The position numbers and the translations under genes are program-made. From Flammeovirgaceae bacterium (GTDB taxonomy: Bacteria; Bacteroidota; Bacteroidia; Cytophagales; Cyclobacteriaceae), in the NCBI GenBank assembly GCA_023251155.1, contig JAHEZH010000004.1, positions 15,306 to 79,305 of the forward strand: DNA of 64,000 bases. Direction: 5' to 3'. Positions 1-64,000 of this stretch are shown here, one piece after another. The notes under the pieces are model-generated. The model was not told the DNA's origin. It made no database searches and was given only the letters and a program-made list of their open reading frames with translations. Positions within the stretch are counted from its first letter, which is position 1, and every line of letters starts with the position of its first letter.

Positions 1-2
1 AA

Positions 3-2390
3 GCATTACCCATTGGCAACGGCCGCATTGGTGCTATGGTGTTTGGCAAGGTCAATGAAGAACTCATTCAGCTCAATGAAGAAACACTATGGTCGGGCGG
101 GCCAGTGAACAGCAACCCGAATCCGGGAGTAGCAAACTACCTGCCAGCGATCAGAAAGGCATTGATGAATGAAGAGTTTGAAGAAGCAGAAAAGCTGACT
201 TCAAAAGTACAGGGTTTATTTACCGAATCGTACGAACCATTAGGTGACCTGATCATCCGGCACAACTTTACTTCAACACCTACTGCTTACTATCGCGATC
301 TGAATATTTCCAACGCCACTGCTACTACACGCTTTACCGTGGATGGAGTGGAGTACACACGCGAGTTTTTCATCTCTGCGCCTGATCAGATTTTTATTAT
401 CCGGCTTACGTCAAGCAAAAAAGGAGGATTGAATTTTACCGCTTCAACACAAAGTCCGCTCTATGCAGTGCATGAAACGGTAAGCACTAGCGAAGTAGTA
501 ATGAAAGGAAAAGCACCTTCGCATACCGTGCCGAGTTACATGTCATCGATGGAAATACCGGTAGTATATAACGATGCATCGAATTGTAAAGGAATGCGTT
601 TTCAATTGCGCCTGAAGGCAACCAGCCAGGACGGAAAAATCACCACCGATGCAAACGGATTACATGTAGCGGATGCAACCGAAGTGATTTTATTTCTTTC
701 TGCCGCCACCAGTTTCAATGGATTTGATAAATGCCCGGACAAAGAAGGCAAAGATGAAAACAGGATAGCCGCCAACTACCTTACTGCGGCCTCCGCCAAA
801 AGCTTTGATGAACTGAAGAAAAATCACATCGCGGATTATCAGCGCTATTTCAATCGCGTCATCTTTCAACTCAGTGCCGATTCTGCTGACCCTCTTCCGA
901 TGGACGAGCGACTGAAACACTATACCGAGGGCAATAAAGACAACGCCCTCGAAGCGTTGTACTTTCAGTTTGGTCGCTACCTGCTGATCGCTTCTTCAAG
1001 ACCGGGCGGAGTACCTGCCAACCTGCAGGGCATCTGGAACAATCACGTACGCCCACCGTGGAGCAGTAACTACACCACCAACATTAATACCGAGATGAAC
1101 TACTGGATGGCGGAGTCTGCCAACCTGTCGGAGTTACATACACCACTACTGGATTTGATTCAACATCTTGCGGTGACCGGTAAAGAAACCGCCCGGAATT
1201 TTTATAACGCCCCAGGGTGGACACTGCATCACAACACCGATATATGGGCTACTACCAACCCGGTAAGTGGAAGCCCGAGCTGGGCCAACTGGCCGATGGG
1301 GGGTGCGTGGATATCGCAACACCTATGGGAACATTTCCAGTTTACAGGCGACCGGAAATATCTAAAGGAAGTGGCTTACCCAGTGATGAAAGACGCTACC
1401 GCCTTTTGTTCTGCGTGGCTGATCGAAGACAAAAACGGAAAGCTGGTGACCGCTCCTGCTACTTCGCCCGAGAATATTTTCATTTCCGATAAAGGATACC
1501 AAGGCACTGTATCCGTTGCCACTACCATGGACATGTCATTGATCTGGGATTTGTTCACCAATGTGATACAGGCATCGGAGCAGCTGAATACCGATGCCGA
1601 ATTAAGAAAGTCATTACTGGAGCAGCGAAGCAAACTCTTCCCGTTGCAGATCGGTAAGAAAGGAAACCTGCAGGAATGGTATAAAGACTGGGAAGACGCC
1701 GAGCCACAGCACCGTCATATCTCACATCTGTTTGGATTGTTTCCGGGAAGACAGATTTCACCATTAACTACACCTTCATTTGCAAACGCATCAAAGCGAA
1801 CTCTTGAGCTAAGAGGCGATGGAGGAACAGGGTGGAGCAAAGGGTGGAAAATAAATGTATGGGCGCGACTGTATGATGGCAATCATGCGCATCAATTAAT
1901 TCGCGAGCAACTTACACTGACGGGAGTTGAGGGAACCCACTACGAAAATAAAGGGGGCACGTATCCCAACCTGCTCGATGCACATCCGCCTTTCCAGATC
2001 GATGGAAATTTCGGTGGCACATCCGGCATGGTAGAGATGCTGGTGCAAAGTCATGATGGCGTGCTCCATCTTTTACCTGCTCTGCCCGATGATTGGAGCG
2101 AAGGAAAAATAACGGGATTAAAAGCACGCGGTGGGTTCACGGTTGACCTGCAATGGAAAAACAAAAAAATCACTGAGGTAAAAATCACTTCTTCGTTAGG
2201 TGGCAACTGTCGTTTGCTGGTACATCAGCCATTGAGCGGAGCAGCATTAAGCAAAGCAAAGGGTGAAAATACCAATGCGTTTTATAAGCCGATTCAACCT
2301 ACTTCGACTGAAGTAAAAAGTAATCCATCATCGTTTTACTATGACATGGCTACTTCCATCGGTAAAACATATACATTAAAAGGAAAATAA
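3..2390 (+). CDS. GH95 family alpha-L-fucosidase-type glycoside hydrolase, 5' end cut by window edge
   Basis: The frame is open from base 3 and encodes the conserved GH95 N-terminal stretch [14 protein letters not shown] before the ATG at 36 used in the ORF track, so the real start lies outside the window. Family hallmarks follow: [11 protein letters not shown] near the start, [18 protein letters not shown], the acidic TSPENIF segment and IDGNFGG near the C-terminus, where GH95 enzymes keep the catalytic Asn/Glu/Asp set. The roughly 780 visible residues fit a full-length enzyme minus its signal peptide. GH95 enzymes hydrolyse alpha-1,2-L-fucosides (some act on L-galactosides), usually in the periplasm or on the surface. 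Substrate cannot be told here. It converges on the permease gene with a shared terminator between them. Confidence 0.9.
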
Positions 2391-2397
2391 GAATACA

Positions 2398-2421
2398 TGC
2401 GGAAGACCAATTGATCTTCCG
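2398..2421. terminator. Bidirectional intrinsic terminator
   Basis: Perfect 8-bp stem GCGGAAGA/TCTTCCGC around an 8-nt loop, between two convergent stop codons. A T-rich run follows on the plus side. Confidence 0.7.
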
Positions 2422-2428
2422 CTTTGAT

Positions 2429-4807
2429 TCAATCATTCCGCAATGTCATCGCTGGATTAGTTATGGCTATGTTAAAGATTGCACCACCGGTTGATGCTAT
2501 TCCAATCACAAAAACAATTACTCCGCTCATTATTAACGTCACCGGCCCAATTGCAATGTGTTGTTTATACAAGCTATTCATTAATGCGTTAGTCAGAAAA
2601 TAACCACCAGTGCCACCCAGCAAAGCTGCTACACTTAGAAGCACAGCAAATTCACGACTTAACATGCGTATGATATTGTTTACGCTTGCTCCTAATACTT
2701 TGCGAACTCCAATTTCATTGGCGCGCCTTTGAACATTAAGACTAGCCATAGCATAGATACCTGAAGATGACAGCAGGCAGCCAAGCAGTGTCATGAAAAA
2801 GAAAATCTGCCGCAGGTTAACATTGTATTCATTGGCCTCTTCATACACAATTTCTTTTTGCAGGTTACTTTCAAATGGGCGGCCAGGAAATAAGCTCTTC
2901 CAATCTTTCTCCAACTGTTTGTTAATCCCATTTAAATCAGATTCATCTGCACGCACAATCAGCGTAGAAAAAGCTTTCTGGGACACTAGAGTGTAAACAT
3001 GATCTGCATCAGAACCATGTTTGAATCCACTCAAATGATTTCCAACTACACCGATTATACGATATGGTTTTTCATCATAGATCAATTGAGTTTCCAATGG
3101 GTTTTTTAACTGATGATTAACCACAAAATTCTCGTCTACTAATATTGTCGATTCATAATCCAGCGAGTTAGCTTCAATAAAATCACGACCATGAATAACA
3201 GGCAGTCCAACTGTTTCAAGGTAATCAGCACCCACTTTATACAAAATTGTTCTAGAGGAAGTGGTATCTATTCTAATGGTTGCTTTACGTGCCGTGTAAG
3301 GGCCAATTGAATTGGCAGCCCCAGCTATTCGTTCAATCTTCGGATTCGTATTGATTTTATTTTTGAATCTCGAATACTCCTGTTCATCCAGCACATTCAC
3401 TATCAATAATTTTTTATGATCGTAGCCCAGGCCAAGTTCTTTCTGATAAGTTGCATTTTGTGTAAACACAAGTCCTGCTATCAATACCATCACAGAAAGT
3501 GAAAACTGTATTACCATTAACGACTTACTCAAAAAAGATTTTCCGGCGATACGTGTCTTTCCTTTAAGCAATTCAATCGGATTATAACGACTGTTTAACA
3601 ATGCAGGGTAAGCTCCAGCCAGTAATGCAGTAACAAAGAGTAATACACTGAGGGCAACAATCAGGTTCAGCATATTTAGGTCATGCAAACCATATTGCAG
3701 TTGCCACATCCGTGCAAACTGTGGCACAATAAACTGCGCGATAATTAAGCCCGCTGCCAGAGCAAAAAAAACAGTAATGAGCATTTCAATTAAAAACTGA
3801 GCAACAATTTGTCTCCTGCGTGAGCCCACCACTTTGCGCACTCCTATTTCCCTCAATCGTTCGCCCGCCAATGCTATTGTAGTGTTTGTAAGATTAAAGC
3901 AAGCAATGAGTAAAATCATTGCCGCCAATACACTGAAGATAATTAGCGCAATAGTAGGAATCGGTAATCGCAGATCACTCTCACTCACCTCGCCATTGAC
4001 AACAGGCGTGGAAAAAGGAACCAGCTCAAATGAGGTAGTGCGAATTTCTTTTTGATCAAGATTAATCAGCTTCACATACTTACCCAACTGCTTGCCCACA
4101 GGGGCACGTTGATTAATATCATTCAACTTAAGTAAAACTGAAGCAGAATAATCAGCATCGAGCTCATCCGACACAATTTTATGACTATCTAAAAACTTCT
4201 CTATTCTCATCAAGGCATCGATGTGAAAAGAAATATTTAACGGAAGTGTCTCGAGCACACCACCTACAACTACTTGTTGAATTATGCCGTTGATTTCAAC
4301 ATTCATCGTTTCGCCCACAGGATCAGTATCAGCAAAGTATTTTTTGGCCAAAGCACTGCTCAGAAAAATGGATTGCTGATCGTTAAAGTTCTTATGTGCC
4401 CCGCGTGACAATCCAATCGGAAACATGTTGAAAAAAGATGCATCGGCGAAGCGTATGTTTTCATGAAAGGCATTGTCGCCATAACTAACAATACCATCTT
4501 CATTATAGAATCGCGAAAAGGTTTCTATACCAGCCATTTCCCTGGAGGCCAACGGACCAATAGCCAGCGGACACACTAATGTAGGGTCATCTTTACCTGT
4601 TACTGTCTCGCGATGATGTATCACTTTGACAATATTCTTTACATCATCCTGCTCGAAGTAATCATCAAACTCAATATTGTATGCCAACAACAAATACGCA
4701 GCCATACAACAAGCCATGGCAATACCCATACCGAGGGTATTGATAAATACATACATTTTGTTTCGTGACAAATGGCGAAAAGCCAAAACGAAAAAATTCC
4801 TGAGCAT
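2429..4807 (-). CDS. ABC transporter permease, FtsX/MacB type (large Bacteroidetes form)
   Basis: The 792-aa protein has an N-terminal membrane segment (about 20-42), a MacB periplasmic core domain, four membrane segments around 283-450, a second periplasmic domain and three C-terminal segments (about 675-785). The FtsX motif EIGVRKVxG appears twice, after each half, showing the duplicated MacB_PCD-FtsX layout. Such proteins work with a MacB-like ATPase in export or in signalling against antimicrobial compounds. No ATPase gene is adjacent, so the partner is encoded elsewhere. Substrate unknown. Confidence 0.85.
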   Translation of the reverse strand: MLRNFFVLAFRHLSRNKMYVFINTLGMGIAMACCMAAYLLLAYNIEFDDYFEQDDVKNIVKVIHHRETVTGKDDPTLVCPLAIGPLASREMAGIETFSRFYNEDGIVSYGDNAFHENIRFADASFFNMFPIGLSRGAHKNFNDQQSIFLSSALAKKYFADTDPVGETMNVEINGIIQQVVVGGVLETLPLNISFHIDALMRIEKFLDSHKIVSDELDADYSASVLLKLNDINQRAPVGKQLGKYVKLINLDQKEIRTTSFELVPFSTPVVNGEVSESDLRLPIPTIALIIFSVLAAMILLIACFNLTNTTIALAGERLREIGVRKVVGSRRRQIVAQFLIEMLITVFFALAAGLIIAQFIVPQFARMWQLQYGLHDLNMLNLIVALSVLLFVTALLAGAYPALLNSRYNPIELLKGKTRIAGKSFLSKSLMVIQFSLSVMVLIAGLVFTQNATYQKELGLGYDHKKLLIVNVLDEQEYSRFKNKINTNPKIERIAGAANSIGPYTARKATIRIDTTSSRTILYKVGADYLETVGLPVIHGRDFIEANSLDYESTILVDENFVVNHQLKNPLETQLIYDEKPYRIIGVVGNHLSGFKHGSDADHVYTLVSQKAFSTLIVRADESDLNGINKQLEKDWKSLFPGRPFESNLQKEIVYEEANEYNVNLRQIFFFMTLLGCLLSSSGIYAMASLNVQRRANEIGVRKVLGASVNNIIRMLSREFAVLLSVAALLGGTGGYFLTNALMNSLYKQHIAIGPVTLIMSGVIVFVIGIASTGGAIFNIAITNPAMTLRND

Positions 4808-4895
4808 AAGCGATGAAGTTTTTAGGTACCACTTAGACTTACGCAGCAGGAAACTGGTTACAGGTACTTTGCTTTACTATGTCAATCTTTTAGAA

Positions 4896-5960
4896 TCACG
4901 CTTCTCTTAATATGGAAGTGGCCATTTTCCACTCCTCATCCTTCTCAATTTTAAAACTGAAATCCCTCTCCAGATCAGATTGATGCAGCAATTGTTTTAG
5001 TCGATCACTTAGCGCATAGGGAGTGTTGACATGATAATAGAGCTCACGCTTTTTGTATAAAGTAACACGCCCGATGTATTGTGCGATACAGGTGGCGCTG
5101 ATCTCCTGTTCCAAAAAACTTTCAAACAAATTCAAGGCTTCAGCTTCTTCGCCAATAGGATGCCCGTTCTCATTGTATTGCAGCACCGGCAACGTGACGA
5201 GCAGCAGCCAGGGAAACTCACTCTTGTACTTATAATCGAGATAGGAAAAATTGGCGGTGATGAAAATAAGATAACCGTTGCTATCGGTGGATTCAACTAC
5301 CTGGAAACGTTCAATCGGGTATTTTAAATGCTTGCGTTCTTTGATCAGCTGGCCCAGCGAGCTCAGCATCGGGTACTCTTCTTCCTCGGCATCTTCCGGC
5401 ACAACATCTACTTCCAGGTAATCAATATCCAATACAGCAGATTGCTCTCCGATCAGGCTATCGATAACAATGTAAGTGCCGTTGAGGAAAATGTTTCTCT
5501 CTTCTTCGTTGTAATCCGGATAGCAGACCCGAATGCCAATGGACTCCGGATGTTCTTCGCTGTGGAGTGGTACAAAGAGAATGGTTTCCGGATCGAATTT
5601 CTTTCCCTGGTAATCCAGCACAAAACCGGGTCCGTTGGGTTGTTTGTATTTCACCACTCGCCATCGCGGAAGCGGAGGTGCAGCATCAACCAGTTCTTCT
5701 ACTTTTTCAAAATACTCACGCACCCCTTCCGCGGTGATCACCAGCTCTACGTCATCTTCTTTTGGATGTGCACCGATTTCAAAAAACAAGTGCTCGCAAT
5801 AGTCATGAAGGTGACCGAGCAGCTCATCCATCAGGCGCTCCTTTTCCTGTTCATCTACCTCGCTGATGAAAAGATAGCTATGATTATTGGCCGAAAACCA
5901 TTTCCAGAATGCATTGGCTTTGGACGCCCCCTCCTTCTTAAACAACATGGCTGCAGACAA
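4896..5960 (-). CDS. Uncharacterised acidic cytoplasmic protein
   Basis: A 354-aa protein with no signal peptide and no membrane segment. It is rich in Asp/Glu, including an EDAEEEEYP stretch in the middle. I do not recognise a catalytic motif. A second ATG four codons in is an equally good start. It stands alone, between the KptA terminator and the permease gene. Confidence 0.7.
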   Translation of the reverse strand: MSAAMLFKKEGASKANAFWKWFSANNHSYLFISEVDEQEKERLMDELLGHLHDYCEHLFFEIGAHPKEDDVELVITAEGVREYFEKVEELVDAAPPLPRWRVVKYKQPNGPGFVLDYQGKKFDPETILFVPLHSEEHPESIGIRVCYPDYNEEERNIFLNGTYIVIDSLIGEQSAVLDIDYLEVDVVPEDAEEEEYPMLSSLGQLIKERKHLKYPIERFQVVESTDSNGYLIFITANFSYLDYKYKSEFPWLLLVTLPVLQYNENGHPIGEEAEALNLFESFLEQEISATCIAQYIGRVTLYKKRELYYHVNTPYALSDRLKQLLHQSDLERDFSFKIEKDEEWKMATSILREA

Positions 5961-6004
5961 TCAGTGATTCTTCAAACATATTAAAAATAATTCGAATAGA
6001 AATA

Positions 6005-6034
6005 AGACAGCGGCAAATTGCCGGCTGTCTTATC
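6005..6034 (-). terminator. Intrinsic terminator after kptA
   Basis: Hairpin with an AAGACAGC/GCTGTCTT stem just downstream of the KptA stop, followed by a T-rich stretch on the minus strand. Confidence 0.6.
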
Positions 6035-6041
6035 TCCATTT

Positions 6042-6608
6042 CTATCTGTCCACTTTAGTGAGGTAAACGGGAGGAACATGATCGGTAAGCCACACCCCAT
6101 TATCGGAGCGGAAGAATTCAAAACCATTTTCACTCATTTCTAACGCACGCACCTCAAAAACAAAAGGAACACCTTGACGCTGCCCTACATTAATCGCTGT
6201 GTCCTGGTCTGCGCTAAGGTGAACGTGATGTCGTTTCTGCTTACGAAGTCCTTCTTTTAGAATAACATCAACCCATTTTGCCGCCGTGCCATGATAAAGA
6301 ACAGGCGGTGGCGTTTGCGAGGTATAGTCCAGGTCCACCTCTACCGAATGGCCCTGGCTTGCCCTGATTTTATCTTCCGCTTCATTCAGCATAAAGCGTT
6401 TCTTACTGTTGGTCTCCACCACGTGTTTCAATATCGGCAGGGTGATCGTTTTACCCGAAGCATTCATTTTTTCCATCAGGATATCCACATCGGTCCATCC
6501 GTTTTCATCCAGTCTAATACCAATTCTTTCCGGCTTATGCCGCAGCACCAGGCTCAGAAATTTGCTGAGGTGGTTGGTTTCTTTCTCGTTGATTATAAAT
6601 TCATTCAT
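6042..6608 (-). CDS. kptA: RNA 2'-phosphotransferase KptA/Tpt1
   Basis: Transfers the internal 2'-phosphate of a spliced or repaired RNA to NAD+, giving ADP-ribose 1'',2''-cyclic phosphate. The protein shows the Tpt1 N-terminal Arg-His signature (LSLVLRHKPERIGI), then DENGW, YHGT and VHLS of the ART-type NAD fold; 188 aa is the usual length. I chose the internal ATG at 6608 because the ten codons before it (MLLVKEKSKQ) are not family-like; the track starts at 6638. Tpt1 is needed when the ligated junction keeps a 2'-phosphate, so it marks the end of an RNA-repair gene set. Runella Tpt1, from the same phylum, is a characterised homologue. Confidence 0.93.
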   Translation of the reverse strand: MNEFIINEKETNHLSKFLSLVLRHKPERIGIRLDENGWTDVDILMEKMNASGKTITLPILKHVVETNSKKRFMLNEAEDKIRASQGHSVEVDLDYTSQTPPPVLYHGTAAKWVDVILKEGLRKQKRHHVHLSADQDTAINVGQRQGVPFVFEVRALEMSENGFEFFRSDNGVWLTDHVPPVYLTKVDR

Positions 6609-6654
6609 TTGTTTACTTTTTTCTTTTACCAGAAGCATTTCTCCTGATCATTGG

Positions 6655-6837
6655 TTAATCGTTCTTAACTTCAAACAGAACATCCGTTCGCAGTACCTGC
6701 TTCACTCCTTCCAGCACTTCGCTTCCCTCATGCTCCAGATCATGATAGAAGAACAAAGCTGAACCCTTCCTAGGTTGGACTACGATCTTGTCAAAACGGG
6801 TCTCTCCACCTTTGAAATCATCATTGAGATAAATCAT
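6655..6837 (-). pseudogene. C-terminal fragment of a 2OG-Fe(II) prolyl-4-hydroxylase-like dioxygenase
   Basis: Sixty codons match only the C-terminal end of P4H-type dioxygenases: YLNDDFKGGETRF, the distal-His segment DLEHEG, and the 2-oxoglutarate-binding VLRTDV. The N-terminal part with the HxD iron ligand is missing, and the 70 bases upstream contain in-frame stops. It is best read as a gene remnant between kptA and the Thg1 operon. Confidence 0.6.
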
Positions 6838-6909
6838 GAAACAACTGTTTAGTCCAGAAGTTTATCTATCTATTTTTTGCTAAAAAGTTCTTTTCCATTT
6901 TGCCAAATT

Positions 6910-7311
6910 TTACACTCCATTGAGTACACTTCTAATTTTATCCGTCATCAAAAACTGTTTTCCCACAAATGATTTTTCAATACGGATACCATTTATGATT
7001 TCAGAATTGAACTCATCCAATTGCTCAGCAGGAACCCAAAGCTCCTGGTGATAAGGAAGGCCTACTGTTTGAATTTGAAATTTCTTAAAGTAATCATCTG
7101 AAATATCAAAAGCCGTAACAAAGCCCACACCATCCGAATTTGGATCACCCCTATTCCATTGTTCAGCAATTTCGGCAGCATACTTAAAATTAAGTACAGG
7201 ATAAAAAATAGGTTGCCAGAAAAGCCGTGGTGGGAACCGTTTCATTCCTGAGTCAATAATTAAAGCGAGCTCATTTGCTCCGGTTGGTCTGTATAGTGTT
7301 ATGTTTTTCAT
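6910..7311 (-). CDS. Small 'ADP-ribosylation/crystallin J1'-type protein, function unknown
   Basis: A 133-aa protein opening with YRPTGANELALI and containing FPPRLFWQPIFYPV, GFVTAFDISDDYF and LPYHQELWVPAEQLDEF. I recognise this from memory as the small family usually labelled ADP-ribosylation/crystallin J1. Its function is not established and an ART-like fold is only a guess. Its start overlaps the Thg1 stop by 4 bases (ATGA), so the two are translationally coupled. That points to a role linked to tRNA end repair. Confidence 0.6.
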   Translation of the reverse strand: MKNITLYRPTGANELALIIDSGMKRFPPRLFWQPIFYPVLNFKYAAEIAEQWNRGDPNSDGVGFVTAFDISDDYFKKFQIQTVGLPYHQELWVPAEQLDEFNSEIINGIRIEKSFVGKQFLMTDKIRSVLNGV

Positions 7312-8075
7312 TTAAGCTCTGTTCTTAATAATTCCCTGATCATCAAATTGTAATTCTCTCCTTTTGGAAGATCTTCTTGCATCTTTAACTGATTTCTACA
7401 AACAACAACCTCTTCATTCGTCTTTGGGTTAATCGATTGTCTATCCACTGGTGAATAGAAGAATCCAACACCTCTTTTCTGCCATGAAGGAATTGAATTG
7501 TAATTGATTCCCTGTTTAAAAAGCAATTCATTTTTATCTGCGACTGACATTCCGCGCAATTGCTCTGTTACCACTGATAGGCTCACTCCTGAATCTCTAC
7601 GCTTCCAGTAGCAATAAGCATTCAATGCATTACGATTCGCATCCTCTGCCCGCCAGCGAAAATAATCCACCACCAGGTCGCTATTCGGCAGTGGAACTAT
7701 TCTACAGTCGAAAGCACCGATTGTATTCATAGCCAACGAGAAGCGAGCACTTGCTTCGCCAGCGAGAACAGAGACGATCTTGCGCGTTTTACGCCCAAAT
7801 CCATTTTCTCCTTTATCGAAGAGCAAAGAGATTTCATCACTTTGAGTATAGCCATAAGTGATCTTAAATCCACAATCCATCAAATGCTTAACTACTTCTA
7901 TCATGGTATCTCTAAAACGCATATCAAACGGACGTGCTAATGGCAGTATTTCTTTTGTTAGTTTAGTAAAGCCACGTCCATCCAAACGCACAACGATGTA
8001 TACTTCAGGTGTCGCAATCTGATCCATGCTTAATTCAAAAGCACGCATCTTTTTATCCAACTCATCAAATTTCAT
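7308..8075 (-). CDS. Thg1-like tRNA 3'-5' polymerase (tRNAHis guanylyltransferase family)
   Basis: Adds nucleotides in the 3'-5' direction to the 5' end of tRNAs. Bacterial Thg1-like proteins repair 5'-truncated tRNAs rather than only adding G-1. The palm-domain metal motif is seen as VVRLDGRGFTKL near residue 30 and the second carboxylate as TQSDEISLLF near residue 80. The 255-aa length matches the family. It sits in a tight operon: the small kinase gene overlaps its start by 11 bases and the crystallin-J1-type gene overlaps its stop. Grouping a 5' kinase with a 5'-end polymerase suggests rebuilding of damaged tRNA 5' ends. Confidence 0.92.
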   Translation of the reverse strand: MKFDELDKKMRAFELSMDQIATPEVYIVVRLDGRGFTKLTKEILPLARPFDMRFRDTMIEVVKHLMDCGFKITYGYTQSDEISLLFDKGENGFGRKTRKIVSVLAGEASARFSLAMNTIGAFDCRIVPLPNSDLVVDYFRWRAEDANRNALNAYCYWKRRDSGVSLSVVTEQLRGMSVADKNELLFKQGINYNSIPSWQKRGVGFFYSPVDRQSINPKTNEEVVVCRNQLKMQEDLPKGENYNLMIRELLRTELK

Positions 8076-8511
8076 TTTTCCAATCGTTTATCGTGAATGC
8101 ATCTCCTTGCAAAGACACATAGTACAATTTATCAAAGCCTTCTTCGTAGGCCGGCAGCTCCAGCATTTTGTGCTTATAAAGAATTCCTTTTCGCTCAATT
8201 TTTTCCTTACCCTTTCTTCCTTCATTTCGTTCTATACACACATTCCGTTTCGATTCAAAATAATAACCTGTAACGGAGTATTTTTTCTCTCTTGCCATCC
8301 GGATGTAATCCGCTCGCTCCGCCCTTACCACATTGGTATTATCAATAACCACTCTTTGATGTAGAGACAATGCCAAATTCAAAAACTGGCGTTCTTTATT
8401 TCGCGTATTAAAAAGATCCAGGCTGATGCGCATGTACGTAGTGAAGAAATTTCTTTTATAGAAACTACTTTTGCCACTTGCCGGAATACCCATCAGTACA
8501 ATTAATTCCAT
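8065..8511 (-). CDS. Small polynucleotide-kinase-like P-loop kinase
   Basis: A 148-aa P-loop protein with Walker A GIPASGKS at residues 8-15, a DNTNV strand near 70 and an Arg-rich lid, as in T4-Pnk-type 5'-OH kinases of the AAA_33 family. There is no phosphatase domain. It is first in the operon with Thg1 and the small ART-like protein, so phosphorylation of a 5'-OH RNA end before Thg1 extension or ligation is the likely job (inference). Confidence 0.8.
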   Translation of the reverse strand: MELIVLMGIPASGKSSFYKRNFFTTYMRISLDLFNTRNKERQFLNLALSLHQRVVIDNTNVVRAERADYIRMAREKKYSVTGYYFESKRNVCIERNEGRKGKEKIERKGILYKHKMLELPAYEEGFDKLYYVSLQGDAFTINDWKNEI

Positions 8512-8529
8512 AATTTTTCAAAATAAAAA

Positions 8530-8550
8530 AGCCCCGCTGTTGGCGAGGCT
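8530..8550 (-). terminator. Intrinsic terminator after the 31-aa ORF
   Basis: Stem AGCC.CGC/GCG.GGCT around a 4-nt loop, followed on the minus strand by six T. It separates the upstream transcripts from the kinase-Thg1 operon. Confidence 0.65.
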
Positions 8551-8577
8551 TCGTATAAGGTCTGAATTATAACTTTT

Positions 8578-8673
8578 CTAAATCATTCCATCATACCACC
8601 CCGCATACAGGCTACCGCGTTCATAGGTGTTACCTACGACTGCTTGTGCATGGATATGTAATTGGTTTAGCAT
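8578..8673 (-). CDS. 31-aa small ORF with its own promoter and terminator
   Basis: This ORF is too short for the track. It starts ATG-CTA-AAC and ends Tyr-Asp-Gly-Met-Ile-stop; composition is mixed with aromatic residues (YERGSLYAGWYDGMI at the C-terminus). A perfect TACCTTTG -7 box lies 7 bases upstream of the ATG and a terminator 27 bases after the stop, so a short transcript is almost certain whether or not it is translated. It could instead be a small RNA. I do not recognise the peptide. Confidence 0.5.
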   Translation of the reverse strand: MLNQLHIHAQAVVGNTYERGSLYAGWYDGMI

Positions 8674-8680
8674 GATGAGG

Positions 8681-8688
8681 CAAAGGTA
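8681..8688 (-). promoter_or_regulatory. Bacteroidetes -7 promoter box TACCTTTG
   Basis: Exact match to TAnnTTTG on the minus strand, directly upstream of the 31-aa ORF. The transcription start would lie at or within a few bases of the ATG. Confidence 0.6.
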
Positions 8689-8796
8689 ATTTAAGTTTTT
8701 GGAATTACGCTTCTTAATGAGCAAAAAAGTTAAGGGAGTTCGCGTTACTGCATCTCTATAAAAAGCTTCTCTTATTTCGACCAGAATTGAATCTGC

Positions 8797-8995
8797 CTAA
8801 GAAGAATCGGGCGCATCTGGTAAATCTGATTTTTTAAATAACTCATTAAGTAACTGAGTCTTTTCTTCTACCTCCCGGACCAGGTCTTCATACAAAAACT
8901 CACTGGGTGTTATTTGTAATAATTTTTTCCGATCGGTACGCGGCAATTCCGTTTAGTACAATCTGTTCCAACTCCTGCTTTGTAATTGGATTCAT
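8797..8995 (-). pseudogene. Frameshifted small gene following rtcB
   Basis: An ATG 11 bases after the rtcB stop opens MNPITKQELEQIVLNGIAAY. The frame closes after 31 codons, but skipping one base in a run of six A continues as QITPSEFLYEDLVREVEEK for about 40 more residues to a TAG. The whole span is 199 bases, one more than a multiple of three. A one-base homopolymer insertion is the simplest reading; a sequencing error or +1 slippage are alternatives. The product would be a roughly 65-aa acidic helical protein in the rtcB transcript. Confidence 0.55.
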
Positions 8996-9006
8996 ATTCA
9001 CCGCAT

Positions 9007-10413
9007 TTAATCCACTTCCTTAAACCGCTCATCACCACACATCCGCACAATCTTCGGCACGAATGAACCCAGTACTTGTACCAGTTCTTTCTGCGCGTCC
9101 ATTACCTGGTGAATGTCCTTATAGGCCATCGGTGCTTCATCCAAACCTGAGCCAATCAACTCCACTCCCGCCTCTTTCAAAAACTGGTTCACGGTTGATG
9201 GTGCAATGGTTTCCTTTGCTTTGGTACGTGACATGGTTCTGCCGGCACCATGTGAAGCAGAGTTGATGGACGATGCCATTCCTTTACCCCGAACAATAAA
9301 TCCAGGCGTTGCCATCGACCCTGGAATAATACCCAGCACCCCTTTACCTGCAGGTGTAGCTCCTTTACGATGCACGATCACTTCATTGCCCTGCCCATCT
9401 TTTTCCTTCCATGCAAAGTTGTGATGGTTCTCAATCATGGCAATGGGATGGGCACGAAGTCCAATGGCCATACGCTCATGGATCTGGTGATGACAGGCAG
9501 ATGCATAATCACCGGCAAGGTTCATCGCCAGCCAGTACTCTTGTCCCGCTTCGGTATTGAGATCAAGCCATGCGAGATGCTTTGCTTCCTGCGGAAGTTG
9601 ACAGGTCTCCATGGCTACTTTGGTATAATGTGCCGCGATAGCCGCACCCATACCACGTGAACCCGAGTGCGAAAGTAAAGCCAGGTATTTTCCGGGCAGT
9701 ACATAGTACTCGTTCACTGCCGAAAGAATTTCAACTACACCAAACTCCACAAAGTGATTTCCACCACCGGAAGTACCGATCTGTTTCCAGGCACGGTCCT
9801 TCAGGTCTTTTACTACTTTGATATCATTGAACTCTGCGCGCTGAAAAATTACGTGATCTTTCGGATGCCTGAACACGGCTGTGCCAAACTGGGTGTTGTT
9901 GATCAGCATCTTTTTCAACTCCTCTTTCTTCTCGTCCAGCATCGTCACCGGCAAGTCATACAGCGTAAGGCACATACGGCAACCGATATCCACACCTACT
10001 CCGTAAGGTATAACTGCATTGTTGGTCGCTAACACTCCACCAATAGGAAGTCCGTATCCCTGATGTGCATCGGGCATCAATGCTCCTGCTACAGTTACCG
10101 GAAGTTTCATGGCGGTAGCCATCTGCTTCAGCGCACCTTCTTCAATGGCTTCGGCTCCGTAGATGGAATACGAGGGTGATTGTTTATTTAAAGCGATAAT
10201 AGTATCCGCTGGTTTTCGCAGCTCATTGATGAGGTCAGATAGTTTCTCTTCTGACGAAAAAACTTCCGGAGCAGTAATTATCCTTTGCAACCATACTATT
10301 TGCTCCTCTTTCGTAAGAGTTGCATAGTGTTTTTCAATCATCCGCAAGGCGATACCGATTGCTTTTCCCTCCGGGAAACCTATGCTCTTGAGGTCTGTTC
10401 CTGTTAGTTTCAT
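9007..10413 (-). CDS. rtcB: RtcB-type RNA ligase (first paralogue)
   Basis: GTP/Mn2+-dependent ligase joining 3'-phosphate or 2',3'-cyclic-phosphate ends to 5'-OH ends, as left by anticodon nucleases. Motifs in order: DAHQGYGLPIGG, GVGVDIGCRM with the metal Cys, GGGNHFVEFG, SHSGSRGMG, ENHHNFAW, HRKGATPAGKG and SASHGAGRTMSR, whose His is the guanylate acceptor in known RtcBs. The track starts at 10431, but the -7-like box lies at 10434-10445, which would place the mRNA start almost on that codon. The internal ATG at 10413 (MKLTGTDLK) leaves a normal leader. No archease gene is seen. Transcribed from the conserved island promoter. Confidence 0.95.
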   Translation of the reverse strand: MKLTGTDLKSIGFPEGKAIGIALRMIEKHYATLTKEEQIVWLQRIITAPEVFSSEEKLSDLINELRKPADTIIALNKQSPSYSIYGAEAIEEGALKQMATAMKLPVTVAGALMPDAHQGYGLPIGGVLATNNAVIPYGVGVDIGCRMCLTLYDLPVTMLDEKKEELKKMLINNTQFGTAVFRHPKDHVIFQRAEFNDIKVVKDLKDRAWKQIGTSGGGNHFVEFGVVEILSAVNEYYVLPGKYLALLSHSGSRGMGAAIAAHYTKVAMETCQLPQEAKHLAWLDLNTEAGQEYWLAMNLAGDYASACHHQIHERMAIGLRAHPIAMIENHHNFAWKEKDGQGNEVIVHRKGATPAGKGVLGIIPGSMATPGFIVRGKGMASSINSASHGAGRTMSRTKAKETIAPSTVNQFLKEAGVELIGSGLDEAPMAYKDIHQVMDAQKELVQVLGSFVPKIVRMCGDERFKEVD

Positions 10414-10433
10414 TTCTTTTGTTATTAACATAC

Positions 10434-10476
10434 TTCAAAGGTGAGGCATGACCGCGCAGTCTTTTTGCGTAGTCAA
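10434..10476 (-). promoter_or_regulatory. Island promoter/operator copy 1 (rtcB)
   Basis: Plus-strand order TTCAAAGGTGA, 7 variable bases, CCGCGCAGTC, TTTTTGCGTAG. Two further copies at 13043 and 15734 have the same spacing; the 11-base block is invariant and the 21-base block differs at one position. On the minus strand it reads as an upstream operator with imperfect inverted repeat CTACGC/GCGCAG followed by a CACCTTTGA -7-like box just before rtcB. Confidence 0.75.
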
Positions 10477-10498
10477 CATAATGTAAAAATAAATCCTA

Positions 10499-11026
10499 TT
10501 AAAGGATAGGGATTTTTAGTCCCATTTTTTTCATTTCCAACAGTGCTTCGGCATTTCCCAGTGCATCGTTCACTGGATTATGGTCATGCTTTGTTTTACG
10601 AAGTAACTTTTTCCATTCATGTGTTCGTGATGTATCCAGTTTCATACCGCAATACAAATCACTTATCCTTCGTCCGCTAAACCCAAAAGGATTTTCTTTC
10701 AGGTAAAAGTGAAAATAATAGTTAATCCACTGCCAGTCAAAGGCTACATTATCACTAATGAAAACAGGTTTACCTAGTGAACTCACCTTGATCCATTGAC
10801 GAAACTCTTGCATTACTTTTAATGGTCCGTCAAAGTTCTCATGCTGTTGACGCGAGAATCCACTTACAGCAAGTACCTCTGGTATCCAGAATGGAGATAC
10901 TGGCTTTACCTTCCCATAAAAAGTTTTGTCTAATGTGCTGTCCAAGATAACCGCGCCAAAACTTATCATTGAATATTGATGCGGTATCGGACCATCCGAT
11001 TCAACATCTACTACTACATAACTCAT
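10499..11026 (-). CDS. DEDDh-family 3'-5' exonuclease
   Basis: The 175-aa protein is a bare DnaQ-like exonuclease: DVESDGP at residues 7-13 carries the first acidic pair, ISDNVAFDW near 90 the third, and HDHNPVNDA near 148 the His and last Asp. Its size and solo domain resemble RNase T and oligoribonuclease, which trim tRNA 3' ends and short RNAs. Placed between the slipin/tRNA-like gene and rtcB, a role in trimming damaged RNA 3' ends is likely (inference). It is not a polymerase proofreading subunit by context. Confidence 0.85.
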   Translation of the reverse strand: MSYVVVDVESDGPIPHQYSMISFGAVILDSTLDKTFYGKVKPVSPFWIPEVLAVSGFSRQQHENFDGPLKVMQEFRQWIKVSSLGKPVFISDNVAFDWQWINYYFHFYLKENPFGFSGRRISDLYCGMKLDTSRTHEWKKLLRKTKHDHNPVNDALGNAEALLEMKKMGLKIPIL

Positions 11027-11080
11027 TTTTAGTCTACTAAAAGTTTAATATCTATGTTATCTGATGATAACAACTATAAG

Positions 11081-11153
11081 TACCGAAGGAGAGATTCGAA
11101 CTCTCAAAATCTGGTTTCTAAGACCAGCACGTATCCCGTTCCGTCACTTCGGC
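11081..11153 (-). tRNA. Atypical tRNA-Leu(UAG)-like gene with a short variable loop
   Basis: A 73-nt cloverleaf: acceptor GCCGAAG/CTTCGGT (7 bp, first pair G-U), a D-arm with a GG-containing loop, a 5-bp anticodon stem with loop CTTAGAA (anticodon UAG), a 5-nt variable loop ATTTT, a T-arm with 5-bp stem and loop TTCGAAT, and A73. CCA is not encoded. Bacterial leucine tRNAs carry a long variable arm, which is missing here, so decoding by LeuRS-charged tRNA is doubtful. It lies between the exonuclease and slipin genes inside the repair island and may be a decoy or substrate RNA rather than a working tRNA. Confidence 0.75.
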
Positions 11154-11206
11154 GAAATTTTAATCAACTGCTCCTCTACTAATTCAATTGTAAAGGAGCA
11201 GAAGAC

Positions 11207-12304
11207 TTACTTTCGAGGCACAAAGATTTCCTTCAATTGATCGATGATCTGCGTTCCTCCTGATAAAGAAATGGTGTTGATCTTATCCGCAATCTTCTCC
11301 ACATATTCCATCTCCTTCAGTTTAAACAGCATTGCATTCTCTTCCATCAGTTTGGCCGTATTCAGCAAACTTCTTGTTGAAGCTGTTTCTTCCCTCCTCA
11401 TGATTACATTGGCTTCTGCTTTCTTCTGAGCAATCAACACCTGGTTCATGATCTCCTTCATTTCACCAGGAAGGATAATGTCTCTCATACCGCAATCGCG
11501 AAGCTCAACGCCAAGCACGGCTACTTTATCTCTTAAAGCGGACATAATATGGGTAGTCATCGATTCCTTTTTCTCCAGCAACTCATCCAGCGAAAGTGTA
11601 CCGATAAACTCTCTCAAGGCCAATTGAATCAAAATATACAGTTGCTTTTCATAATCCTTGTTCTCAATCACCGCCCTGATGATATCAGTGACTTTATATT
11701 GAGCATAAAAATTAATCCGCAACGCTGCTTTATCTCTGGTTAAAATTTCCTGTCCGGAAACCTCAAGTTGCAATTGTCTCAGATCAACCTTTGTTACAGA
11801 TACATCTTTCGCATTCTTCCAAAAATAATATTCGCCAGGTTCTAAAATCCGATCCAGCTTATTATCCACAAACAGAATTCCTTTTTCAAATGAATCTACT
11901 TTACACACCCGAATGAAGGGAACTAATTCTTTTCGTTTCATTGAGTCAAGATCGATGCTTTCAGTAATTTCCACTTTTCTCAAATCTGCTCGGACGAAAG
12001 TATAATCAATTACACCTTTCCAGTAAGCATACCTTCCTGCAGTCAATACATTCTTAAAGTTGCCGTTCTCATACAGCAATACAATTTCATGATCCTTTAC
12101 TTCCACTACAGTAAGCATATCAGCCAATTCTTTATCTTTCAAAAGAATAGTCAGCTCAATGGCTGAATGAAAAGGTTTGGTCATGTCATATTCATAAACA
12201 TCTTCACTCAGTAACCAATAGACACCGGCAGTAATCACTCTTTTGTAATCACCATTTTTAAAAACCAGCCCGACTTTACCATTGTTAATTCTAACTCTTT
12301 TCAT
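11207..12304 (-). CDS. Slipin-like SPFH/Band-7 protein
   Basis: A 365-aa protein with an SPFH domain in its second half (about 170-300: LRQLQLEVSGQEILT, YKVTDIIRAV, LREFIGTL, then a charged helix rich in QKKAEANVIMRREE). The first 160 residues hold repeated short beta modules such as GLVFKNGDYKRVITAG and IVLLYENGNFKNVLTAG. There is no clear N-terminal membrane anchor, unusual for slipins. SPFH proteins oligomerise into ring scaffolds. Slipins are reported in RtcB/Ro60 repair loci, so a scaffold for the repair complex is plausible but not shown. Confidence 0.85.
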   Translation of the reverse strand: MKRVRINNGKVGLVFKNGDYKRVITAGVYWLLSEDVYEYDMTKPFHSAIELTILLKDKELADMLTVVEVKDHEIVLLYENGNFKNVLTAGRYAYWKGVIDYTFVRADLRKVEITESIDLDSMKRKELVPFIRVCKVDSFEKGILFVDNKLDRILEPGEYYFWKNAKDVSVTKVDLRQLQLEVSGQEILTRDKAALRINFYAQYKVTDIIRAVIENKDYEKQLYILIQLALREFIGTLSLDELLEKKESMTTHIMSALRDKVAVLGVELRDCGMRDIILPGEMKEIMNQVLIAQKKAEANVIMRREETASTRSLLNTAKLMEENAMLFKLKEMEYVEKIADKINTISLSGGTQIIDQLKEIFVPRK

Positions 12305-12674
12305 TTCACTCTTATTTTTAAATTATTAACTATCGCTTCTACCAATTTTCATCAGTAGTCAACTTCAAAAAAAGAAAGTAGTCAGCTGCACATCATCTTT
12401 AGCAAACGGAAGCATTGTTAAGTTCAATTCACCTGGCTTAGTTCTTCGAAAAAACGCTGAACCAGAATACAGATTCAATCTGCATTTCACTTCAGGCATA
12501 TCTTGCAAAGAAGTAAGTTGATTTACTGAACGGTATCTCAACACTTACTTAGTCTTCAGAAGACTGACTCTACTTGTTCATCTCCATTCCCCGAAGGCGA
12601 TGGCATGAACTAATAAGCCGGATCTGCCTCCAACCACTTTCAACATGGATGATCATTTTTAAAGAAGTGACCAA
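12305..12674 (-). other. Non-coding, hairpin-rich end of the second RNA array
   Basis: No coding frame is credible. Strong local structures are present: 12576-12610 folds as GTTCAT...ATGAAC enclosing CCAT/ATGG and a CC-TTCG-GG cap; 12511-12550 pairs AAGTAAGT.TTGA with TCAACTTACTT; 12548-12570 is an inverted repeat AGTCTTC/GAAGACT. It lies between the tRNA-like modules and the slipin start, so it is either further array RNA or a structured slipin leader. I could not fit the 7 x 9 loop signature here. Confidence 0.45.
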
Positions 12675-12721
12675 CTTCTCCAACCAAAGGCTCCTTTAAA
12701 GGGAGTGGGGATTCGAACCCC
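12675..12721 (-). ncRNA. Permuted tRNA-like module (second array, distal)
   Basis: In transcript order: T-arm GGGG-TTCGAAT-CCCC, a closed hairpin CTCC-CTTTAAA-GGAG where the acceptor stem should be, then a D-arm-like stem-loop CTTT-GGTTGGA-GAAG with the GG pair. No CCA end and no anticodon arm between the arms. The T-before-D order is the YrlA arrangement. The T-arm could instead be read with the D-arm just upstream (12730-12745) as one short tRNA lacking an anticodon arm. Confidence 0.5.
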
Positions 12722-12729
12722 GCTTTGTT

Positions 12730-12779
12730 GCTCTACCAGTTGAGCTACCCGCTATTAACGGAGAGGGATTTGAACCCTC
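12730..12779 (-). ncRNA. Permuted tRNA-like module (second array, proximal)
   Basis: T-arm GAGGG-TTCAAAT-CCCTC, then TCCGTTA-A-TAGCGGG, then TA and D-arm GCTC-AACTGGTA-GAGC. The two 7-mers pair fully as an acceptor stem (five Watson-Crick and two G-U, though the hairpin turn must open a few pairs). The 3' half therefore precedes the 5' half and the acceptor is capped instead of ending in CCA, as in the tRNA-mimic domain of YrlA RNAs. Confidence 0.6.
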
Positions 12780-12982
12780 AACACACAAATTGAGAAAAAT
12801 AACATCGGGCGAAGCAGCATATTATTGCGCATGGCACAACAACACTACAGAGCCATACAGAAACTCTTATCAGGTCTTCTGCCTTATGTTTTCTTCCGCT
12901 CTAACCGGTCATTGACCAGGTTAAAGATTTTCTTTCCGTTCCATTACGGAAAATAGTTTCAATGAACTTTATTCTATCAAAA
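12780..12982 (-). other. Leader part of the second RNA array
   Basis: No ORF. In transcript order it holds an inverted repeat TTTCCGT/ACGGAAA, a GGTCAATGACC palindrome followed by GGTTAGAGCGG that resembles a decayed D-arm, and a TGCCATG...TGCTTCG string similar to but not matching the TGYCGTA-N9-TACTTC signature of the first array. Probably degenerate or divergent Y-like RNA. Confidence 0.35.
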
Positions 12983-13008
12983 CCTCTCCTTCACTATTGA
13001 AGGAGAGG
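12983..13008 (-). terminator. Perfect 11-bp hairpin with T-tract at the head of the second RNA array
   Basis: CCTCTCCTTCA/TGAAGGAGAGG with a 4-nt loop, followed on the minus strand by TTTTGATAG. It closely resembles the hairpin after the Ro60 stop (14159-14183), although here only about 35 bases separate it from the promoter element at 13043. Terminator, attenuator or processing site. Confidence 0.6.
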
Positions 13009-13042
13009 GCTGCTTTTGTTTTGTATCAATCGTTATTGATGA

Positions 13043-13085
13043 TTCAAAGGTGAAAGGCTACTGCGCAGTCTTTTTGCGTAGAGAA
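13043..13085 (-). promoter_or_regulatory. Island promoter/operator copy 2 (second RNA array, no protein gene)
   Basis: Same 43-base layout as copies at 10434 and 15734. It differs from the Ro60 copy at only five positions, three of them inside the variable spacer. The downstream bases TTTGAATCATCAAT are shared with the Ro60 copy as well, so the leader is also duplicated. On the minus strand it drives only non-coding RNA. Confidence 0.75.
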
Positions 13086-13123
13086 ATTTATTTCCACAAA
13101 ATTTCATCTTCAAGCTCAGTAAA

Positions 13124-13199
13124 GAGGAAATAGAAAAGACTAGAACTTTCCATCATCTGGTTCGTAGCCAGGGGATTTTCCAATTAATCGATGTTTCCT
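13124..13199 (-). ncRNA. Degenerate tRNA-Arg(ACG)-like RNA
   Basis: A 76-nt cloverleaf-like unit in normal order: acceptor AGGAAAC/ATTTCCT (6 of 7 pairs), D-arm GATT-AATTGGAA-AATC, anticodon arm CTGG-CTACGAA-CCAG with U33 and anticodon ACG, T-arm GAAAG-TTCTAGT-CTTTT with a TTCnAnT loop. There are 1-2 extra bases at the arm junctions, a weak A/U-rich T-stem and no CCA. Unlikely to be a normal decoding tRNA. Confidence 0.55.
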
Positions 13200-13206
13200 G
13201 ATGTTA

Positions 13207-13359
13207 AAAAATCAAGGCAAAAGACGAACAGCCAACAATGTGCTCTAACCAACTGAGCTACATCCATATTCGGTATTTCCGATACAGGAAGGCGGGACTC
13301 GAACCCGCGACCGCACGATCCTAATTCGAAGTAACGCTATTCTACGGCACTTGAATTTT
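13207..13359 (-). ncRNA. Y-RNA-like element 5 with YrlA-type permuted tRNA domain
   Basis: Ends pair as TTCAAG-type helix 1 (TCAAG/CTTGA plus A/T pairs). Helix 2 is GAATAGC/GCTGTTC (7 bp, one G-U). Between them lies TGCCGTA opposite GTCTTTTGC (7 x 9 loop). Inside sits T-arm GCGGG-TTCGAGT-CCCGC (13292-13308), a 31-nt hairpin capped by TATCGG-AAATA-CCGAATA, and D-arm GCTC-AGTTGGTTA-GAGC (13242-13258). The stem in the anticodon position (CATTG against TCGTG, 4 of 5 pairs) leads to the outer helices, matching the YrlA plan. Confidence 0.72.
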
Positions 13360-13365
13360 CTTTTT

Positions 13366-13509
13366 AAAAACGAATGAGCAAAGAGCGTTAAGAGTTTTAT
13401 TGTTGCTCTACCAGGCTGAGCTACCTCAAACTTGCGCTCAAGAGTGGGATTTGAACCCACGACACACCGTTACCGAAGTAGCTCTTATCTACGGCATCGT
13501 TTCGTTTAT
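13366..13509 (-). ncRNA. Y-RNA-like element 4 with YrlA-type permuted tRNA domain
   Basis: Helix 1 AAACGAA/TTCGTTT plus GA/TC; loop TGCCGTA opposite GCTCTTTGC; helix 2 GATAAGAG/CTCTTAAC (7 of 8). The inner domain has T-arm GTGGG-TTCAAAT-CCCAC (13444-13460), a 20-nt hairpin TCTTGAG-CGCAAG-TTTGAGG in the acceptor position (all pairs allowed, four G-U), and D-arm GCTC-AGCCTGGTA-GAGC (13405-13421). No CCA. Confidence 0.72.
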
Positions 13510-13607
13510 ATTTTAAGCCACTGATTGCACAGATAGAATCAGTGACTATCATTTTAAAAAAGAGGTGAACAATTAACTTTTAACTATTCACCATTAACTA
13601 AGTTAAA
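13510..13607 (-). other. Two hairpins between Y-like elements 3 and 4
   Basis: GGTGAA/TTCACC with an A/T-rich interior (about 13564-13592), followed on the minus strand by TCTTTTTT, looks like a terminator or processing signal after element 3. CACTGATT/AATCAGTG (about 13519-13544, 8 bp) precedes element 4. Confidence 0.5.
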
Positions 13608-13675
13608 AAAGGGCAAAAGACCATCAGAGGCTTTTAACGTGACAGGTTGAAGTAACTCTGGTGTACGGCACCTTT
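13608..13675 (-). ncRNA. Minimal Y-RNA-like element 3 without tRNA domain
   Basis: Only 68 nt. Helix 1 AAAGG/CCTTT, loop TGCCGTA opposite GTCTTTTGC, helix 2 CACCAGAG/CTCTGATG (7 of 8), and a short inner domain starting TTACTTC with no T- or D-arm. It keeps only the shared stem, which shows that the stem is the conserved part of the family. Confidence 0.68.
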
Positions 13676-13678
13676 CTA

Positions 13679-13780
13679 TGACGATGAAGCAATATTTGCA
13701 TAAAGTTCTGTGGATTCGAACCACTGGCCTTTCGACCATCAACCGATAGAAGTAGCTCTACACTACGGCATTCATCATCA
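13679..13780 (-). ncRNA. Y-RNA-like element 2
   Basis: Helix 1 TGATGATGAA/TTCATCGTCA (10 bp, one G-U); loop TGCCGTA opposite AAATATTGC; helix 2 GTGTAGAG/CTTTATGC (8 bp with three G-U). The inner domain holds a GGTC-GAAA-GGCC hairpin and a T-arm-like GTGG-TTCGAAT-CCAC but no D-arm. Confidence 0.7.
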
Positions 13781-13788
13781 CAATTATT

Positions 13789-13924
13789 AATAAGGAGTAA
13801 AATGCGAAATGAGAAAGTGGGCACTGCTATGCCGGGAATCGAACCCGGAACACTTTTCCATACGAGATGGATATGTGATTCCTCCCTTCGTGGCGAAGTA
13901 TCTCATTTCTACGACATCCTTATT
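13789..13924 (-). ncRNA. Y-RNA-like element 1
   Basis: The best-paired member: helix 1 AATAAGGA/TCCTTATT (8 of 8), loop TGTCGTA opposite GCATTTTAC, helix 2 GAAATGAGA/TCTCATTTC (9 of 9). The inner domain has CTTCG-CCA-CGAAG, CCAT/ATGG, a T-arm CCGGG-TTCGATT-CCCGG (13832-13848) and then GGCA-TAGCAG-TGCC, a closed hairpin in the acceptor place. No clear D-arm. Confidence 0.72.
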
Positions 13925-13944
13925 TTTTTCAAAGAACATTTTTG

Positions 13945-14148
13945 TGACCTTATCCGGATTCGAACCGAAATTCCCTCACGGGCAGTATGGCTCTAAATGC
14001 GCTTCCCTACTTTACTTCTTCAGAGCGGTATTTCGGTGCATCTGCAAATTCTATCCGTTATAGCGCGTAGCAGTAACGGAATCATCCATACACGCTGCGG
14101 AACGATCTGGACTTTTACCGCAGGCTTTTCCTTTTAAGCTATAAGGTC
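13945..14148 (-). ncRNA. Expanded tRNA-Leu(UAG)-like RNA with insertions
   Basis: First RNA after the Ro60 terminator. Ends pair as GACCTTAT/ATAAGGTC (8 bp) with A as discriminator. The 3' part reads like a class II tRNA-Leu: TTTAGAG loop (anticodon UAG), CCATAC, variable arm CCC-GTGA-GGG, T-arm TTCGG-TTCGAAT-CCGGA. The matching 5' strand GTATGG lies about 86 nt upstream, so the anticodon loop is interrupted. A further 31-nt hairpin CTGCGG/CCGCAG follows a D-arm-like GCTT-AAAAGGAA-AAGC. Total 204 nt. It may be a Y RNA built on a tRNA frame, or a tRNA with an unusual insertion. Confidence 0.5.
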
Positions 14149-14158
14149 TTTTCAAAAA

Positions 14159-14183
14159 CCTCCTCTTCCATCTGAAGAGGAGG
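14159..14183 (-). terminator. Terminator after Ro60
   Basis: CCTCCTCTTC/GAAGAGGAGG (10 bp, 5-nt loop) eight bases after the Ro60 stop, followed by TTTTTG on the minus strand. The RNA array begins ten bases further on, so read-through or processing would release the array. Confidence 0.75.
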
Positions 14184-14190
14184 GCATCAT

Positions 14191-15711
14191 CTACAATTCT
14201 ATCTTTTCAATTTCAGCGAGTGCGTTCCCGCCTTCTTCCAATGCCGATAGTACATCGAAAATCTTATCCGACCATCCCGCTATCAAGTACACCCCATCGT
14301 TGCGCACATCGATAGGTGTAGTTCCATAGCCTGCCAGGTCAAACAAATACAACTTTGCCTTTGGAACTATCTTTCGATATTGTTTCCATAAAGAAGCAAT
14401 GTTGTCCTGCACAGCATTATCTGCACTGTTCCATAACTGACAATCCGTGAACATCATGATCTTATCCACCACCTTTTTCCGATTAATCAGATCTTTCACT
14501 ACCAGGTATCCGTTAGTTGAATAACCTACTTCACCTTCGCGGCTGTAAAACTCCTGCACGTTGGCAAGAATATTCTTACGCGACACGTTGATGATTTTCC
14601 AGGTATCGCCAAACATACCCGTCTGCACATAATCGCAGCGCGATTGCAACAGCATACCCAACATCAAACCGATATCGTAGTTCAGTATCTTGCTCTTCGC
14701 GGAAATGGCTTTCTGCATCGAACCAGAAACATCGCAGGCAATCATCACCGAAGTATCTTTTCCAAAGCCACGGATGTTCATCGCGCTTTGCTCTACTGCT
14801 TGTTCCAATGCATCCAATACCATTGCTACCGCACCAGAGTTCAATACTTTTACCTCACGGTAAGCAGCCAGAAAACGGAAAGGCAATTGCTTCGACTTCA
14901 TCACCGCATTTTTATCCGACAATACCGCACACACTTTAGTCATGGCTTCCCTGGAAACTTCCGCCTCAATAATGTTGCGCAGGTTTCGCATCAACGCCAT
15001 ATACCCCAATGCTCCGTTCAGGATCAGTTCCTCCCACTTGACACGGAAAGCCGCCTGTTTCTCCTGCTCACCGGCAAACTTGTTCTGGCCTAACATCGAC
15101 AACTCGGTCTCCCAGGTATAAGGCACCTGCAATTCATCTTTGGCAATCTTGTTGAACACCACCTGTTGCGCTTCATTCACGGCTTTGGGGTGAACCAGAA
15201 ACAATGCATCCTTCAATCTGATTTCCGCATCACGGTTATATTTTGCAAACTGATATTCATCAAAGCGATTAAATGCTTCCGCTAAACCACGTTGTATCTG
15301 CTTCGAGAGCTTATTTAACTTCTTGGTTTCTTTACGGTCGTTGGCCAATTGATAATACGCCAGCAACTCCGTGATTTCATCTGCACGCTGTACTACCCCG
15401 TTCACTGCTTTGTTTACAATACCGTTTCCGGATTTTACTTTTGCCAGTTCAACCGCCAATACCAGAGGAATGCTTCGCATATACATTTTGTTACGCGCAT
15501 ACACTGCCAGTTGTGCTACGAAAGAAGGATCGTTCTGACCAATCAGCACACGGATGCGCTCCATCCGGTCGTTACCTGACTCATAGAACGTGTTGCTCAA
15601 TGAAGTAGTCACCACCGCACTGTAGAGTTCGGCACGTTTATCTACTGAAAAAGCGGTTGCTCCCTGGTAGTTGGTGACCGGTGTTGCCTTTTTAAATACA
15701 TTGAACTTCAT
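14191..15711 (-). CDS. Ro60/Rsr homologue: TROVE plus vWA domain protein
   Basis: Ring-shaped RNA chaperone that binds misfolded RNAs in its central hole and Y RNAs on its surface; in bacteria it works with PNPase and in RNA stress. The N-terminal two thirds is the TROVE HEAT-like ring (RIRVLIGQNDPSFVAQLAVY, MRSIPLVLAVELA). The C-terminal vWA domain has the MIDAS motif DVSGSM near residue 325. I start at 15711 (MKFNVFKKATP) rather than the track's 15810, because the extra 33 codons run through the promoter/operator at 15734 and are not family-like; this gives 506 aa, the usual length. The RNA array follows directly downstream on the same strand. Confidence 0.93.
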   Translation of the reverse strand: MKFNVFKKATPVTNYQGATAFSVDKRAELYSAVVTTSLSNTFYESGNDRMERIRVLIGQNDPSFVAQLAVYARNKMYMRSIPLVLAVELAKVKSGNGIVNKAVNGVVQRADEITELLAYYQLANDRKETKKLNKLSKQIQRGLAEAFNRFDEYQFAKYNRDAEIRLKDALFLVHPKAVNEAQQVVFNKIAKDELQVPYTWETELSMLGQNKFAGEQEKQAAFRVKWEELILNGALGYMALMRNLRNIIEAEVSREAMTKVCAVLSDKNAVMKSKQLPFRFLAAYREVKVLNSGAVAMVLDALEQAVEQSAMNIRGFGKDTSVMIACDVSGSMQKAISAKSKILNYDIGLMLGMLLQSRCDYVQTGMFGDTWKIINVSRKNILANVQEFYSREGEVGYSTNGYLVVKDLINRKKVVDKIMMFTDCQLWNSADNAVQDNIASLWKQYRKIVPKAKLYLFDLAGYGTTPIDVRNDGVYLIAGWSDKIFDVLSALEEGGNALAEIEKIEL

Positions 15712-15733
15712 AACGGTTTCGTTTAATTGATGA

Positions 15734-15776
15734 TTCAAAGGTGAACGGCCACTGCGCAGTCTTTTTGCGTAGTGAA
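15734..15776. promoter_or_regulatory. Island promoter/operator copy 3 (between Ro60 and the WYL gene)
   Basis: Same 43-base element as at 10434 and 13043, including the perfect palindrome ACTGCGCAGT at 15751-15760. The -7-like CACCTTTGA box faces Ro60, 22 bases upstream of its ATG. The element also lies 34 bases upstream of the WYL start, so the regulator could control itself. Confidence 0.78.
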
Positions 15777-15809
15777 TATTTTTTCGTTTTTTTCTGAAAA
15801 TGTTTTTCA

Positions 15810-17543
15810 ATGCCTGTCACCCGAAACGCCCTCGTTCGCTACCGTACCATCGACAACTGCCTGAGAAACAGGCAACGCAAATGGACGTTGGAAGATTTAA
15901 TCGATACGTGCTCGGAAGCACTCTATGAATATGAAGGCATAGATAAAGGAGTGAGCAGGCGATCCATACAAATGGACATTCAACTCATGCGAAGCGATAA
16001 GCTGGGTTATAATGCCCCCATTGTTGTGCTGGAAAAGAAGTACTACACTTACGAAGATCCGGACTATTCCATCACCAACATTCCATTGACCGACCAGGAT
16101 CTGGGCAAGCTCACCGAAGTAGTAGAGATACTGCGACAGTTCAAAGGCTTCAGTCATTTTCAGGACCTGAGCGGGATGGTGCAACGACTGGAAAACAAAA
16201 TCCATTCTGCAAAAACACAACAGGAACCCATCATTGACTTTGAGAGGAACGACCATCTCAAAGGATTAGAGCATATTGAAACTCTCTATCAAACGATCAT
16301 CAATAAAAAGGCCATTGAACTTTGCTATCAGTCGTTTAAGGCACGGACCTCCAACACCTTTACTTTTCATCCTTATTATCTCAAGGAATACCGCAACCGC
16401 TGGTTTGTGATTGGTATCAAAAAGAAGAACACACCTGTCATGAACCTGGCGCTTGACCGGATCATCAGTATCACAGAAACGTCAGTAAAGTATCAGCCAC
16501 GAGAAAATTTCACCATCTCTTCATTATTGAATAATGTGATCGGTGTTTCTGTAAACACGGAAGGGACTACTGAGCACGTAGTGTTTATGGCCGATTATCA
16601 TACTGCTCCTTACATCCTTACCAAACCCTTGCATCACTCACAACAATTAGTAGAGAAGCGGCAGGACGGAATCGTTTTTTCCATTGATGTACAGCTCAAT
16701 TTTGAACTGGAACGTGAGTTGCTTGGCTTTGGTGACCGAATTAAAGTAATAGCCCCGGATAGACTAAAACGCAATCTGAGAGAAATATTTTCCAATGCCG
16801 TTGATCTTTACCAGCACGAATTCAGTACTTCCAGCTTGCAGAACAACCTGCAAAAACTGAAGCACAAAGGTTTTATGATGCTGAATCATCTCTACCTGAA
16901 GAAAGAAGTGAACCAAATAAAACTGGCTGTTCATCAACATTTGCGATCAACCGGACAGCCGCCCGATACACATGCTGTGCGTTACCTGCTTAATGAAGTT
17001 CCTTCGCTCAGGAAAATGATATTTAACACTAACCTGCTACAGCTTCTTCAGCGGATCGATTCCAGATTATTTTTAACCAAAGCCATTTACTTTGATAAGA
17101 CACCGGAAGCCAACTGGTACGTTACCTGGCATCAGGACATTATTATCAATGTAAAAGAAAAAATAGAAACAGAAGGCTTCACCGGCTGGACGAAGAAAGC
17201 AGGAGTTCATGGCGTATGCCCTCCGGATGAAATATTAACCAATACGATTACTGTCCGTATTCATCTGGACGATGCGAATGAACATAATGGTGCGTTGAAA
17301 GTCATTCCGGGGTCACATCAAAAGAAGCTGAGCGATGAAGAAATCAGTGTCATCGCTCAGAATAGTTTTTCACAAACATGCCAGGTAAGTGCCGGATGTA
17401 TTCACGTGATGAAACCTTTGCTCCTGCATTCCTCTTCGAAGGCAACCAATACTTCGCACAGGAGAGTGATTCATCTGGAGTTTAATACGATGGAACTGCC
17501 CAATGGCCTGGAATGGGCCGAGAGATTGGAGTTGAATAAATAG
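15810..17543 (+). CDS. WYL-domain transcriptional regulator fused to a PhyH-like 2OG-Fe(II) dioxygenase
   Basis: Residues about 1-85 form a winged helix (WTLEDLIDTCSEAL, SRRSIQMDIQLMR); about 160-325 hold a WYL/WCX region (IELCYQSF, HPYYLKEYRNRWFVIG). WYL domains bind nucleic-acid or nucleotide ligands and switch defence and damage genes. From about 345 the sequence turns into a phytanoyl-CoA-dioxygenase-like fold: WHQD iron-binding HxD near 450, LKVIPGSHQ near 495 and distal HSSSKATNTSHRR near 535, with the iron ligands intact. I know of no characterised WYL-PhyH fusion. Divergent from Ro60 over the shared operator, it is the best candidate regulator of the island. Confidence 0.85.
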   Translation: MPVTRNALVRYRTIDNCLRNRQRKWTLEDLIDTCSEALYEYEGIDKGVSRRSIQMDIQLMRSDKLGYNAPIVVLEKKYYTYEDPDYSITNIPLTDQDLGKLTEVVEILRQFKGFSHFQDLSGMVQRLENKIHSAKTQQEPIIDFERNDHLKGLEHIETLYQTIINKKAIELCYQSFKARTSNTFTFHPYYLKEYRNRWFVIGIKKKNTPVMNLALDRIISITETSVKYQPRENFTISSLLNNVIGVSVNTEGTTEHVVFMADYHTAPYILTKPLHHSQQLVEKRQDGIVFSIDVQLNFELERELLGFGDRIKVIAPDRLKRNLREIFSNAVDLYQHEFSTSSLQNNLQKLKHKGFMMLNHLYLKKEVNQIKLAVHQHLRSTGQPPDTHAVRYLLNEVPSLRKMIFNTNLLQLLQRIDSRLFLTKAIYFDKTPEANWYVTWHQDIIINVKEKIETEGFTGWTKKAGVHGVCPPDEILTNTITVRIHLDDANEHNGALKVIPGSHQKKLSDEEISVIAQNSFSQTCQVSAGCIHVMKPLLLHSSSKATNTSHRRVIHLEFNTMELPNGLEWAERLELNK

Positions 17544-17585
17544 AAAGCGCTTGACGTTTAGACAAACACTTTCTATTTGCAACAT

Positions 17586-18689
17586 TTACCGCACTGCATA
17601 TTCCACCTCGTGTGCTTCACTAAGCAATGGTATCTCCAGCTTACTGAGTAGCCGTGATAACACCTCGTTGGGAACCACTTGCTCACGCTCCCTGTTTTGC
17701 TTCAGCCAATCCTTGTAAGGAACTTCCACATAAACAATTTTGACCCGTGCCTTATACGAAGTAAACAGATCGATCCACTGGGTTCGCAGCTGCCGTGTGA
17801 TGTTGGTTGCATTCCACACAAAAGGCTGCCCTTTCCTTAAAAAGAACTTGGCCTGCTCCTTCGCCTGCTGCACGGCCCAGCCCGTAGCGGAGGCATCATC
17901 CGGTTTGAGGTGGTGCACTCTGCGAATAGCATCCAGGCTTACCACTTCCCAACCGGGATAATGCTTTTGCAGGTACGTGTCCTTACCCATGCCGGGCAAC
18001 CCGGAAAGCATGATCACTTCACTTTTCAGATCATCAAACGGAACATAATCAGGTGATGCGTCTTCCTTTTGAAAGTAATTGAAACGCGATAATGCAGACG
18101 GAAAAGTCCGTGCTTCCTTCCAGCACTGCTGCTCTTCACAATAGGCCGCAAAGAAATCGATACGATCAAGCAATTCATTCTGATCAGCACAAATTCTTCC
18201 CACTACATCGGCCCTGGCCAGGTCAACAAGTAATCGCATATCGGTACGAAGAGCCGCTTCCAGTAATGTCTTCTTCGGATCTGTTTTCTCCATCAGCCAC
18301 AGCGGTAATCCATGATGCCGTACTAATGAAGCAATCTGCTCACGCACATAAAACGAAGTTGGAATTTCCTGGTATAAGATTCTACGCGCGGTGTATTCGC
18401 CTTTGCGCGCATGTCCTCGTGAGGTAATTCTCCCATCGTCTTCCAGAACAGTAGTTGATCTTTTCTCCACATCGTGCAGTAAGGCAGCTGCCCATAAAAT
18501 CTCCTTAGCCTGCAATTCATACGAAGCAGAAATCCGCTGAGCTTCCTTCAGTACCATTTGCGTATGTGTCGCCACATCTCCTTCTGCATGATGGAGAGCA
18601 TCCTGTGGCACCTCACGCATGTCAGCCACCCAGCGGAATGTTTTCTCCAGGTGGCTCCATTCTTTATTTTGTATCAATGACCAATTCAT
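17586..18689 (-). CDS. HD-Pnk: HD phosphoesterase fused to 5'-OH polynucleotide kinase
   Basis: RNA end-healing enzyme. The N-terminal HD domain (HAEGDVATHTQMVL near 40, ALLHDVEKR near 70, HHGLPLW near 120) removes 2',3'-cyclic or 2'/3' phosphates. The C-terminal P-loop kinase (GLPGMGKDTYL near 233, SLDAIRR, NATNITR) phosphorylates 5'-OH ends. Length 367 aa and domain order match the characterised Runella HD-Pnk. It lies 18 bases after the RNA ligase gene, so healing and sealing are co-transcribed. This pathway makes 3'-OH/5'-P ends, the opposite choice to RtcB sealing. Confidence 0.92.
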   Translation of the reverse strand: MNWSLIQNKEWSHLEKTFRWVADMREVPQDALHHAEGDVATHTQMVLKEAQRISASYELQAKEILWAAALLHDVEKRSTTVLEDDGRITSRGHARKGEYTARRILYQEIPTSFYVREQIASLVRHHGLPLWLMEKTDPKKTLLEAALRTDMRLLVDLARADVVGRICADQNELLDRIDFFAAYCEEQQCWKEARTFPSALSRFNYFQKEDASPDYVPFDDLKSEVIMLSGLPGMGKDTYLQKHYPGWEVVSLDAIRRVHHLKPDDASATGWAVQQAKEQAKFFLRKGQPFVWNATNITRQLRTQWIDLFTSYKARVKIVYVEVPYKDWLKQNREREQVVPNEVLSRLLSKLEIPLLSEAHEVEYAVR

Positions 18690-18707
18690 AAAATCAAATT
18701 TTAAAAT

Positions 18708-19403
18708 TTAAACCTGTGGATATTCCCACGTCAGCTTTGCCCTGCGCCAGTGGCGTGTCCAATGCTCGTCTGTTTTCACGTGACCTGCGCGCACGTACTT
18801 AAAAACATGCCTGGCAAAATCATCAGTAGAATACTCACCTGCATTGCGGCTTACTATACCTTCACGCGTGCAGGGCTGTTGGGAAAGCACATCATACGAA
18901 TCCAATCCACTGGGCTGCTGTACCAAGTCAAGTACCTGCTGCCGGAAAACAGCTTCCTCTTTCGGGATCACCATAGCTAACTCCGGCACTACAGGGAGGT
19001 CAAACAAGTTCGCATAAAATTTCACTTCCTCCCAGCCTAACCACATATCATTGCTTCTTACGGCAAACACAAAGTAATGATGCTCCAGTTTCCGGTATTC
19101 AATAGAATGAACCGCATACAGATTCTCTCCAAAGATTTCAATATCTCCTAAATCATTCTTCAGCAATTCCCACCGCTGCCGGATTTCTTTGGTCCATGCC
19201 GATACGGTAGGTGCTGCATGCGATCTGGCAAACACGCCGTAGCGGCTCAGACAATTGTTCTCGCCATCCAGCTTTTCCGTATGCACAATGGCACTGATCT
19301 TCTTTACATCATTCCAATAGTCGCGATTGATCCGGTCGTCACTGGTGGTGCCGGGCGAAAAGGGATAATGGTACGTACGTCCATATTTTCGTGATATACT
19401 CAT
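18708..19403 (-). CDS. ATP-dependent RNA ligase (Rnl/PF09414 type)
   Basis: A 231-aa nucleotidyltransferase ligase. Motif I TEKLDGENN near residue 42 carries the adenylated Lys; motif III is EIFGENLYAVHSIEY near 92; motif IV REGIVSRN near 180; motif V VFKYVRAGH near 200. It seals 3'-OH to 5'-P ends and pairs with the downstream HD-Pnk. There is no C-terminal accessory domain. It is the third ligase in the island, besides two RtcBs. Confidence 0.88.
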   Translation of the reverse strand: MSISRKYGRTYHYPFSPGTTSDDRINRDYWNDVKKISAIVHTEKLDGENNCLSRYGVFARSHAAPTVSAWTKEIRQRWELLKNDLGDIEIFGENLYAVHSIEYRKLEHHYFVFAVRSNDMWLGWEEVKFYANLFDLPVVPELAMVIPKEEAVFRQQVLDLVQQPSGLDSYDVLSQQPCTREGIVSRNAGEYSTDDFARHVFKYVRAGHVKTDEHWTRHWRRAKLTWEYPQV

Positions 19404-19674
19404 CGTAGTAAATGTTAATGTGGAATAATGAATGAAGCCGGGAGATCGTACTCCAACGATTTACTCATCCATTATCAGATAAATTTAAATGCGGTTACTT
19501 CCCGCGGCGATCACCTCACTGGCATACTCTTCCCCAATCACAACGGATTACTTTTAAGATAGTAAGCATTTTTAAGAAGGAGTAAGCCCGAACATGTTGC
19601 GCTTCTCCGGAAACCGGGAAGGACTGATGTGATCCTATGATATTAAAAGATGAGCATTTCTTAAATCCCTCTGT
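19404..19674 (-). other. Intergenic gap with a possible gene remnant
   Basis: No intact ORF. On the minus strand a stretch around 19490-19640 reads SGLLLLKNAYYLKSNPL, stops, and one frame over continues VIGEEYASEVIAAGSNRI before a stop. A single base change or shift would join them, suggesting the tail of a decayed gene. I do not recognise the family. Confidence 0.25.
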
Positions 19675-20514
19675 TTAAAGGGTGAAACTTATTTTATGAA
19701 GACAAAGATAACGTCTCGTGCACAGAAACGAAAGGAGGAAGAATAGGTTACAAAAAAAAGAAACCCCAGTCTCATGGGGTTTCTTGTATTCAACATTCAT
19801 AATACGGTCGGGCCAATGTTCATGAAGAACATCAGAGAAGGATACATTCCTTAAAGGATTGTCAAAAATCTTCCTTCTTTCCCATCGATAAGAACAATCT
19901 AAAATTTTCCATAACCGAGGACGAAGATGATGTGTGACAAACAAACGGCTGATCTCCCCTACTCGTCTCTCATAATGTATATTCTTTACCTGAAACTTAG
20001 TGATCATGTTAGGTTTAATCTGGAGAACAAATCGCCACGGCTCTGTAAACAAAAATACTCTTTCAACTCTTCCTTTATCATGCACGAGAGATTCATAAAA
20101 AAGCTCACGCTCGGCATCAGTAAATTTCTTGCCATAGAACTCCCTTTCTGATAACTTCCTCAGCAGTTGCTCTCGGACAACATATACCTTTTTACCAAAT
20201 CGTCTTCGCTTCTTTTTAAAATCCTTCCTCGAACTCCATTGAGTTGTATTGATCTTATCCAACACAGTCTGATATAAGGCTGCCTTCTTTTCTCTCTTTA
20301 CATCGCTGCGCAACACAAAAAGCCGATTCCATCCCTTTTGATAGGGCGGCTTTAAATCAATCCATTCCTGAGAACGAATGCGCTTTACAATCTCTACTTC
20401 TTCATCATATAATCTGCGTAACATCTTATCATGCGCTTCAATGGCTGATCGTCTTCTTCTCCGATAAGATCTAAATCTGCCATGCTGGATATACTCGCTA
20501 TCTGCCCGATTCAT
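19675..20514 (-). CDS. Unknown highly basic protein downstream of the second RtcB
   Basis: A 279-aa protein dense in Arg/Lys (SYRRRRRS near residue 20, KKKRRRFGKK near 95) with no recognised domain; the charge suggests RNA binding. I start at 20514, four bases after the RtcB2 stop, rather than at 20541, which would overlap RtcB. The last 37 or so codons run through a perfect terminator hairpin and its T-tract (19760-19783), so the original protein probably ended earlier and the present tail (FFCNLFFLLSFLCT) may be an artefact of a lost stop or a frameshift. Confidence 0.65.
   Translation of the reverse strand: MNRADSEYIQHGRFRSYRRRRRSAIEAHDKMLRRLYDEEVEIVKRIRSQEWIDLKPPYQKGWNRLFVLRSDVKREKKAALYQTVLDKINTTQWSSRKDFKKKRRRFGKKVYVVREQLLRKLSEREFYGKKFTDAERELFYESLVHDKGRVERVFLFTEPWRFVLQIKPNMITKFQVKNIHYERRVGEISRLFVTHHLRPRLWKILDCSYRWERRKIFDNPLRNVSFSDVLHEHWPDRIMNVEYKKPHETGVSFFCNLFFLLSFLCTRRYLCLHKISFTL
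19760..19783 (-). terminator. Intrinsic terminator inside the annotated 3' end of the basic protein ORF
   Basis: GAAACCCCA/TGGGGTTTC, 9-bp perfect stem with a 6-nt loop, followed by a run of T on the minus strand. It terminates the RtcB2 operon. Confidence 0.8.
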
Positions 20515-20518
20515 AACT

Positions 20519-21928
20519 TTAATCTTTAGCCATCCGAACAATCTTCGGATGGAATTTTCCTTCTGTTGCGACCAGCGTTCCCTGGCTTTTCATTACTGCT
20601 TCGATGTCTTTGTAGGCCATCGGAGCTTCTTCCGGGCTTCCGCCAATAAGTGTTACTTTCTCCGACTGTAAGAGTTTCTTCATCGCGCTTACCGTAGTCG
20701 ACTCTTTTGCTTTCAGACGCGACATCTTTCTGCCCGCGCCATGAGCGGCCGAGTTCAGCGACAACTCATTACCCAATCCACGCACAATAAAACCTGGCGC
20801 AGTCATGCTTCCGGGAATGATTCCATATACCTCCTTTGCAGCAGGCGTAGCTCCTTTGCGGTGAACGATGTATTCCTTTCCATCACTCAATGTTTCTTTC
20901 CATGCAAAGTTGTGATGGTTCTCTACCACACGAAGCACTTCTGCACCCAATGCACGGCAGATGTTTCCATGAATGCGATCGTGACATGCTTTGGCATATT
21001 CACCTGCCAGGTTCATGGAGAGCCAGTACTCCTGACCTTCGGCACTCTCCATCGTTAACCACGCCAGCTGCTTTGCTTCACGCGGCAATTTGCAGGTGTT
21101 CATCGCGATGTTGGTATAATGCTGCGCAATGTTTGCTCCCAGGCTTCGTGAGCCGGAGTGCGAAAGCAATGCGGCATAGTTAGCAGCAGGAAGTTGAAAG
21201 GTATTCCCTTCCGCTAATTCAACGATACCGAACTCCACAAAGTGATTACCCGAGCCTGAACTCCCCAGTTGCCTCACCGACTTTCCATGCAGTCGTCTCA
21301 GCAATTCCGTTTGTTGAAAGTGCGGATGATCCAGCACCTCATGCTCCTGGTGGAACTCCAGTCCGCCATCATTACCAAAATGCGTATAGTCCTGTAGCAC
21401 TTTCCTCAACGCATAAGCATTATGTTCGACATAGCTCGCCGGCAGATCAAGAATACTCAACGCCATACGGCAACCGATGTCCATCCCTACACCATACGGA
21501 ATCACGGCATTCTCAGCAGCCAGCACGCCACCAATAGGAATACCATACCCCTGGTGTGCATCCGGCATCAGAGCGCCATACACTGCCACCGGCAATCGCA
21601 TGGCCATCTCCATTTGCCTGATTGCGTTGCCTTCGATGTGCTTGTTACCAAACACTTCAAAATGTTTTTCCTCGTGTTCTAATTCATAACTTAATGAAGA
21701 TGCTTTGTCTTCGGTTTTATTGGTTAGTTTATAAGCCAGCGTTCCTAATACTTCATGATTGAAATACAATTCCGGCTCGCTCAGCACATGTGTTAATACT
21801 GATATTTTTTCTTCGATGGATGAATGCTTAAAGCCCCGGTTTATGCTATTCATAGCGAGACTGATCGCAACATCGGACGAATAGCCAATGAGACGCACGT
21901 CCCGGCTATTCAATTTTTGATTGCCCAT
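20519..21928 (-). CDS. rtcB: RtcB-type RNA ligase (second paralogue)
   Basis: A 469-aa paralogue of the ligase at 9007, with all motifs kept: DAHQGYGIPIGG, GVGMDIGCRM, GSGNHFVEFG, SHSGSRSLG, ENHHNFAW, HRKGATPAAKE and AAHGAGRKMSR with the guanylate-accepting His. The N-terminal 100 residues differ strongly from paralogue 1, which hints at different RNA specificity. It heads a two-gene operon with the basic protein and lacks the 43-base operator, so it may be expressed under other conditions. Confidence 0.94.
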   Translation of the reverse strand: MGNQKLNSRDVRLIGYSSDVAISLAMNSINRGFKHSSIEEKISVLTHVLSEPELYFNHEVLGTLAYKLTNKTEDKASSLSYELEHEEKHFEVFGNKHIEGNAIRQMEMAMRLPVAVYGALMPDAHQGYGIPIGGVLAAENAVIPYGVGMDIGCRMALSILDLPASYVEHNAYALRKVLQDYTHFGNDGGLEFHQEHEVLDHPHFQQTELLRRLHGKSVRQLGSSGSGNHFVEFGIVELAEGNTFQLPAANYAALLSHSGSRSLGANIAQHYTNIAMNTCKLPREAKQLAWLTMESAEGQEYWLSMNLAGEYAKACHDRIHGNICRALGAEVLRVVENHHNFAWKETLSDGKEYIVHRKGATPAAKEVYGIIPGSMTAPGFIVRGLGNELSLNSAAHGAGRKMSRLKAKESTTVSAMKKLLQSEKVTLIGGSPEEAPMAYKDIEAVMKSQGTLVATEGKFHPKIVRMAKD

Positions 21929-22265
21929 AACGACTTTTTATCAGGCATCCGAAGTGATCCCACTGAATCGCATGGCTGTTTTATTTTACACAATACCATC
22001 CATGCTTGCTAAGTGAATAAACACAAAGCAAATAGCCGATCACTCCTGTTGCCAGGTTGATTTTTTAATTATTTAATTTTTTGAATGTAAGCAGCTGATC
22101 CGGTAAGAATTTTACCGTAGCTGGTTATTTGGGGATATGTAATAGTAATACCAACATAGCTTTCCTCTGATAGAGTGTTTACAGTTCAAGAGGTGAAATG
22201 CATAACAAAGATAAGCGTCCTTTTTTCATTCTCCACTACAGCGAAGGAAAATTAATTGACAAGAG
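21929..22265. other. Gap between rtcB2 and the dehydrogenase gene
   Basis: A/T-rich and without an ORF. It contains a CGGTAA-GAATT-TTACCG inverted repeat near 22100 and the rtcB2 leader. No copy of the island operator is present. Confidence 0.4.
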
Positions 22266-23135
22266 CTAATTTGGATTGAGTCTTCTTAAATGACTGATCA
22301 GTAAAGTCACATCTTTATCACCACCTTGTGCGGCGATGATTTCTTTAAAATGATGTTGAATAATGGTTCCCAAAGGCAGCGTAGTATGATTCCGTGCTGC
22401 CGCCTCCAGCGCCAGGCGTAGATCTTTACTGGCCAGACTTGTTTTAAATCCATTCGGGTTATCATTCTCCTGAACAATCAGCCCACCATACGTTTTTATC
22501 ACAGGAGCGCCAAACACGGTGGAGGTCATCGTATCCAGAAAGGTCTGCTTATCGATACCTGACTTCTCTGCCATCAGCATCACTTCACTTAGCATCTCCG
22601 TTATCACAAAGATCATGTAGTTCATCATCAGCTTCACGGTATGTGCGATTGCCGGATCTTCACCATAGTCAAACACGCGCTGGCTCATCGCTGCCAGTAG
22701 CGTTTGTGCTTTCTCCTTTGCTTCTGCCTTACCTGACACTAAAATAAAGAGCAGCTTTGCTTCTGCCGCAGGCGGGCGGCCCAATACGGGTGCGCTTATA
22801 TAATAGAGTTGTTGCGCCTCAAATTTCGCTGCCAGTTCTGTTGATGTTGCCGCGCCTATGGTGCTCATGGACACATGAATACTTCCTTTCTTCATCGCCA
22901 CCACAAGTTTATCAGACACCTCGCTGACGGCATGATCATCACTCAGCATAGTGACGACTATAGCAGCTTCGCTCACCGCTTCTTCCACCGTGGCAAATAC
23001 TGTAGCTCCAAGTGCTTCAATTGACTTTGCCTTGCCTGCCGACCGGTTATAGGCATGAACAGTAAATCCAGCTTTAATACTATTGGTGGCCATAGGCAAA
23101 CCCATGTTGCCCAGCCCGATAAATGCGATGATCAT
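22266..23135 (-). CDS. NAD(P)-dependent beta-hydroxyacid dehydrogenase family protein
   Basis: Rossmann fold at the N-terminus with IGLGNMGLPMA, then STIGAATSTELAAKFE in the place of the family's substrate motif, and a helical C-terminal domain with KLMMNYMIF containing the catalytic Lys. It belongs with 3-hydroxyisobutyrate dehydrogenase, glyoxylate/succinic-semialdehyde reductases and imine reductases; the substrate is not predictable. I start at 23135, since the 13 codons before it are hydrophobic and precede the first beta strand. It sits between the repair island and the retron operon with no visible link. Confidence 0.85.
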   Translation of the reverse strand: MIIAFIGLGNMGLPMATNSIKAGFTVHAYNRSAGKAKSIEALGATVFATVEEAVSEAAIVVTMLSDDHAVSEVSDKLVVAMKKGSIHVSMSTIGAATSTELAAKFEAQQLYYISAPVLGRPPAAEAKLLFILVSGKAEAKEKAQTLLAAMSQRVFDYGEDPAIAHTVKLMMNYMIFVITEMLSEVMLMAEKSGIDKQTFLDTMTSTVFGAPVIKTYGGLIVQENDNPNGFKTSLASKDLRLALEAAARNHTTLPLGTIIQHHFKEIIAAQGGDKDVTLLISHLRRLNPN

Positions 23136-23275
23136 TATAAAAAATTTAACTCTGGTTACGAACAAAAGTAGCAAGTAATTATATTACTGATTATCAATTA
23201 TCTCGATGATTTAAAAAAGAATTCGTTGTGGGTTCAGATAATATATGGTAGTTTGAAATTATAAATTGTACTGCC

Positions 23276-26200
23276 TTGCGAATAGTTAAACAAATCAAAC
23301 TTTATTTTCAGGAAGGAACTTCCGACAAGGTATATGAAATTGATTTATGCGAATCGGGAGACGGCTTTCTGGTCAACTTCCGCTACGGAAGAAGAGGTGC
23401 GGCCCTCAAAGACGGAACCAAAACGATATTTCCTGTTGAGCTAGCCGAAGCTGAAAAAGTATTTCATGCGCTGGAGCAGGAGAAAAGAAAGAAAGGATAT
23501 GTCGCTGCTGGTGAAACAGCAATAATCACTTCTTCCGTTCCGTCACCCACTGCGGGAACGGACAAGCGGAAAAAAGCAATCGTTAAATTGCTTAAAGCCG
23601 CGGCTGCCGGAGACGAGCACGAGAGCTGGAAATTATCGCGTATGATCTGGCGCGCTGGCGATTTAAAAATCAGCGAAGCCATTCCTCATATTGTTAAAGT
23701 AGCGGATGCTTCTGATCCTTTTAATATCTATTCCGTCATCTGGGCTATTGCACGATGCGGATCGGTCAATCACATTCCTTTTTTGCAAGACCTTCAAAAG
23801 AAGGGTGGGCTGCCGGTGCACACGCAGCAATTGATCACAGAGGCGTTATTAAAGCTGACAGAAGGAAAAGAAAAAGAAGTGCTTCTGGAAACCATCACAA
23901 CACTTCTTCCGGCTCCGCTTCGTAAACATATTATAGATAAAGACTACACTGCAGTTGAGCACCAGTTACGCGAGTATTTATTTGTGATGAAGGCCGCCTT
24001 CAATGATTACCTGATCGGCATCTATCAATTATCAAGGCACGACATCGCCCTGCACGAAGTCTTTATTCGTGTACTGAACGACATTCCTCTTAGCTTCAAT
24101 TACTTTAAATACATCCGCCAGATTTTCAAAACGGCTGAAATGCTGGAAGATTATGCTGCGTACGGGATTATCGCCAAAAATGTAGAGAAGCAGGCATCTA
24201 ACTATAAGAGTTCCTCATGGATGAATGCCGATCATAAAAAGAAGCAGGCGTTCTCTAATCGCACCAAGGTGTATCTCACCAACCGTGTATTGCGCTCGTT
24301 ACAAAATTATGGCGAAGCAAACGATTCATTGTATGTAGAACTGGCTTCCGAAATCATTTTGGCCTTTGACGATACTAAAGATCTGACTGCACCGTATCAG
24401 ACTTCAGAAGTTTCTTACAAATACAACTCAGCTACGCGACAACATACGCGCGAAGAAAAAATCACTTACTTCGACAGCTATAGTCACTTTCAGGCTTTCA
24501 ATTTTATTCTGATTAAGAATAGCATACGTTACGAAAACAAAAATGGAAGCTGGGTGCGGTCTGCATCTTATGTGCCTGCTACTACACAGGCACGGGAAGA
24601 AGCGTTTCCTCACTTATGGAATAAAGCTGCGGAACAGGTAATTGAATTATTGTCCTTCAGTAAATCGCTTCGTGTACATGAATTTGCACTGAAGGTCTTC
24701 ATTGCCAATCCGGAATTTGAAAAACAAATAGAAATCAGTCATGTTATTCACTTTCTCCAGACCACCTTTTCCACCACCCAGCAACTTGGTCTGGAACTAG
24801 CCAGGAAAAAATACGATCGCAATTCGCCGCACAAGCAGTTGTTGATTGCATTGCTCGACAATTCATTGGAGGAAGCGCGCAAACAGGCAGAACAATGGAT
24901 AGGTGATCATCACCATGCACTGCTCGAAGATGCCGAATTCATTGCCTCACTGGTGAAAATGAAAAGAGCAGAAGCGCATGCCTGGCTACGCGGCTTCCTC
25001 GCGGTAACTTCCTTAAAAAAGGACCAGGCTGAAATAGCAATTGCAAAAATCATTGCGTTTGTTGTTTCGTTCGAAATTAAAACGGAGGACGATAGACGTT
25101 ATCTTGTTCAGTTATCTGACTCGCTGGTGCTGTTGTTTGGCGATCACCTGTCAGCCATCAGCCTCGATATCATTAAAGATCTCTTCCTGCATGCTTCTGC
25201 TGAGGTACATGCATTGGCAGGGAAAATTTTAATAAAGCATCGTATCAGCCCAGAGAAAATTCCTTCCGGGTTTCTCCAGATTCTGCTTCAATCGGAAAAC
25301 GCCAGCTCCCGTGGGCTAGGAATTGCTCTTTTAGGTAAGTTTCCTGAAGATGCACTATTAGAGAAAAAAGAAATGCTGGTCAGCTTTTGCCTTTCGCCTC
25401 TTGCCGATGTGCGCAATGCGGTGAAACCGATTATCTCACGGCTGACCAAAGTTTATCCTGAATTTGGAAAAGAGCTGGTCGATCTTTTTGTTCCGGCGTT
25501 CCTGATAAAAGAATCGTATGAAGGCGTACATGATGACTTGCTAAGCTTACTCTCTCACGAATTAAGTGATAGCCTTCACATTATTCCAAAAGAGCGTTCA
25601 TTGCTTTTATTGAACTCAAAGTATCGCACTTCCCAATTGATGGGACTTATTCTTTTAAAGAAGAACATCAAAGACGAAGAGTTAACAGTACCTGAATTAG
25701 TGAAGCTGGGCAGCAATGCACTGGAGGAAGTGAGACTATATAGCTGGAACTGTTTTAGAAAATATCCGGAAAAGATTAAATCGGCTAAAGATGAAGCATT
25801 AAAACTGACCGATTCCTATTGGGCAGATACCCGCCTGTTTGCTTTCGACTATTTTACAAACACTTTTACCGCAAGCGAATGGACTACCGATTTATTAGTA
25901 ATGCTGTGCGATAGCGTAAAAGAAGACGTTCAGGATTTTGGAAAAGCAATGATCACTCAATTCTTTGAAGCTGAAAATGGAACCGAATACTTATTAAAAC
26001 TAAGTCAGCATCCCAGTACCAAAGTACAACTGTTCACCACCGCCTACCTCGAAAACTATGCGTACGGAAAGCCGGACATCATTCAGCAGCTCAAACCTTA
26101 TTTCATCACGCTATTATCACACGTAAATAAAGGCAAAGCTGCGAAAGCAAGGGCTTTTGCTATCCTGAGAAAAGAAGCGTTGAAAAATGAAGAAACGGCA

Positions 26201-26356
26201 AGGATAGCGGCAGACATCTTCACCCGTGTCTCTGTTTCGATGGCCATTCATGAGAAAGCAGAATGCATTGCCGCACTTCGTGATATTCATAACACCTATG
26301 CATCGATAAGTTCACCGGTAATTAAAAAAGTGTATTCTGACTACAGCAAAGTATAA
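23276..26356 (+). CDS. WGR-domain protein with long HEAT/ARM-repeat array (retron-associated)
   Basis: Residues 8-75 are a WGR domain (KLYFQEGTSDKVYEID, FRYGRRG), a fold found in PARPs and in E. coli MolR/YehI that binds nucleic acid. The rest of the 1026 aa is helical repeats typical of HEAT/ARM scaffolds. The only in-frame start is TTG at 23276, since a stop lies 27 bases upstream. It overlaps nothing and is followed 2 bases later by the SWIM protein, then the retron. From memory, WGR/HEAT plus WHSWIM proteins are the accessory genes of one retron class (type XIII in the Mestre et al. scheme), which fits. Confidence 0.82.
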   Translation: MRIVKQIKLYFQEGTSDKVYEIDLCESGDGFLVNFRYGRRGAALKDGTKTIFPVELAEAEKVFHALEQEKRKKGYVAAGETAIITSSVPSPTAGTDKRKKAIVKLLKAAAAGDEHESWKLSRMIWRAGDLKISEAIPHIVKVADASDPFNIYSVIWAIARCGSVNHIPFLQDLQKKGGLPVHTQQLITEALLKLTEGKEKEVLLETITTLLPAPLRKHIIDKDYTAVEHQLREYLFVMKAAFNDYLIGIYQLSRHDIALHEVFIRVLNDIPLSFNYFKYIRQIFKTAEMLEDYAAYGIIAKNVEKQASNYKSSSWMNADHKKKQAFSNRTKVYLTNRVLRSLQNYGEANDSLYVELASEIILAFDDTKDLTAPYQTSEVSYKYNSATRQHTREEKITYFDSYSHFQAFNFILIKNSIRYENKNGSWVRSASYVPATTQAREEAFPHLWNKAAEQVIELLSFSKSLRVHEFALKVFIANPEFEKQIEISHVIHFLQTTFSTTQQLGLELARKKYDRNSPHKQLLIALLDNSLEEARKQAEQWIGDHHHALLEDAEFIASLVKMKRAEAHAWLRGFLAVTSLKKDQAEIAIAKIIAFVVSFEIKTEDDRRYLVQLSDSLVLLFGDHLSAISLDIIKDLFLHASAEVHALAGKILIKHRISPEKIPSGFLQILLQSENASSRGLGIALLGKFPEDALLEKKEMLVSFCLSPLADVRNAVKPIISRLTKVYPEFGKELVDLFVPAFLIKESYEGVHDDLLSLLSHELSDSLHIIPKERSLLLLNSKYRTSQLMGLILLKKNIKDEELTVPELVKLGSNALEEVRLYSWNCFRKYPEKIKSAKDEALKLTDSYWADTRLFAFDYFTNTFTASEWTTDLLVMLCDSVKEDVQDFGKAMITQFFEAENGTEYLLKLSQHPSTKVQLFTTAYLENYAYGKPDIIQQLKPYFITLLSHVNKGKAAKARAFAILRKEALKNEETARIAADIFTRVSVSMAIHEKAECIAALRDIHNTYASISSPVIKKVYSDYSKV

Positions 26357-26358
26357 GT

Positions 26359-27999
26359 ATGGAGTTCGATTATAAATTTAAAGGCGACACTACGGTGAAA
26401 AGCACCGCTCATGCCACCTCCATGAGCTTTGCCCCCGATGTATATCGTGAGCCTACTTATTTTTCAGGCTACCTTAATAAACACATCCCTTTCCGTGAAG
26501 CGATCTCCGCACTTCACGATATTGTGGTTTCTGATTTTCGCTTTAAACCAAAAGATAAATCAGATTATAAAGCATGGGCACAGCAGCAGGAAGACATCTG
26601 GCTGGCCGAATACCTGAAAGGCACTACTGAAGTTGAACAAAAACTGAAAGCCGTCCGCGAAGAACTAGCTGTCATTCAAAAGCAACGTAATGACCTAACA
26701 GCTCCTTACTATAAAGCAAGAAGTAAATACTTTGAGTTCCTTTATCATGACAACCGTGATGCCTGGTTTGTACTTGACCCCGTTATCACCATTCATCCGG
26801 ACGAATTATTTTTTGAATGCTTCAGCCAGGATGAATCTTCGTATGGGAAACTGGGATGTAGTCACAATGTATTCAATAAAGTAAGTGAGTTTAAATGCGG
26901 CACCACAAATATTGACTACTCCTCTGATCTGTATAATGAATTTCAAAAAATAAGAGAATACAAAGATACGCACTTCAATGTGGATCCATCCGGATTTGAA
27001 GTACAGACCGCAAATGAGGAAAATTATAAAGAAGTAAAGATTGATGTTCCCGCCAGCTGGGTCCGTGGATTTTTACAGGTAAGCTCGGCCATGTCTATCC
27101 CAGCTACCAGTTTTACACTCCACCCGATGGATGTGTATAATATCTGTTTTCTGTTACGCCGGCACAAAGAAAAGGAAGGACCACGATCCATTCGATGGAT
27201 ATTGAAACCAGGAGAACCGGTGCGGTTGATTTTTGAACCGTGGAACTATGAAATCAAATGTGGCCGTTCATTTTATGAAGGCACTGAAGCAAAGGAAATC
27301 CGCATCTGGGGAAGACGCAGATTATTATTGTTGGAAAGATTGATTCCGATAGCCAAACAATTTAAAGTAGTACTACTCGGCTCCGGCTTACCTTCTTTTT
27401 ATATCGCTGATCTGGGTGATTTGAGTTTCACATTAGGGCTTTCCGGCTGGACAGTAAACGACTGGTCGCGGTTAGGGAACTTTGATTTGCTTGCACCACG
27501 CGCTGAAGTAGATGCGATGTCGATGCAAAAAGTATATGCCGGACTGAAAGAGAACTGGGTGGAGAAAGCGGATCATCTGGCACTGCGACTCAATATGGAT
27601 AAAGGGACTGTGTTAGGTGCACTCTCTGCATTTACACAGGCAGGCAGAGTAATTTATGATATCAACAACGGATCATATCGCATCCGTGAATTGTCCCGCG
27701 AGTCACTTCCACTCGATGAACTTCGTTTCTCCAATCCAAGGGAAGAAAGCGCCAATCGTTTTGTGCTGACCAATAAAGTAAAAGTTGCCGTAGCGATAAG
27801 AGAAGGAAAGCAAGTACTGACCGGAACGGTGATGGATGCTTCTAAAGCGTATGAGCCTGAGTTAGTGATTGATAAAGACGATCGTGCTGTGAGTGGCAAA
27901 TGCACCTGTAACTTTTATAGTCAGAATAAAATGATGCAAGGACCATGTGAACACATGCTGGCGTTACGGATGATGATGCGGGAAAAACAAAAGCAGTAA
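26359..27999 (+). CDS. SWIM zinc-finger protein (WHSWIM-like, retron-associated)
   Basis: A 546-aa protein ending in the SWIM motif CxCxnCxH (GKCTCNF ... GPCEHML, about residues 515-537). Residues about 385-440 look like a winged helix (LALRLNMDKGTVLGALSAFTQAG). The start is two bases after the upstream stop, so both are co-translated. SWIM domains bind nucleic acids or proteins. Its place between a WGR/HEAT gene and a retron supports an effector or sensor role. Confidence 0.8.
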   Translation: MEFDYKFKGDTTVKSTAHATSMSFAPDVYREPTYFSGYLNKHIPFREAISALHDIVVSDFRFKPKDKSDYKAWAQQQEDIWLAEYLKGTTEVEQKLKAVREELAVIQKQRNDLTAPYYKARSKYFEFLYHDNRDAWFVLDPVITIHPDELFFECFSQDESSYGKLGCSHNVFNKVSEFKCGTTNIDYSSDLYNEFQKIREYKDTHFNVDPSGFEVQTANEENYKEVKIDVPASWVRGFLQVSSAMSIPATSFTLHPMDVYNICFLLRRHKEKEGPRSIRWILKPGEPVRLIFEPWNYEIKCGRSFYEGTEAKEIRIWGRRRLLLLERLIPIAKQFKVVLLGSGLPSFYIADLGDLSFTLGLSGWTVNDWSRLGNFDLLAPRAEVDAMSMQKVYAGLKENWVEKADHLALRLNMDKGTVLGALSAFTQAGRVIYDINNGSYRIRELSRESLPLDELRFSNPREESANRFVLTNKVKVAVAIREGKQVLTGTVMDASKAYEPELVIDKDDRAVSGKCTCNFYSQNKMMQGPCEHMLALRMMMREKQKQ

Positions 28000-28040
28000 T
28001 AAATTTTTGTAATCAGAATTAATAAAATTAGTTTTAACAC

Positions 28041-28262
28041 AGTAGCAGCAGAGGGTATTATGACTTGCAACCCGGGCGGTGGATCACCGTCCTTGTACAC
28101 AGCTTACTAACGCGCCACTGGCCCGTTCTTAACTGTGCGATCCTGCCACTACCCCGTCATTCCCGGTGCGAATTCTGGGAATTGGAATAACGGGGTAGTG
28201 GCGTCTCGCTGGAGTTGACCGATCCAGTCCTCCGAAAGACGAAGGATATCCTCGCTGCTACT
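28041..28262 (+). ncRNA. Retron msr-msd non-coding RNA
   Basis: Flanking inverted repeats a1 AGTAGCAGCAGAGG (28041-28054) and a2 CCTCGCTGCTACT (28250-28262) pair with one bulged base. The msr part has a stem GGGCGGTG-GAT-CACCGTCC (28074-28092). The msd part is a long hairpin GCCACTACCCCGT/ACGGGGTAGTGGC (13 bp), one mismatch, then ATTCC/GGAAT (28145-28202), with an inner AATTC-TGG-GAATT. A smaller CTGGA/TCCAG hairpin follows. The RT start is 13 bases after a2, the standard retron order. Confidence 0.85.
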
Positions 28263-28275
28263 TTTCATTTTACTT

Positions 28276-29787
28276 ATGGCCGGCTCACAAAACACACGTC
28301 AGCAACTTTACGATCGCATCAAAGCTTCCACCAAAGAAGCGGTGATACTGGAAGAGATGAAACGTCTCGGCTTCTGGAAATCAGAAGAGGGAATGCCTTC
28401 ACTACCCGAATTGATCATCGAGAAGGAGGCGGTATTGATCAAAGAGGTACGTGAATTAGTTGAGCAGCAGCGCAAATACAAAAACAAAGAAGAAGCACTC
28501 AAAGAAGTAAGAAAGCTACGATTAGAAAAATCAAAGCTTAAGCGCGAAGAAAACAAGAAAACAAGAAAACAGAAACGGGAAGAAAAAGCAGCACACTGGA
28601 AAGAGCGAAAAGAAAAAGACATTCTCTACTTAGGGGAAAAAGTATCGAAAGGGTTAAATAACAAAGAGAGTGATCTCGCAAAATTAACATCACTTCAGTT
28701 ACCCGTACTTCAAAATGCAGAAGACATTGCTGCAGCGATGGGTATTCCCGTAGGGCAGGTTCGTTTTCTCTCTTTTCACCGTATCGTAAGTAAGACGACA
28801 CACTACAGACACTTTTATATTCCTAAAAAGACCGGAGGCAAGCGTTTGATTTCCACCCCCATGCCACGACTGAAAAGTGCGCAATACTGGGTGCTGATAA
28901 ATGTGTTAGATAAAATTCTTACCCATGATGCTGCGCATGGCTTTGTAAAGAAGAGATCTATTGTATCAAATGCATTACCTCATGTAAAAGCGGAAGTAGT
29001 CATCAATATGGATCTTAAGGATTTCTTCCCTTCCATCAGTTATGTGCGAGTAAAAGGATTATTCCAGTCATTTGGTTATTCAGAACAAGTCGCCACTATT
29101 CTTGGGTTGATCTGTACCGAACCGGAATCAGACGAGATTGAATTGGATGGAGAAACGTATTTCGCTGCCAATGGAGAACGCTTCTTACCTCAGGGTGCCC
29201 CCACAAGTCCTGCTATTACCAACATCATTTGCCGTAAGCTGGATGTACGCCTTAAAGGCATTGCTTCGAAATTAAATTTCAATTACACGCGCTATGCCGA
29301 TGATCTTACTTTCTCGGCATCAGGTGAGAGTGCTGCCAGCACTAAAACACTTCTCGGCTTCGTAAAGAAAATAATCAAAGAAGAGAATCTGAACATTCAT
29401 CCTGATAAGCTACGGGTGCTAAGAAAAGGTGCCCGCAAAGAGGTGACCGGAATTGTGGTGAACGATAAGCCTTCGGTCAATGCAAAAGAGTTGGATCGTT
29501 TCCGGGCATTATTATTTCAAATTGAAAAAGACGGAATAGGAGGAAAGCATTGGAAGAATTCAAACAACCTGCTCGCCTCCATGAAAGGATACGCCAGCTT
29601 TGTGGCCATGGTAAATCCGGAGAAGGGAAATCCAATTAAGGAACGGGTCAATAAAATTCTGGCGGCCAATCAATTCACTCATGTAATCAAACATAAGTCC
29701 AAAGCAATGATCGCCAAGGATGCCGCGAAAAACACGAACACTGCTTCAACCAGCGAAGTAAAAAAACCGTGGTGGAAATTCTGGTAA
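28276..29787 (+). CDS. Retron reverse transcriptase with N-terminal coiled-coil extension
   Basis: Catalytic motif YADD at residues 340-343, MDLKDFFPS at 245-253, PQGAPTSPA at 305-313, and the two retron signatures NAxxH (NALPH, 232-236) and VTG (390-392). It uses the upstream msr-msd RNA as template and primer to make multicopy single-stranded DNA. At 503 aa it is about 150-180 aa longer than a typical retron RT; the surplus is mainly an N-terminal, Lys/Glu-rich coiled coil (about 20-135). Retrons act as anti-phage systems in which the DNA/RT complex restrains an effector. The effectors here are probably the WGR/HEAT and SWIM proteins upstream. Confidence 0.93.
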   Translation: MAGSQNTRQQLYDRIKASTKEAVILEEMKRLGFWKSEEGMPSLPELIIEKEAVLIKEVRELVEQQRKYKNKEEALKEVRKLRLEKSKLKREENKKTRKQKREEKAAHWKERKEKDILYLGEKVSKGLNNKESDLAKLTSLQLPVLQNAEDIAAAMGIPVGQVRFLSFHRIVSKTTHYRHFYIPKKTGGKRLISTPMPRLKSAQYWVLINVLDKILTHDAAHGFVKKRSIVSNALPHVKAEVVINMDLKDFFPSISYVRVKGLFQSFGYSEQVATILGLICTEPESDEIELDGETYFAANGERFLPQGAPTSPAITNIICRKLDVRLKGIASKLNFNYTRYADDLTFSASGESAASTKTLLGFVKKIIKEENLNIHPDKLRVLRKGARKEVTGIVVNDKPSVNAKELDRFRALLFQIEKDGIGGKHWKNSNNLLASMKGYASFVAMVNPEKGNPIKERVNKILAANQFTHVIKHKSKAMIAKDAAKNTNTASTSEVKKPWWKFW

Positions 29788-29794
29788 AAGAAGC

Positions 29795-30484
29795 TTAATT
29801 CACTTTACGCTGACGTTCCTTATGCAGTTCTCCCACTTTCTTGATCTGCCCTCCGGCATTGGCCACCGAGTCTTGCGATTTTTTATTCATGTCAATCTTG
29901 ATAAGCAAGGCAGCATGCTCCAGCTTATTGGCTTCCAGTAATTTCTCTAACCGGATTTTTTCTTTTTCGTTCGCTGCCAGCTTAAATGCAAGATCTTTAT
30001 CCTGGTTGACTAGCCGTTGTTGCTGCCGGGTGACGGCATCAGCCGCCTGCTGTGCTTCATCAATCTGTACCTGTATTTTGTCTTTATAGAATTTTACGCC
30101 AAAGCGATTGACAAAAGCTTCCAGGTCTTTGTAGACCACGTGTATGTCATTCACCGCCCACTCATTCTCCTTCAGTCCAATCCACACTTTCCCCTTCTTA
30201 TCACTTCCTGTAGCAGTAGCGTAAATGATTCCTTTAGCATAAGGTGTTCCCCCAACTACAGGTTCAGCGATGGTCATCACTTCTCCGTTGTTCTTTACTT
30301 TCCCCAGTTCTTTCAGGTATTTATTCCACGCTACGCTTACCTCGGCCAGGCTTGCATCCAGTTCCGTAGCATAGCCTTCGGTATTCTCGCCTTTTACTCG
30401 CTCCTGTTGTTTATTAACTGTTACGGTTTGAGCTTTGACAATAAATAATGATAAACAGAACAGGCTGATGATAACCTTCTTCAT
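29795..30484 (-). CDS. Secreted or periplasmic protein of unknown function
   Basis: A 229-aa protein with signal peptide MKKVIISLFCLSLFIVKAQ, a small globular part (about 25-135) and a coiled coil (about 135-215). It converges on the retron RT gene, 7 bases from its stop, and is therefore not in the retron operon. Family not recognised. Confidence 0.7.
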   Translation of the reverse strand: MKKVIISLFCLSLFIVKAQTVTVNKQQERVKGENTEGYATELDASLAEVSVAWNKYLKELGKVKNNGEVMTIAEPVVGGTPYAKGIIYATATGSDKKGKVWIGLKENEWAVNDIHVVYKDLEAFVNRFGVKFYKDKIQVQIDEAQQAADAVTRQQQRLVNQDKDLAFKLAANEKEKIRLEKLLEANKLEHAALLIKIDMNKKSQDSVANAGGQIKKVGELHKERQRKVN

Positions 30485-30584
30485 GGCTGGCTTGTTAATT
30501 TAGAGTTAAAAAAATAAAATGGCTCTGACAATCGCTGTGCAGGGCATCTCAAAAAATACGTTGCAAAGTTATTAAAATAAAATA

Positions 30585-31484
30585 ATGGCAAACATTCTCA
30601 TTACTGGCGCCTCCGGACTGGTCGGAAAAAAACTTACTGAGCTGCTTCTTCACCAGAATCATCGGGTATCACACCTGGTTCGTTCCCCGGAAAAGGGGGC
30701 CGTTCCTTCTTTTAAATGGGACATCAAAAAGAAATACATTGATCCCAAGACACTGGAAGGCATAGACACCATCATTCACCTTGCCGGTGCAGGTGTTGCC
30801 GACAGGCGATGGAACGAAGAATGGAAAAATGAAATTCTTGAAAGCCGCACCCTCTCCTCACGGCTACTGTATGAAACACTGAAGAACACCAGGCACGCAG
30901 TAAAGAGTTTTATTTCCGCTTCGGCCATTGGCATTTACGGATTTACATTGAGTGATCAGCTCTTCACGGAAGAGAGTGCATCAGGGAATGACTTCCTCGC
31001 GCAAGTGGTGCGCGCGTGGGAACATGAAGTCGATCAGATCGCGCAGCTAAACATTCGCGTTGCTAAAATCCGTATTGGCGTAGTGCTTGCAAAACAAGGA
31101 GGAGCATTAGCGCAAATGGCACTGCCGGTGAAGTGGTATGTGGGCTCACCGTTAGCTTCCGGCAGGCAGTACATCAGCTGGATACACATCGATGACCTGT
31201 GCGGCATTTTCATGAAAGCGGTAGAAGATCAACAGCTGCATGGAGCCTATAATGGAGTAGCTCCACATCCGGTAACGAATGCCGAACTGACCAAGGAAAT
31301 AGCGAACGCTTTACACAAACCCCTATGGGCACCCAATGTGCCCGGTTTTGTATTGAAACTCGTGGTAGGTGAGATGGCTGGTATTGTAATTAATGGGAAT
31401 AATGTGTCCGCTAAAAAAGTGGAGCGTGCCGGATATGAATTCAAATTTAAAAGTATAGGGAGTGCGCTGAACGATCTTCTATAA
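30585..31484 (+). CDS. TIGR01777 epimerase family protein (YfcH/SDR39U1-like)
   Basis: Extended SDR with ITGASGLVGKKL at residues 5-16, the family segment AGAGVADRRWNEEWK near 68 and IRIGVVLAKQGGAL near 160; 299 aa is the normal size. NAD(P)-binding, physiological substrate unknown. Stands alone. Confidence 0.88.
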   Translation: MANILITGASGLVGKKLTELLLHQNHRVSHLVRSPEKGAVPSFKWDIKKKYIDPKTLEGIDTIIHLAGAGVADRRWNEEWKNEILESRTLSSRLLYETLKNTRHAVKSFISASAIGIYGFTLSDQLFTEESASGNDFLAQVVRAWEHEVDQIAQLNIRVAKIRIGVVLAKQGGALAQMALPVKWYVGSPLASGRQYISWIHIDDLCGIFMKAVEDQQLHGAYNGVAPHPVTNAELTKEIANALHKPLWAPNVPGFVLKLVVGEMAGIVINGNNVSAKKVERAGYEFKFKSIGSALNDLL

Positions 31485-31497
31485 TCTATTCAAGAAA

Positions 31498-32091
31498 TCA
31501 GTTTTTAGTGTTCAGCGTATCAAATGTACTATCAATCCACATACGTGATTTCTTATCAAAGCTAAATCGTGCTCCATCAGGAAATTCGATGTACTTGTCT
31601 CCAGTGTACTTGGGATAATAAATTGTCAAGTCTCTATTTGTTACCATTCTGTCAAACAGTAAGCTTCCTCGTTCCGTCAGGTCAGCATAGGGCATCTTCC
31701 ACGTGCGAAACACTTCTTCATATTCTACCAATGAATCTGATTCATTCACTTTTAGTTTTCCCCCTATTCCTTCGTAAGCAGTTGTAATACTTTTTGCAGG
31801 CCTAGCCATTAGAAAATAAAGAGAACCATCTTCGCCTTCAAAAAGAAAAATAAAATGATAGTTGGCCACTGCTTTTCTATAATACGGATCAAACTCGCTG
31901 TCAAACTTAGTTTGATGAGTGGAGCGAGGAGGCAGCTTTTCCGAATACCGTATTGTTTTATACAACACGCTATCCTGCTCTTGCTGCGTTAAATAATCTT
32001 TGGGATTATAGCTCTTTGCCTTATTACATGCCATCAGTACAAATAAGATCGCTGGCAACAATAGCACAAGTATTTTCACTCTCTTTATCAT
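31498..32091 (-). CDS. Lipoprotein of unknown function
   Basis: A 197-aa protein with N-terminal hydrophobic helix and lipobox LMAC at residues 19-22, so anchored to the periplasmic or outer membrane. Mature part is soluble and acidic/aromatic, no family recognised. A terminator separates it from the upstream lipoprotein gene. Confidence 0.7.
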   Translation of the reverse strand: MIKRVKILVLLLPAILFVLMACNKAKSYNPKDYLTQQEQDSVLYKTIRYSEKLPPRSTHQTKFDSEFDPYYRKAVANYHFIFLFEGEDGSLYFLMARPAKSITTAYEGIGGKLKVNESDSLVEYEEVFRTWKMPYADLTERGSLLFDRMVTNRDLTIYYPKYTGDKYIEFPDGARFSFDKKSRMWIDSTFDTLNTKN

Positions 32092-32107
32092 AATTCAAAA
32101 ATAAAAA

Positions 32108-32134
32108 AGCCTCCCGAGTATTCCTCAGGAGGCT
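32108..32134 (-). terminator. Intrinsic terminator after the beta-helix lipoprotein
   Basis: AGCCTCC/GGAGGCT stem with inner CGAG/CTCA-like pairing, followed on the minus strand by TTTTTT. Confidence 0.75.
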
Positions 32135-32155
32135 CAATTATTATGCTATCATTTA

Positions 32156-33847
32156 TTAATAAGCTGTGTTGTTGGGATCAAAGTTTGTCCATCCCGTCAA
32201 CCAGTTATTAGTAGCGTCAAATGCACCTATGTAAGCAGTTTGAGAAAGACCTGTAGGTACTGTTGTGTTAGAACCTGCTGTCAGTAATGGAGAGCTGGTA
32301 GCAAGTAAAGCAGAAGGAGTTGCTAATGTTGCAGCACCTGTTAATCCGGCTATTTTAGCTGAAAGATCCACTGTAGACTGAGTTGTCTCAATAGTTGGGT
32401 TATCCGTAGCAAAGTTTGCATCGCTGTAACCATTTGATCCGGAAATTGCTTTCAAAGTACCAACAATGCGACCCATGTAGTTTCCTTTAAATACAGCAGC
32501 CGTATTAGCGCCTTCGAAATTGATTCCATTTGTTTTACCCCATCCTACGAATACAGAGTTATAAATCTGAATGGCGGTATTTCTTCTGATGTGCAGACCA
32601 TTAATATAGTTGTTACTTACGTTACCTCCGGCCAAAGCACCGTTACTTAATGGAGCGTATACGAAAGGTCCAAATGCAGTTACGTTAGAGAATTTAGCAG
32701 CTGTGAGCGGAGTGTTTGAATTAGTACCACCGTTCATGTTATCCGATTCGAAAGCGGTAGAACCAGAAATATCTGCTACCACCGGGTCACGGAAAGAAGC
32801 CAGATATTGGTTGCTTCCACGGTAACCGAAGTCAGTATCGAAATCATCATCCCAACTTCTGTAAGCAACTAAGTATTGTGAGCCAACAGTACCACCAAAC
32901 CATTCAAATGAATCATCACCCGAATAAGACACCTGTACGTGATGAATAGTTGTACCACTTCCAACGCTACCCATAGTCAATCCATTTAATTCGTTATTAG
33001 TAGAAAGTGCTATACCAGCAAATTCAATACGTACGTAGTAAAAATTACCTGTGTTATCGGCATCTGTGCTTCCGTCTGTAACTGTACCTGCGCCATAAAC
33101 GCCATTTTCTGTCCCTGTCGCAGTAATACCTTCAATGTTTTGTGTACCCGCTTGATTATTCACTGCCTTACCTAACAACACCACTCCACCCCAGTCGCCA
33201 TAGTTACGGAAACCTTTAGGTGCAGATGATGTGAATATTATTGGAGCAGCTGCTGTTCCTTTAGCTTCAATCTTTGCCCCGCGATTAACGATCAACGCAC
33301 CTTTGGTTACTTTATCTCCAAGAATAATAGTGCCTGGTTCAATGGTGAGAGTTACTCCTGATTGAACAAAAATATTTCCTTTTACCAAGTAATATTTGCT
33401 AGCTGACCAAGTAGTGTTAGCTGTAATGTTTGCATCCACGGTCACTGTTTCCTTAGGAGTTTTTGTTACCGTTACTGCTACTGTAGTGGTACCTGTTTCA
33501 GGTGTTCCTTGTTTATCAGTTACAGTAAAAGTAAGTGTAAGAGTACCTTCAGCTTGAGTTGCAGGTACAGTATATTCGTAAGAGAAAGCATCTGCTTTAG
33601 TATCTGTGGTGTATGATTTTATTTCTGTATCACCTAATTTAATAGATCCGATATTTCCTTCTGCACTTACCGCAATGCTAAAGGTTTGTTTAGTGTTAGG
33701 AGCAAGCTGTACAGTACCAGGAGTAACCGTAATAGTAGGTGCTGCGAAATCCGCTGTCTCATCATCTTTACAAGATGAAAGTGTAAATAGCCCCACCACC
33801 AGCGTGAGCATTACCACTTTAATAAAATTGTTCCTTAGTTTTTCCAT
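32156..33847 (-). CDS. Surface lipoprotein with Ig-like domain and parallel beta-helix, partner of the TonB receptor
   Basis: Signal with lipobox LSSC at residues 23-26, an Ig-like domain (about 35-130, TLTFTVTDKQG), then a Gly/Asn/Thr-rich region typical of a right-handed beta-helix (GVTLTIEPGTIILGD, GDWGGVVLLGKA, IRRNTAIQIYNSVFVGWG). Located downstream of the TonB receptor on the same strand, as SusD-type binding lipoproteins are, although it is not SusD-like. Ligand unknown. Confidence 0.75.
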   Translation of the reverse strand: MEKLRNNFIKVVMLTLVVGLFTLSSCKDDETADFAAPTITVTPGTVQLAPNTKQTFSIAVSAEGNIGSIKLGDTEIKSYTTDTKADAFSYEYTVPATQAEGTLTLTFTVTDKQGTPETGTTTVAVTVTKTPKETVTVDANITANTTWSASKYYLVKGNIFVQSGVTLTIEPGTIILGDKVTKGALIVNRGAKIEAKGTAAAPIIFTSSAPKGFRNYGDWGGVVLLGKAVNNQAGTQNIEGITATGTENGVYGAGTVTDGSTDADNTGNFYYVRIEFAGIALSTNNELNGLTMGSVGSGTTIHHVQVSYSGDDSFEWFGGTVGSQYLVAYRSWDDDFDTDFGYRGSNQYLASFRDPVVADISGSTAFESDNMNGGTNSNTPLTAAKFSNVTAFGPFVYAPLSNGALAGGNVSNNYINGLHIRRNTAIQIYNSVFVGWGKTNGINFEGANTAAVFKGNYMGRIVGTLKAISGSNGYSDANFATDNPTIETTQSTVDLSAKIAGLTGAATLATPSALLATSSPLLTAGSNTTVPTGLSQTAYIGAFDATNNWLTGWTNFDPNNTAY

Positions 33848-33951
33848 TGACTATATTCGTTTTATGGTTTCTGTAAATACAGCACAAAACTACTTTCGCG
33901 ATGTTAAGCCACTGTTAATGCACAGTTAAGCTTGGTATTTATGAAAAATAA

Positions 33952-33978
33952 AAAAAGCCCCTTCAGGAGCTTTTTTTC
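33952..33978 (-). terminator. Terminator between TonB receptor and lipoprotein
   Basis: AAAAGC.CC-TTCA-GG.GCTTTT hairpin with T-tract on both sides. It may be an attenuator that lowers lipoprotein or downstream expression. Confidence 0.7.
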
Positions 33979-33996
33979 AGTGTGTGATCGTATTGA

Positions 33997-36828
33997 TTAT
34001 AACTTAAACGTAACACCAAGAGTGGCATATTGGCCTGGTTTATACTTCACAATTTTTTCATCTACTGAGCTGATCTTACCGTCACGATCGGAGTCCTGGA
34101 GAATGCGGTAGGATTGATTGAGTATATCCTGTATACCAAACTTAATTTCCCAGCGTGTATTAATCTGCTTAGACACGGTCAGATCGATTTGCTGACGGGG
34201 CATTTCATACTGTGTGGCATTTTGGCTTAAATCACCCACTGCGAAAATTCGCTTCCCAAAAACATTGTACGATGCGTTGATCTGAAATCCATGCGAATTA
34301 TCCACATAGTAAATATTGGCGTTAACAACATAAGGCGATTGACCCTGCATCGGTCTTTTTTTGTCCTGATTAGTTACATCCCCCAAATTCACTCTGCTCT
34401 TTATAAGGGTAGCATTTAAAATGAATGAGAATTTTTGCAAAAATGGATTAGTCAAATCTTCCAGAGACTTACGTGCCTCTAACTCAACTCCGTAACTTAC
34501 AGCAGACGGTGCATTACGGTAAGTGTAAATAAGATTGGAGCCTCCTATTAATTCTGATTCAATCGGGTTCTTAAAATGTTTGTAGAAAACACCTACTGCA
34601 ATATTTTCACTTTGTGATGGGTAATTTTCCCACTTCAAATCAACATTATCAATTTCAGCTGTTTTTAAATTTTCATTCCCGTAAAGATTGGAGTTGCGAT
34701 CGAAATCATAAAAATTAAAGGGAGCGAGCTCTCTGAAAACCGGACGATTTACAGTTCTCCCATATGCAATACGAACCAGGTTTTTATCATTCAAGTTATA
34801 AGACAAATTCATCGATGGCAGCAAACTCGTTACTGGATTGTCTACATGCAGTGGTTCATTTTTATCATTAAAAGACATTAACTGCTGGCGATTATATTCT
34901 ACACGAACACCGGTTGCCAATCTGAATTTATCAGCAAAAGGAGTAACCAAAGAAGCATAACCGGCCGTGAGCAAATTCTCGCCTTTATACTGATCGGAAA
35001 AATTGGTACCTTCTTCCAAAAGAAATTTGGGGTTCTGTCCCTCCGAGGGATTGATATTCGCCTGAGTGAAAAGTGTCTCAAAAGATTGCTTTACCAAATT
35101 CAGATCAGGAGTAGAGAACCAACGATAAGACATCCATCGAGCAGCAAAATCACGATTCGTTTGAGCTATATAATAGCCGACTGATAATTTCGATTGTTTG
35201 TCTTCTTCCTTCTCAGGGTTCAGTTTGTAATCAACCGTGAGTGCATGGGTGTATACTTTTTCGTTTAGATCAGAATAAAAACGTCCTGCATCAAGTGTAC
35301 TAGCGTTGGGAGGAATTACTACTTCAAAAGGATCAGTTGATCCAAAAGCGCGTTGCGAACGAATTCTTCTATAGTCTGGCTGATCCGCATTGATAGAACT
35401 ATAGCCCAATACCCACGTAAGATTAAGATGATCACTTAATCCATGACGCCCCTGTAACTGACCGGAATAAATTCCACGCTGCAGGTAATTCAAAGAAAGG
35501 TTTTTCACCTCATAGCTATTGATATCCTCTACTCCTTCCAGGCCTGTACGATCGGTGACCTGAGATAATCCTTGTTGGTTATATAGGTTTCTGAATTCGA
35601 TTCTGTGTTTTGGACTGAGTTCAATATTGAAATTACTGATGATCCCGGCACGAACATTTACAATATCGCGCATGTCATTAAAGGCATATCTTCTATCGCT
35701 TTTTCCCAAGTCAGAATGAAATTGATCATAATAATAATTTTCCTGCTCAATGCGCTGACGCGTATTAGAGTAACTCACCGAAGTGACGTTGCTCAGCTTT
35801 AACGAACCAATAGAAAATTCTTTGGCATAATTCACTGTCATCCGCAGATCTGGTAATGCATTGCCCAATGATTTATTCCAGATGTTTGGCAAACTGGCTC
35901 CGGCATTTTTCAAAGCAGCAAAATTGGCTGCGTTAGAAAGATCCTGACTGTAATCACGAAGATTGTTAGTAGGAAATGAAGAAGGAAGCTGTCGCTTTCC
36001 ATTGTCAAAGCCAAGCGCATCAGTGCTGCTTCCTTTATAGGTATTAAAATCTCCGAAAGTAGTTCCGGCACGATACCCTCCTGTTATGTTTACTGAAAAA
36101 GTCTCATCACTTATTCCACTTTTGGTTTGTATTACGATATCAGCTCCGGCAAATTCTCCTGGCAGTTCAGAAGAGGCCGACTTGTAGACCAACATGCGAT
36201 CAATCATGTTACTGGGAATAAGATCAAAAGCAAATGCTTTAGTATCTACTTCTGTGCTTGGAGCAATCACACCATTCAACATAACGGTACTGTATCTTTC
36301 GCTAAGCCCGCGAACATTTACAAAACGGTTATTCAAGATAGTAACACCAGGTATACGCTTGATTACCTGCGCAGCATCTCTGTCCTGCGATAATTTTATT
36401 TGTTGAGAAGAAATACCTACAGCAACCAAATCCGATTTTCTCAAATCCGTCACTACTGAAATATCGGTATCTTTTTGACGCTGTGATGTAATTACAACTC
36501 CTTCGAGTTGCTGAACATCTTCCTGAATGGAAGTATTGATAACCGTAGTTTGATCCGGATAAACTTCTACACCGGTTATGGTCTTGCTTTTATAAGAGAT
36601 ATAAGTAATCACCAGGTTGTATTTCCCGGCTTTTACTTTCGGCAATATAAAATTACCCTCTACATCAGTGGTGTTACCTGTAGTAGTCCCTTCAATCACT
36701 ACACTGGCCCCAATGATGGCATCACCGGTCGTTTCATCCTTCAGTGTACCCTTGATGGTACCCGACTGTGCCACAGCAAAAGAGCTGATCAATAAAAAAA
36801 GCGCAAGCGTATAGAATCCTTTGAGCAT
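33997..36828 (-). CDS. TonB-dependent outer-membrane receptor with carboxypeptidase-D-like N-domain
   Basis: A 943-aa protein: signal peptide, a CarboxypepD_reg domain (about 24-110, GTLKDETTGDAIIGASV), a plug domain (about 125-240, IKRIPGVTILNNRFVNVRG) and a 22-strand barrel ending in aromatic-terminated LGVTFKL. It imports a ligand using TonB energy. The NVRGLSERYSTVMLNG plug sequence is of the general receptor type and not the SusC type. The substrate cannot be deduced. Confidence 0.9.
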   Translation of the reverse strand: MLKGFYTLALFLLISSFAVAQSGTIKGTLKDETTGDAIIGASVVIEGTTTGNTTDVEGNFILPKVKAGKYNLVITYISYKSKTITGVEVYPDQTTVINTSIQEDVQQLEGVVITSQRQKDTDISVVTDLRKSDLVAVGISSQQIKLSQDRDAAQVIKRIPGVTILNNRFVNVRGLSERYSTVMLNGVIAPSTEVDTKAFAFDLIPSNMIDRMLVYKSASSELPGEFAGADIVIQTKSGISDETFSVNITGGYRAGTTFGDFNTYKGSSTDALGFDNGKRQLPSSFPTNNLRDYSQDLSNAANFAALKNAGASLPNIWNKSLGNALPDLRMTVNYAKEFSIGSLKLSNVTSVSYSNTRQRIEQENYYYDQFHSDLGKSDRRYAFNDMRDIVNVRAGIISNFNIELSPKHRIEFRNLYNQQGLSQVTDRTGLEGVEDINSYEVKNLSLNYLQRGIYSGQLQGRHGLSDHLNLTWVLGYSSINADQPDYRRIRSQRAFGSTDPFEVVIPPNASTLDAGRFYSDLNEKVYTHALTVDYKLNPEKEEDKQSKLSVGYYIAQTNRDFAARWMSYRWFSTPDLNLVKQSFETLFTQANINPSEGQNPKFLLEEGTNFSDQYKGENLLTAGYASLVTPFADKFRLATGVRVEYNRQQLMSFNDKNEPLHVDNPVTSLLPSMNLSYNLNDKNLVRIAYGRTVNRPVFRELAPFNFYDFDRNSNLYGNENLKTAEIDNVDLKWENYPSQSENIAVGVFYKHFKNPIESELIGGSNLIYTYRNAPSAVSYGVELEARKSLEDLTNPFLQKFSFILNATLIKSRVNLGDVTNQDKKRPMQGQSPYVVNANIYYVDNSHGFQINASYNVFGKRIFAVGDLSQNATQYEMPRQQIDLTVSKQINTRWEIKFGIQDILNQSYRILQDSDRDGKISSVDEKIVKYKPGQYATLGVTFKL

Positions 36829-36844
36829 ACCTGTTATTATTTAC

Positions 36845-36892
36845 TGCAAAGGTCAGTCGGTAATATTACCCGTCTGGGTCGGGTATATTACC
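36845..36892 (-). promoter_or_regulatory. Promoter and operator-like inverted repeat of the TonB receptor gene
   Basis: On the minus strand a TGACCTTTGCA -7-like box lies about 20 bases before the ATG. Immediately upstream (36859-36892) is an imperfect inverted repeat GGTAATATtACCCG/CGGGTATATTACC with a short spacer, well placed to bind a dimeric regulator. Confidence 0.6.
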
Positions 36893-37439
36893 TAATTGTT
36901 AATAACAGAAGTTAAAGCAGGACTCAAAAACAGGCGCACTCCTGTTTTTTTATGCACCGAAAAGGAAGTAACTCAGATGAAAATGAGTGAGTTAGTCCAT
37001 CTCACCAAATAACATTGCAATAACCTGCTGATAATGAATTTAAGATTTGGTTAATAACAGCCGTTAGTTTGAAGGGCCGGTCTGGACCTTTCCATGCTCA
37101 GCTTCACTTGTCTGGGCCATTACTTTCCGCACGCGCTTTCCTCTCCTCCTCCACACTTTCCTGTCATTGGAGTGAAACGGGATAAGTATACCTGCCATAA
37201 ACACACCGGGCAAACAGATAGCACGATGTGTTCGTGTGCCAGGGGCGCATACATAAATAAAGACCAGCTGGGCTACTTTACGTATGAAGTAAATAAGAAG
37301 GACTGTCGCTAAAAAGTATAATCATGGATCATCCTTATGGTAACCCGGGAAGAAGTAATAGCAAGAACGGATAACATTTGTCGGATTAACTCCGGCCTGA
37401 TGTTAGGTTCTTAAAACAGACATGATCGTGTAAAAGCCT
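36893..37439. other. Intergenic region without a credible gene
   Basis: Contains an orphan plus-strand terminator-like hairpin AAACAGG/CCTGTTT with T7 (36926-36950). A 72-codon ORF at 37094-37312 has Cys/Pro-rich, non-family-like composition and no promoter. I see nothing else. Confidence 0.4.
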
Positions 37440-38435
37440 TTACTTATTGATCGGAACCTTATTCAGAATCGACTTAATGATATCGGCTGTCTTGATGTTA
37501 TCGGCCTCAGCTTCGTAGTTCAACAGAATACGGTGATTCATCACATCCTGGGCTACTTCCTTGATGTCTTCGGGCAACACAAAATCACGGCCATCCATAT
37601 ATGCCAGTGCTTTCGCGGACAGGTTCAGATTGATGCTGGCACGTGGCGATGCTCCGAACTGAATGTATTGTGCTTCGTTGGTCAGGTTATATTCCTTTGG
37701 CCTGCGTGTAGCAAACACCAGCTCTATGATGTATTTCTCCAGTGATTCGGAAATCTTCACTTTGTTGACCTCGGCCCGAATGGCAAAAATATCTTCCTTG
37801 GTAAGAACCGTGTTCACTTCATATCCAAACTGCATATTCGATATCCGGCGCATGACTTCCAGTTCCTGCTCCTTTGTTGGGTACTCTACATGTACCTTCA
37901 TCATGAAACGGTCTACCTGCGCTTCGGGCAATGGGTAGGTTCCTTCCTGGTCAACGGGGTTTTGCGTGGCCAGAACAAGGAATGGTTTATCTAATTTAAA
38001 TGTGGTTTCACCAATCGTTACCTGCTTTTCCTGCATGGCTTCCAAAAGTGCCGATTGTACTTTGGCTGGCGAACGGTTAATTTCATCAGCCAGGATAATG
38101 TTGGCGAAGATGGGGCCTTTTTTCACTTCAAACTTTCCATCCTTCTGGTTATAGATCATGGTACCTACCAGATCGGCCGGTAAAAGATCGGGTGTAAACT
38201 GTATACGCTGGAAGTCAAGATGGAGCACGCGTGCCAGCGTGGAGATCGTTAAAGTTTTGGCCAACCCGGGCACCCCTTCCAGCAAAATGTGACCATTCGT
38301 GAAAAGCCCGGCCAGCAGGCGGTTAACCATGTACTCCTGGCCGACTACTACTTTACCTACTTCATCCAGAACCTGTTTGATTTTTATCTTATGTTCCTGA
38401 TGTAATTCTGATGACGATGCCGTTTCAAATGCCAT
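37440..38435 (-). CDS. MoxR-family AAA+ ATPase
   Basis: Walker A GVPGLAKT near residue 52, Walker B ILADEINRSPAK near 110, sensor-1 ATQNPVDQEGTYPLPEAQVDRF near 155-175 and a lid domain. At 331 aa it is the usual size. I start at 38435 (MAFETASS) because the eleven preceding codons are not conserved in the family. MoxR proteins act as chaperones for vWA-domain partners. No vWA gene is adjacent; the only vWA protein in the window is Ro60. Confidence 0.9.
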   Translation of the reverse strand: MAFETASSSELHQEHKIKIKQVLDEVGKVVVGQEYMVNRLLAGLFTNGHILLEGVPGLAKTLTISTLARVLHLDFQRIQFTPDLLPADLVGTMIYNQKDGKFEVKKGPIFANIILADEINRSPAKVQSALLEAMQEKQVTIGETTFKLDKPFLVLATQNPVDQEGTYPLPEAQVDRFMMKVHVEYPTKEQELEVMRRISNMQFGYEVNTVLTKEDIFAIRAEVNKVKISESLEKYIIELVFATRRPKEYNLTNEAQYIQFGASPRASINLNLSAKALAYMDGRDFVLPEDIKEVAQDVMNHRILLNYEAEADNIKTADIIKSILNKVPINK

Positions 38436-38563
38436 AAAATGCCTTAGTGAAAAGTGAATTAAACGCAATTATAAGGATTTGGAGCTAAAAAAGGGAGAGG
38501 GAATTATACCGGGTTTATACGGTCGGTAAAAGGGTTGTACAAACAGCTCTGTGGCTTGAAGTG

Positions 38564-39937
38564 CTATCCAAAAGCAATAATCTCCGCTCCGCGCGGATTG
38601 GAGAGGTAAGAGTTCACCAGGTTTTGCACCACCCGGTTTTCGCGGCTCACTTTAATGTGGCCTTTGGCCGATTCAAAATCGCTTATCGATACATGGTCTC
38701 CAAAAAATCCATACCCCAGATAGTTTCCGTTTTCCACCAGCACAAGTGATTTTTCCTCCGCTTTTCTGCCTTTGCCGATGATGGCTACGGTCTCTCCTTT
38801 TTCGAAAAACGAGTCGATGGCTTTCTGGGTACGTTTGTTATATTTTTTATGCGTCTCTACCCCTTCGCAACCCCCTTTGCAGGAGCCCGACTGATGGCTA
38901 AAACATAAGCCCTTCGCCAGCTGAAGCCCTGATAACTTGGGGCACAGTTCGTATTCTTTTACTTTCTCCCACAGAAAATTCCAGGCATCTCCTTTGGAAC
39001 TGAACGTGATCAGCGGCTTCGCATTCTTACTCACCACATTCACCACAAATCGCAGGTACCCGTTACGATCTTCATAATCATAAATACCCCACTCTTCGGT
39101 TTTCAGTTTCTGGGCCAGATTATACTTTGGCCATAATCGTCGTATCTCCTGTGATTCCAGTATCAGGGCAATGAGTTCATTGCCGGTAAGCTCAAAGCTG
39201 ATGTGGTGTATCTCGTTTCGGATGTTTGATCTGTTCCACTCGCGTGCTTCGCCGGTGAAGTGGCCAATCATTCGCTTACGTATGTTAATCGCTTTTCCTA
39301 CGTAAATCACTTTTCCATGCGCATCATGAAAATAATAGACACCGGCTTTCTCAGGAAGTTTATCAAATTCCTCTTTGGGCAGGTTGGGAGGAAGTATGGC
39401 CTCGCCCGAATTGCGTTTCAGTGCTTTATCGATAACACCATTCTGATCTTTGCGGATGAGCAGATCCAGAATATGGGCCGTAGCCAGCGCATCACCACCC
39501 GCACGATGGCGGTCCGTTATTCTTATCCCAAGACTTTCGGCCAGCCTGCCTAAACTGTAGGAATGAAGTCCGGGAATAATTTTGCGGCTTAATCTTACCG
39601 TACATAATTTTTTGGGAGCCCATGCGATGCCCACTTCTTCAAATTCCTTTTTAATAAAACTATAATCAAACTGGGCATTGTGCGCTACGAATATCCTGTC
39701 TTTGAGCCAGCTATATATTTCTTTGGCTATTTCCTCAAACGAAGGTGCATTCCTGACCATTTCGGTGGTGATTCCCGTGAGGCCGGTGATGAACTGCGGC
39801 ACATTGCGGCCGGGGTTGATCAGGGTATGAAACGAATCGGTGATCTGAAGCCCGTCATGGTGATAAATGGCGATTTCCGTTACACGGTGATTTCCCGCAT
39901 ATCCGCCCGTAGTTTCAATATCAACAACAGCATACAT
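38564..39937 (-). CDS. DnaQ-like exonuclease fused to GIY-YIG (UvrC/Cho-like) nuclease
   Basis: Residues 1-165 are a DEDDh exonuclease (VDIETTGG, AHNAQFDYSF, HRAGGDA). Residues about 200-280 are a GIY-YIG domain (AGVYYFHD, VIYVGKAINIRKRM). A Cys-rich segment (CFSHQSGSCKGGCEG, near 345) follows. The fusion is widespread in Bacteroidetes and Actinobacteria and is thought to serve DNA repair, incising damaged DNA and trimming it. Confidence 0.88.
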   Translation of the reverse strand: MYAVVDIETTGGYAGNHRVTEIAIYHHDGLQITDSFHTLINPGRNVPQFITGLTGITTEMVRNAPSFEEIAKEIYSWLKDRIFVAHNAQFDYSFIKKEFEEVGIAWAPKKLCTVRLSRKIIPGLHSYSLGRLAESLGIRITDRHRAGGDALATAHILDLLIRKDQNGVIDKALKRNSGEAILPPNLPKEEFDKLPEKAGVYYFHDAHGKVIYVGKAINIRKRMIGHFTGEAREWNRSNIRNEIHHISFELTGNELIALILESQEIRRLWPKYNLAQKLKTEEWGIYDYEDRNGYLRFVVNVVSKNAKPLITFSSKGDAWNFLWEKVKEYELCPKLSGLQLAKGLCFSHQSGSCKGGCEGVETHKKYNKRTQKAIDSFFEKGETVAIIGKGRKAEEKSLVLVENGNYLGYGFFGDHVSISDFESAKGHIKVSRENRVVQNLVNSYLSNPRGAEIIAFG

Positions 39938-40008
39938 GAACAGGGCGAAAGTACAGTTTGGAAAGTAGAGTTAAAAGAAGAAAATTTGATTCTTCGGAAA
40001 CGATTTCT

Positions 40009-40359
40009 ATGAACTCTATTTTGCGATTTCTTCTCTCTGGCGTAGCCGTAATGCTCGCTGCATATTTACTACCGGGCGTACACGTCACCGATTATTGGAC
40101 AGCTTTACTCGTAGCATTGGTCCTCTCCATCGTCAACCTGATTGTGCGACCCCTATTAATCCTGTTTACGATCCCGATTACCGTGGTCACACTTGGGTTA
40201 TTTCTTTTGGTGATCAATGCCCTGATGATCCTGCTGGTTGATTTTCTTATTGATGATTTCTCCGTGAGTGGATTTTGGTGGGCACTGGCATTCAGCCTGA
40301 TTCTCTCTTTATTCAACAGTATGTTTGGCGACCTAACCAGGGAAAAAAAAGAACGATAA
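40009..40359 (+). CDS. Phage_holin_4_2/YvlD-like membrane protein
   Basis: A 116-aa protein with four membrane segments (about 4-24, 30-50, 55-80, 88-108) and family residues NLIVRPLLILFTIPITVVTLG. I start at 40009 since the upstream 17 codons in the track are basic and non-conserved. Despite the family name there is no phage context. Function unknown. Confidence 0.8.
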   Translation: MNSILRFLLSGVAVMLAAYLLPGVHVTDYWTALLVALVLSIVNLIVRPLLILFTIPITVVTLGLFLLVINALMILLVDFLIDDFSVSGFWWALAFSLILSLFNSMFGDLTREKKER

Positions 40360-40415
40360 AGTCGCGCATCATGATGGTCAGTGGTATAGTTGTGTAATTC
40401 TCTTTTTGTGTTCTA

Positions 40416-40817
40416 ATGAAAGTTGTTGCTCTCCTCGTTTTTTTCAGTGTCTTCATTTCTGTTGCATCGCTCGCTCAGATCGACACGCTAAGTCATGATG
40501 ATAACATTGAAACCACGGCACCCGAATTTCCCGGTGGCAGTATTGCATTGCAGGAGTACATTTCAAAAAACCTGATTTATCCGAAAAAAGCAAAGCAGAA
40601 ACGCGTGCAGGGAAAAGTGTATGTGCAGTTTCTGGTAAAAGAAGATGGGAACATTACTTCCATCAAAATTTCTAAAGGGCTCAGCAAAGAATGTGATGAA
40701 GAAGTCATTCGCTTAATTAAGGACAGCCCCAGATGGATACCCGCCACCGAAGATCGGGTACCCATAGAAAACTGGATGATCCTGCCTATTGAGTTTACCT
40801 TGCGTAACGAAGACTGA
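40416..40817 (+). CDS. Secreted TonB C-terminal-domain protein
   Basis: Signal peptide (1-21) followed directly by a TonB_C domain (FPGGSIALQEYISKNL, GKVYVQFLVKEDGNI, PRWIPATE). At 133 aa there is no membrane anchor or proline-rich spacer, so it is not a classic energy transducer. Bacteroidetes carry many such short forms. Confidence 0.82.
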   Translation: MKVVALLVFFSVFISVASLAQIDTLSHDDNIETTAPEFPGGSIALQEYISKNLIYPKKAKQKRVQGKVYVQFLVKEDGNITSIKISKGLSKECDEEVIRLIKDSPRWIPATEDRVPIENWMILPIEFTLRNED

Positions 40818-40926
40818 ATCCGACCGCCAACGGATCAAATTCTCTTGCAAAAATCCGTGATTTAGGGTTACTTTCCAGCCTGTTTTGCATTAAAACTCCA
40901 AAATACCTTACCCCAATTAGTTCTCT

Positions 40927-42876
40927 ATGTTAAAAGCTTTAATCGCCGGGGCGCTTGTCTGCGTCTCTGTCCTCACCCCCGTCTACGCTCAAAAATCGCC
41001 CATCAAGTTTGGCGACATCCCATTAGAAGATTTAAAAATGAAGTCCTACGATAAGGACTCCTCGGCCTCTGCGGTGATTCTTGTCGATTACGGAGAAGCG
41101 TACCTTCAGGCCAATATGGACATCCCCACCCTGAATTTTGAACGGCATGTGCGCATTAAAATATTAAGTAAAGAAGGTCTTAAATGGGCCGATGCCGCGA
41201 TTAACTTGTACAAATCCGGCTCTACCGGAGAAAAGGTGAGCAAGCTAAAAGCGGCTACCTATAATTTTGAAGGAGGCAGGATGGTACAGTCTACCATGTC
41301 GAAAGATGCTGTTTTCGAGGAAAAGTTTAATAATTACAGAAACATCCAGAAATTCTCACTGCCTAATGTAAAAGAGGGCTCTGTAATTGAATACTCGTAC
41401 ACTGTTGTTTCTGAGTTTTTCACGGAATTTCCTAACTGGCAGTTTCAGTATGAAATACCTGTACGATGGAGTGAGTATTGGGCGATCATTCCTGAATTTT
41501 TCACCTATGAAAGATACATGCAGGGGTACACTCCTGTCGATAGCTACGAAACCCAATCGAAGGGGAGTTCCGATTATCAGGCCACTGCCCATCATTGGAT
41601 AAGTAAAAATGTGCCTGCCTTCAAGGAAGAGCCCTACATGACCAACGAAGCTGATTACGTTTCAAAAATAAATTTCGCGCTGGCCTATACGCAATTTCCT
41701 AATCAACCGGTTAAGGAGATTATGGGTTCCTGGCAAAAATTAAATAATGGATTACTCGAAGATGAAAGTTTTGGTAAGGCAATCACCGGATCTCATTTTC
41801 TGAAAAAACAGGTCGAGGCAATGACTGCGGGAATGACGAATCCGCTAAAAAAGATAGATACCATCTATAATTATGTGAAACAAACACTAGAGTGGGATGG
41901 AACCAAAGACATGGTGGCCGGAAATCTCAAAAAGATATTTGAAGTAAAGAAAGGAACAGTTGCTGATATCAATATTGCTTTAGGTTCCATGCTTGAGAAA
42001 GCCGGACTGAATGTAGAGATGGTTTTACTAAGTACGCGCGATCACGGATTTATACGTCAGACGTACCCCATGACGAAACAATTCAATTACGTGATTTGCG
42101 GAGTCCGTCTGAATGATAAGTTCATTTTACTTGATGCCACTGAAAAATTTCTACCGATTGATGCATTACCCGAGCGTTGCCTGAATGGAGAAGGGATGGT
42201 GGTTTCAAGTACACACCATGGCTGGATAAATATTGAGTCCAAAACAAAAGCCCGCACCGTTACCAGTGCCGACCTGGTGATGGATAAAGAGGGAGAACTG
42301 AAAGGCAAACTTCATTTTATCCGTGACGGGTATGATGCCCAGCGCATGAGAGAGAATTACAAATCGAAAGGACATGAAACTTACCTGAAGGATTTCTCCA
42401 GTGGGAAAAGCTGGCAGATCGAAAAAACAGAATTTCAGAATATCCCTTTAATCAAACAAAGTGCGAAAGAAATTCACGATGTGACCATCTCCGACCATGC
42501 TTCGGTGGCGGGAAACCAGATCTACATCAACCCTTTCGTGCTACCACAGGTTCAAACCAATCCATTCAAACTGGAAAAGCGGGAATACCCTGTTGACTTT
42601 GGTGCCAAGATCGAAAAGATGTATATGTTTAAGTTAACGATTCCCGAAGGGTATGTGGCTGACGAAATTCCGGCTCCAAAAATTCTCTCCCTCCCCAATA
42701 ACGCAGCCCGGTATGTGTACAACTCCAGCAAAGTAGGTAATACATTAAATATCACCAGCACGTTACAGATCAATAAAAGTATGTTTGTGCAGGATGAATA
42801 CGGAGCACTGCGCGAGTTCTATAACCTGATAGTGGCCAAGCAAAACGAACAGATCGTTCTTAAAAAACGGAACTAA
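40927..42876 (+). CDS. DUF3857/transglutaminase-like exported protein, catalytic Cys lost
   Basis: Signal peptide (1-21), DUF3857 domain (about 60-230), transglutaminase-like core (about 300-420) and a C-terminal beta domain. At the position where the downstream paralogue has GYGDCKA, this protein reads KGTVADINIA, so the active Cys is absent, while RDHGFI and LLDATEKF persist. It is probably a non-catalytic partner. Its stop overlaps the next start (TAATG), showing coupling. Confidence 0.82.
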   Translation: MLKALIAGALVCVSVLTPVYAQKSPIKFGDIPLEDLKMKSYDKDSSASAVILVDYGEAYLQANMDIPTLNFERHVRIKILSKEGLKWADAAINLYKSGSTGEKVSKLKAATYNFEGGRMVQSTMSKDAVFEEKFNNYRNIQKFSLPNVKEGSVIEYSYTVVSEFFTEFPNWQFQYEIPVRWSEYWAIIPEFFTYERYMQGYTPVDSYETQSKGSSDYQATAHHWISKNVPAFKEEPYMTNEADYVSKINFALAYTQFPNQPVKEIMGSWQKLNNGLLEDESFGKAITGSHFLKKQVEAMTAGMTNPLKKIDTIYNYVKQTLEWDGTKDMVAGNLKKIFEVKKGTVADINIALGSMLEKAGLNVEMVLLSTRDHGFIRQTYPMTKQFNYVICGVRLNDKFILLDATEKFLPIDALPERCLNGEGMVVSSTHHGWINIESKTKARTVTSADLVMDKEGELKGKLHFIRDGYDAQRMRENYKSKGHETYLKDFSSGKSWQIEKTEFQNIPLIKQSAKEIHDVTISDHASVAGNQIYINPFVLPQVQTNPFKLEKREYPVDFGAKIEKMYMFKLTIPEGYVADEIPAPKILSLPNNAARYVYNSSKVGNTLNITSTLQINKSMFVQDEYGALREFYNLIVAKQNEQIVLKKRN

Positions 42877-44783
42877 TGAATTTCTTCTTATATATCCCCT
42901 TCTTTCTATTTACCTTCTTTGCCAAAGATGAACCGAAGTATCCGGTGAGTGCCATTCCCGAAGAGCTGAAGAAAGACGTGAACATGGTCATCCGCGAGAA
43001 CAAGATCGAATACCGGATTATATCGAAAAGCAAAGCAGCACTTCATGTGCTCGAAGCATATACCATTTTCAACTCCAACGGAAAAGATTTCGCACAAGAG
43101 ATTATCGGCTATGACAAACTCAGCAAAGTCGCTTCGTTCAAAGGCACTGCCTATGATGTGCAGGGTAATGTATTGAAAAAATTAAAAGGCAGCGAAATCT
43201 ATGATCAGAGTGCTTACGATGGATTTAGCCTTTACAGTGACAACCGGCTGAAGGCGGCCGATCTTTCACAAGCCACCTATCCGTACACGGTTGAGTTTGA
43301 ATATGAAATTGAATACAAATATCTTTTTCACATTCCATCACTGGAACTGATACCCGAAGAAAAAGTAGCAGTTCAGAGAACAACGTATCAGCTTCTGTTC
43401 CCCAAAGAACTCACCCCCCGTTATACCACTCTTAACATCGATGCGAAACCCGTTGTAGCGAAGAGTGCAGAGGGACTGGAAGCATTGACCTGGTCTTTTG
43501 AAAATGTGAAGCCAATTAAACTGGAACCGGCAGGCCCCAGCACGTCAGAAGTAATTCCTCAAATAAAGGCATCACCTTCTCAGTTTGAATATGAGGGCTA
43601 CTTCGGAACGCTCAACTCATGGAATGAATTCGGTCAATGGATCGGGTCACTGAATAAAAACAGAAATGTACTGCCGGAGGCTACGAAACAAAAAGTAAGA
43701 GACATTACCTCTCACTTTAAAACTCAGGAAGAAAAGGTAAGAGCATTGTATGAATACATGCAAAGTAAAACGCGCTATGTGAGTATTCAATTAGGTATTG
43801 GTGGCTTTCAACCTTTCGAAGCAGCAGTAGTCGATCAGACCGGTTATGGAGATTGCAAAGCATTGTCCAACTACATGGTTTCGTTGCTGGAAGCATGCGG
43901 CATCAAATCCAATTACATATTGATCCGTGCGGGTGACGATGCATTACCTATGAATGTACAATTTCCAAGCTCGCAATTCAATCATGCTGTGGTGGCGGTA
44001 CCCAATGGTAAAGACACGATATGGCTGGAATGTACCAGTCAAACTAATCCGTTTGGATACATGGGTTCTTTTACCGGCAATCGCAAAGCAGTGGCTATTA
44101 CGGAAAACGGAGCAGCGATTGTCCGAACACCCACCTATGGCTCGAAAGACAATATACAATCAACGAAAGCAACTGTGGTGGTCGAAGCAACGGGTGACGC
44201 CAAAGCGAAAGTAAAAACGTCCTATTCGGGTCTTCAATATGAAAACGGAGGTCTGAGTTCTGTTGTGAGCAAACAATACGATGATCAAAAGAAATGGATA
44301 CAAAGCAATACCGCTATTCCCACCTTCGATATCAATTCATTCAGTGTTGCCAATAGTAAAGATAAAATACCAACAGCAACAGTAGATCTTGATCTGTCTT
44401 TGAGACGCTATGCTTCTGTCAGTGGCAAGCGAATCTTCATTACCCCTAACCTGATGAATAAATCGACGTATGTGCCCGAAAAGGTGGAAAATAGAAAATC
44501 GGAGGTGATCCGCAGAATGGCCTACACTGATTTTGACACGGTACGCTATCAATTACCGGAAGGGATTTACCCGGAATTCTTACCGGAGCCGGTAAAACTG
44601 AAATCACGATTTGGTGAGTATGAAGCTACCTTCAAAGTAGATGAAAAAGGATTGATCTATACCCGCAGAATGAAAATGGAAAAAGGAACTTACCCCGCTG
44701 AATCCTATAATGAACTGATTGACTTCTATCGGGGAGTGAGTAAAGCGGACAATACGAAATTGGTGTTTGTAAGCAAAACCTGA
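42876..44783 (+). CDS. DUF3857/transglutaminase-like exported protein, catalytic triad present
   Basis: Short signal peptide, DUF3857 domain (about 30-230) and transglutaminase core with TGYGDCKALSNYM (Cys near residue 328), FNHAVVAV (His) and WLECTSQ (acidic). The 635-aa layout parallels the previous gene, so the pair arose by duplication. Acts in the periplasm; substrate unknown. Confidence 0.85.
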   Translation: MNFFLYIPFFLFTFFAKDEPKYPVSAIPEELKKDVNMVIRENKIEYRIISKSKAALHVLEAYTIFNSNGKDFAQEIIGYDKLSKVASFKGTAYDVQGNVLKKLKGSEIYDQSAYDGFSLYSDNRLKAADLSQATYPYTVEFEYEIEYKYLFHIPSLELIPEEKVAVQRTTYQLLFPKELTPRYTTLNIDAKPVVAKSAEGLEALTWSFENVKPIKLEPAGPSTSEVIPQIKASPSQFEYEGYFGTLNSWNEFGQWIGSLNKNRNVLPEATKQKVRDITSHFKTQEEKVRALYEYMQSKTRYVSIQLGIGGFQPFEAAVVDQTGYGDCKALSNYMVSLLEACGIKSNYILIRAGDDALPMNVQFPSSQFNHAVVAVPNGKDTIWLECTSQTNPFGYMGSFTGNRKAVAITENGAAIVRTPTYGSKDNIQSTKATVVVEATGDAKAKVKTSYSGLQYENGGLSSVVSKQYDDQKKWIQSNTAIPTFDINSFSVANSKDKIPTATVDLDLSLRRYASVSGKRIFITPNLMNKSTYVPEKVENRKSEVIRRMAYTDFDTVRYQLPEGIYPEFLPEPVKLKSRFGEYEATFKVDEKGLIYTRRMKMEKGTYPAESYNELIDFYRGVSKADNTKLVFVSKT

Positions 44784-44808
44784 TCATTCCGGATTTTAAA
44801 ATCCCGAA

Positions 44809-44845
44809 AAGGCAGTTGCACTCTTTAGCGCAACTGCCTTTTTTT
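44809..44845 (+). terminator. Intrinsic terminator after the DUF3857 pair
   Basis: AAGGCAGTTGC/GCAACTGCCTT stem with 10-nt loop followed by T8. Confidence 0.85.
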
Positions 44846-44920
44846 TATTTCACCTGCTTGGCCACTTTGCACAGGTTGTCTCAACCATTTAACTTTGACA
44901 GACACTTTCTCAATTTATTT

Positions 44921-45583
44921 ATGGACTTCGAACTCATGCTCCGGTTTCTAAAAAGCCTGGCTAAAAACAACGACCGTGATTGGTTTGACAAAAACAAAGC
45001 GAAGTACCTGGAAGCAAAAGCTTCGTTTGATGAAGTAGTGGTTAAACTATTAAATAACCTTACTGCTTTTGATTCATCACTGGCTGGTCTTGATCCAAAG
45101 AAACTGACGTTCCGCATTTATCGCGATGTGCGTTTCAGCAAAGACAAGCGCCCGTATAAAACGAATTTTGGCGCTTCCTTTTCGTCGGCAGGAAAAGGAA
45201 TGGGTACACCCGGATATTATTTACAGATCGAACCCGGAAACAAAAGCTTCGTTGCCGTGGGTATGTTCATGCCCGAGGTGGATAATCTTTCCAAGATCAG
45301 GCAAGAGATCGATTACAATGGCGACAAACTGACAAAAGTATTCAAAGAGAAAAAATTCAAAGCCCACTTTGATCAATTCTGGGACGAAGGGGCATTGAAG
45401 AAAGCCCCGAAAGGCTATCCTGCGGATCATCCTCATGTAAAATGGCTAAAGCTGAAAAGCTATATTGTTACTAAAGAATTTAAAGACAGCGAAGTAACGG
45501 ACAAGAAGTTTTTGAAGAACGTGGTAGACATACTTAAATCATCCAAGCCATTGAATGATTTTCTCAAGGAAGCCATTGCCTAA
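44921..45583 (+). CDS. DUF2461 domain protein
   Basis: Family features FLKSLAKNNDRDWFDKNK at the N-terminus, FRIYRDVRFSKDKRPYKTNFG near 65-85 and PGYYLQIEPG near 100. I start at 44921, as the track start at 44816 runs through the preceding terminator. 220 aa, TIGR02453 type, function unknown. Confidence 0.85.
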   Translation: MDFELMLRFLKSLAKNNDRDWFDKNKAKYLEAKASFDEVVVKLLNNLTAFDSSLAGLDPKKLTFRIYRDVRFSKDKRPYKTNFGASFSSAGKGMGTPGYYLQIEPGNKSFVAVGMFMPEVDNLSKIRQEIDYNGDKLTKVFKEKKFKAHFDQFWDEGALKKAPKGYPADHPHVKWLKLKSYIVTKEFKDSEVTDKKFLKNVVDILKSSKPLNDFLKEAIA

Positions 45584-45584
45584 T

Positions 45585-46067
45585 ATGGATATCGAATCTG
45601 ACCGGGAGAAATACCTGGTTGCCTTTTTCGGCGACTCTCCGGCCTATTACCTGAAAGCAAACCGCACACTGTTTAGAGGTGAAAATGCGCCCTTCCATTT
45701 TCCTGCGTTTCTTCTTGGTCTATTCTGGTTTCTTTATCGTAAAATGTATGTGTATGCCGCTGGCATATTCGTGTTGCTTTTTATGATTGACATGGTAATT
45801 CAGATAATCGGCCGAAGCATGCCACAGTATAAAGAAGCCCTTCAGTTCTTTTCTTTCTTTATCACGCTTGCTGTTTCCATTGTCATGGGATTTAAAGGCA
45901 ACGGAATTTACCTTGGTTATGCCAACCGGAAAATAAATGAAATCACCTCCGCTTATTCAGATGAACGTCAACGCCTGGAAGCACTAAAGAAAGCCGGAGG
46001 AACTTCACCGTTACTGCCCTGGGTCATAGCTGGAGCTTTTGCCGCCCTCTTTATCCTGCAGTCATAA
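45585..46067 (+). CDS. DUF2628-like membrane protein
   Basis: Starts one base after the DUF2461 stop. A 160-aa protein with FHFPAFLLGLFWFLYRKMY (the DUF2628 core) and three or four membrane segments, the last at the C-terminus. Function unknown. Confidence 0.78.
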   Translation: MDIESDREKYLVAFFGDSPAYYLKANRTLFRGENAPFHFPAFLLGLFWFLYRKMYVYAAGIFVLLFMIDMVIQIIGRSMPQYKEALQFFSFFITLAVSIVMGFKGNGIYLGYANRKINEITSAYSDERQRLEALKKAGGTSPLLPWVIAGAFAALFILQS

Positions 46068-46070
46068 AAA

Positions 46071-46808
46071 TCAAATCCCCAATACGGATTTCAGTTTGGT
46101 ATAGCCACTTTGGCTTAACGGGATGCGTGTTCCGTTTTTCAAAAGCGCAACATGGTTGTCTTTTTCCAGTGGCTCTATTTTAGTGAGCTCCTGCACATTC
46201 AATAAATAGGATCGATGCACCCGCACAAAAGAAGCCGCATCCAATGTCTGCTCATAGTGCGACATGGTTTTCTTCTTCAGGTAGAAGCCTTCTTTGGTGT
46301 GAATCTTCACGTAGTCATCAAACGCTTCGATGTAATACACGGCATGAACGGGAACAATCACAATGTTGGCACCCTTCTTCACTACGATGCGTTGCCGCTC
46401 TTCGGGTGGTGCGATGGTTTCGATTAAAGCGCTGGTATTCTTTGTGTCGGCCACACGCGAACTCATCCATTTTTGCAAGGCCTTATCAAAACGTTCTTTA
46501 CTGAACGGTTTTAGTAAATAATCAATCGCATGCGCTTCAAATGCCTTGATGGCATACTCATCAAATGCAGTAGTAAATATGACCGCTGGTGGATTCTCCA
46601 ACAGCTCGAGCATCTCGAAGCCATTGATCTTTGGCATTTGTATATCCAGGAATATCAAATCCGGCTTGTGTTGCCCGATGGCCTTTACCCCTTCAAACCC
46701 ATCATTGCACTCTGCTACAATATCTATCTCCGTATGAGGTTGCAGGTATTCTTTTACCATGCTTCGCGCCAGTGGCTCATCATCAATAAGAATCGTCTTT
46801 ATCATCAC
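46071..46808 (-). CDS. LytTR-family response regulator
   Basis: Receiver domain (residues 1-120) with DDEPLA and phospho-acceptor LIFLDIQMP near 56, then a LytTR DNA-binding domain (about 145-240: YYIEAFDDYVKIHT, FVRVHRSYLLN). Its start overlaps the histidine kinase stop by 4 bases, forming a two-component system. Confidence 0.92.
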   Translation of the reverse strand: MMIKTILIDDEPLARSMVKEYLQPHTEIDIVAECNDGFEGVKAIGQHKPDLIFLDIQMPKINGFEMLELLENPPAVIFTTAFDEYAIKAFEAHAIDYLLKPFSKERFDKALQKWMSSRVADTKNTSALIETIAPPEERQRIVVKKGANIVIVPVHAVYYIEAFDDYVKIHTKEGFYLKKKTMSHYEQTLDAASFVRVHRSYLLNVQELTKIEPLEKDNHVALLKNGTRIPLSQSGYTKLKSVLGI

Positions 46809-47845
46809 TGTTGAGGAATTTTTATGGTCGTTGTGAATCTGTTCTCGTCTATATGTGTGGTGAGCAGGTCATTTCGGAAAAAGAGTAAATATAGCCTGCG
46901 TTGTATGGAGCTCAACCCGAAACCGGTACCCGATTGCGAAGATGAAGTGACGGCATCAAAAGGATTAGTAATGTTCAGCACCAGTGTTTTGTTTTCTGCT
47001 CTGGCATCAATCGAAATCATGATCTCGCCCGTAGTATCGTACAATCCGAATTTAATGGCATTTTCCACTACCGGCTGCAGCAGCAAGGCCGGCAATGTCA
47101 TCTTCACCGCGAAGTCATCATGAACAATATGGGTCTGGAGCCGGTATCCAAAGCGCACTTTCTCAATATCCAGATACAATTGCAGGTGAAACAACTCTTC
47201 CTCCAGCGTTACCATTTGCCGATCGTCTTTCTTTAATGTTCCCCGCAGGAAATCCGAAAGTTGCTGAATCATCTTACGCGCTTCTTCCGGCCGTGATCCT
47301 GCCAGCGCACTGATGGAATTTAAACTATTGAATAAGAAGTGGGGCTGTAATTGCTGTCGTAAACTGGTAAGCTCGGCTGTGCGTGCCAGTTGCTCTGCAT
47401 CCTGCTTACGCTTTTCATGTTCCCGTTGTTCGTGTAAAAAATACCAGATCCAGCTCAGCACAGAAACAAACGCAATCATCAGCCAATTGAACATGTATCG
47501 CATCATGGAAGACTGGCTGAGAAACAACAGGTAATCGGGTCGTCCAGGGAAGAGCTCTGACAACAGCCAGCGCTGTAGGAGAAACAACAAACCCGCCATT
47601 ACTATGCTCCAGATAACGATGTACGCCGCATTCTTCTGACCGGGGCGATAGTAACGGAAAGAGGTATGCATGATGTACCCTCCCAATGCAAGTACCAATT
47701 GGGTGACTACAGCATCAGCACCGGCTATCTCCCAACTCCAATCCAGCGAATGAAAAAGGTAAGCCTGCTCTACCATCCAGACCAGCCACCAGCAGGAGTA
47801 AACAAGTAATACCCTTGAGCCGGAAAGCGTTTCTTTATTCTCCAT
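46805..47845 (-). CDS. LytS-type sensor histidine kinase
   Basis: Four N-terminal membrane segments (about 10-160), then a His_kinase (PF06580) domain with RQQLQPHFLFNSLNSISA, whose His is the phosphorylation site, and an HATPase with LLQPVVENAIKFG and GTGFGLSSIQRRL. Partner of the following LytTR regulator. Confidence 0.92.
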   Translation of the reverse strand: MENKETLSGSRVLLVYSCWWLVWMVEQAYLFHSLDWSWEIAGADAVVTQLVLALGGYIMHTSFRYYRPGQKNAAYIVIWSIVMAGLLFLLQRWLLSELFPGRPDYLLFLSQSSMMRYMFNWLMIAFVSVLSWIWYFLHEQREHEKRKQDAEQLARTAELTSLRQQLQPHFLFNSLNSISALAGSRPEEARKMIQQLSDFLRGTLKKDDRQMVTLEEELFHLQLYLDIEKVRFGYRLQTHIVHDDFAVKMTLPALLLQPVVENAIKFGLYDTTGEIMISIDARAENKTLVLNITNPFDAVTSSSQSGTGFGLSSIQRRLYLLFFRNDLLTTHIDENRFTTTIKIPQQ

Positions 47846-47851
47846 GTTAAA

Positions 47852-48190
47852 TTAAAATACCGGCTTTGCTTCCAATTGCATGAAGGCCGCCTTCTGATGC
47901 ACTCCATGAATATAAGCGCTCGCTTCCGTTTCTTCATGGATGTGCGAATAGATTTCTACTCCGTCCTTTAATTCGTTGATGGGATACAGATCAGCTACGT
48001 TGATAAACTCCCATTTTACTGTTTTTTGTTTGTTGTTGAGGAACGAATCTTCCTCACTCAACCCAAGCACACGGGCCTTCAGAAAAGCGGCTTCAAAGTT
48101 ATCGGCTTTGATGAGTTTAATTTGCTCATCAAACTGTGGATTTCCGCCACACGAAATTTTGAATACTATTTTTGCGATGTACCAGTTCAT
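47852..48190 (-). CDS. DUF4288 domain protein
   Basis: 112-aa soluble protein starting MNWYIAKIVFKISCG with NFEAAFLKARVLG and KWEFINVADLYPI, matching DUF4288. Six bases upstream of the kinase start, so in the same operon. Function unknown. Confidence 0.75.
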   Translation of the reverse strand: MNWYIAKIVFKISCGGNPQFDEQIKLIKADNFEAAFLKARVLGLSEEDSFLNNKQKTVKWEFINVADLYPINELKDGVEIYSHIHEETEASAYIHGVHQKAAFMQLEAKPVF

Positions 48191-48234
48191 ACGTTTAGGC
48201 TTTAGGTAGTAGCAACAAGAACTAAATGTGGTGG

Positions 48235-48999
48235 TCAGTAGCTTTTGATCTCAATGCCACCGAAGATGCTGGTGCCAATCAACTTCAATACTTTGGTAGC
48301 ATCTGCACCCTCCGGGCTTTGCGGACGTTTGTCATCCAATGAGGCGAAGATGGATACTACTTCGGATTGAATCTTCCAGTTGGCAGGCACAATCAATTTG
48401 GCACCACCAAATACCTGGGTCAGGTCAAGTGTAACTGTTCCCGTAAAGTCGGCCTGAGATAAAACGATTTCTGTTCCTCCAAATACCGACACCGCTTCAC
48501 CACCTTTAAAGTTCTTCGTGATTACGTTTCTTTTATTTCCACCAAACACGGATACCATATCCAATACTTCGCCTGAGTCGTCAGTGGATGTAATGTTAGA
48601 GTCATACCTCCATGAATCCCAGCGATCGCTTTTGCTTCTTCGCGGGCGGAAGATCATAAAAAGACCGACAACGATGATAACTGCTGGCCAGATAAAGTTT
48701 CGTAAGTCAATTCCGGGAACATATTCATCAATCATAAAGGCAACGCCAACTAAAATAGCAATCATCCAGCCGCCCGGACGGAAAGATCTGCGCGCCCCAA
48801 GAAAGAATCCAATAGCAATCGGAATCATCCAGCCTGAAAAAAGCCAGTAAGGAACATCTGCCCCTGCCTGGCGTGCCATAATAACGGCACCGATAACGAT
48901 CAGTGCAACGCCTCCCCATACCCGACCTGACCGGCCATGTGGGTTATTTTCCAGGTTGTTGTCACGTAAGTCTTTGTTTCTGTTGTCTGAGGTTTCCAT
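48235..48999 (-). CDS. LiaF-like membrane protein (DUF5668/LiaF C-terminal domain)
   Basis: Four membrane segments (about 25-110) followed by a beta-rich C-terminal domain with repeated FGG turns (VSVFGGNKRNV, AVSVFGGTEIVL, QVFGGAKLIV). LiaF-like proteins modulate two-component sensors of envelope stress, and here a LytS/LytTR pair lies downstream on the same strand. Confidence 0.82.
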   Translation of the reverse strand: METSDNRNKDLRDNNLENNPHGRSGRVWGGVALIVIGAVIMARQAGADVPYWLFSGWMIPIAIGFFLGARRSFRPGGWMIAILVGVAFMIDEYVPGIDLRNFIWPAVIIVVGLFMIFRPRRSKSDRWDSWRYDSNITSTDDSGEVLDMVSVFGGNKRNVITKNFKGGEAVSVFGGTEIVLSQADFTGTVTLDLTQVFGGAKLIVPANWKIQSEVVSIFASLDDKRPQSPEGADATKVLKLIGTSIFGGIEIKSY

Positions 49000-49346
49000 T
49001 GCTGTGATTTTTTATTCAAATGAACGCCAAAAAGTAGCCCGGGGCCATTACCAATAGGCGGGCAGCTGTGGACAGTCGGTGAACACAGGAAGGGCGTAGG
49101 TGAATGAAGCCGTCTGCACATTACATCGGAGAATCCATAACAGCTGCCATCACTGAATTTACGTGTGCTTACCTTTTGTGAGCCCATCCACTTTGCCAAT
49201 TGCATATTGCTAACCGACAATGGATTTGTGATTACTAAAGCGGTCACGCTCACAAATTAATTGCGCTCCCCTCTCCTTTTAAATCGATTAATTCTCACCT
49301 TTACGTGGCAAAGCAAACTATCCGTAGTGGTGATTAAAATGAGCGT
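49000..49346. other. Divergent intergenic region
   Basis: Between the LiaF-like gene and the glycosyltransferases. Track ORFs here are shadows. I see no hairpin, RNA gene or exact TAnnTTTG box that I can support. Confidence 0.4.
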
Positions 49347-50552
49347 ATGGCGTTGAAGAAGGTGCTCCTGTTGATGCCCGACTATGGTGTGGGAGGAGCT
49401 CAGCGGGTGTTTAGCGATCAATCGAAATTTCTTTCCGCTCATTTTGAGGTTACCCTCTGTACTTTCAATAACGACTCCGTTGATACGTATCATTCTGCCG
49501 GGCGCAAAATCGCTTTGAATGTAAAGGCCGGTACTTCTGTTCCTGATAAGATAAGGTTGTTCTATCAGCGGGTAAAGAGACTGAGAAAAATCAAAAAGGA
49601 CTTTGATCTGTGCATCAGCCATCTGGAAGGTGCTGATTATGTCAACCTACTGGCAGGCGGCAAAGCAAAAACCATCTGCTGTATCCACGGCACCAAGTTT
49701 CATGATGGTGAAATCAAAGGCGCCATTGGCTGGATACGCAAAAAGATACTCATGCCGGTGTTGTATCAACGTGCCGACCTGATTGTGTCGGTAAGCAGTG
49801 CCATACGTGATGAGTTGATTTCTCTTTTAAAGATCGCTGAGCACAAAATCAAAGTGATCAACAACGGGTTTGATGTCAAGCAGATTGAGCGTAAATCACA
49901 AGAGCCTGTTCCCGCTGAGGTAAAAGCGTTATTCGATCATCACCTTACGGTATGCCTTTGCTCCCGGCTGGCACCTCAAAAAAACCAACTTGCCTATATA
50001 CCTGTATTTGCGGAAGTGATCCCATCAGTGGGAAGCAAACTTGTCTTTCTGGGTGACGGTGAATTAAGAGATGACCTGATCGCGCTGGCTCACTCACTGG
50101 GGCTTCGGGTTTACAGTAAATGGGGTGCTGCCCCATTCTCCGATCAGTTTGATGTTTACTTTCTGGGCAGTCAACTGAATCCGTTTTCGTATTTATCACA
50201 CGCATCTGTGTTTGTATTGCCATCGGCATGGGAAGGATTCCCGCTGGCATTGTGTGAAGCAATGGCGTGCGGGGTTCCGGTGATCTCGTCCGACTGCCCT
50301 ACAGGGCCTCGCGAAATTTTAGATGTAGCGTCTGGTGAACAGAAATCCGAGTATGGAATTTTGTTACCAATACCATCAGGGCAGAAAGGAGAAGTGCATC
50401 ACCAATGGAAAGAAGCCACCGCACGTTTGCTGAAGGACCGGAAGCAAGCACATACTTATGCGCAAAAGGCAAAGCTTCGTGTCACTGAATTCAGTATGGA
50501 GAAAATGGAAAACGAATGGATGGCGGCCATTCAATCTGTTCTTCATGAATAA
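49347..50552 (+). CDS. GT4-family glycosyltransferase
   Basis: GT-B fold: N-terminal LLMPDYGVGGAQRV, C-terminal donor site with LCSRLAPQKNQ, FLGDGELRDDL and the retaining E-x7-E element WEGFPLALCEAMACGVPVI. 401 aa. First of two glycosyltransferase genes, presumably for surface glycan or lipid assembly. Confidence 0.88.
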   Translation: MALKKVLLLMPDYGVGGAQRVFSDQSKFLSAHFEVTLCTFNNDSVDTYHSAGRKIALNVKAGTSVPDKIRLFYQRVKRLRKIKKDFDLCISHLEGADYVNLLAGGKAKTICCIHGTKFHDGEIKGAIGWIRKKILMPVLYQRADLIVSVSSAIRDELISLLKIAEHKIKVINNGFDVKQIERKSQEPVPAEVKALFDHHLTVCLCSRLAPQKNQLAYIPVFAEVIPSVGSKLVFLGDGELRDDLIALAHSLGLRVYSKWGAAPFSDQFDVYFLGSQLNPFSYLSHASVFVLPSAWEGFPLALCEAMACGVPVISSDCPTGPREILDVASGEQKSEYGILLPIPSGQKGEVHHQWKEATARLLKDRKQAHTYAQKAKLRVTEFSMEKMENEWMAAIQSVLHE

Positions 50553-50553
50553 A

Positions 50554-51669
50554 ATGAAAAAAGTATTAATTATAGAGAACTCGGTAGCCATTACAGGATC
50601 GCTGCATGCGGTGCTCAGAACATCCATCGCACTGCGCAACGAATACGAATTCGTTTTCATTTTACCCTTCGGATCAAAAGCCGTTGATCTGCTTCGGGAA
50701 AAGAATTTCAAAACCTATGAAGTTCCCCTCTATGAAATCAGCAAGAGCTTTCAATCAATTCTGCTTTACATCCCCCGCCTGATCCGTAGCGCTTACCGGG
50801 TACGCCAGATCGCACGCGCGGAAAACATATCGGCAATTCATGTAAATGATTTTTATAATCTCATTCTGCCTCTTTGGAAAATAGCTGGAGCTCCTTATCC
50901 CTATTTATGCTATGTCAATTTTGTGCCCGATCGTTTTCCTTTGCCATTGCGGTGGATATGGATCAATAGTCACCTGCTCTTTTCATCACACATTGCAGCC
51001 GTATCCAACTATGTACTACGCCAGTTGCCTGTTCATCAAAAAGTGATGTGCATACCCGATGCATTGCCCGATGAAGTAGTGGCCGGTTCTGAAGAGAAAA
51101 AAAACAGGCTGCTCTTCCTGGGCAACTTCATACAGGGTAAAGGTCAGGACAAGGCCATACGTGCTTTCGCATCTATTGCCGCTCACTTCCCAGATTGGAA
51201 AATGCGATTTGTGGGTGGTGATATGGGGCTTGAAAAGAACAGGGTCTATCGACAATCACTCAGCGATCTGGCTGATGAACTTGGTATCGCCACGCAAATA
51301 GAAATGAGCGGTTTTAGCAGCGATGTCGCTAAAGAATATCAGCAGGCATCCATCGCCTTAAACTTTTCTGTTTCAGAATCTTTTTCACTCACCGTGCAGG
51401 AAGCCATGTTTTACGGATGCCCGATCATCGCTACACGCAGTGGCGGCCCGGCAGAGTTAATCAAAGACCATCATTCCGGAATACTGGTAACCGTAAATGA
51501 TGTTGAGCAGATGAGTACGGCGATGAAAACACTGATTGAAAACCCTGCTGAGCGTGAGCGATTAAGATCAAATGCCTGGATCGCGATCAGAGAACAATAC
51601 AGCAAAGCAAAAACCATTGAGTTACTTGGTGAGGTCTATCGCGAAATGATCTTAAGTCACCCGCAGTAA
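50554..51669 (+). CDS. GT4-family glycosyltransferase
   Basis: GT-B enzyme with FLGNFIQGKGQDKAIRAF and SESFSLTVQEAMFYGCPII. The track start at 50458 overlaps the upstream gene by 95 bases; ATG 50554 (MKKVLIIEN), or 50545, places the first beta strand correctly and gives 371 aa. Co-transcribed with the preceding transferase. Confidence 0.87.
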   Translation: MKKVLIIENSVAITGSLHAVLRTSIALRNEYEFVFILPFGSKAVDLLREKNFKTYEVPLYEISKSFQSILLYIPRLIRSAYRVRQIARAENISAIHVNDFYNLILPLWKIAGAPYPYLCYVNFVPDRFPLPLRWIWINSHLLFSSHIAAVSNYVLRQLPVHQKVMCIPDALPDEVVAGSEEKKNRLLFLGNFIQGKGQDKAIRAFASIAAHFPDWKMRFVGGDMGLEKNRVYRQSLSDLADELGIATQIEMSGFSSDVAKEYQQASIALNFSVSESFSLTVQEAMFYGCPIIATRSGGPAELIKDHHSGILVTVNDVEQMSTAMKTLIENPAERERLRSNAWIAIREQYSKAKTIELLGEVYREMILSHPQ

Positions 51670-51709
51670 TCCCCGCCAGGATAAAGACATGACCGTCCGA
51701 AACCGGGAG

Positions 51710-52774
51710 TTACCCGCTGTACTCACTTGCACCCCTGCACACCTGATGTATAAACTGAAGCTTTTCTATAACCGCATTGGGTACTACAAAGGGATAGAAG
51801 TCGGTATGCCCCATGCTGCGGTTTAAACTGTTTACGGCAAACGTGAGAGGAAGCCATGTCTTGAACACCTGATTGAAATCACGGATGGTGTAGGGATCAC
51901 AATTAACTTCTACATCGAGCGTGTTTACGCCCGTTCTCCTTTCAGGATGAACACCCAATCCAAAATAATACGCGGTCTCCAGCGTATCCATCATGTGCAG
52001 GTAGTGCGACCAGCTTTCGGCCCAGTCTTCCCAGGCATGTGAGGTAGCATAAGGACTGATGAACTGATCCGACCAGTTGAGTGGTGCTCCGTTAGCATAA
52101 TACGTCTTCAGGGCTTCACCATAGTCTGCGTTTTCATCTCCAAAAAAAGAACGGAACTGTTCTTGCCGTGACTGATCTCTGATCAATACATCCCAGTAGT
52201 AGTGGCCAATTTCATGGCGAAAATGCCCCAATAATGTTCTGTATTTTTCTCCAAGATCGAGCTTGTTGCGTACACGCTCCGCTTCATCCGCCTCTTCAAT
52301 GTTTAATGTAATCACTCCGTGGTCATGACCGGTAAGCACCCGTTGCTCGCGTGATACATCAGCAAGAAAATCAAAGGCTATTCCCTTATCGTTTTGATCT
52401 TGTTTGCGGTGAACAGGAAGGTTCAATCGCAAGAGTGAATACACCAGCCGGTGCTTGGCTACTTCTATCCGCTTCCAATAGTCCAGGTTCTGAGAGGTCA
52501 ATGCAGGAATAGTTCGGTTCAACTGGCAAGCGATACAAAAAGAGGAATTATCCTGCAACGGAATCAGCCAGTTGCAGGTAGCATACGCAGCATTGGCGCA
52601 AAAGCGATACGTTGCCTTTTGCATTACATCGGTGTACACCCCACCCCCATCCGGCTTCAACGTGATCAGGTCCAGGTGGCGCGCGTCAAAGCCTACCGTA
52701 TGCCCGCACTTCAAACAGATGTTGTTTTCAAAATAGAGCAGGTTCTGACATTCATTGCAGATGTATAATTTCAT
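51710..52774 (-). CDS. Putative zinc-binding metallopeptidase (Peptidase_Mx/PF15887)
   Basis: N-terminal zinc ribbon (CNEC near 6, CLKC near 20; second pair CNW and CIAC near 70-82) and a gluzincin-like HEIGHYYWD motif near residue 188. 354 aa. No signal peptide, so probably cytoplasmic. Substrate unknown. Confidence 0.85.
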   Translation of the reverse strand: MKLYICNECQNLLYFENNICLKCGHTVGFDARHLDLITLKPDGGGVYTDVMQKATYRFCANAAYATCNWLIPLQDNSSFCIACQLNRTIPALTSQNLDYWKRIEVAKHRLVYSLLRLNLPVHRKQDQNDKGIAFDFLADVSREQRVLTGHDHGVITLNIEEADEAERVRNKLDLGEKYRTLLGHFRHEIGHYYWDVLIRDQSRQEQFRSFFGDENADYGEALKTYYANGAPLNWSDQFISPYATSHAWEDWAESWSHYLHMMDTLETAYYFGLGVHPERRTGVNTLDVEVNCDPYTIRDFNQVFKTWLPLTFAVNSLNRSMGHTDFYPFVVPNAVIEKLQFIHQVCRGASEYSG

Positions 52775-52997
52775 TTGTCCGAAGTTAGACTTTTAAAAAT
52801 GAGGTACTCCATTTAATGCTGACGAAAAAAGTCCGCATGGAATTTCACTAAATCCTGTGCCATCACTGGCTTATTCCCTTGCCCATACAAAAAAGTTAGG
52901 TCCTGGCTCCCGAATCAGAAAAAAGCGGGTCAGGAAGTATCTGCCCCTCCCTTCTTTTAAACATCGCCGATCATTATTATTTTCAAGCAAAAGACGA

Positions 52998-54326
52998 ATG
53001 AGTACCATGCCCGATTTTGATTTATCCACCCCCTCTGTATGGCCACCGTGGAGAAAAATTCTCTTCCGGTTCTTCCTGATCTATCTTGTACTTCAGCTTG
53101 CACCATGGGCATGGCAATGGATGACGGTCATTCCCGGGTTAGGATATGTTTATTCGTATTACGATGCCGCTGATCAATGGATCGTGAACTCCTCCAATCA
53201 ATACCTTTTTCACATCAAGGACGTATTGGTGCCCATGGGCGGCAGCGGAGATACTTCTTACGGATGGGCACAGTTGTGCACCTACTTCGTGCTGGCCTTG
53301 GCCGGCTGTGTAATCTGGACCATCGCCGACAGGAGAAACAGTCATTATGAAAAGGCCGACTATTGGCTACGTACTTTTGTTCGATATAACATTGCTGGTG
53401 TATGCTTCAGTTATGGAATCATAAAACTGTTTGCGCTGCAAATGTATTTCCCCAATCTCAGCCAGCTGGCCACACCGCTTGGTGATTATCTGCCGATGCG
53501 GTTTTCGTGGATGTTCATAGGCTACTCAACTCCTTACCAGGTATTCTCAGGAGCGATGGAAGTGATCGCTGGGTTGTTGCTACTTAACCGAAGAACAGTA
53601 ACCCTTGGGCTGTTTGTCGCGGCAGGTGTATTCATCAATGTAATGCTGCTCAATTTATCGTACGACATCCCGGTGAAAATTTTCTCCATGCACATGGTGC
53701 TGTATTGCTTCTTCTTACTGGCGCATGATGCACGGAGATTGTTTCAGTTCTTCGTTCTCAACAAAACAGCACCTCCCAACACTTCGTATGAAATTACTTT
53801 TTCCAAAACAGGGATGCGTGTAGCACGCATCGTCAGCAAGGTAGCTTTCATTATCCTGGCAGTGGGGCTTACCTTTTATAATTCATACATGAGTTATTCT
53901 GCGAATGCACAAGTGAGTGACGTGGGCCCAATCCAGTCGGGTATCTATGATGTAAAGTTATTCGTGCTTAATAAAAAAGACACGATTGCCCCGCTGGCCA
54001 GTGATACTATTCACTGGAAGGATGTGGTGTTTGACAAAGGTGGGCAAGGAAGCGTAAACAGCACCGACACACTATTCCGCCAGCGTTACCGCAGAGGGTA
54101 TTTTAGTTATCAGCCCGACACCGTCAATCATACCATTGGCCTGAAAAAATTCAACAGCGACAGTACTTACCTGTTGACAATGAAGTATGAATTGCCCGAT
54201 GAGAAAACGATCCGGCTATGGACAAAGCTTCGCCATGACTCGGTATACGTAGAGCTTGTGCGCAGCAAAAGACGCTTTCAACTTGCGGAAAGGCAGTTTC
54301 ACTGGTTAAGTGAATCCAACCGATGA
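52998..54326 (+). CDS. DoxX-like polytopic membrane protein
   Basis: Six or seven membrane segments in residues about 20-320 with RYNIAGVCFSYGIIKLFALQM and GAMEVIAGLLLL, DoxX-family features, and a roughly 100-aa soluble C-terminal domain. I start at 52998 (MSTMPDF), as the track's 47-residue basic leader precedes the first segment without conservation. Function unknown. Confidence 0.72.
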   Translation: MSTMPDFDLSTPSVWPPWRKILFRFFLIYLVLQLAPWAWQWMTVIPGLGYVYSYYDAADQWIVNSSNQYLFHIKDVLVPMGGSGDTSYGWAQLCTYFVLALAGCVIWTIADRRNSHYEKADYWLRTFVRYNIAGVCFSYGIIKLFALQMYFPNLSQLATPLGDYLPMRFSWMFIGYSTPYQVFSGAMEVIAGLLLLNRRTVTLGLFVAAGVFINVMLLNLSYDIPVKIFSMHMVLYCFFLLAHDARRLFQFFVLNKTAPPNTSYEITFSKTGMRVARIVSKVAFIILAVGLTFYNSYMSYSANAQVSDVGPIQSGIYDVKLFVLNKKDTIAPLASDTIHWKDVVFDKGGQGSVNSTDTLFRQRYRRGYFSYQPDTVNHTIGLKKFNSDSTYLLTMKYELPDEKTIRLWTKLRHDSVYVELVRSKRRFQLAERQFHWLSESNR

Positions 54327-54337
54327 AAAAGTCGGGA

Positions 54338-56005
54338 TTAATAACGATCGGTGCGGAACTTGATTTCCTTTGACGATTCATTGCCCAGCAGATCCGTCGC
54401 TTTCACCCTGATGGTATAGTCTTTATTTTTAGCAAAGCCCTTGATTGGCGCTACGTATAGCAACTCTTTTCCTCCATTGATGCTGTACTTGATTTCACCT
54501 GCACCTACTTCATTATCGGTTGCCGAGAGGAACACACTGGTGTACGAAGGCAGTTTACCTTCTTTACTGGGAGCTACGGCAAACTGTGCGTTGATTTCCG
54601 GGCCTTCCGCATCTACATAAAAAAGCGTGGCCTTTTCGTTCTTGTTGTTCACGTTATCGTAACCAAAATAATGGAGCGTATGCAATCCGGTAACGGTGAT
54701 ATCGATTGGCTTTCCGGAATACGTCAGCTCGTTAGTGTTATCGTCTAATAAGTAGGCAATCTTCTTTAGCCCCGCCTCCGGATCATTGCCCGACAATATA
54801 ATTTTCGTTTCAGGGCTTACCAGCACGGTATCTGCTTTCACAAAAGACGGCCCCGAAAAACCATGCGTGAGTGAAGGTCCGGTTAAGTCCACATAGATTA
54901 AACCAACACTATGCTCAAAATCATCTCTCACTTTATTGTTGGTATTATCAATAGCATAATACTTTACATTATGAATGCCCGAACGGCCCGGCAAATAGAA
55001 AGGCTCTTCATATTTCCCGAACGGGTCTTCATTGATGGAATACATCATGTCTTTGATTCCCGACTTGTTATCAACGGCAGTGAGCTTGAGTTTAGTGCGG
55101 CCGGAAAAATACACTTTGTCGCCTACAATAAACTTATCCCCCAACACATCGGCCGACATGATTGGCGCAGTTTTATCCAGGTAGAACTTAGCTACCTTCT
55201 CCGTCTCTTTGTTAGTCACATTATCAACAGAGAAATACGTGAGGGTATGATCGCCGTCAGGCAAATACTGAAAAGGAATATTACCACCCGTGTACGGTTT
55301 AACGTTTTCTTTATCAAAACGAAAGAATGTCTTCGCAACGCCTGAAAGTGAATCTGCGATAGTTAAATAAATAGTAGAGTTAGTCGAGATCACATTCTGT
55401 GAAGAGATACTGACTATGTTATGGTAGGTGGATGGAGGTGTCAGGTCTACGGTGAACGATCGGGTATTGATGGCTTCAGCATTACCGGTGCGATCTAGTG
55501 CATAGTAGGAATATTTATATTTACCTTCCTTATTTAAAACAAAGGGCTGATATTTTTCAAACTCATTTCCATTCATCGAATGAAAGATTCCTTCCAGACC
55601 CGACATCTCATCGGTAGCAGATAATGATGCGGATAAGCCCGGACCATAAAAGAATTTCTCTACTGAACCAAAAGAAGGTGCCCCGGTTAGTTTTATTGTT
55701 GTAACAGGGGCAATACCATCGGCATGGATTTGAAAAAAATCATATCCTTTGGTGGTATAGTTGAGGTGCCGGAAAGCATGTACTCCATGGCCTTCCAGTT
55801 TTATTTCTCCTCCCGTTTCTGATTTCAAAGGCACTGGTTGTCCGTCTACTGAGCTGGCTACGTAGATGTACACCGGCAAAGAGGCTTGCTGATAGTACGT
55901 GCCTGCACTATCAAGGAATGCTTTCTTCTGATGGGTAGGTGGAGTTTGATTTTGTGCCCACATCACCAGTGGTGACAGGAACAGCACGATAGACAAAGCC
56001 TTCAT
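54338..56005 (-). CDS. Exported protein with repeated OmpL47-like Ig domains
   Basis: Signal peptide (1-17) and five to six repeats of about 90 aa, each with a D-x-SG turn followed by YS/YFSxDN and VDxTxP (for example SLSGVAKTFFRFD, YFSVDNVTNKE, LYVDAEGP). Such repeats form beta-sandwich stalks on the surface or in the periplasm. 27 bases downstream of the sensor kinase gene, likely co-transcribed. Confidence 0.78.
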   Translation of the reverse strand: MKALSIVLFLSPLVMWAQNQTPPTHQKKAFLDSAGTYYQQASLPVYIYVASSVDGQPVPLKSETGGEIKLEGHGVHAFRHLNYTTKGYDFFQIHADGIAPVTTIKLTGAPSFGSVEKFFYGPGLSASLSATDEMSGLEGIFHSMNGNEFEKYQPFVLNKEGKYKYSYYALDRTGNAEAINTRSFTVDLTPPSTYHNIVSISSQNVISTNSTIYLTIADSLSGVAKTFFRFDKENVKPYTGGNIPFQYLPDGDHTLTYFSVDNVTNKETEKVAKFYLDKTAPIMSADVLGDKFIVGDKVYFSGRTKLKLTAVDNKSGIKDMMYSINEDPFGKYEEPFYLPGRSGIHNVKYYAIDNTNNKVRDDFEHSVGLIYVDLTGPSLTHGFSGPSFVKADTVLVSPETKIILSGNDPEAGLKKIAYLLDDNTNELTYSGKPIDITVTGLHTLHYFGYDNVNNKNEKATLFYVDAEGPEINAQFAVAPSKEGKLPSYTSVFLSATDNEVGAGEIKYSINGGKELLYVAPIKGFAKNKDYTIRVKATDLLGNESSKEIKFRTDRY

Positions 56006-56031
56006 AATGTTATTAAGTAGATTAAAGTAGA

Positions 56032-57840
56032 CTAACTATTTTGAGGAATGTAAATCGTAAACCGAGAGCCAACTCCTTCTTCACTGCTTACCTCCACTCT
56101 TCCACCCATTGCTTCCACTTGCGTGCGCACCAGATAAAGACCTAAGCCTTTACCACTGCCATTCATCGTCAATCGCTTGTAGGGTTCAAATACTTTTTCC
56201 AGGTTACTGTCACTGATACCGGTTCCATTATCCGTCACTGAAAGAAAGAAGTTTCCACCTTCCAGTTTCGATTCAATCATTATGATCGGGATACGCAAGG
56301 GTGCTCTGTATTTGATTGCATTGGAAAGCAGATTATAGATAATACTTTCCAGGTAAGGCTTGACCGCAAGCGCCTTCACTATTTTCATATTCGTGATATT
56401 GATCTCTGCATTGGTGGCTTCCATTTCGGTGCGCAACGAATTCGTTACGGAATCCACGATCCCTGAAATCTCCACCTCCTCCTTGGGTATAGATTGATTA
56501 TCCTGAACCTGTAAGATCACCGAAAGATCGCTCACTACTGCATCCAGGTTTTTAGTTGAGCCAAGTAAACGATGAAACACCTCTATGTTGTGAGGATCGG
56601 AAGGATTATCGAGGTTGATGACTTTACCGAGTCCCAGAATATTGGCCACCGGCCCACGCAGGTTGTGCGAGATCACATGAGAGAACTGATCCAGGTCACG
56701 ATTTCTTTTCTTCAGATCGGTCAATGTGCTTTGAAGCTCCATGGTTCGCTTCATCACCTGTGATTCCAGGCTTTCATTCAATGTTTTTATTTCCTCGTTT
56801 TGCTCGGATAACTGCAGATTCAGTTTTTTCTTCATCCAGTAATTCCGATAGAGCACTACCGCAAACAGTATCACTACGGTCAACCCTGCTATACTGATGG
56901 TCATCCACATTTTCTGCGCACTGTTCCTTGCCTGTGTTTCCGCGATCTTAATGTTATCCAATGCCAGCTGGTTGCGAAGTAAGCTTACGGCAAGCTGCTG
57001 CTTGGTGTTATTATTCAGCAGCGTTTTCATTTCATTGCTCATGGTGCTGAGTTCGCCTTCTTTTTCTTTCAGCTGCTGCGAAGTAGCCAGTAGCTTTAAT
57101 TCCTTTTGCTGTTTCTGTAGTTCGGTTTCCAGCGCATGCAGCCTGGCCGCTTCAATTTCTCTTTTTGCATCGCTGAGCTTATTGCGCTGCACCATCTCAT
57201 GAAAGGTGCGGTACAGATTAAAGTAGTAAATGGTTTTCTCCTGATTGCCTGCCTTCTCATAAGTTTCAGCCAGCATACCATAGCAGCTCTTCATTTGATT
57301 CGCATCACTCATCTCACTTGATAACCGCAGAGCTTCTTCCAGGCTTAAAATCGCTTCGTTGTAGCGCTTCAGGCTATTGAGCACAACTGCTTTATTGATG
57401 TGTGTCGATATGATCTCTGTTTTTTCGCCGAACCTTAAGCGGTATTCCAGTGAGGCCTGGAAATAGTTAAGTGATTTTTCGAATTCACGCAGGTCGGAAT
57501 AGATCATGCCCAGATTGCTGTTGAGCTTGGCGATACCGCTGGCGTTATTGATTTGCTTGTTAAGTTCTATGGATTGATTGAAATAATTAATCGCATCGTC
57601 ATAGTTCTTATCTTCCCATACTTTCATAGCCGCTTCATTGAGATAGCGGGTGGCTTCCTTAACATCTCCGGCCTGCTTGTTTTTGTCAGCTAGAGAAAGA
57701 CACTCCTCCACGGTCATTTTTTTTGAAGTTCCTTCTCCCTGCCCGGCGGCCAGTTGTGCTATGGCAAGTAACAATAAAAGTAAGATGCAGGTAGTCGGGT
57801 CAGCAAAACCGTAGCGTCCGGGCTTAACTAAGGATGACAA
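56032..57840 (-). CDS. TPR-containing sensor histidine kinase
   Basis: N-terminal signal/anchor, TPR repeats (about 45-215), a coiled coil, a single membrane segment near 310-330, a second coiled coil, then a HisKA-like helix FSHVISHNLRGPVANILG and an HATPase with SVTDNGTGI and GKGLGLYLV. Periplasmic TPRs probably sense a protein partner. No response regulator is adjacent. Confidence 0.88.
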   Translation of the reverse strand: MSSLVKPGRYGFADPTTCILLLLLLAIAQLAAGQGEGTSKKMTVEECLSLADKNKQAGDVKEATRYLNEAAMKVWEDKNYDDAINYFNQSIELNKQINNASGIAKLNSNLGMIYSDLREFEKSLNYFQASLEYRLRFGEKTEIISTHINKAVVLNSLKRYNEAILSLEEALRLSSEMSDANQMKSCYGMLAETYEKAGNQEKTIYYFNLYRTFHEMVQRNKLSDAKREIEAARLHALETELQKQQKELKLLATSQQLKEKEGELSTMSNEMKTLLNNNTKQQLAVSLLRNQLALDNIKIAETQARNSAQKMWMTISIAGLTVVILFAVVLYRNYWMKKKLNLQLSEQNEEIKTLNESLESQVMKRTMELQSTLTDLKKRNRDLDQFSHVISHNLRGPVANILGLGKVINLDNPSDPHNIEVFHRLLGSTKNLDAVVSDLSVILQVQDNQSIPKEEVEISGIVDSVTNSLRTEMEATNAEINITNMKIVKALAVKPYLESIIYNLLSNAIKYRAPLRIPIIMIESKLEGGNFFLSVTDNGTGISDSNLEKVFEPYKRLTMNGSGKGLGLYLVRTQVEAMGGRVEVSSEEGVGSRFTIYIPQNS

Positions 57841-58027
57841 GGTGGGTAGTGATTAAGGCGGGCCAAATATTGCTAAACAATTAATAAGAATCCATACAAA
57901 TTATTACTTGTTTCGTGTTGAAAATTTTATCGTCAAGGTTAAACATTAACTACATTAAGCTGTTAGCTGCTTTTTCAAAAAGGCTAAAAATGTGTATTTC
58001 TGACACATTACACCCAAGGCCACACAA

Positions 58028-58066
58028 AAAAAGCAGCAGACTAACCACAATGTTAATCCACTGCTT
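58028..58066 (-). terminator. Terminator after the epimerase-like gene
   Basis: AAAGCAG/CTGCTTT stem, followed on the minus strand by T7. The rest of the gap up to 57840 holds no gene. Confidence 0.55.
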
Positions 58067-58111
58067 TCAATCCGGATTTAAGAACAGCCGCTAAAACTAT
58101 TCTTTCAGGCT

Positions 58112-58957
58112 TTAAAGATACGCTATGCTTTGAGGCACCTGCGTATTCACATGGCTGCTTTCATCCTCGATAAAGTAATGCGTGATCCCAATCTTCTTTG
58201 CTTCTTTAATGATAGCCGGGATATCAATTTCACCTGTACCTAATGCCACATCATTCTCGGTAGATGTTCCGCCAGTCAAATCTTTTTTTGTGCCTTTTCT
58301 CAAATCCTTCACATGAAGAAGTTTCCAGCGATCGCCATACTTTTTCAGTAATGCTACCGGGTTGCCTCCTCCAAAATGAGTCCATAGTATATCCATCTCA
58401 AAAGACACGTGCTTAGGATTTGTTTTCGTAATGAGGTAATCCAGCAACGTTCCTTTCTCATAAGGTTGAAATTCGAAACCGTGTACGTGATAGCAGAATG
58501 TTAATCCGTTTTCAGCAAGTACTTTGCCTGCCGCATTGAAATCTTCTACTGCCTTCTTTGCATTCTCCAGACTGAATTTTCCTTTTTCGTGTGGAATCCA
58601 CGCACACATCACATACTTCGCGCCCAGCGCTTTTGCGCTCTTTACTACCGCCATCGGATCTTTCACTAATTCTTCATAGCCTGCACCAGTGGATGGAATT
58701 GTGATACCTCGTTCATCACACAGTTTCTTAAATTCTTCGGGTGTCACATTACCACCTATGCCTTCCACTTCCGTGAAGCCCATAGCTTTGATGGAATCCA
58801 GCGTAGCACCTACACCCAGGGGAAAACTTCTGCGAAACGTGTACGTCTGCACACCAAATGGTGCCGTGTATAATGGCTTACCACTTTTTTGTGCGTGAGC
58901 GGAAGGATGCAACAGCACTGTAGCAGCCACAATAATCATTGGAATGATTTTTTTCAT
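58112..58957 (-). CDS. Exported sugar-phosphate isomerase/epimerase-like TIM barrel protein
   Basis: Signal peptide (1-22), then an AP-endonuclease-2/xylose-isomerase-like barrel: FTEVEGIGG, CYHVHGFEFQ, FEMDILWTHFGG, LLHVKDLRKG and HYFIEDES provide the Glu/His/Asp metal ligands. 281 aa. Exported forms are common in Bacteroidetes and act on sugars or inositols; substrate not known. Confidence 0.87.
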   Translation of the reverse strand: MKKIIPMIIVAATVLLHPSAHAQKSGKPLYTAPFGVQTYTFRRSFPLGVGATLDSIKAMGFTEVEGIGGNVTPEEFKKLCDERGITIPSTGAGYEELVKDPMAVVKSAKALGAKYVMCAWIPHEKGKFSLENAKKAVEDFNAAGKVLAENGLTFCYHVHGFEFQPYEKGTLLDYLITKTNPKHVSFEMDILWTHFGGGNPVALLKKYGDRWKLLHVKDLRKGTKKDLTGGTSTENDVALGTGEIDIPAIIKEAKKIGITHYFIEDESSHVNTQVPQSIAYL

Positions 58958-59068
58958 ATAACTCTTTCAATTTGATCAAGTGATCAAGGTATCAAGTTAA
59001 TGCTGGATTGAAAAGATAAATGATACGTCTGTTTCAAAATCCACTTTTCTTCCTAATTTAGCATTCCC

Positions 59069-59632
59069 GTGCGTTACAAACGTTTGAAAAAGTCCGTTTC
59101 CATTGTCTTATTACTTGCCCTGCTCTTTAACATAGCCGGGTATAATTTGCTTTTCCTGGCGCTGAAGTATCAGGCCAGAACGGAATTGATTGAACACCTT
59201 GACGCCAATACCTACACTGCCGACAGAACGATAATCATCAAAATTCCGCTCTCCATTCCTTATCAGGCTGACTGGACTGCGTATGAGAGAGTAGATGGCG
59301 ACTTTGAGCACCAGGGTGAGTTTTACAGACTCGTGAAACAAAAACTGCATCACGATACACTTTATGTCGTCTGCATCAAAGATCATAAACAAAAGCAACT
59401 GACCAGCGCCATGGGCGATTTTACTAAACTGGTGAATGATCTTCCCGGCACCTCAACTACACTCAAGCTTCTGGGAAGTTTTCAGAAAGAATACAGGTTT
59501 AGTTCAGCCATTGAATTATTTGCTCATCAATCGGGCTGGTTCAGAAAAATAAACTACCCTGTGGCAACAGCATTTTCCCCGCTTTATAATGAACAGGAGC
59601 TCGTCGCTCCTCCACCGGAATCATTCTCCTGA
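59069..59632 (+). CDS. Membrane-anchored protein of unknown function
   Basis: GTG start. One N-terminal membrane helix (about 10-32) and a soluble domain with YQARTELIEHLDAN and IIIKIPLSIPYQ. Short Pro-rich C-terminus. It lies 100 bases upstream of the outer-membrane protein gene on the same strand. I do not recognise the family. Confidence 0.65.
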   Translation: MRYKRLKKSVSIVLLLALLFNIAGYNLLFLALKYQARTELIEHLDANTYTADRTIIIKIPLSIPYQADWTAYERVDGDFEHQGEFYRLVKQKLHHDTLYVVCIKDHKQKQLTSAMGDFTKLVNDLPGTSTTLKLLGSFQKEYRFSSAIELFAHQSGWFRKINYPVATAFSPLYNEQELVAPPPESFS

Positions 59633-59735
59633 TTCCTTTTATCGTTAAGAACATTTTTTCAAATGAGTAACAACTACTACTGAGTTGCTTACCTCATCAC
59701 CTGCATTATAACGTTTACACCTCATCATTCTTTTT

Positions 59736-60872
59736 ATGAAAATAAAATTTTACTCCACTATTATTGTTTTTCTTTTATCGGTTTACGCTGTCAATTCATT
59801 TGCGCAAGGATGTGTTGCCGTTCGCAACATGAACACCGCCTCCAACATGTATGACAGTTCTCAAAATGGCAGCTGGCAATTTTCCATGAACTATCGTTAC
59901 TTCCGTTCGTACAAACACTTCGTTGGTGATGAAGAACAGAAAGAACGCACCGAACAAAAAACGAACGTCATTAACCATGACAACTCCTGGTTATTGGGAA
60001 TCAATTACACCCACAACAAGTACTGGAGCTTCTCTGCAGTGATTCCTGTTTTATATATCGATCGCTCATCGCTATACGAGCACCTGGGTAATGCCAGTGG
60101 CGAACGTTATCATACACAATCCAAAGGACTTGGCGATATCCGTGTATCCGGATATTTCAATGCCCTCTCCGGCAAACGTGGTCGCCTCATGGTAGGCCTT
60201 GGGGCCAAACTTCCTACCGGCAATTCCAATTACGCTGATTACTTTCACAAGAAAGCAGCCGATGGAACAACTACTGTTCTTCAGTTACTTTCGGTTGATC
60301 AGTCCATACAGCCTGGTGATGGTGGCTTTGGTGTAACCACCGAACTCGATGCCGTAGTGAGCATCACGCACAGCGCATTTCTGTATGCCGGTGGTGTCTA
60401 TTTATTCAACCCTCGTAATACCAACAACACGTTGAGAAGCTCGGCTTCTACGGCTCCGCTTAACCGCTGGTCATATAACTCGGTTACGGATCAATTCTTT
60501 GCCCGTGCCGGCATCCGCTATGTTGTGCGCAATTTTCAGCTAGGTGTTGGTGGTCGTGTGGAGGGCATTCCTTCCAAAGATGCAATCGGCAAGAGTGACG
60601 GCTTCCGCAGACCCGGCTACATTGCTTCGGTAGAGCCTTCTGTTTTTTATAACACAGGAAATCATACGTTCGGATTGAATGTGCCCGTTGCTGTGGTTCG
60701 CAACAGAACACGTAGCCAGAATGATATTGAAAAAGGGTGGGATCCTAAGACCGATAAACTCGCTCATGGTGATGCAGCCTTTGCCGACTACCTGATCTCA
60801 GTGACGTATGCCTATCGTCTGAACAAAAAAGCAATAAGCCCATTTGGCAAAAGTCAGTCTGCGATTAAGTAA
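59736..60872 (+). CDS. Outer-membrane beta-barrel protein (transporter/MetA-pathway-like)
   Basis: Signal peptide (1-24) and a Tyr/Asn/Gly-rich 378-aa barrel with repeated strand ends (WSFSAVIPVLYIDRS, GLGDIRVSGYF, RLMVGLGAKLPTGN). It resembles the putative metal or phenol-degradation outer-membrane family. Function not predictable. Confidence 0.72.
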   Translation: MKIKFYSTIIVFLLSVYAVNSFAQGCVAVRNMNTASNMYDSSQNGSWQFSMNYRYFRSYKHFVGDEEQKERTEQKTNVINHDNSWLLGINYTHNKYWSFSAVIPVLYIDRSSLYEHLGNASGERYHTQSKGLGDIRVSGYFNALSGKRGRLMVGLGAKLPTGNSNYADYFHKKAADGTTTVLQLLSVDQSIQPGDGGFGVTTELDAVVSITHSAFLYAGGVYLFNPRNTNNTLRSSASTAPLNRWSYNSVTDQFFARAGIRYVVRNFQLGVGGRVEGIPSKDAIGKSDGFRRPGYIASVEPSVFYNTGNHTFGLNVPVAVVRNRTRSQNDIEKGWDPKTDKLAHGDAAFADYLISVTYAYRLNKKAISPFGKSQSAIK

Positions 60873-60889
60873 GATCATTATTTTCTCAT

Positions 60890-60924
60890 AATCAGAGGAG
60901 AGCGAAGGTCTCTCCTCTCTGATT
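60890..60924. terminator. Bidirectional terminator
   Basis: AATCAGAG.GAGAG/CTCTCCTCTCTGATT hairpin between convergent genes. Confidence 0.75.
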
Positions 60925-60930
60925 ACTTAT

Positions 60931-61485
60931 CTAAAAAGAGAAATCACCCACATAATTATATCCTAAAAAACCCTTTGCCTCTTGCATTTTTATATAAGGA
61001 TTCAAGTTCATTTGTTTTGCTGATTCAGAAGAGATTTCCAGTTTGATTAGCTGCCCGTTCTTATCCACTGTTAGCTTGTATAAATCAACCTCTTTATCAA
61101 TACGCACTATAAAATAAGATTTATACTCTAATGACTTAATGCTGTACTTATAATTAAACATACCTGCCAGTGAAACAACACTTAAACATGTAGCTATGGA
61201 TATGATTAAAAAATCTTTGCTGCTTATCTGCTCTATCCAATTGATTTTATACATCACAATTATTAGCCCTATGCTAATAATGAATCCAATCAATCCGAAT
61301 TGCAATAAAAAAAAGACTGGATGGAAAAGATTGAATATCAGTTTTACCGTAAACAAAAAAAACAAAGCGCCAATACATAGGATTAGAACGAAGAGAGAGA
61401 TAATCAACCTGTTCTTTTTCGAAATTTTATCATTTCTAATTGATAGAAATTCCGTAATAAAATCTAATCCATCCAAAAAACTCAT
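60931..61485 (-). CDS. Unknown membrane protein, A/T-rich
   Basis: 184 aa with three membrane segments (about 27-50, 57-80, 90-112) and a soluble C-terminal domain. Its base composition is clearly more A/T-rich than the neighbours (Ile/Lys/Asn-rich protein), a hint of recent acquisition. It starts four bases after the PhzF stop, so it may be carried in that operon. Confidence 0.6.
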   Translation of the reverse strand: MSFLDGLDFITEFLSIRNDKISKKNRLIISLFVLILCIGALFFLFTVKLIFNLFHPVFFLLQFGLIGFIISIGLIIVMYKINWIEQISSKDFLIISIATCLSVVSLAGMFNYKYSIKSLEYKSYFIVRIDKEVDLYKLTVDKNGQLIKLEISSESAKQMNLNPYIKMQEAKGFLGYNYVGDFSF

Positions 61486-61489
61486 GAAC

Positions 61490-62278
61490 TCAATTTATAT
61501 AAATACTTCCAATCAAAAACGTTTTTGCCTGCCCGGAAATCAGCACACGATCACCGGCATCAACACACATTATCTTCCCTACACGATCGGACAGCTGTAA
61601 TGCATTCATTTCTTTTTTATTTAACCGCTTGCTCCAGAACGGAATCAATGAACAATGCGCTGAGCCGGTTACCGGATCTTCAAAGATAGTGGACTGCGTA
61701 GTGAAGAATCGGGAAACAAAATCGACTGTGTTGCCAGGCGCTGTAATGATGATGCCTCCCGGGTCAAGATTGATCTGATCAAGAATCGCCCGATTCCATT
61801 TGATCTGAACAATGTCTTCCTCTTTATCAAACACCAATACATAATCGCGCGACTTATATACTTCCAATGGTTGCCGGTCCATTCCCTTCCGGATCGCGTC
61901 GGGAAGCACACATCGCTCCGGCATACGTGACGGAAAATTCAACGTATAGCGGTCTGATTGCTTTTCTACTGTAAGTAATCCGCTTTTACTTTCAAATGTA
62001 ATATGCGAGGAAGTATAAGCAAGATGACTTTTCAAAACATGAGCCGTAGCTAACGTAGCATGACCACAAAGATCCATCTCAATATCGGGTGTAAACCAGC
62101 GAATATGAAAATGATCTCCCACCGGAATGAAGAAAGCCGTTTCCGTTACGGCATTCTCTTTTGCGATATTTAACAATACATCATCGGGCAGCCAGTTGTT
62201 GAGCGGAACAACGCAGGCCGGGTTACCACCAAAAATGCGATCGGTAAAAGCATCGACCTGGAACACTTTTAACTCCAT
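61490..62278 (-). CDS. PhzF-family isomerase-like protein
   Basis: Diaminopimelate-epimerase-like fold: QVDAFTDRIFGGNPACVV at the N-terminus, NAVTETAFF with the conserved catalytic Glu near residue 45, DLCGHATLA near 70 and DPVTGSAHC near 195. 262 aa. Substrate unknown. Confidence 0.9.
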   Translation of the reverse strand: MELKVFQVDAFTDRIFGGNPACVVPLNNWLPDDVLLNIAKENAVTETAFFIPVGDHFHIRWFTPDIEMDLCGHATLATAHVLKSHLAYTSSHITFESKSGLLTVEKQSDRYTLNFPSRMPERCVLPDAIRKGMDRQPLEVYKSRDYVLVFDKEEDIVQIKWNRAILDQINLDPGGIIITAPGNTVDFVSRFFTTQSTIFEDPVTGSAHCSLIPFWSKRLNKKEMNALQLSDRVGKIMCVDAGDRVLISGQAKTFLIGSIYIN

Positions 62279-62294
62279 ATCAACAACTATTTGA

Positions 62295-62750
62295 TTATTC
62301 TGCTTCCACCAGCTTCTTTATTTCAACCAGGATGGGATTCCATCCTTCTCCATTATTGGAGGCTTCTTTATATCGTCTTTCACTATCAGCAACCCTGGCA
62401 TAGTCGCCCTGAGTTACGGTCAAAATAGTTTGACCATCTTTCTCTTCCAGGCCGTAAGTTACCACCAGGTAATTTTCCGGAATGTCATCGATGGAAGACA
62501 TCGGATCGATGGTAGTATAAGCAAGAAATTTATTGGGTTGAATGTCTTTGATCGTCCCCTTTACAAATACGGTTTCCTTTCCTTCATACATGGCCGACCA
62601 TAGCAATGAACTTCCTTTCTGCCAGTCAGAGATGGTCTCACAACCAAACATGTATTTTTTAGTCTGCTCTGGATGGGTCAATGCATTCCATACTTGGGAA
62701 GCAGTGGCATTAATGGTAATGGTATTCGTAATAATCAATGGCTGGTTCAT
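62295..62750 (-). CDS. SRPBCC/AHSA1-like domain protein
   Basis: 151-aa START-like protein: ATASQVWNALTHPEQTKKYM, GSSLLWSAMYEG, TILTVTQGDY. A small-molecule-binding or co-chaperone-like fold; 16 bases upstream of phzF in the same direction. Confidence 0.85.
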   Translation of the reverse strand: MNQPLIITNTITINATASQVWNALTHPEQTKKYMFGCETISDWQKGSSLLWSAMYEGKETVFVKGTIKDIQPNKFLAYTTIDPMSSIDDIPENYLVVTYGLEEKDGQTILTVTQGDYARVADSERRYKEASNNGEGWNPILVEIKKLVEAE

Positions 62751-62820
62751 GATGTTGTCGGTTTAGGCGACAAATAACCATCACACTACTGACAACAGTA
62801 TGTCAGCAGCAAAACATTAG

Positions 62821-63930
62821 TTATGACTTTGCCGCTTTTGTCTTTGCTTTGGCGATAGTCCTCTTCGCTTTGGAACTATCCGTATCATCGCCTAATATGA
62901 TACCCCAGGGCTTCAACGCGTCCACACGATCAAAAATGACCTTAAGCACTGCAATGCCAGGTATGGCCAGGAACATGCCGGATACACCACACAGCGTACC
63001 TCCCACTACCACGCCAAGTATCGTCACCAGGGCATTGATCTTCACTTTATTTCCCACAATCATGGGCATGAGAAAATTATTATCCACCACTTGCACTACC
63101 CCGAGTATAACAGCCACCCAGATTACATCTCCGGTGCTCTCGGAAGAAATTAAGGTAATCACCATGCAAAAAATATTGGCGATGAGCATACCGATATAGG
63201 GAATAAGGTTGAGCATGGCTGCCACCAGCGCCAGGAAGATGGCGTATTTTATACCCAAAATAAGAAAGCCTATACAGTTCAATGTAAACACAATCGCCAT
63301 ATCGATACCTAAACCCAATACATAGTGCTGGCCAATGAAACGGGATTCGTTCAGAATCTCTTCCACTTTTTCAGGATTCGCATTTTCAAAAACAGAAACA
63401 AGAAATTTCTTTATAAGACCACGATAAAACAAGATAAGGAAAGTATATACCGGCAGGAACACGACATACGATAGCATCTCCGTGAGCGTACCAAACGTTT
63501 TACCTACAATGCCCACACCCGATGCTTTCATATTCTTGATTGCGTCTTTCACATATTGCCTTTGCGTAGAGCTGTCAATATGAAACTGATCATCGACCCA
63601 GCCTTGAAGAGAAGTAATCAGATCGGCAAAACGTTCTTTAATTGCGTCCGAATCCTTGATGAACAAGCCTACCTGATGAGAAAGTAAGTAAATCACTCCT
63701 ACAATCAGCAGCAGCGAGACGAGAATGGATACGACAATCGCCAGTACGTTGGGGAATCTCAGTTTTGCACTTAAAAAACGGGTAACCGGAAGTAGTAACG
63801 TGGCCAGCAGAATGGAGAAAAGCAGCGGAACGATAATACCCTGGCCCAGATAAAGTAATGTAGCCAGCAAAGCGAGGCTGATCAGGTTAAGACTTAGTCT
63901 TTTGTAAAATGGTTCCTGTTGAGTAGTCAT
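62821..63930 (-). CDS. AI-2E family transporter-type permease
   Basis: 369 aa with eight predicted membrane segments and family residues FSILLATLLLPVTRFL, LNLIPYIGMLIANIF and MIVGNKVKINALVTILGVVVGG. The family includes TqsA and Na+/H+ antiporters, so the name does not prove autoinducer transport. Lys/Ala-rich C-terminal tail. Confidence 0.88.
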   Translation of the reverse strand: MTTQQEPFYKRLSLNLISLALLATLLYLGQGIIVPLLFSILLATLLLPVTRFLSAKLRFPNVLAIVVSILVSLLLIVGVIYLLSHQVGLFIKDSDAIKERFADLITSLQGWVDDQFHIDSSTQRQYVKDAIKNMKASGVGIVGKTFGTLTEMLSYVVFLPVYTFLILFYRGLIKKFLVSVFENANPEKVEEILNESRFIGQHYVLGLGIDMAIVFTLNCIGFLILGIKYAIFLALVAAMLNLIPYIGMLIANIFCMVITLISSESTGDVIWVAVILGVVQVVDNNFLMPMIVGNKVKINALVTILGVVVGGTLCGVSGMFLAIPGIAVLKVIFDRVDALKPWGIILGDDTDSSKAKRTIAKAKTKAAKS

Positions 63931-64000
63931 GCAAATGGTCGCCGGGAGTAAGTTAGCAGAAAAGGTAGTAAAAAGAGATGCCAGCTCAACGTATAAAAGC

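Follow-up and report, generated by a model that had tools for sequence, protein, structure and literature searches.

A type XIII retron from a Flammeovirgaceae bacterium with a SWIM partner protein predicted to contain a sliding-clamp fold

Results

Organisation of the locus and assignment to type XIII

The DNA analysed here, referred to as the window, is a stretch of 64,000 nt from a Flammeovirgaceae bacterium (GCA_023251155.1, contig JAHEZH010000004.1, positions 15,306-79,305 of the forward strand). Positions 23276-29787 (+) of the window are a complete type XIII retron, in which the genes for a WGR-HEAT protein and a SWIM protein are followed by an msr-msd RNA and the gene for a retron reverse transcriptase (RT), all on the (+) strand:

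23276..26356 (+): WGR-HEAT protein, 1026 aa (PADLOC WGR_XIII, 1086 bits over residues 1-1017)
23312..23512 (+): WGR domain, residues 13-79 (Pfam PF05406; alignment)
26359..27999 (+): SWIM protein, 546 aa (PADLOC SWIM_XIII, 784 bits over residues 1-544; conserved C515, C517, C530 and H532)
26458..27453 (+): residues 34-365 of the SWIM protein, predicted to fold like the PCNA sliding clamp (Foldseek, VIA-align)
28041..28262 (+): msr-msd RNA (fold, covariance model, covariation)
28276..29787 (+): retron reverse transcriptase, 503 aa (PADLOC RT_XIII, 637 bits; Pfam RVT_1; tree)
29767..29784 (+): C-terminal aromatic tail PWWKFW (aromatic tails end most type XIII RTs)

The two protein genes upstream of the RNA had been described as lying 2 bases apart on the same strand, and this spacing is confirmed (WGR-HEAT stop at 26356, SWIM start at 26359). 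The initial annotation saw in the locus a complete retron of a class with HEAT and WHSWIM partners; by PADLOC this class is type XIII, all three protein matches cover nearly the whole model, and the next-best RT model reaches 310 bits. Its description as uncharacterised also agrees with the literature searched, which names type XIII retrons only in a PADLOC annotation of Variovorax. The locus is thus a further example of an already known retron type, and no difference was found that would place it outside type XIII. A PADLOC scan of neighbouring genes found no known defence genes beside the retron, and a Pfam scan of the genes at 19675-30484 found no bpMoxR ATPase, vWA or propeller genes.

A grouping of the RT with group II or DGR enzymes, which had been raised as the contrary outcome, was not found: retron profile models score 212-223 bits against 66 bits for the group II maturase model, and the nearest RTs among solved structures are those of retrons Ec86, Ec67, Kva2 and Ec78. 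In a tree of 42 RTs, composed of type XIII and other retron-like enzymes to the exclusion of group II and DGR enzymes, the window RT falls within a supported group of 25 members (98/91), with the other 17 retron-like RTs outside it. The 25 are labelled as belonging to seven phyla (Bacteroidota, Pseudomonadota, Cyanobacteriota, Verrucomicrobiota, Acidobacteriota, Planctomycetota and Candidatus Sigynarchaeota), labels which may err because several members are metagenome bins.

The msr-msd RNA

The RNA between the SWIM and RT genes folds with an energy of -104.8 kcal/mol (z -7.4), and none of 200 shuffled sequences folds as low. Its elements are:

28041..28059 (+): a1 arm, core 28041-28054 (fold)
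28064..28068 (+): conserved CTTGC (TTGC unchanged in all 22 loci)
28074..28092 (+): msr hairpin 1, 8 pairs (98.9% paired across 22 loci; 6 pairs with two-sided changes)
28117..28127 (+): 5' strand of P2, a long-range stem around the msd hairpin (covariation)
28145..28202 (+): msd hairpin, arms 28145-28157 and 28190-28202 with more pairs inside (fold)
28218..28228 (+): 3' strand of P2, preceded by a conserved GAGTTGA (covariation)
28245..28262 (+): a2 arm, core 28250-28262, preceded by a conserved ACGAAGG (fold)

Repeats of 13 pairs with one bulge had been noted for a1 and a2, and the predicted fold reproduces them: nine pairs between 28041-28049 and 28254-28262, a bulged A at 28050 and four GAGG/CCTC pairs, beyond which lie five weaker pairs. 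The msd stem, previously given as 18 bp, is real but its length was inexact, as 13 uninterrupted pairs are followed by 9 more beyond an internal loop.

When 22 loci were aligned from a1 to a2, four invariant or nearly invariant elements emerged, namely TTGC after a1, the small hairpin, GAGTTGA on the 3' side of the msd hairpin, and a CGAAG that precedes a2. From its position, G28067 within the CTTGC is the candidate branching G. The RNAalifold consensus of the 22 loci also yields P2, which encloses the msd hairpin and is missed by single-sequence folding; all 10 of its pairs show two-sided changes across the loci, and 8 of the 10 are standard pairs in the window. Overall, 92.4% of alignment cells pair, compared with 68.9% in shuffles, two-sided changes occur at 25 of 30 consensus pairs, and the covariation score is 0.661 against 0.225 in shuffles, a signal that is destroyed if the pairing partner is slid by 1-3 columns. 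The structure was derived from the same alignment, so the test somewhat favours it, and the margin is still wide.

A covariance model trained on the 22 loci, with the window among them, scores the window RNA at 169.8 bits and recovers the RNA in three loci outside the training set (L103, L105 and L246 in our numbering). No Rfam family matches the msr-msd RNA, the sole Rfam match in the window being a tRNA, and the covariation-backed model provides a means of finding type XIII RNAs, tandem copies included. Such copies, placed before or close to a single type XIII RT, were detected in L103 (12007-12472, -), L023 (1978-2490, +) and L102 (13151-13750, -); within each, the flanking parts are similar and the msd stems different. 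In two sets of close relatives whose RT genes are 93-94% identical in DNA sequence (L008/L010 and L013/L015/L016), the msd stem is altered at several paired positions simultaneously with the pairing kept, and in L008/L010 the RNA outside the stem is identical. To judge from these comparisons, the msd stem looks unusually fast-changing. The tetramer ACTA is enriched in the msd 5' arms of 25 type XIII RNAs (20 seen, 2.5 expected from shuffles), a count for which the arms were chosen by hand from RNAs related by descent.

The reverse transcriptase and its C-terminal tail

All three RT motifs named in the initial annotation were located (NAxxH at N232-H236, YADD at 340-343 and VTG at 390-392). The long N-terminal extension described there is likewise borne out, since the conserved core begins at about residue 135 and the extension is kept in relatives, which share 35-57% identity with the window RT.

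Beyond the conserved part, type XIII RTs continue into a linker, whose length varies, and finish with aromatic residues. Examples are PWWKFW (window and L014), QWWSLW (L008), NWWNIF (L057), DWWDIF (L103), EWWRLW (L020) and ISSFFKK (L059). The last eight residues of 21 RTs, a set that takes in those ending in transmembrane helices, contain 48 aromatics against a mean of 16 in shuffled extensions, and none of 5000 shuffles reached 48. Other retron-like RTs mostly end soon after the core, and no shared tail motif was found among them. The tail is a feature of the type XIII class and not of the window locus alone. Five RTs (L006, L011, L012, L019 and L246) end in predicted transmembrane helices, and four of these carry an internal WW motif before the helices (GWWQP in L006, DWWQP in L012 and L019, GWWSP in L246). 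The RTs of L009 and L061 have no aromatic tail, and docking can therefore not hinge on the tail in every case.

The tails resemble clamp-binding peptides, as judged from general PIP-box and bacterial clamp motifs. In 16 of the 21 RTs, compared with 1.8 in shuffles, a clamp-peptide-like pattern (a hydrophobic residue, any two, then two aromatic or aliphatic residues) is found among the last 12 residues; the pattern is permissive and was picked after the tails had been seen, so we treat the resemblance as a lead.

The partner proteins

The SWIM protein consists of a predicted clamp fold, a winged-helix region and a CxC...CxH SWIM zinc finger, and is 34-62% identical between the window and its relatives. 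Its AlphaFold model (pLDDT 74.6, with 20 relatives as input) was compared with the PDB by Foldseek, and the 50 best matches were all sliding clamps (PCNA, DnaN and 9-1-1; E-values 3e-9 to 5e-8). With VIA-align, the 50 best entries were all PCNAs (Z 20.7-21.8, on a scale where models without clear matches reach Z 7-8), headed by Sulfolobus PCNA (2izo_B; Z 21.8, 233 residues, 2.7 A), with model residues 34-364 and PCNA residues 1-244 spanned. PCNA is the ring that keeps DNA polymerase attached to DNA. The two clamp subdomains of the model are placed as in a PCNA monomer, 233 of 244 residues being aligned, and a helical hairpin (residues ~60-135) is inserted into the first.

A PDB sequence search with the SWIM profile returned nothing relevant. 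When the SWIM alignment was compared by hhalign with those of 22 PCNAs from archaea and 13 DnaNs from bacteria, the probability was 3% for PCNA and 0.2% for DnaN; PCNA against DnaN itself reached no more than 12% when the same small alignments were used, which makes this a weak test. As sequence profiles give no signal, the clamp assignment is one of predicted structure. On this footing residues 34-365 are predicted, with good support, to adopt the PCNA clamp fold; what we claim is the fold, and neither homology nor a ring function. The predicted fold would be a feature of SWIM_XIII proteins throughout the class and is apparently new: within the partial coverage of our literature search, no retron paper with a clamp-fold partner was found, the joint mentions of "retron" and "sliding clamp" are incidental by title and abstract, and nothing to the point treats SWIM, WGR, clamp and MoxR together.

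Of the three proteins, the WGR-HEAT protein shows the lowest conservation, with ~23-33% identity between the window protein and its relatives. Its start was called mechanically as a TTG codon, and relatives align from residue 1. The Pfam WGR domain is matched in the window protein (E 3e-5) and in 15 of 16 relatives, the W-G-R motif of the family being Y-G-R in the window. The AlphaFold model (pLDDT 87.3) has the WGR domain at the N-terminus and then a long solenoid of helical, HEAT-type repeats. A PDB search with the sequence profile returned only designed alpha-repeat and HEAT proteins and Foldseek only generic HEAT solenoids, matches too general for a specific function to be assigned. No enzyme domain was recognised; a Toprim_4 match of 13.8 bits, below the cut-off of 25, was disregarded.

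Relatives, distribution and neighbourhood

Nearly all members of the RT group with sufficient flanking DNA carry both partner genes, in one of two orders: WGR-SWIM-RNA-RT, as in the window, or RNA-RT-WGR-SWIM. A full type XIII retron also occurs on a 2.8-Mb plasmid record (Methylobacterium bullatum plasmid 1, L246, 1853-8389, with the RNA at 6722-6932), where the RT ends in membrane helices. Two exceptions are L022, which has neither partner, and L002 (Xanthocytophaga flavus, 6098-7654, +), where the RT stands behind a WGR-beta-propeller gene and a DUF58/vWA-like gene, there is no SWIM gene and the usual msr-msd RNA was not detected. The L002 RT is sister to the canonical RT of L105 (100/94), hence the partners have probably been replaced. 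In a Sigynarchaeota bin (L021, 7917-10166, +), the RT is divergent and type XIII-like, with a BRCT domain following it, and a SWIM gene lies alongside.

Relatives of the SWIM protein also occur without an RT. These are matched weakly by SWIM_XIII (at most 216 bits), come from Flavobacteria-like genomes of the same phylum and lie behind WGR proteins. In L119 (1181-10655, -), genes for WGR-DUF6493/DUF7824/DUF7825 and SWIM proteins head a bpX4-bpMoxR-bpX2-bpX0/bpX1 operon; other RT-less WGR-SWIM pairs, in Bacteroidota (L118, L120, L122 and L123), are near SPFH or Ro60 genes. From these few examples, a link between the type XIII partners and MoxR conflict systems appears plausible.

The distribution is patchy. 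WGR_XIII matches strongly in about 4 of 395 genomes of the class, and a search of 36 genomes from the window's own genus, some of them incomplete, gave no WGR-HEAT match. The gene directly downstream of the retron (29795-30484) is present in 37 of 40 same-genus genomes, with its neighbour at 30585 retained, and in several of these the place of the retron is taken by a gene homologous to that at 31498. This pattern fits a recent arrival of the retron in a variable slot. Among viral contigs no close type XIII RT was found (best 41%), so no phage-borne copy is claimed.

On its other side the retron adjoins an island of RNA-repair genes (6042-21928, mostly on the (-) strand), with an oxidoreductase gene between. 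The island encodes KptA, Thg1, an AAA_33 kinase, two RtcB proteins, an RNase-T exonuclease, an SPFH protein, Ro60 (TROVE and vWA), a WYL regulator-PhyH fusion, an HD and kinase protein, and a likely RNA ligase (18708-19403). Such a neighbourhood was rejected as a trait of the type XIII class, as the other loci have no such neighbours except RtcB in L012.

Discussion

A recognisable enzyme serves as the partner in several retron types. The literature searched offered no mechanism for type XIII, whose partners amount to two domain names, WGR/HEAT and SWIM; the predicted PCNA fold and the clamp-peptide-like tail turn this gap into testable statements.

Of several possible explanations we favour, as rather probable, an abortive-infection system in which the RT-msDNA complex restrains the clamp-fold protein and a WGR-HEAT scaffold, two proteins that would be suited to DNA, until this state is upset by phage replication. 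Abortive infection is an established function of several other retron types, and in other retrons toxic partners are kept in check by the RT-msDNA particle until the cell is infected (PMC12548924, PMC11555353). An anti-phage role of the type XIII retron, which we infer by analogy, is in keeping with its patchy presence, which is typical of defence genes. Also in its favour is the association of RT, WGR-HEAT and SWIM, kept across phyla and in two gene orders.

The process may be envisaged as follows. The RNA would be transcribed and the RT would prime at the G of the conserved CTTGC, with the msd as template for a branched RNA-DNA. The particle formed in this way would bind both partners from the same operon, the clamp-fold SWIM protein being docked at least partly through the aromatic C-terminal tail of the RT and the WGR-HEAT protein bridging nucleic acid and clamp protein, so that both partners would be held inactive in the resting state. 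A phage that changes either the msDNA or the replication fork would then release the partners to act on DNA, perhaps by clamping onto forks or the ends of DNA and halting replication, and the cell would stop before phage release. As neither partner contains a recognisable toxic enzyme, the killing step is a guess. A more specific version, which we regard as tentative, is that the SWIM protein forms a PCNA-like ring of its own on DNA, tethered by the RT-msDNA through the PIP-box-like tail; phage replication would free the ring, which would jam replication, and this clamp-derived effector would stem from WGR-SWIM systems that lack an RT and are related to bpMoxR conflict operons. If this is correct, SWIM proteins would be clamp-based immune effectors, and retrons would be linked to both WGR-SWIM operons and MoxR conflict operons.

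The tails can be read in another way, as membrane anchors of the same retron. The particle would then be held at the inner membrane, where the partners would act or from which they would be released. The five lineages whose RTs end in predicted transmembrane helices speak for this, as do the short tails of L007, L018, L059 and L060, which are basic and amphipathic. However, in L006, L012, L019 and L246 the internal WW occurs in addition to the helices, so that WW and membrane segment look like separate elements, and many of the tails with WW, such as NWWNIF, DWWDIF and QWWSLW, have an acidic or neutral character. Given that WW and helices are found together in four RTs, a pure membrane-anchor reading is not our first choice and we consider it doubtful.

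It is also conceivable that the tail binds a replication clamp of host or phage (DnaN or a phage clamp), so that the retron monitors the fork with the SWIM protein as decoy or competitor, and tails such as ISSFF, WWSLW and LKSLF do resemble the clamp-binding peptides of polymerases. The operon itself nevertheless supplies a dedicated partner with a clamp fold, which would be the simpler target, and the tails vary more than expected if all of them bound a common target like DnaN. We consider this option unlikely.

Slightly less likely again is a housekeeping or stress role, with the retron acting in a response to RNA or DNA damage and not in phage defence. The island genes for KptA, Thg1, two RtcB proteins, Ro60, SPFH, RNA ligase and kinase lie at 6-22 kb of the window, RT-less WGR-SWIM pairs in other Bacteroidota have SPFH or Ro60 genes nearby, and the WGR domain occurs in break sensors of the PARP type. 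Yet the retron is on the opposite strand to the island with an unrelated gene between, RNA-repair neighbours are missing from the other type XIII loci apart from the RtcB of L012, and the distribution is patchy. A decayed or silent locus, to which the TTG start codon of the WGR gene might point, is very improbable, as the three reading frames are intact and of full length and the RT motifs and RNA pairing are kept.

Comparison with known systems

With the type XIII retrons defined in PADLOC (WGR_XIII, SWIM_XIII, RT_XIII) the window locus shares the three proteins, their order and the RNA. Retrons Ec86, Ec67, Ec78, Eco8 and Kva2 have in common with it the RT core and motifs, the a1/a2 plan of the msr-msd RNA and the presence of partners in the operon, whereas NDT, TOPRIM, ATPase/HNH, TIR and protease partners are absent from the window retron, and type XIII RTs differ by ~135 extra N-terminal residues and by an aromatic or membrane C-terminal tail.

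The SWIM protein shares its predicted fold with the PCNA, DnaN and 9-1-1 clamps across a whole PCNA monomer. Unlike these clamps, it carries an inserted helical hairpin, a winged-helix region and a SWIM zinc finger, it gave no sequence-level signal in the profile comparison, and the retron operon contains no gene for an AAA+ loader.

A third comparison is with the MoxR-vWA-beta-propeller (bpMoxR) ternary conflict systems, which are named in Pfam and described in PMC7159879, a text in which neither "WGR" nor "SWIM" occurs. The type XIII retron itself differs from them in carrying no AAA+ ATPase, vWA or propeller genes. Points of contact are nevertheless provided by L119, where a WGR-DUF6493 protein and a distant SWIM_XIII relative directly precede bpX4, bpMoxR, bpX2 and bpX0/bpX1, and by L002, where a type XIII RT stands after a WGR-beta-propeller gene.
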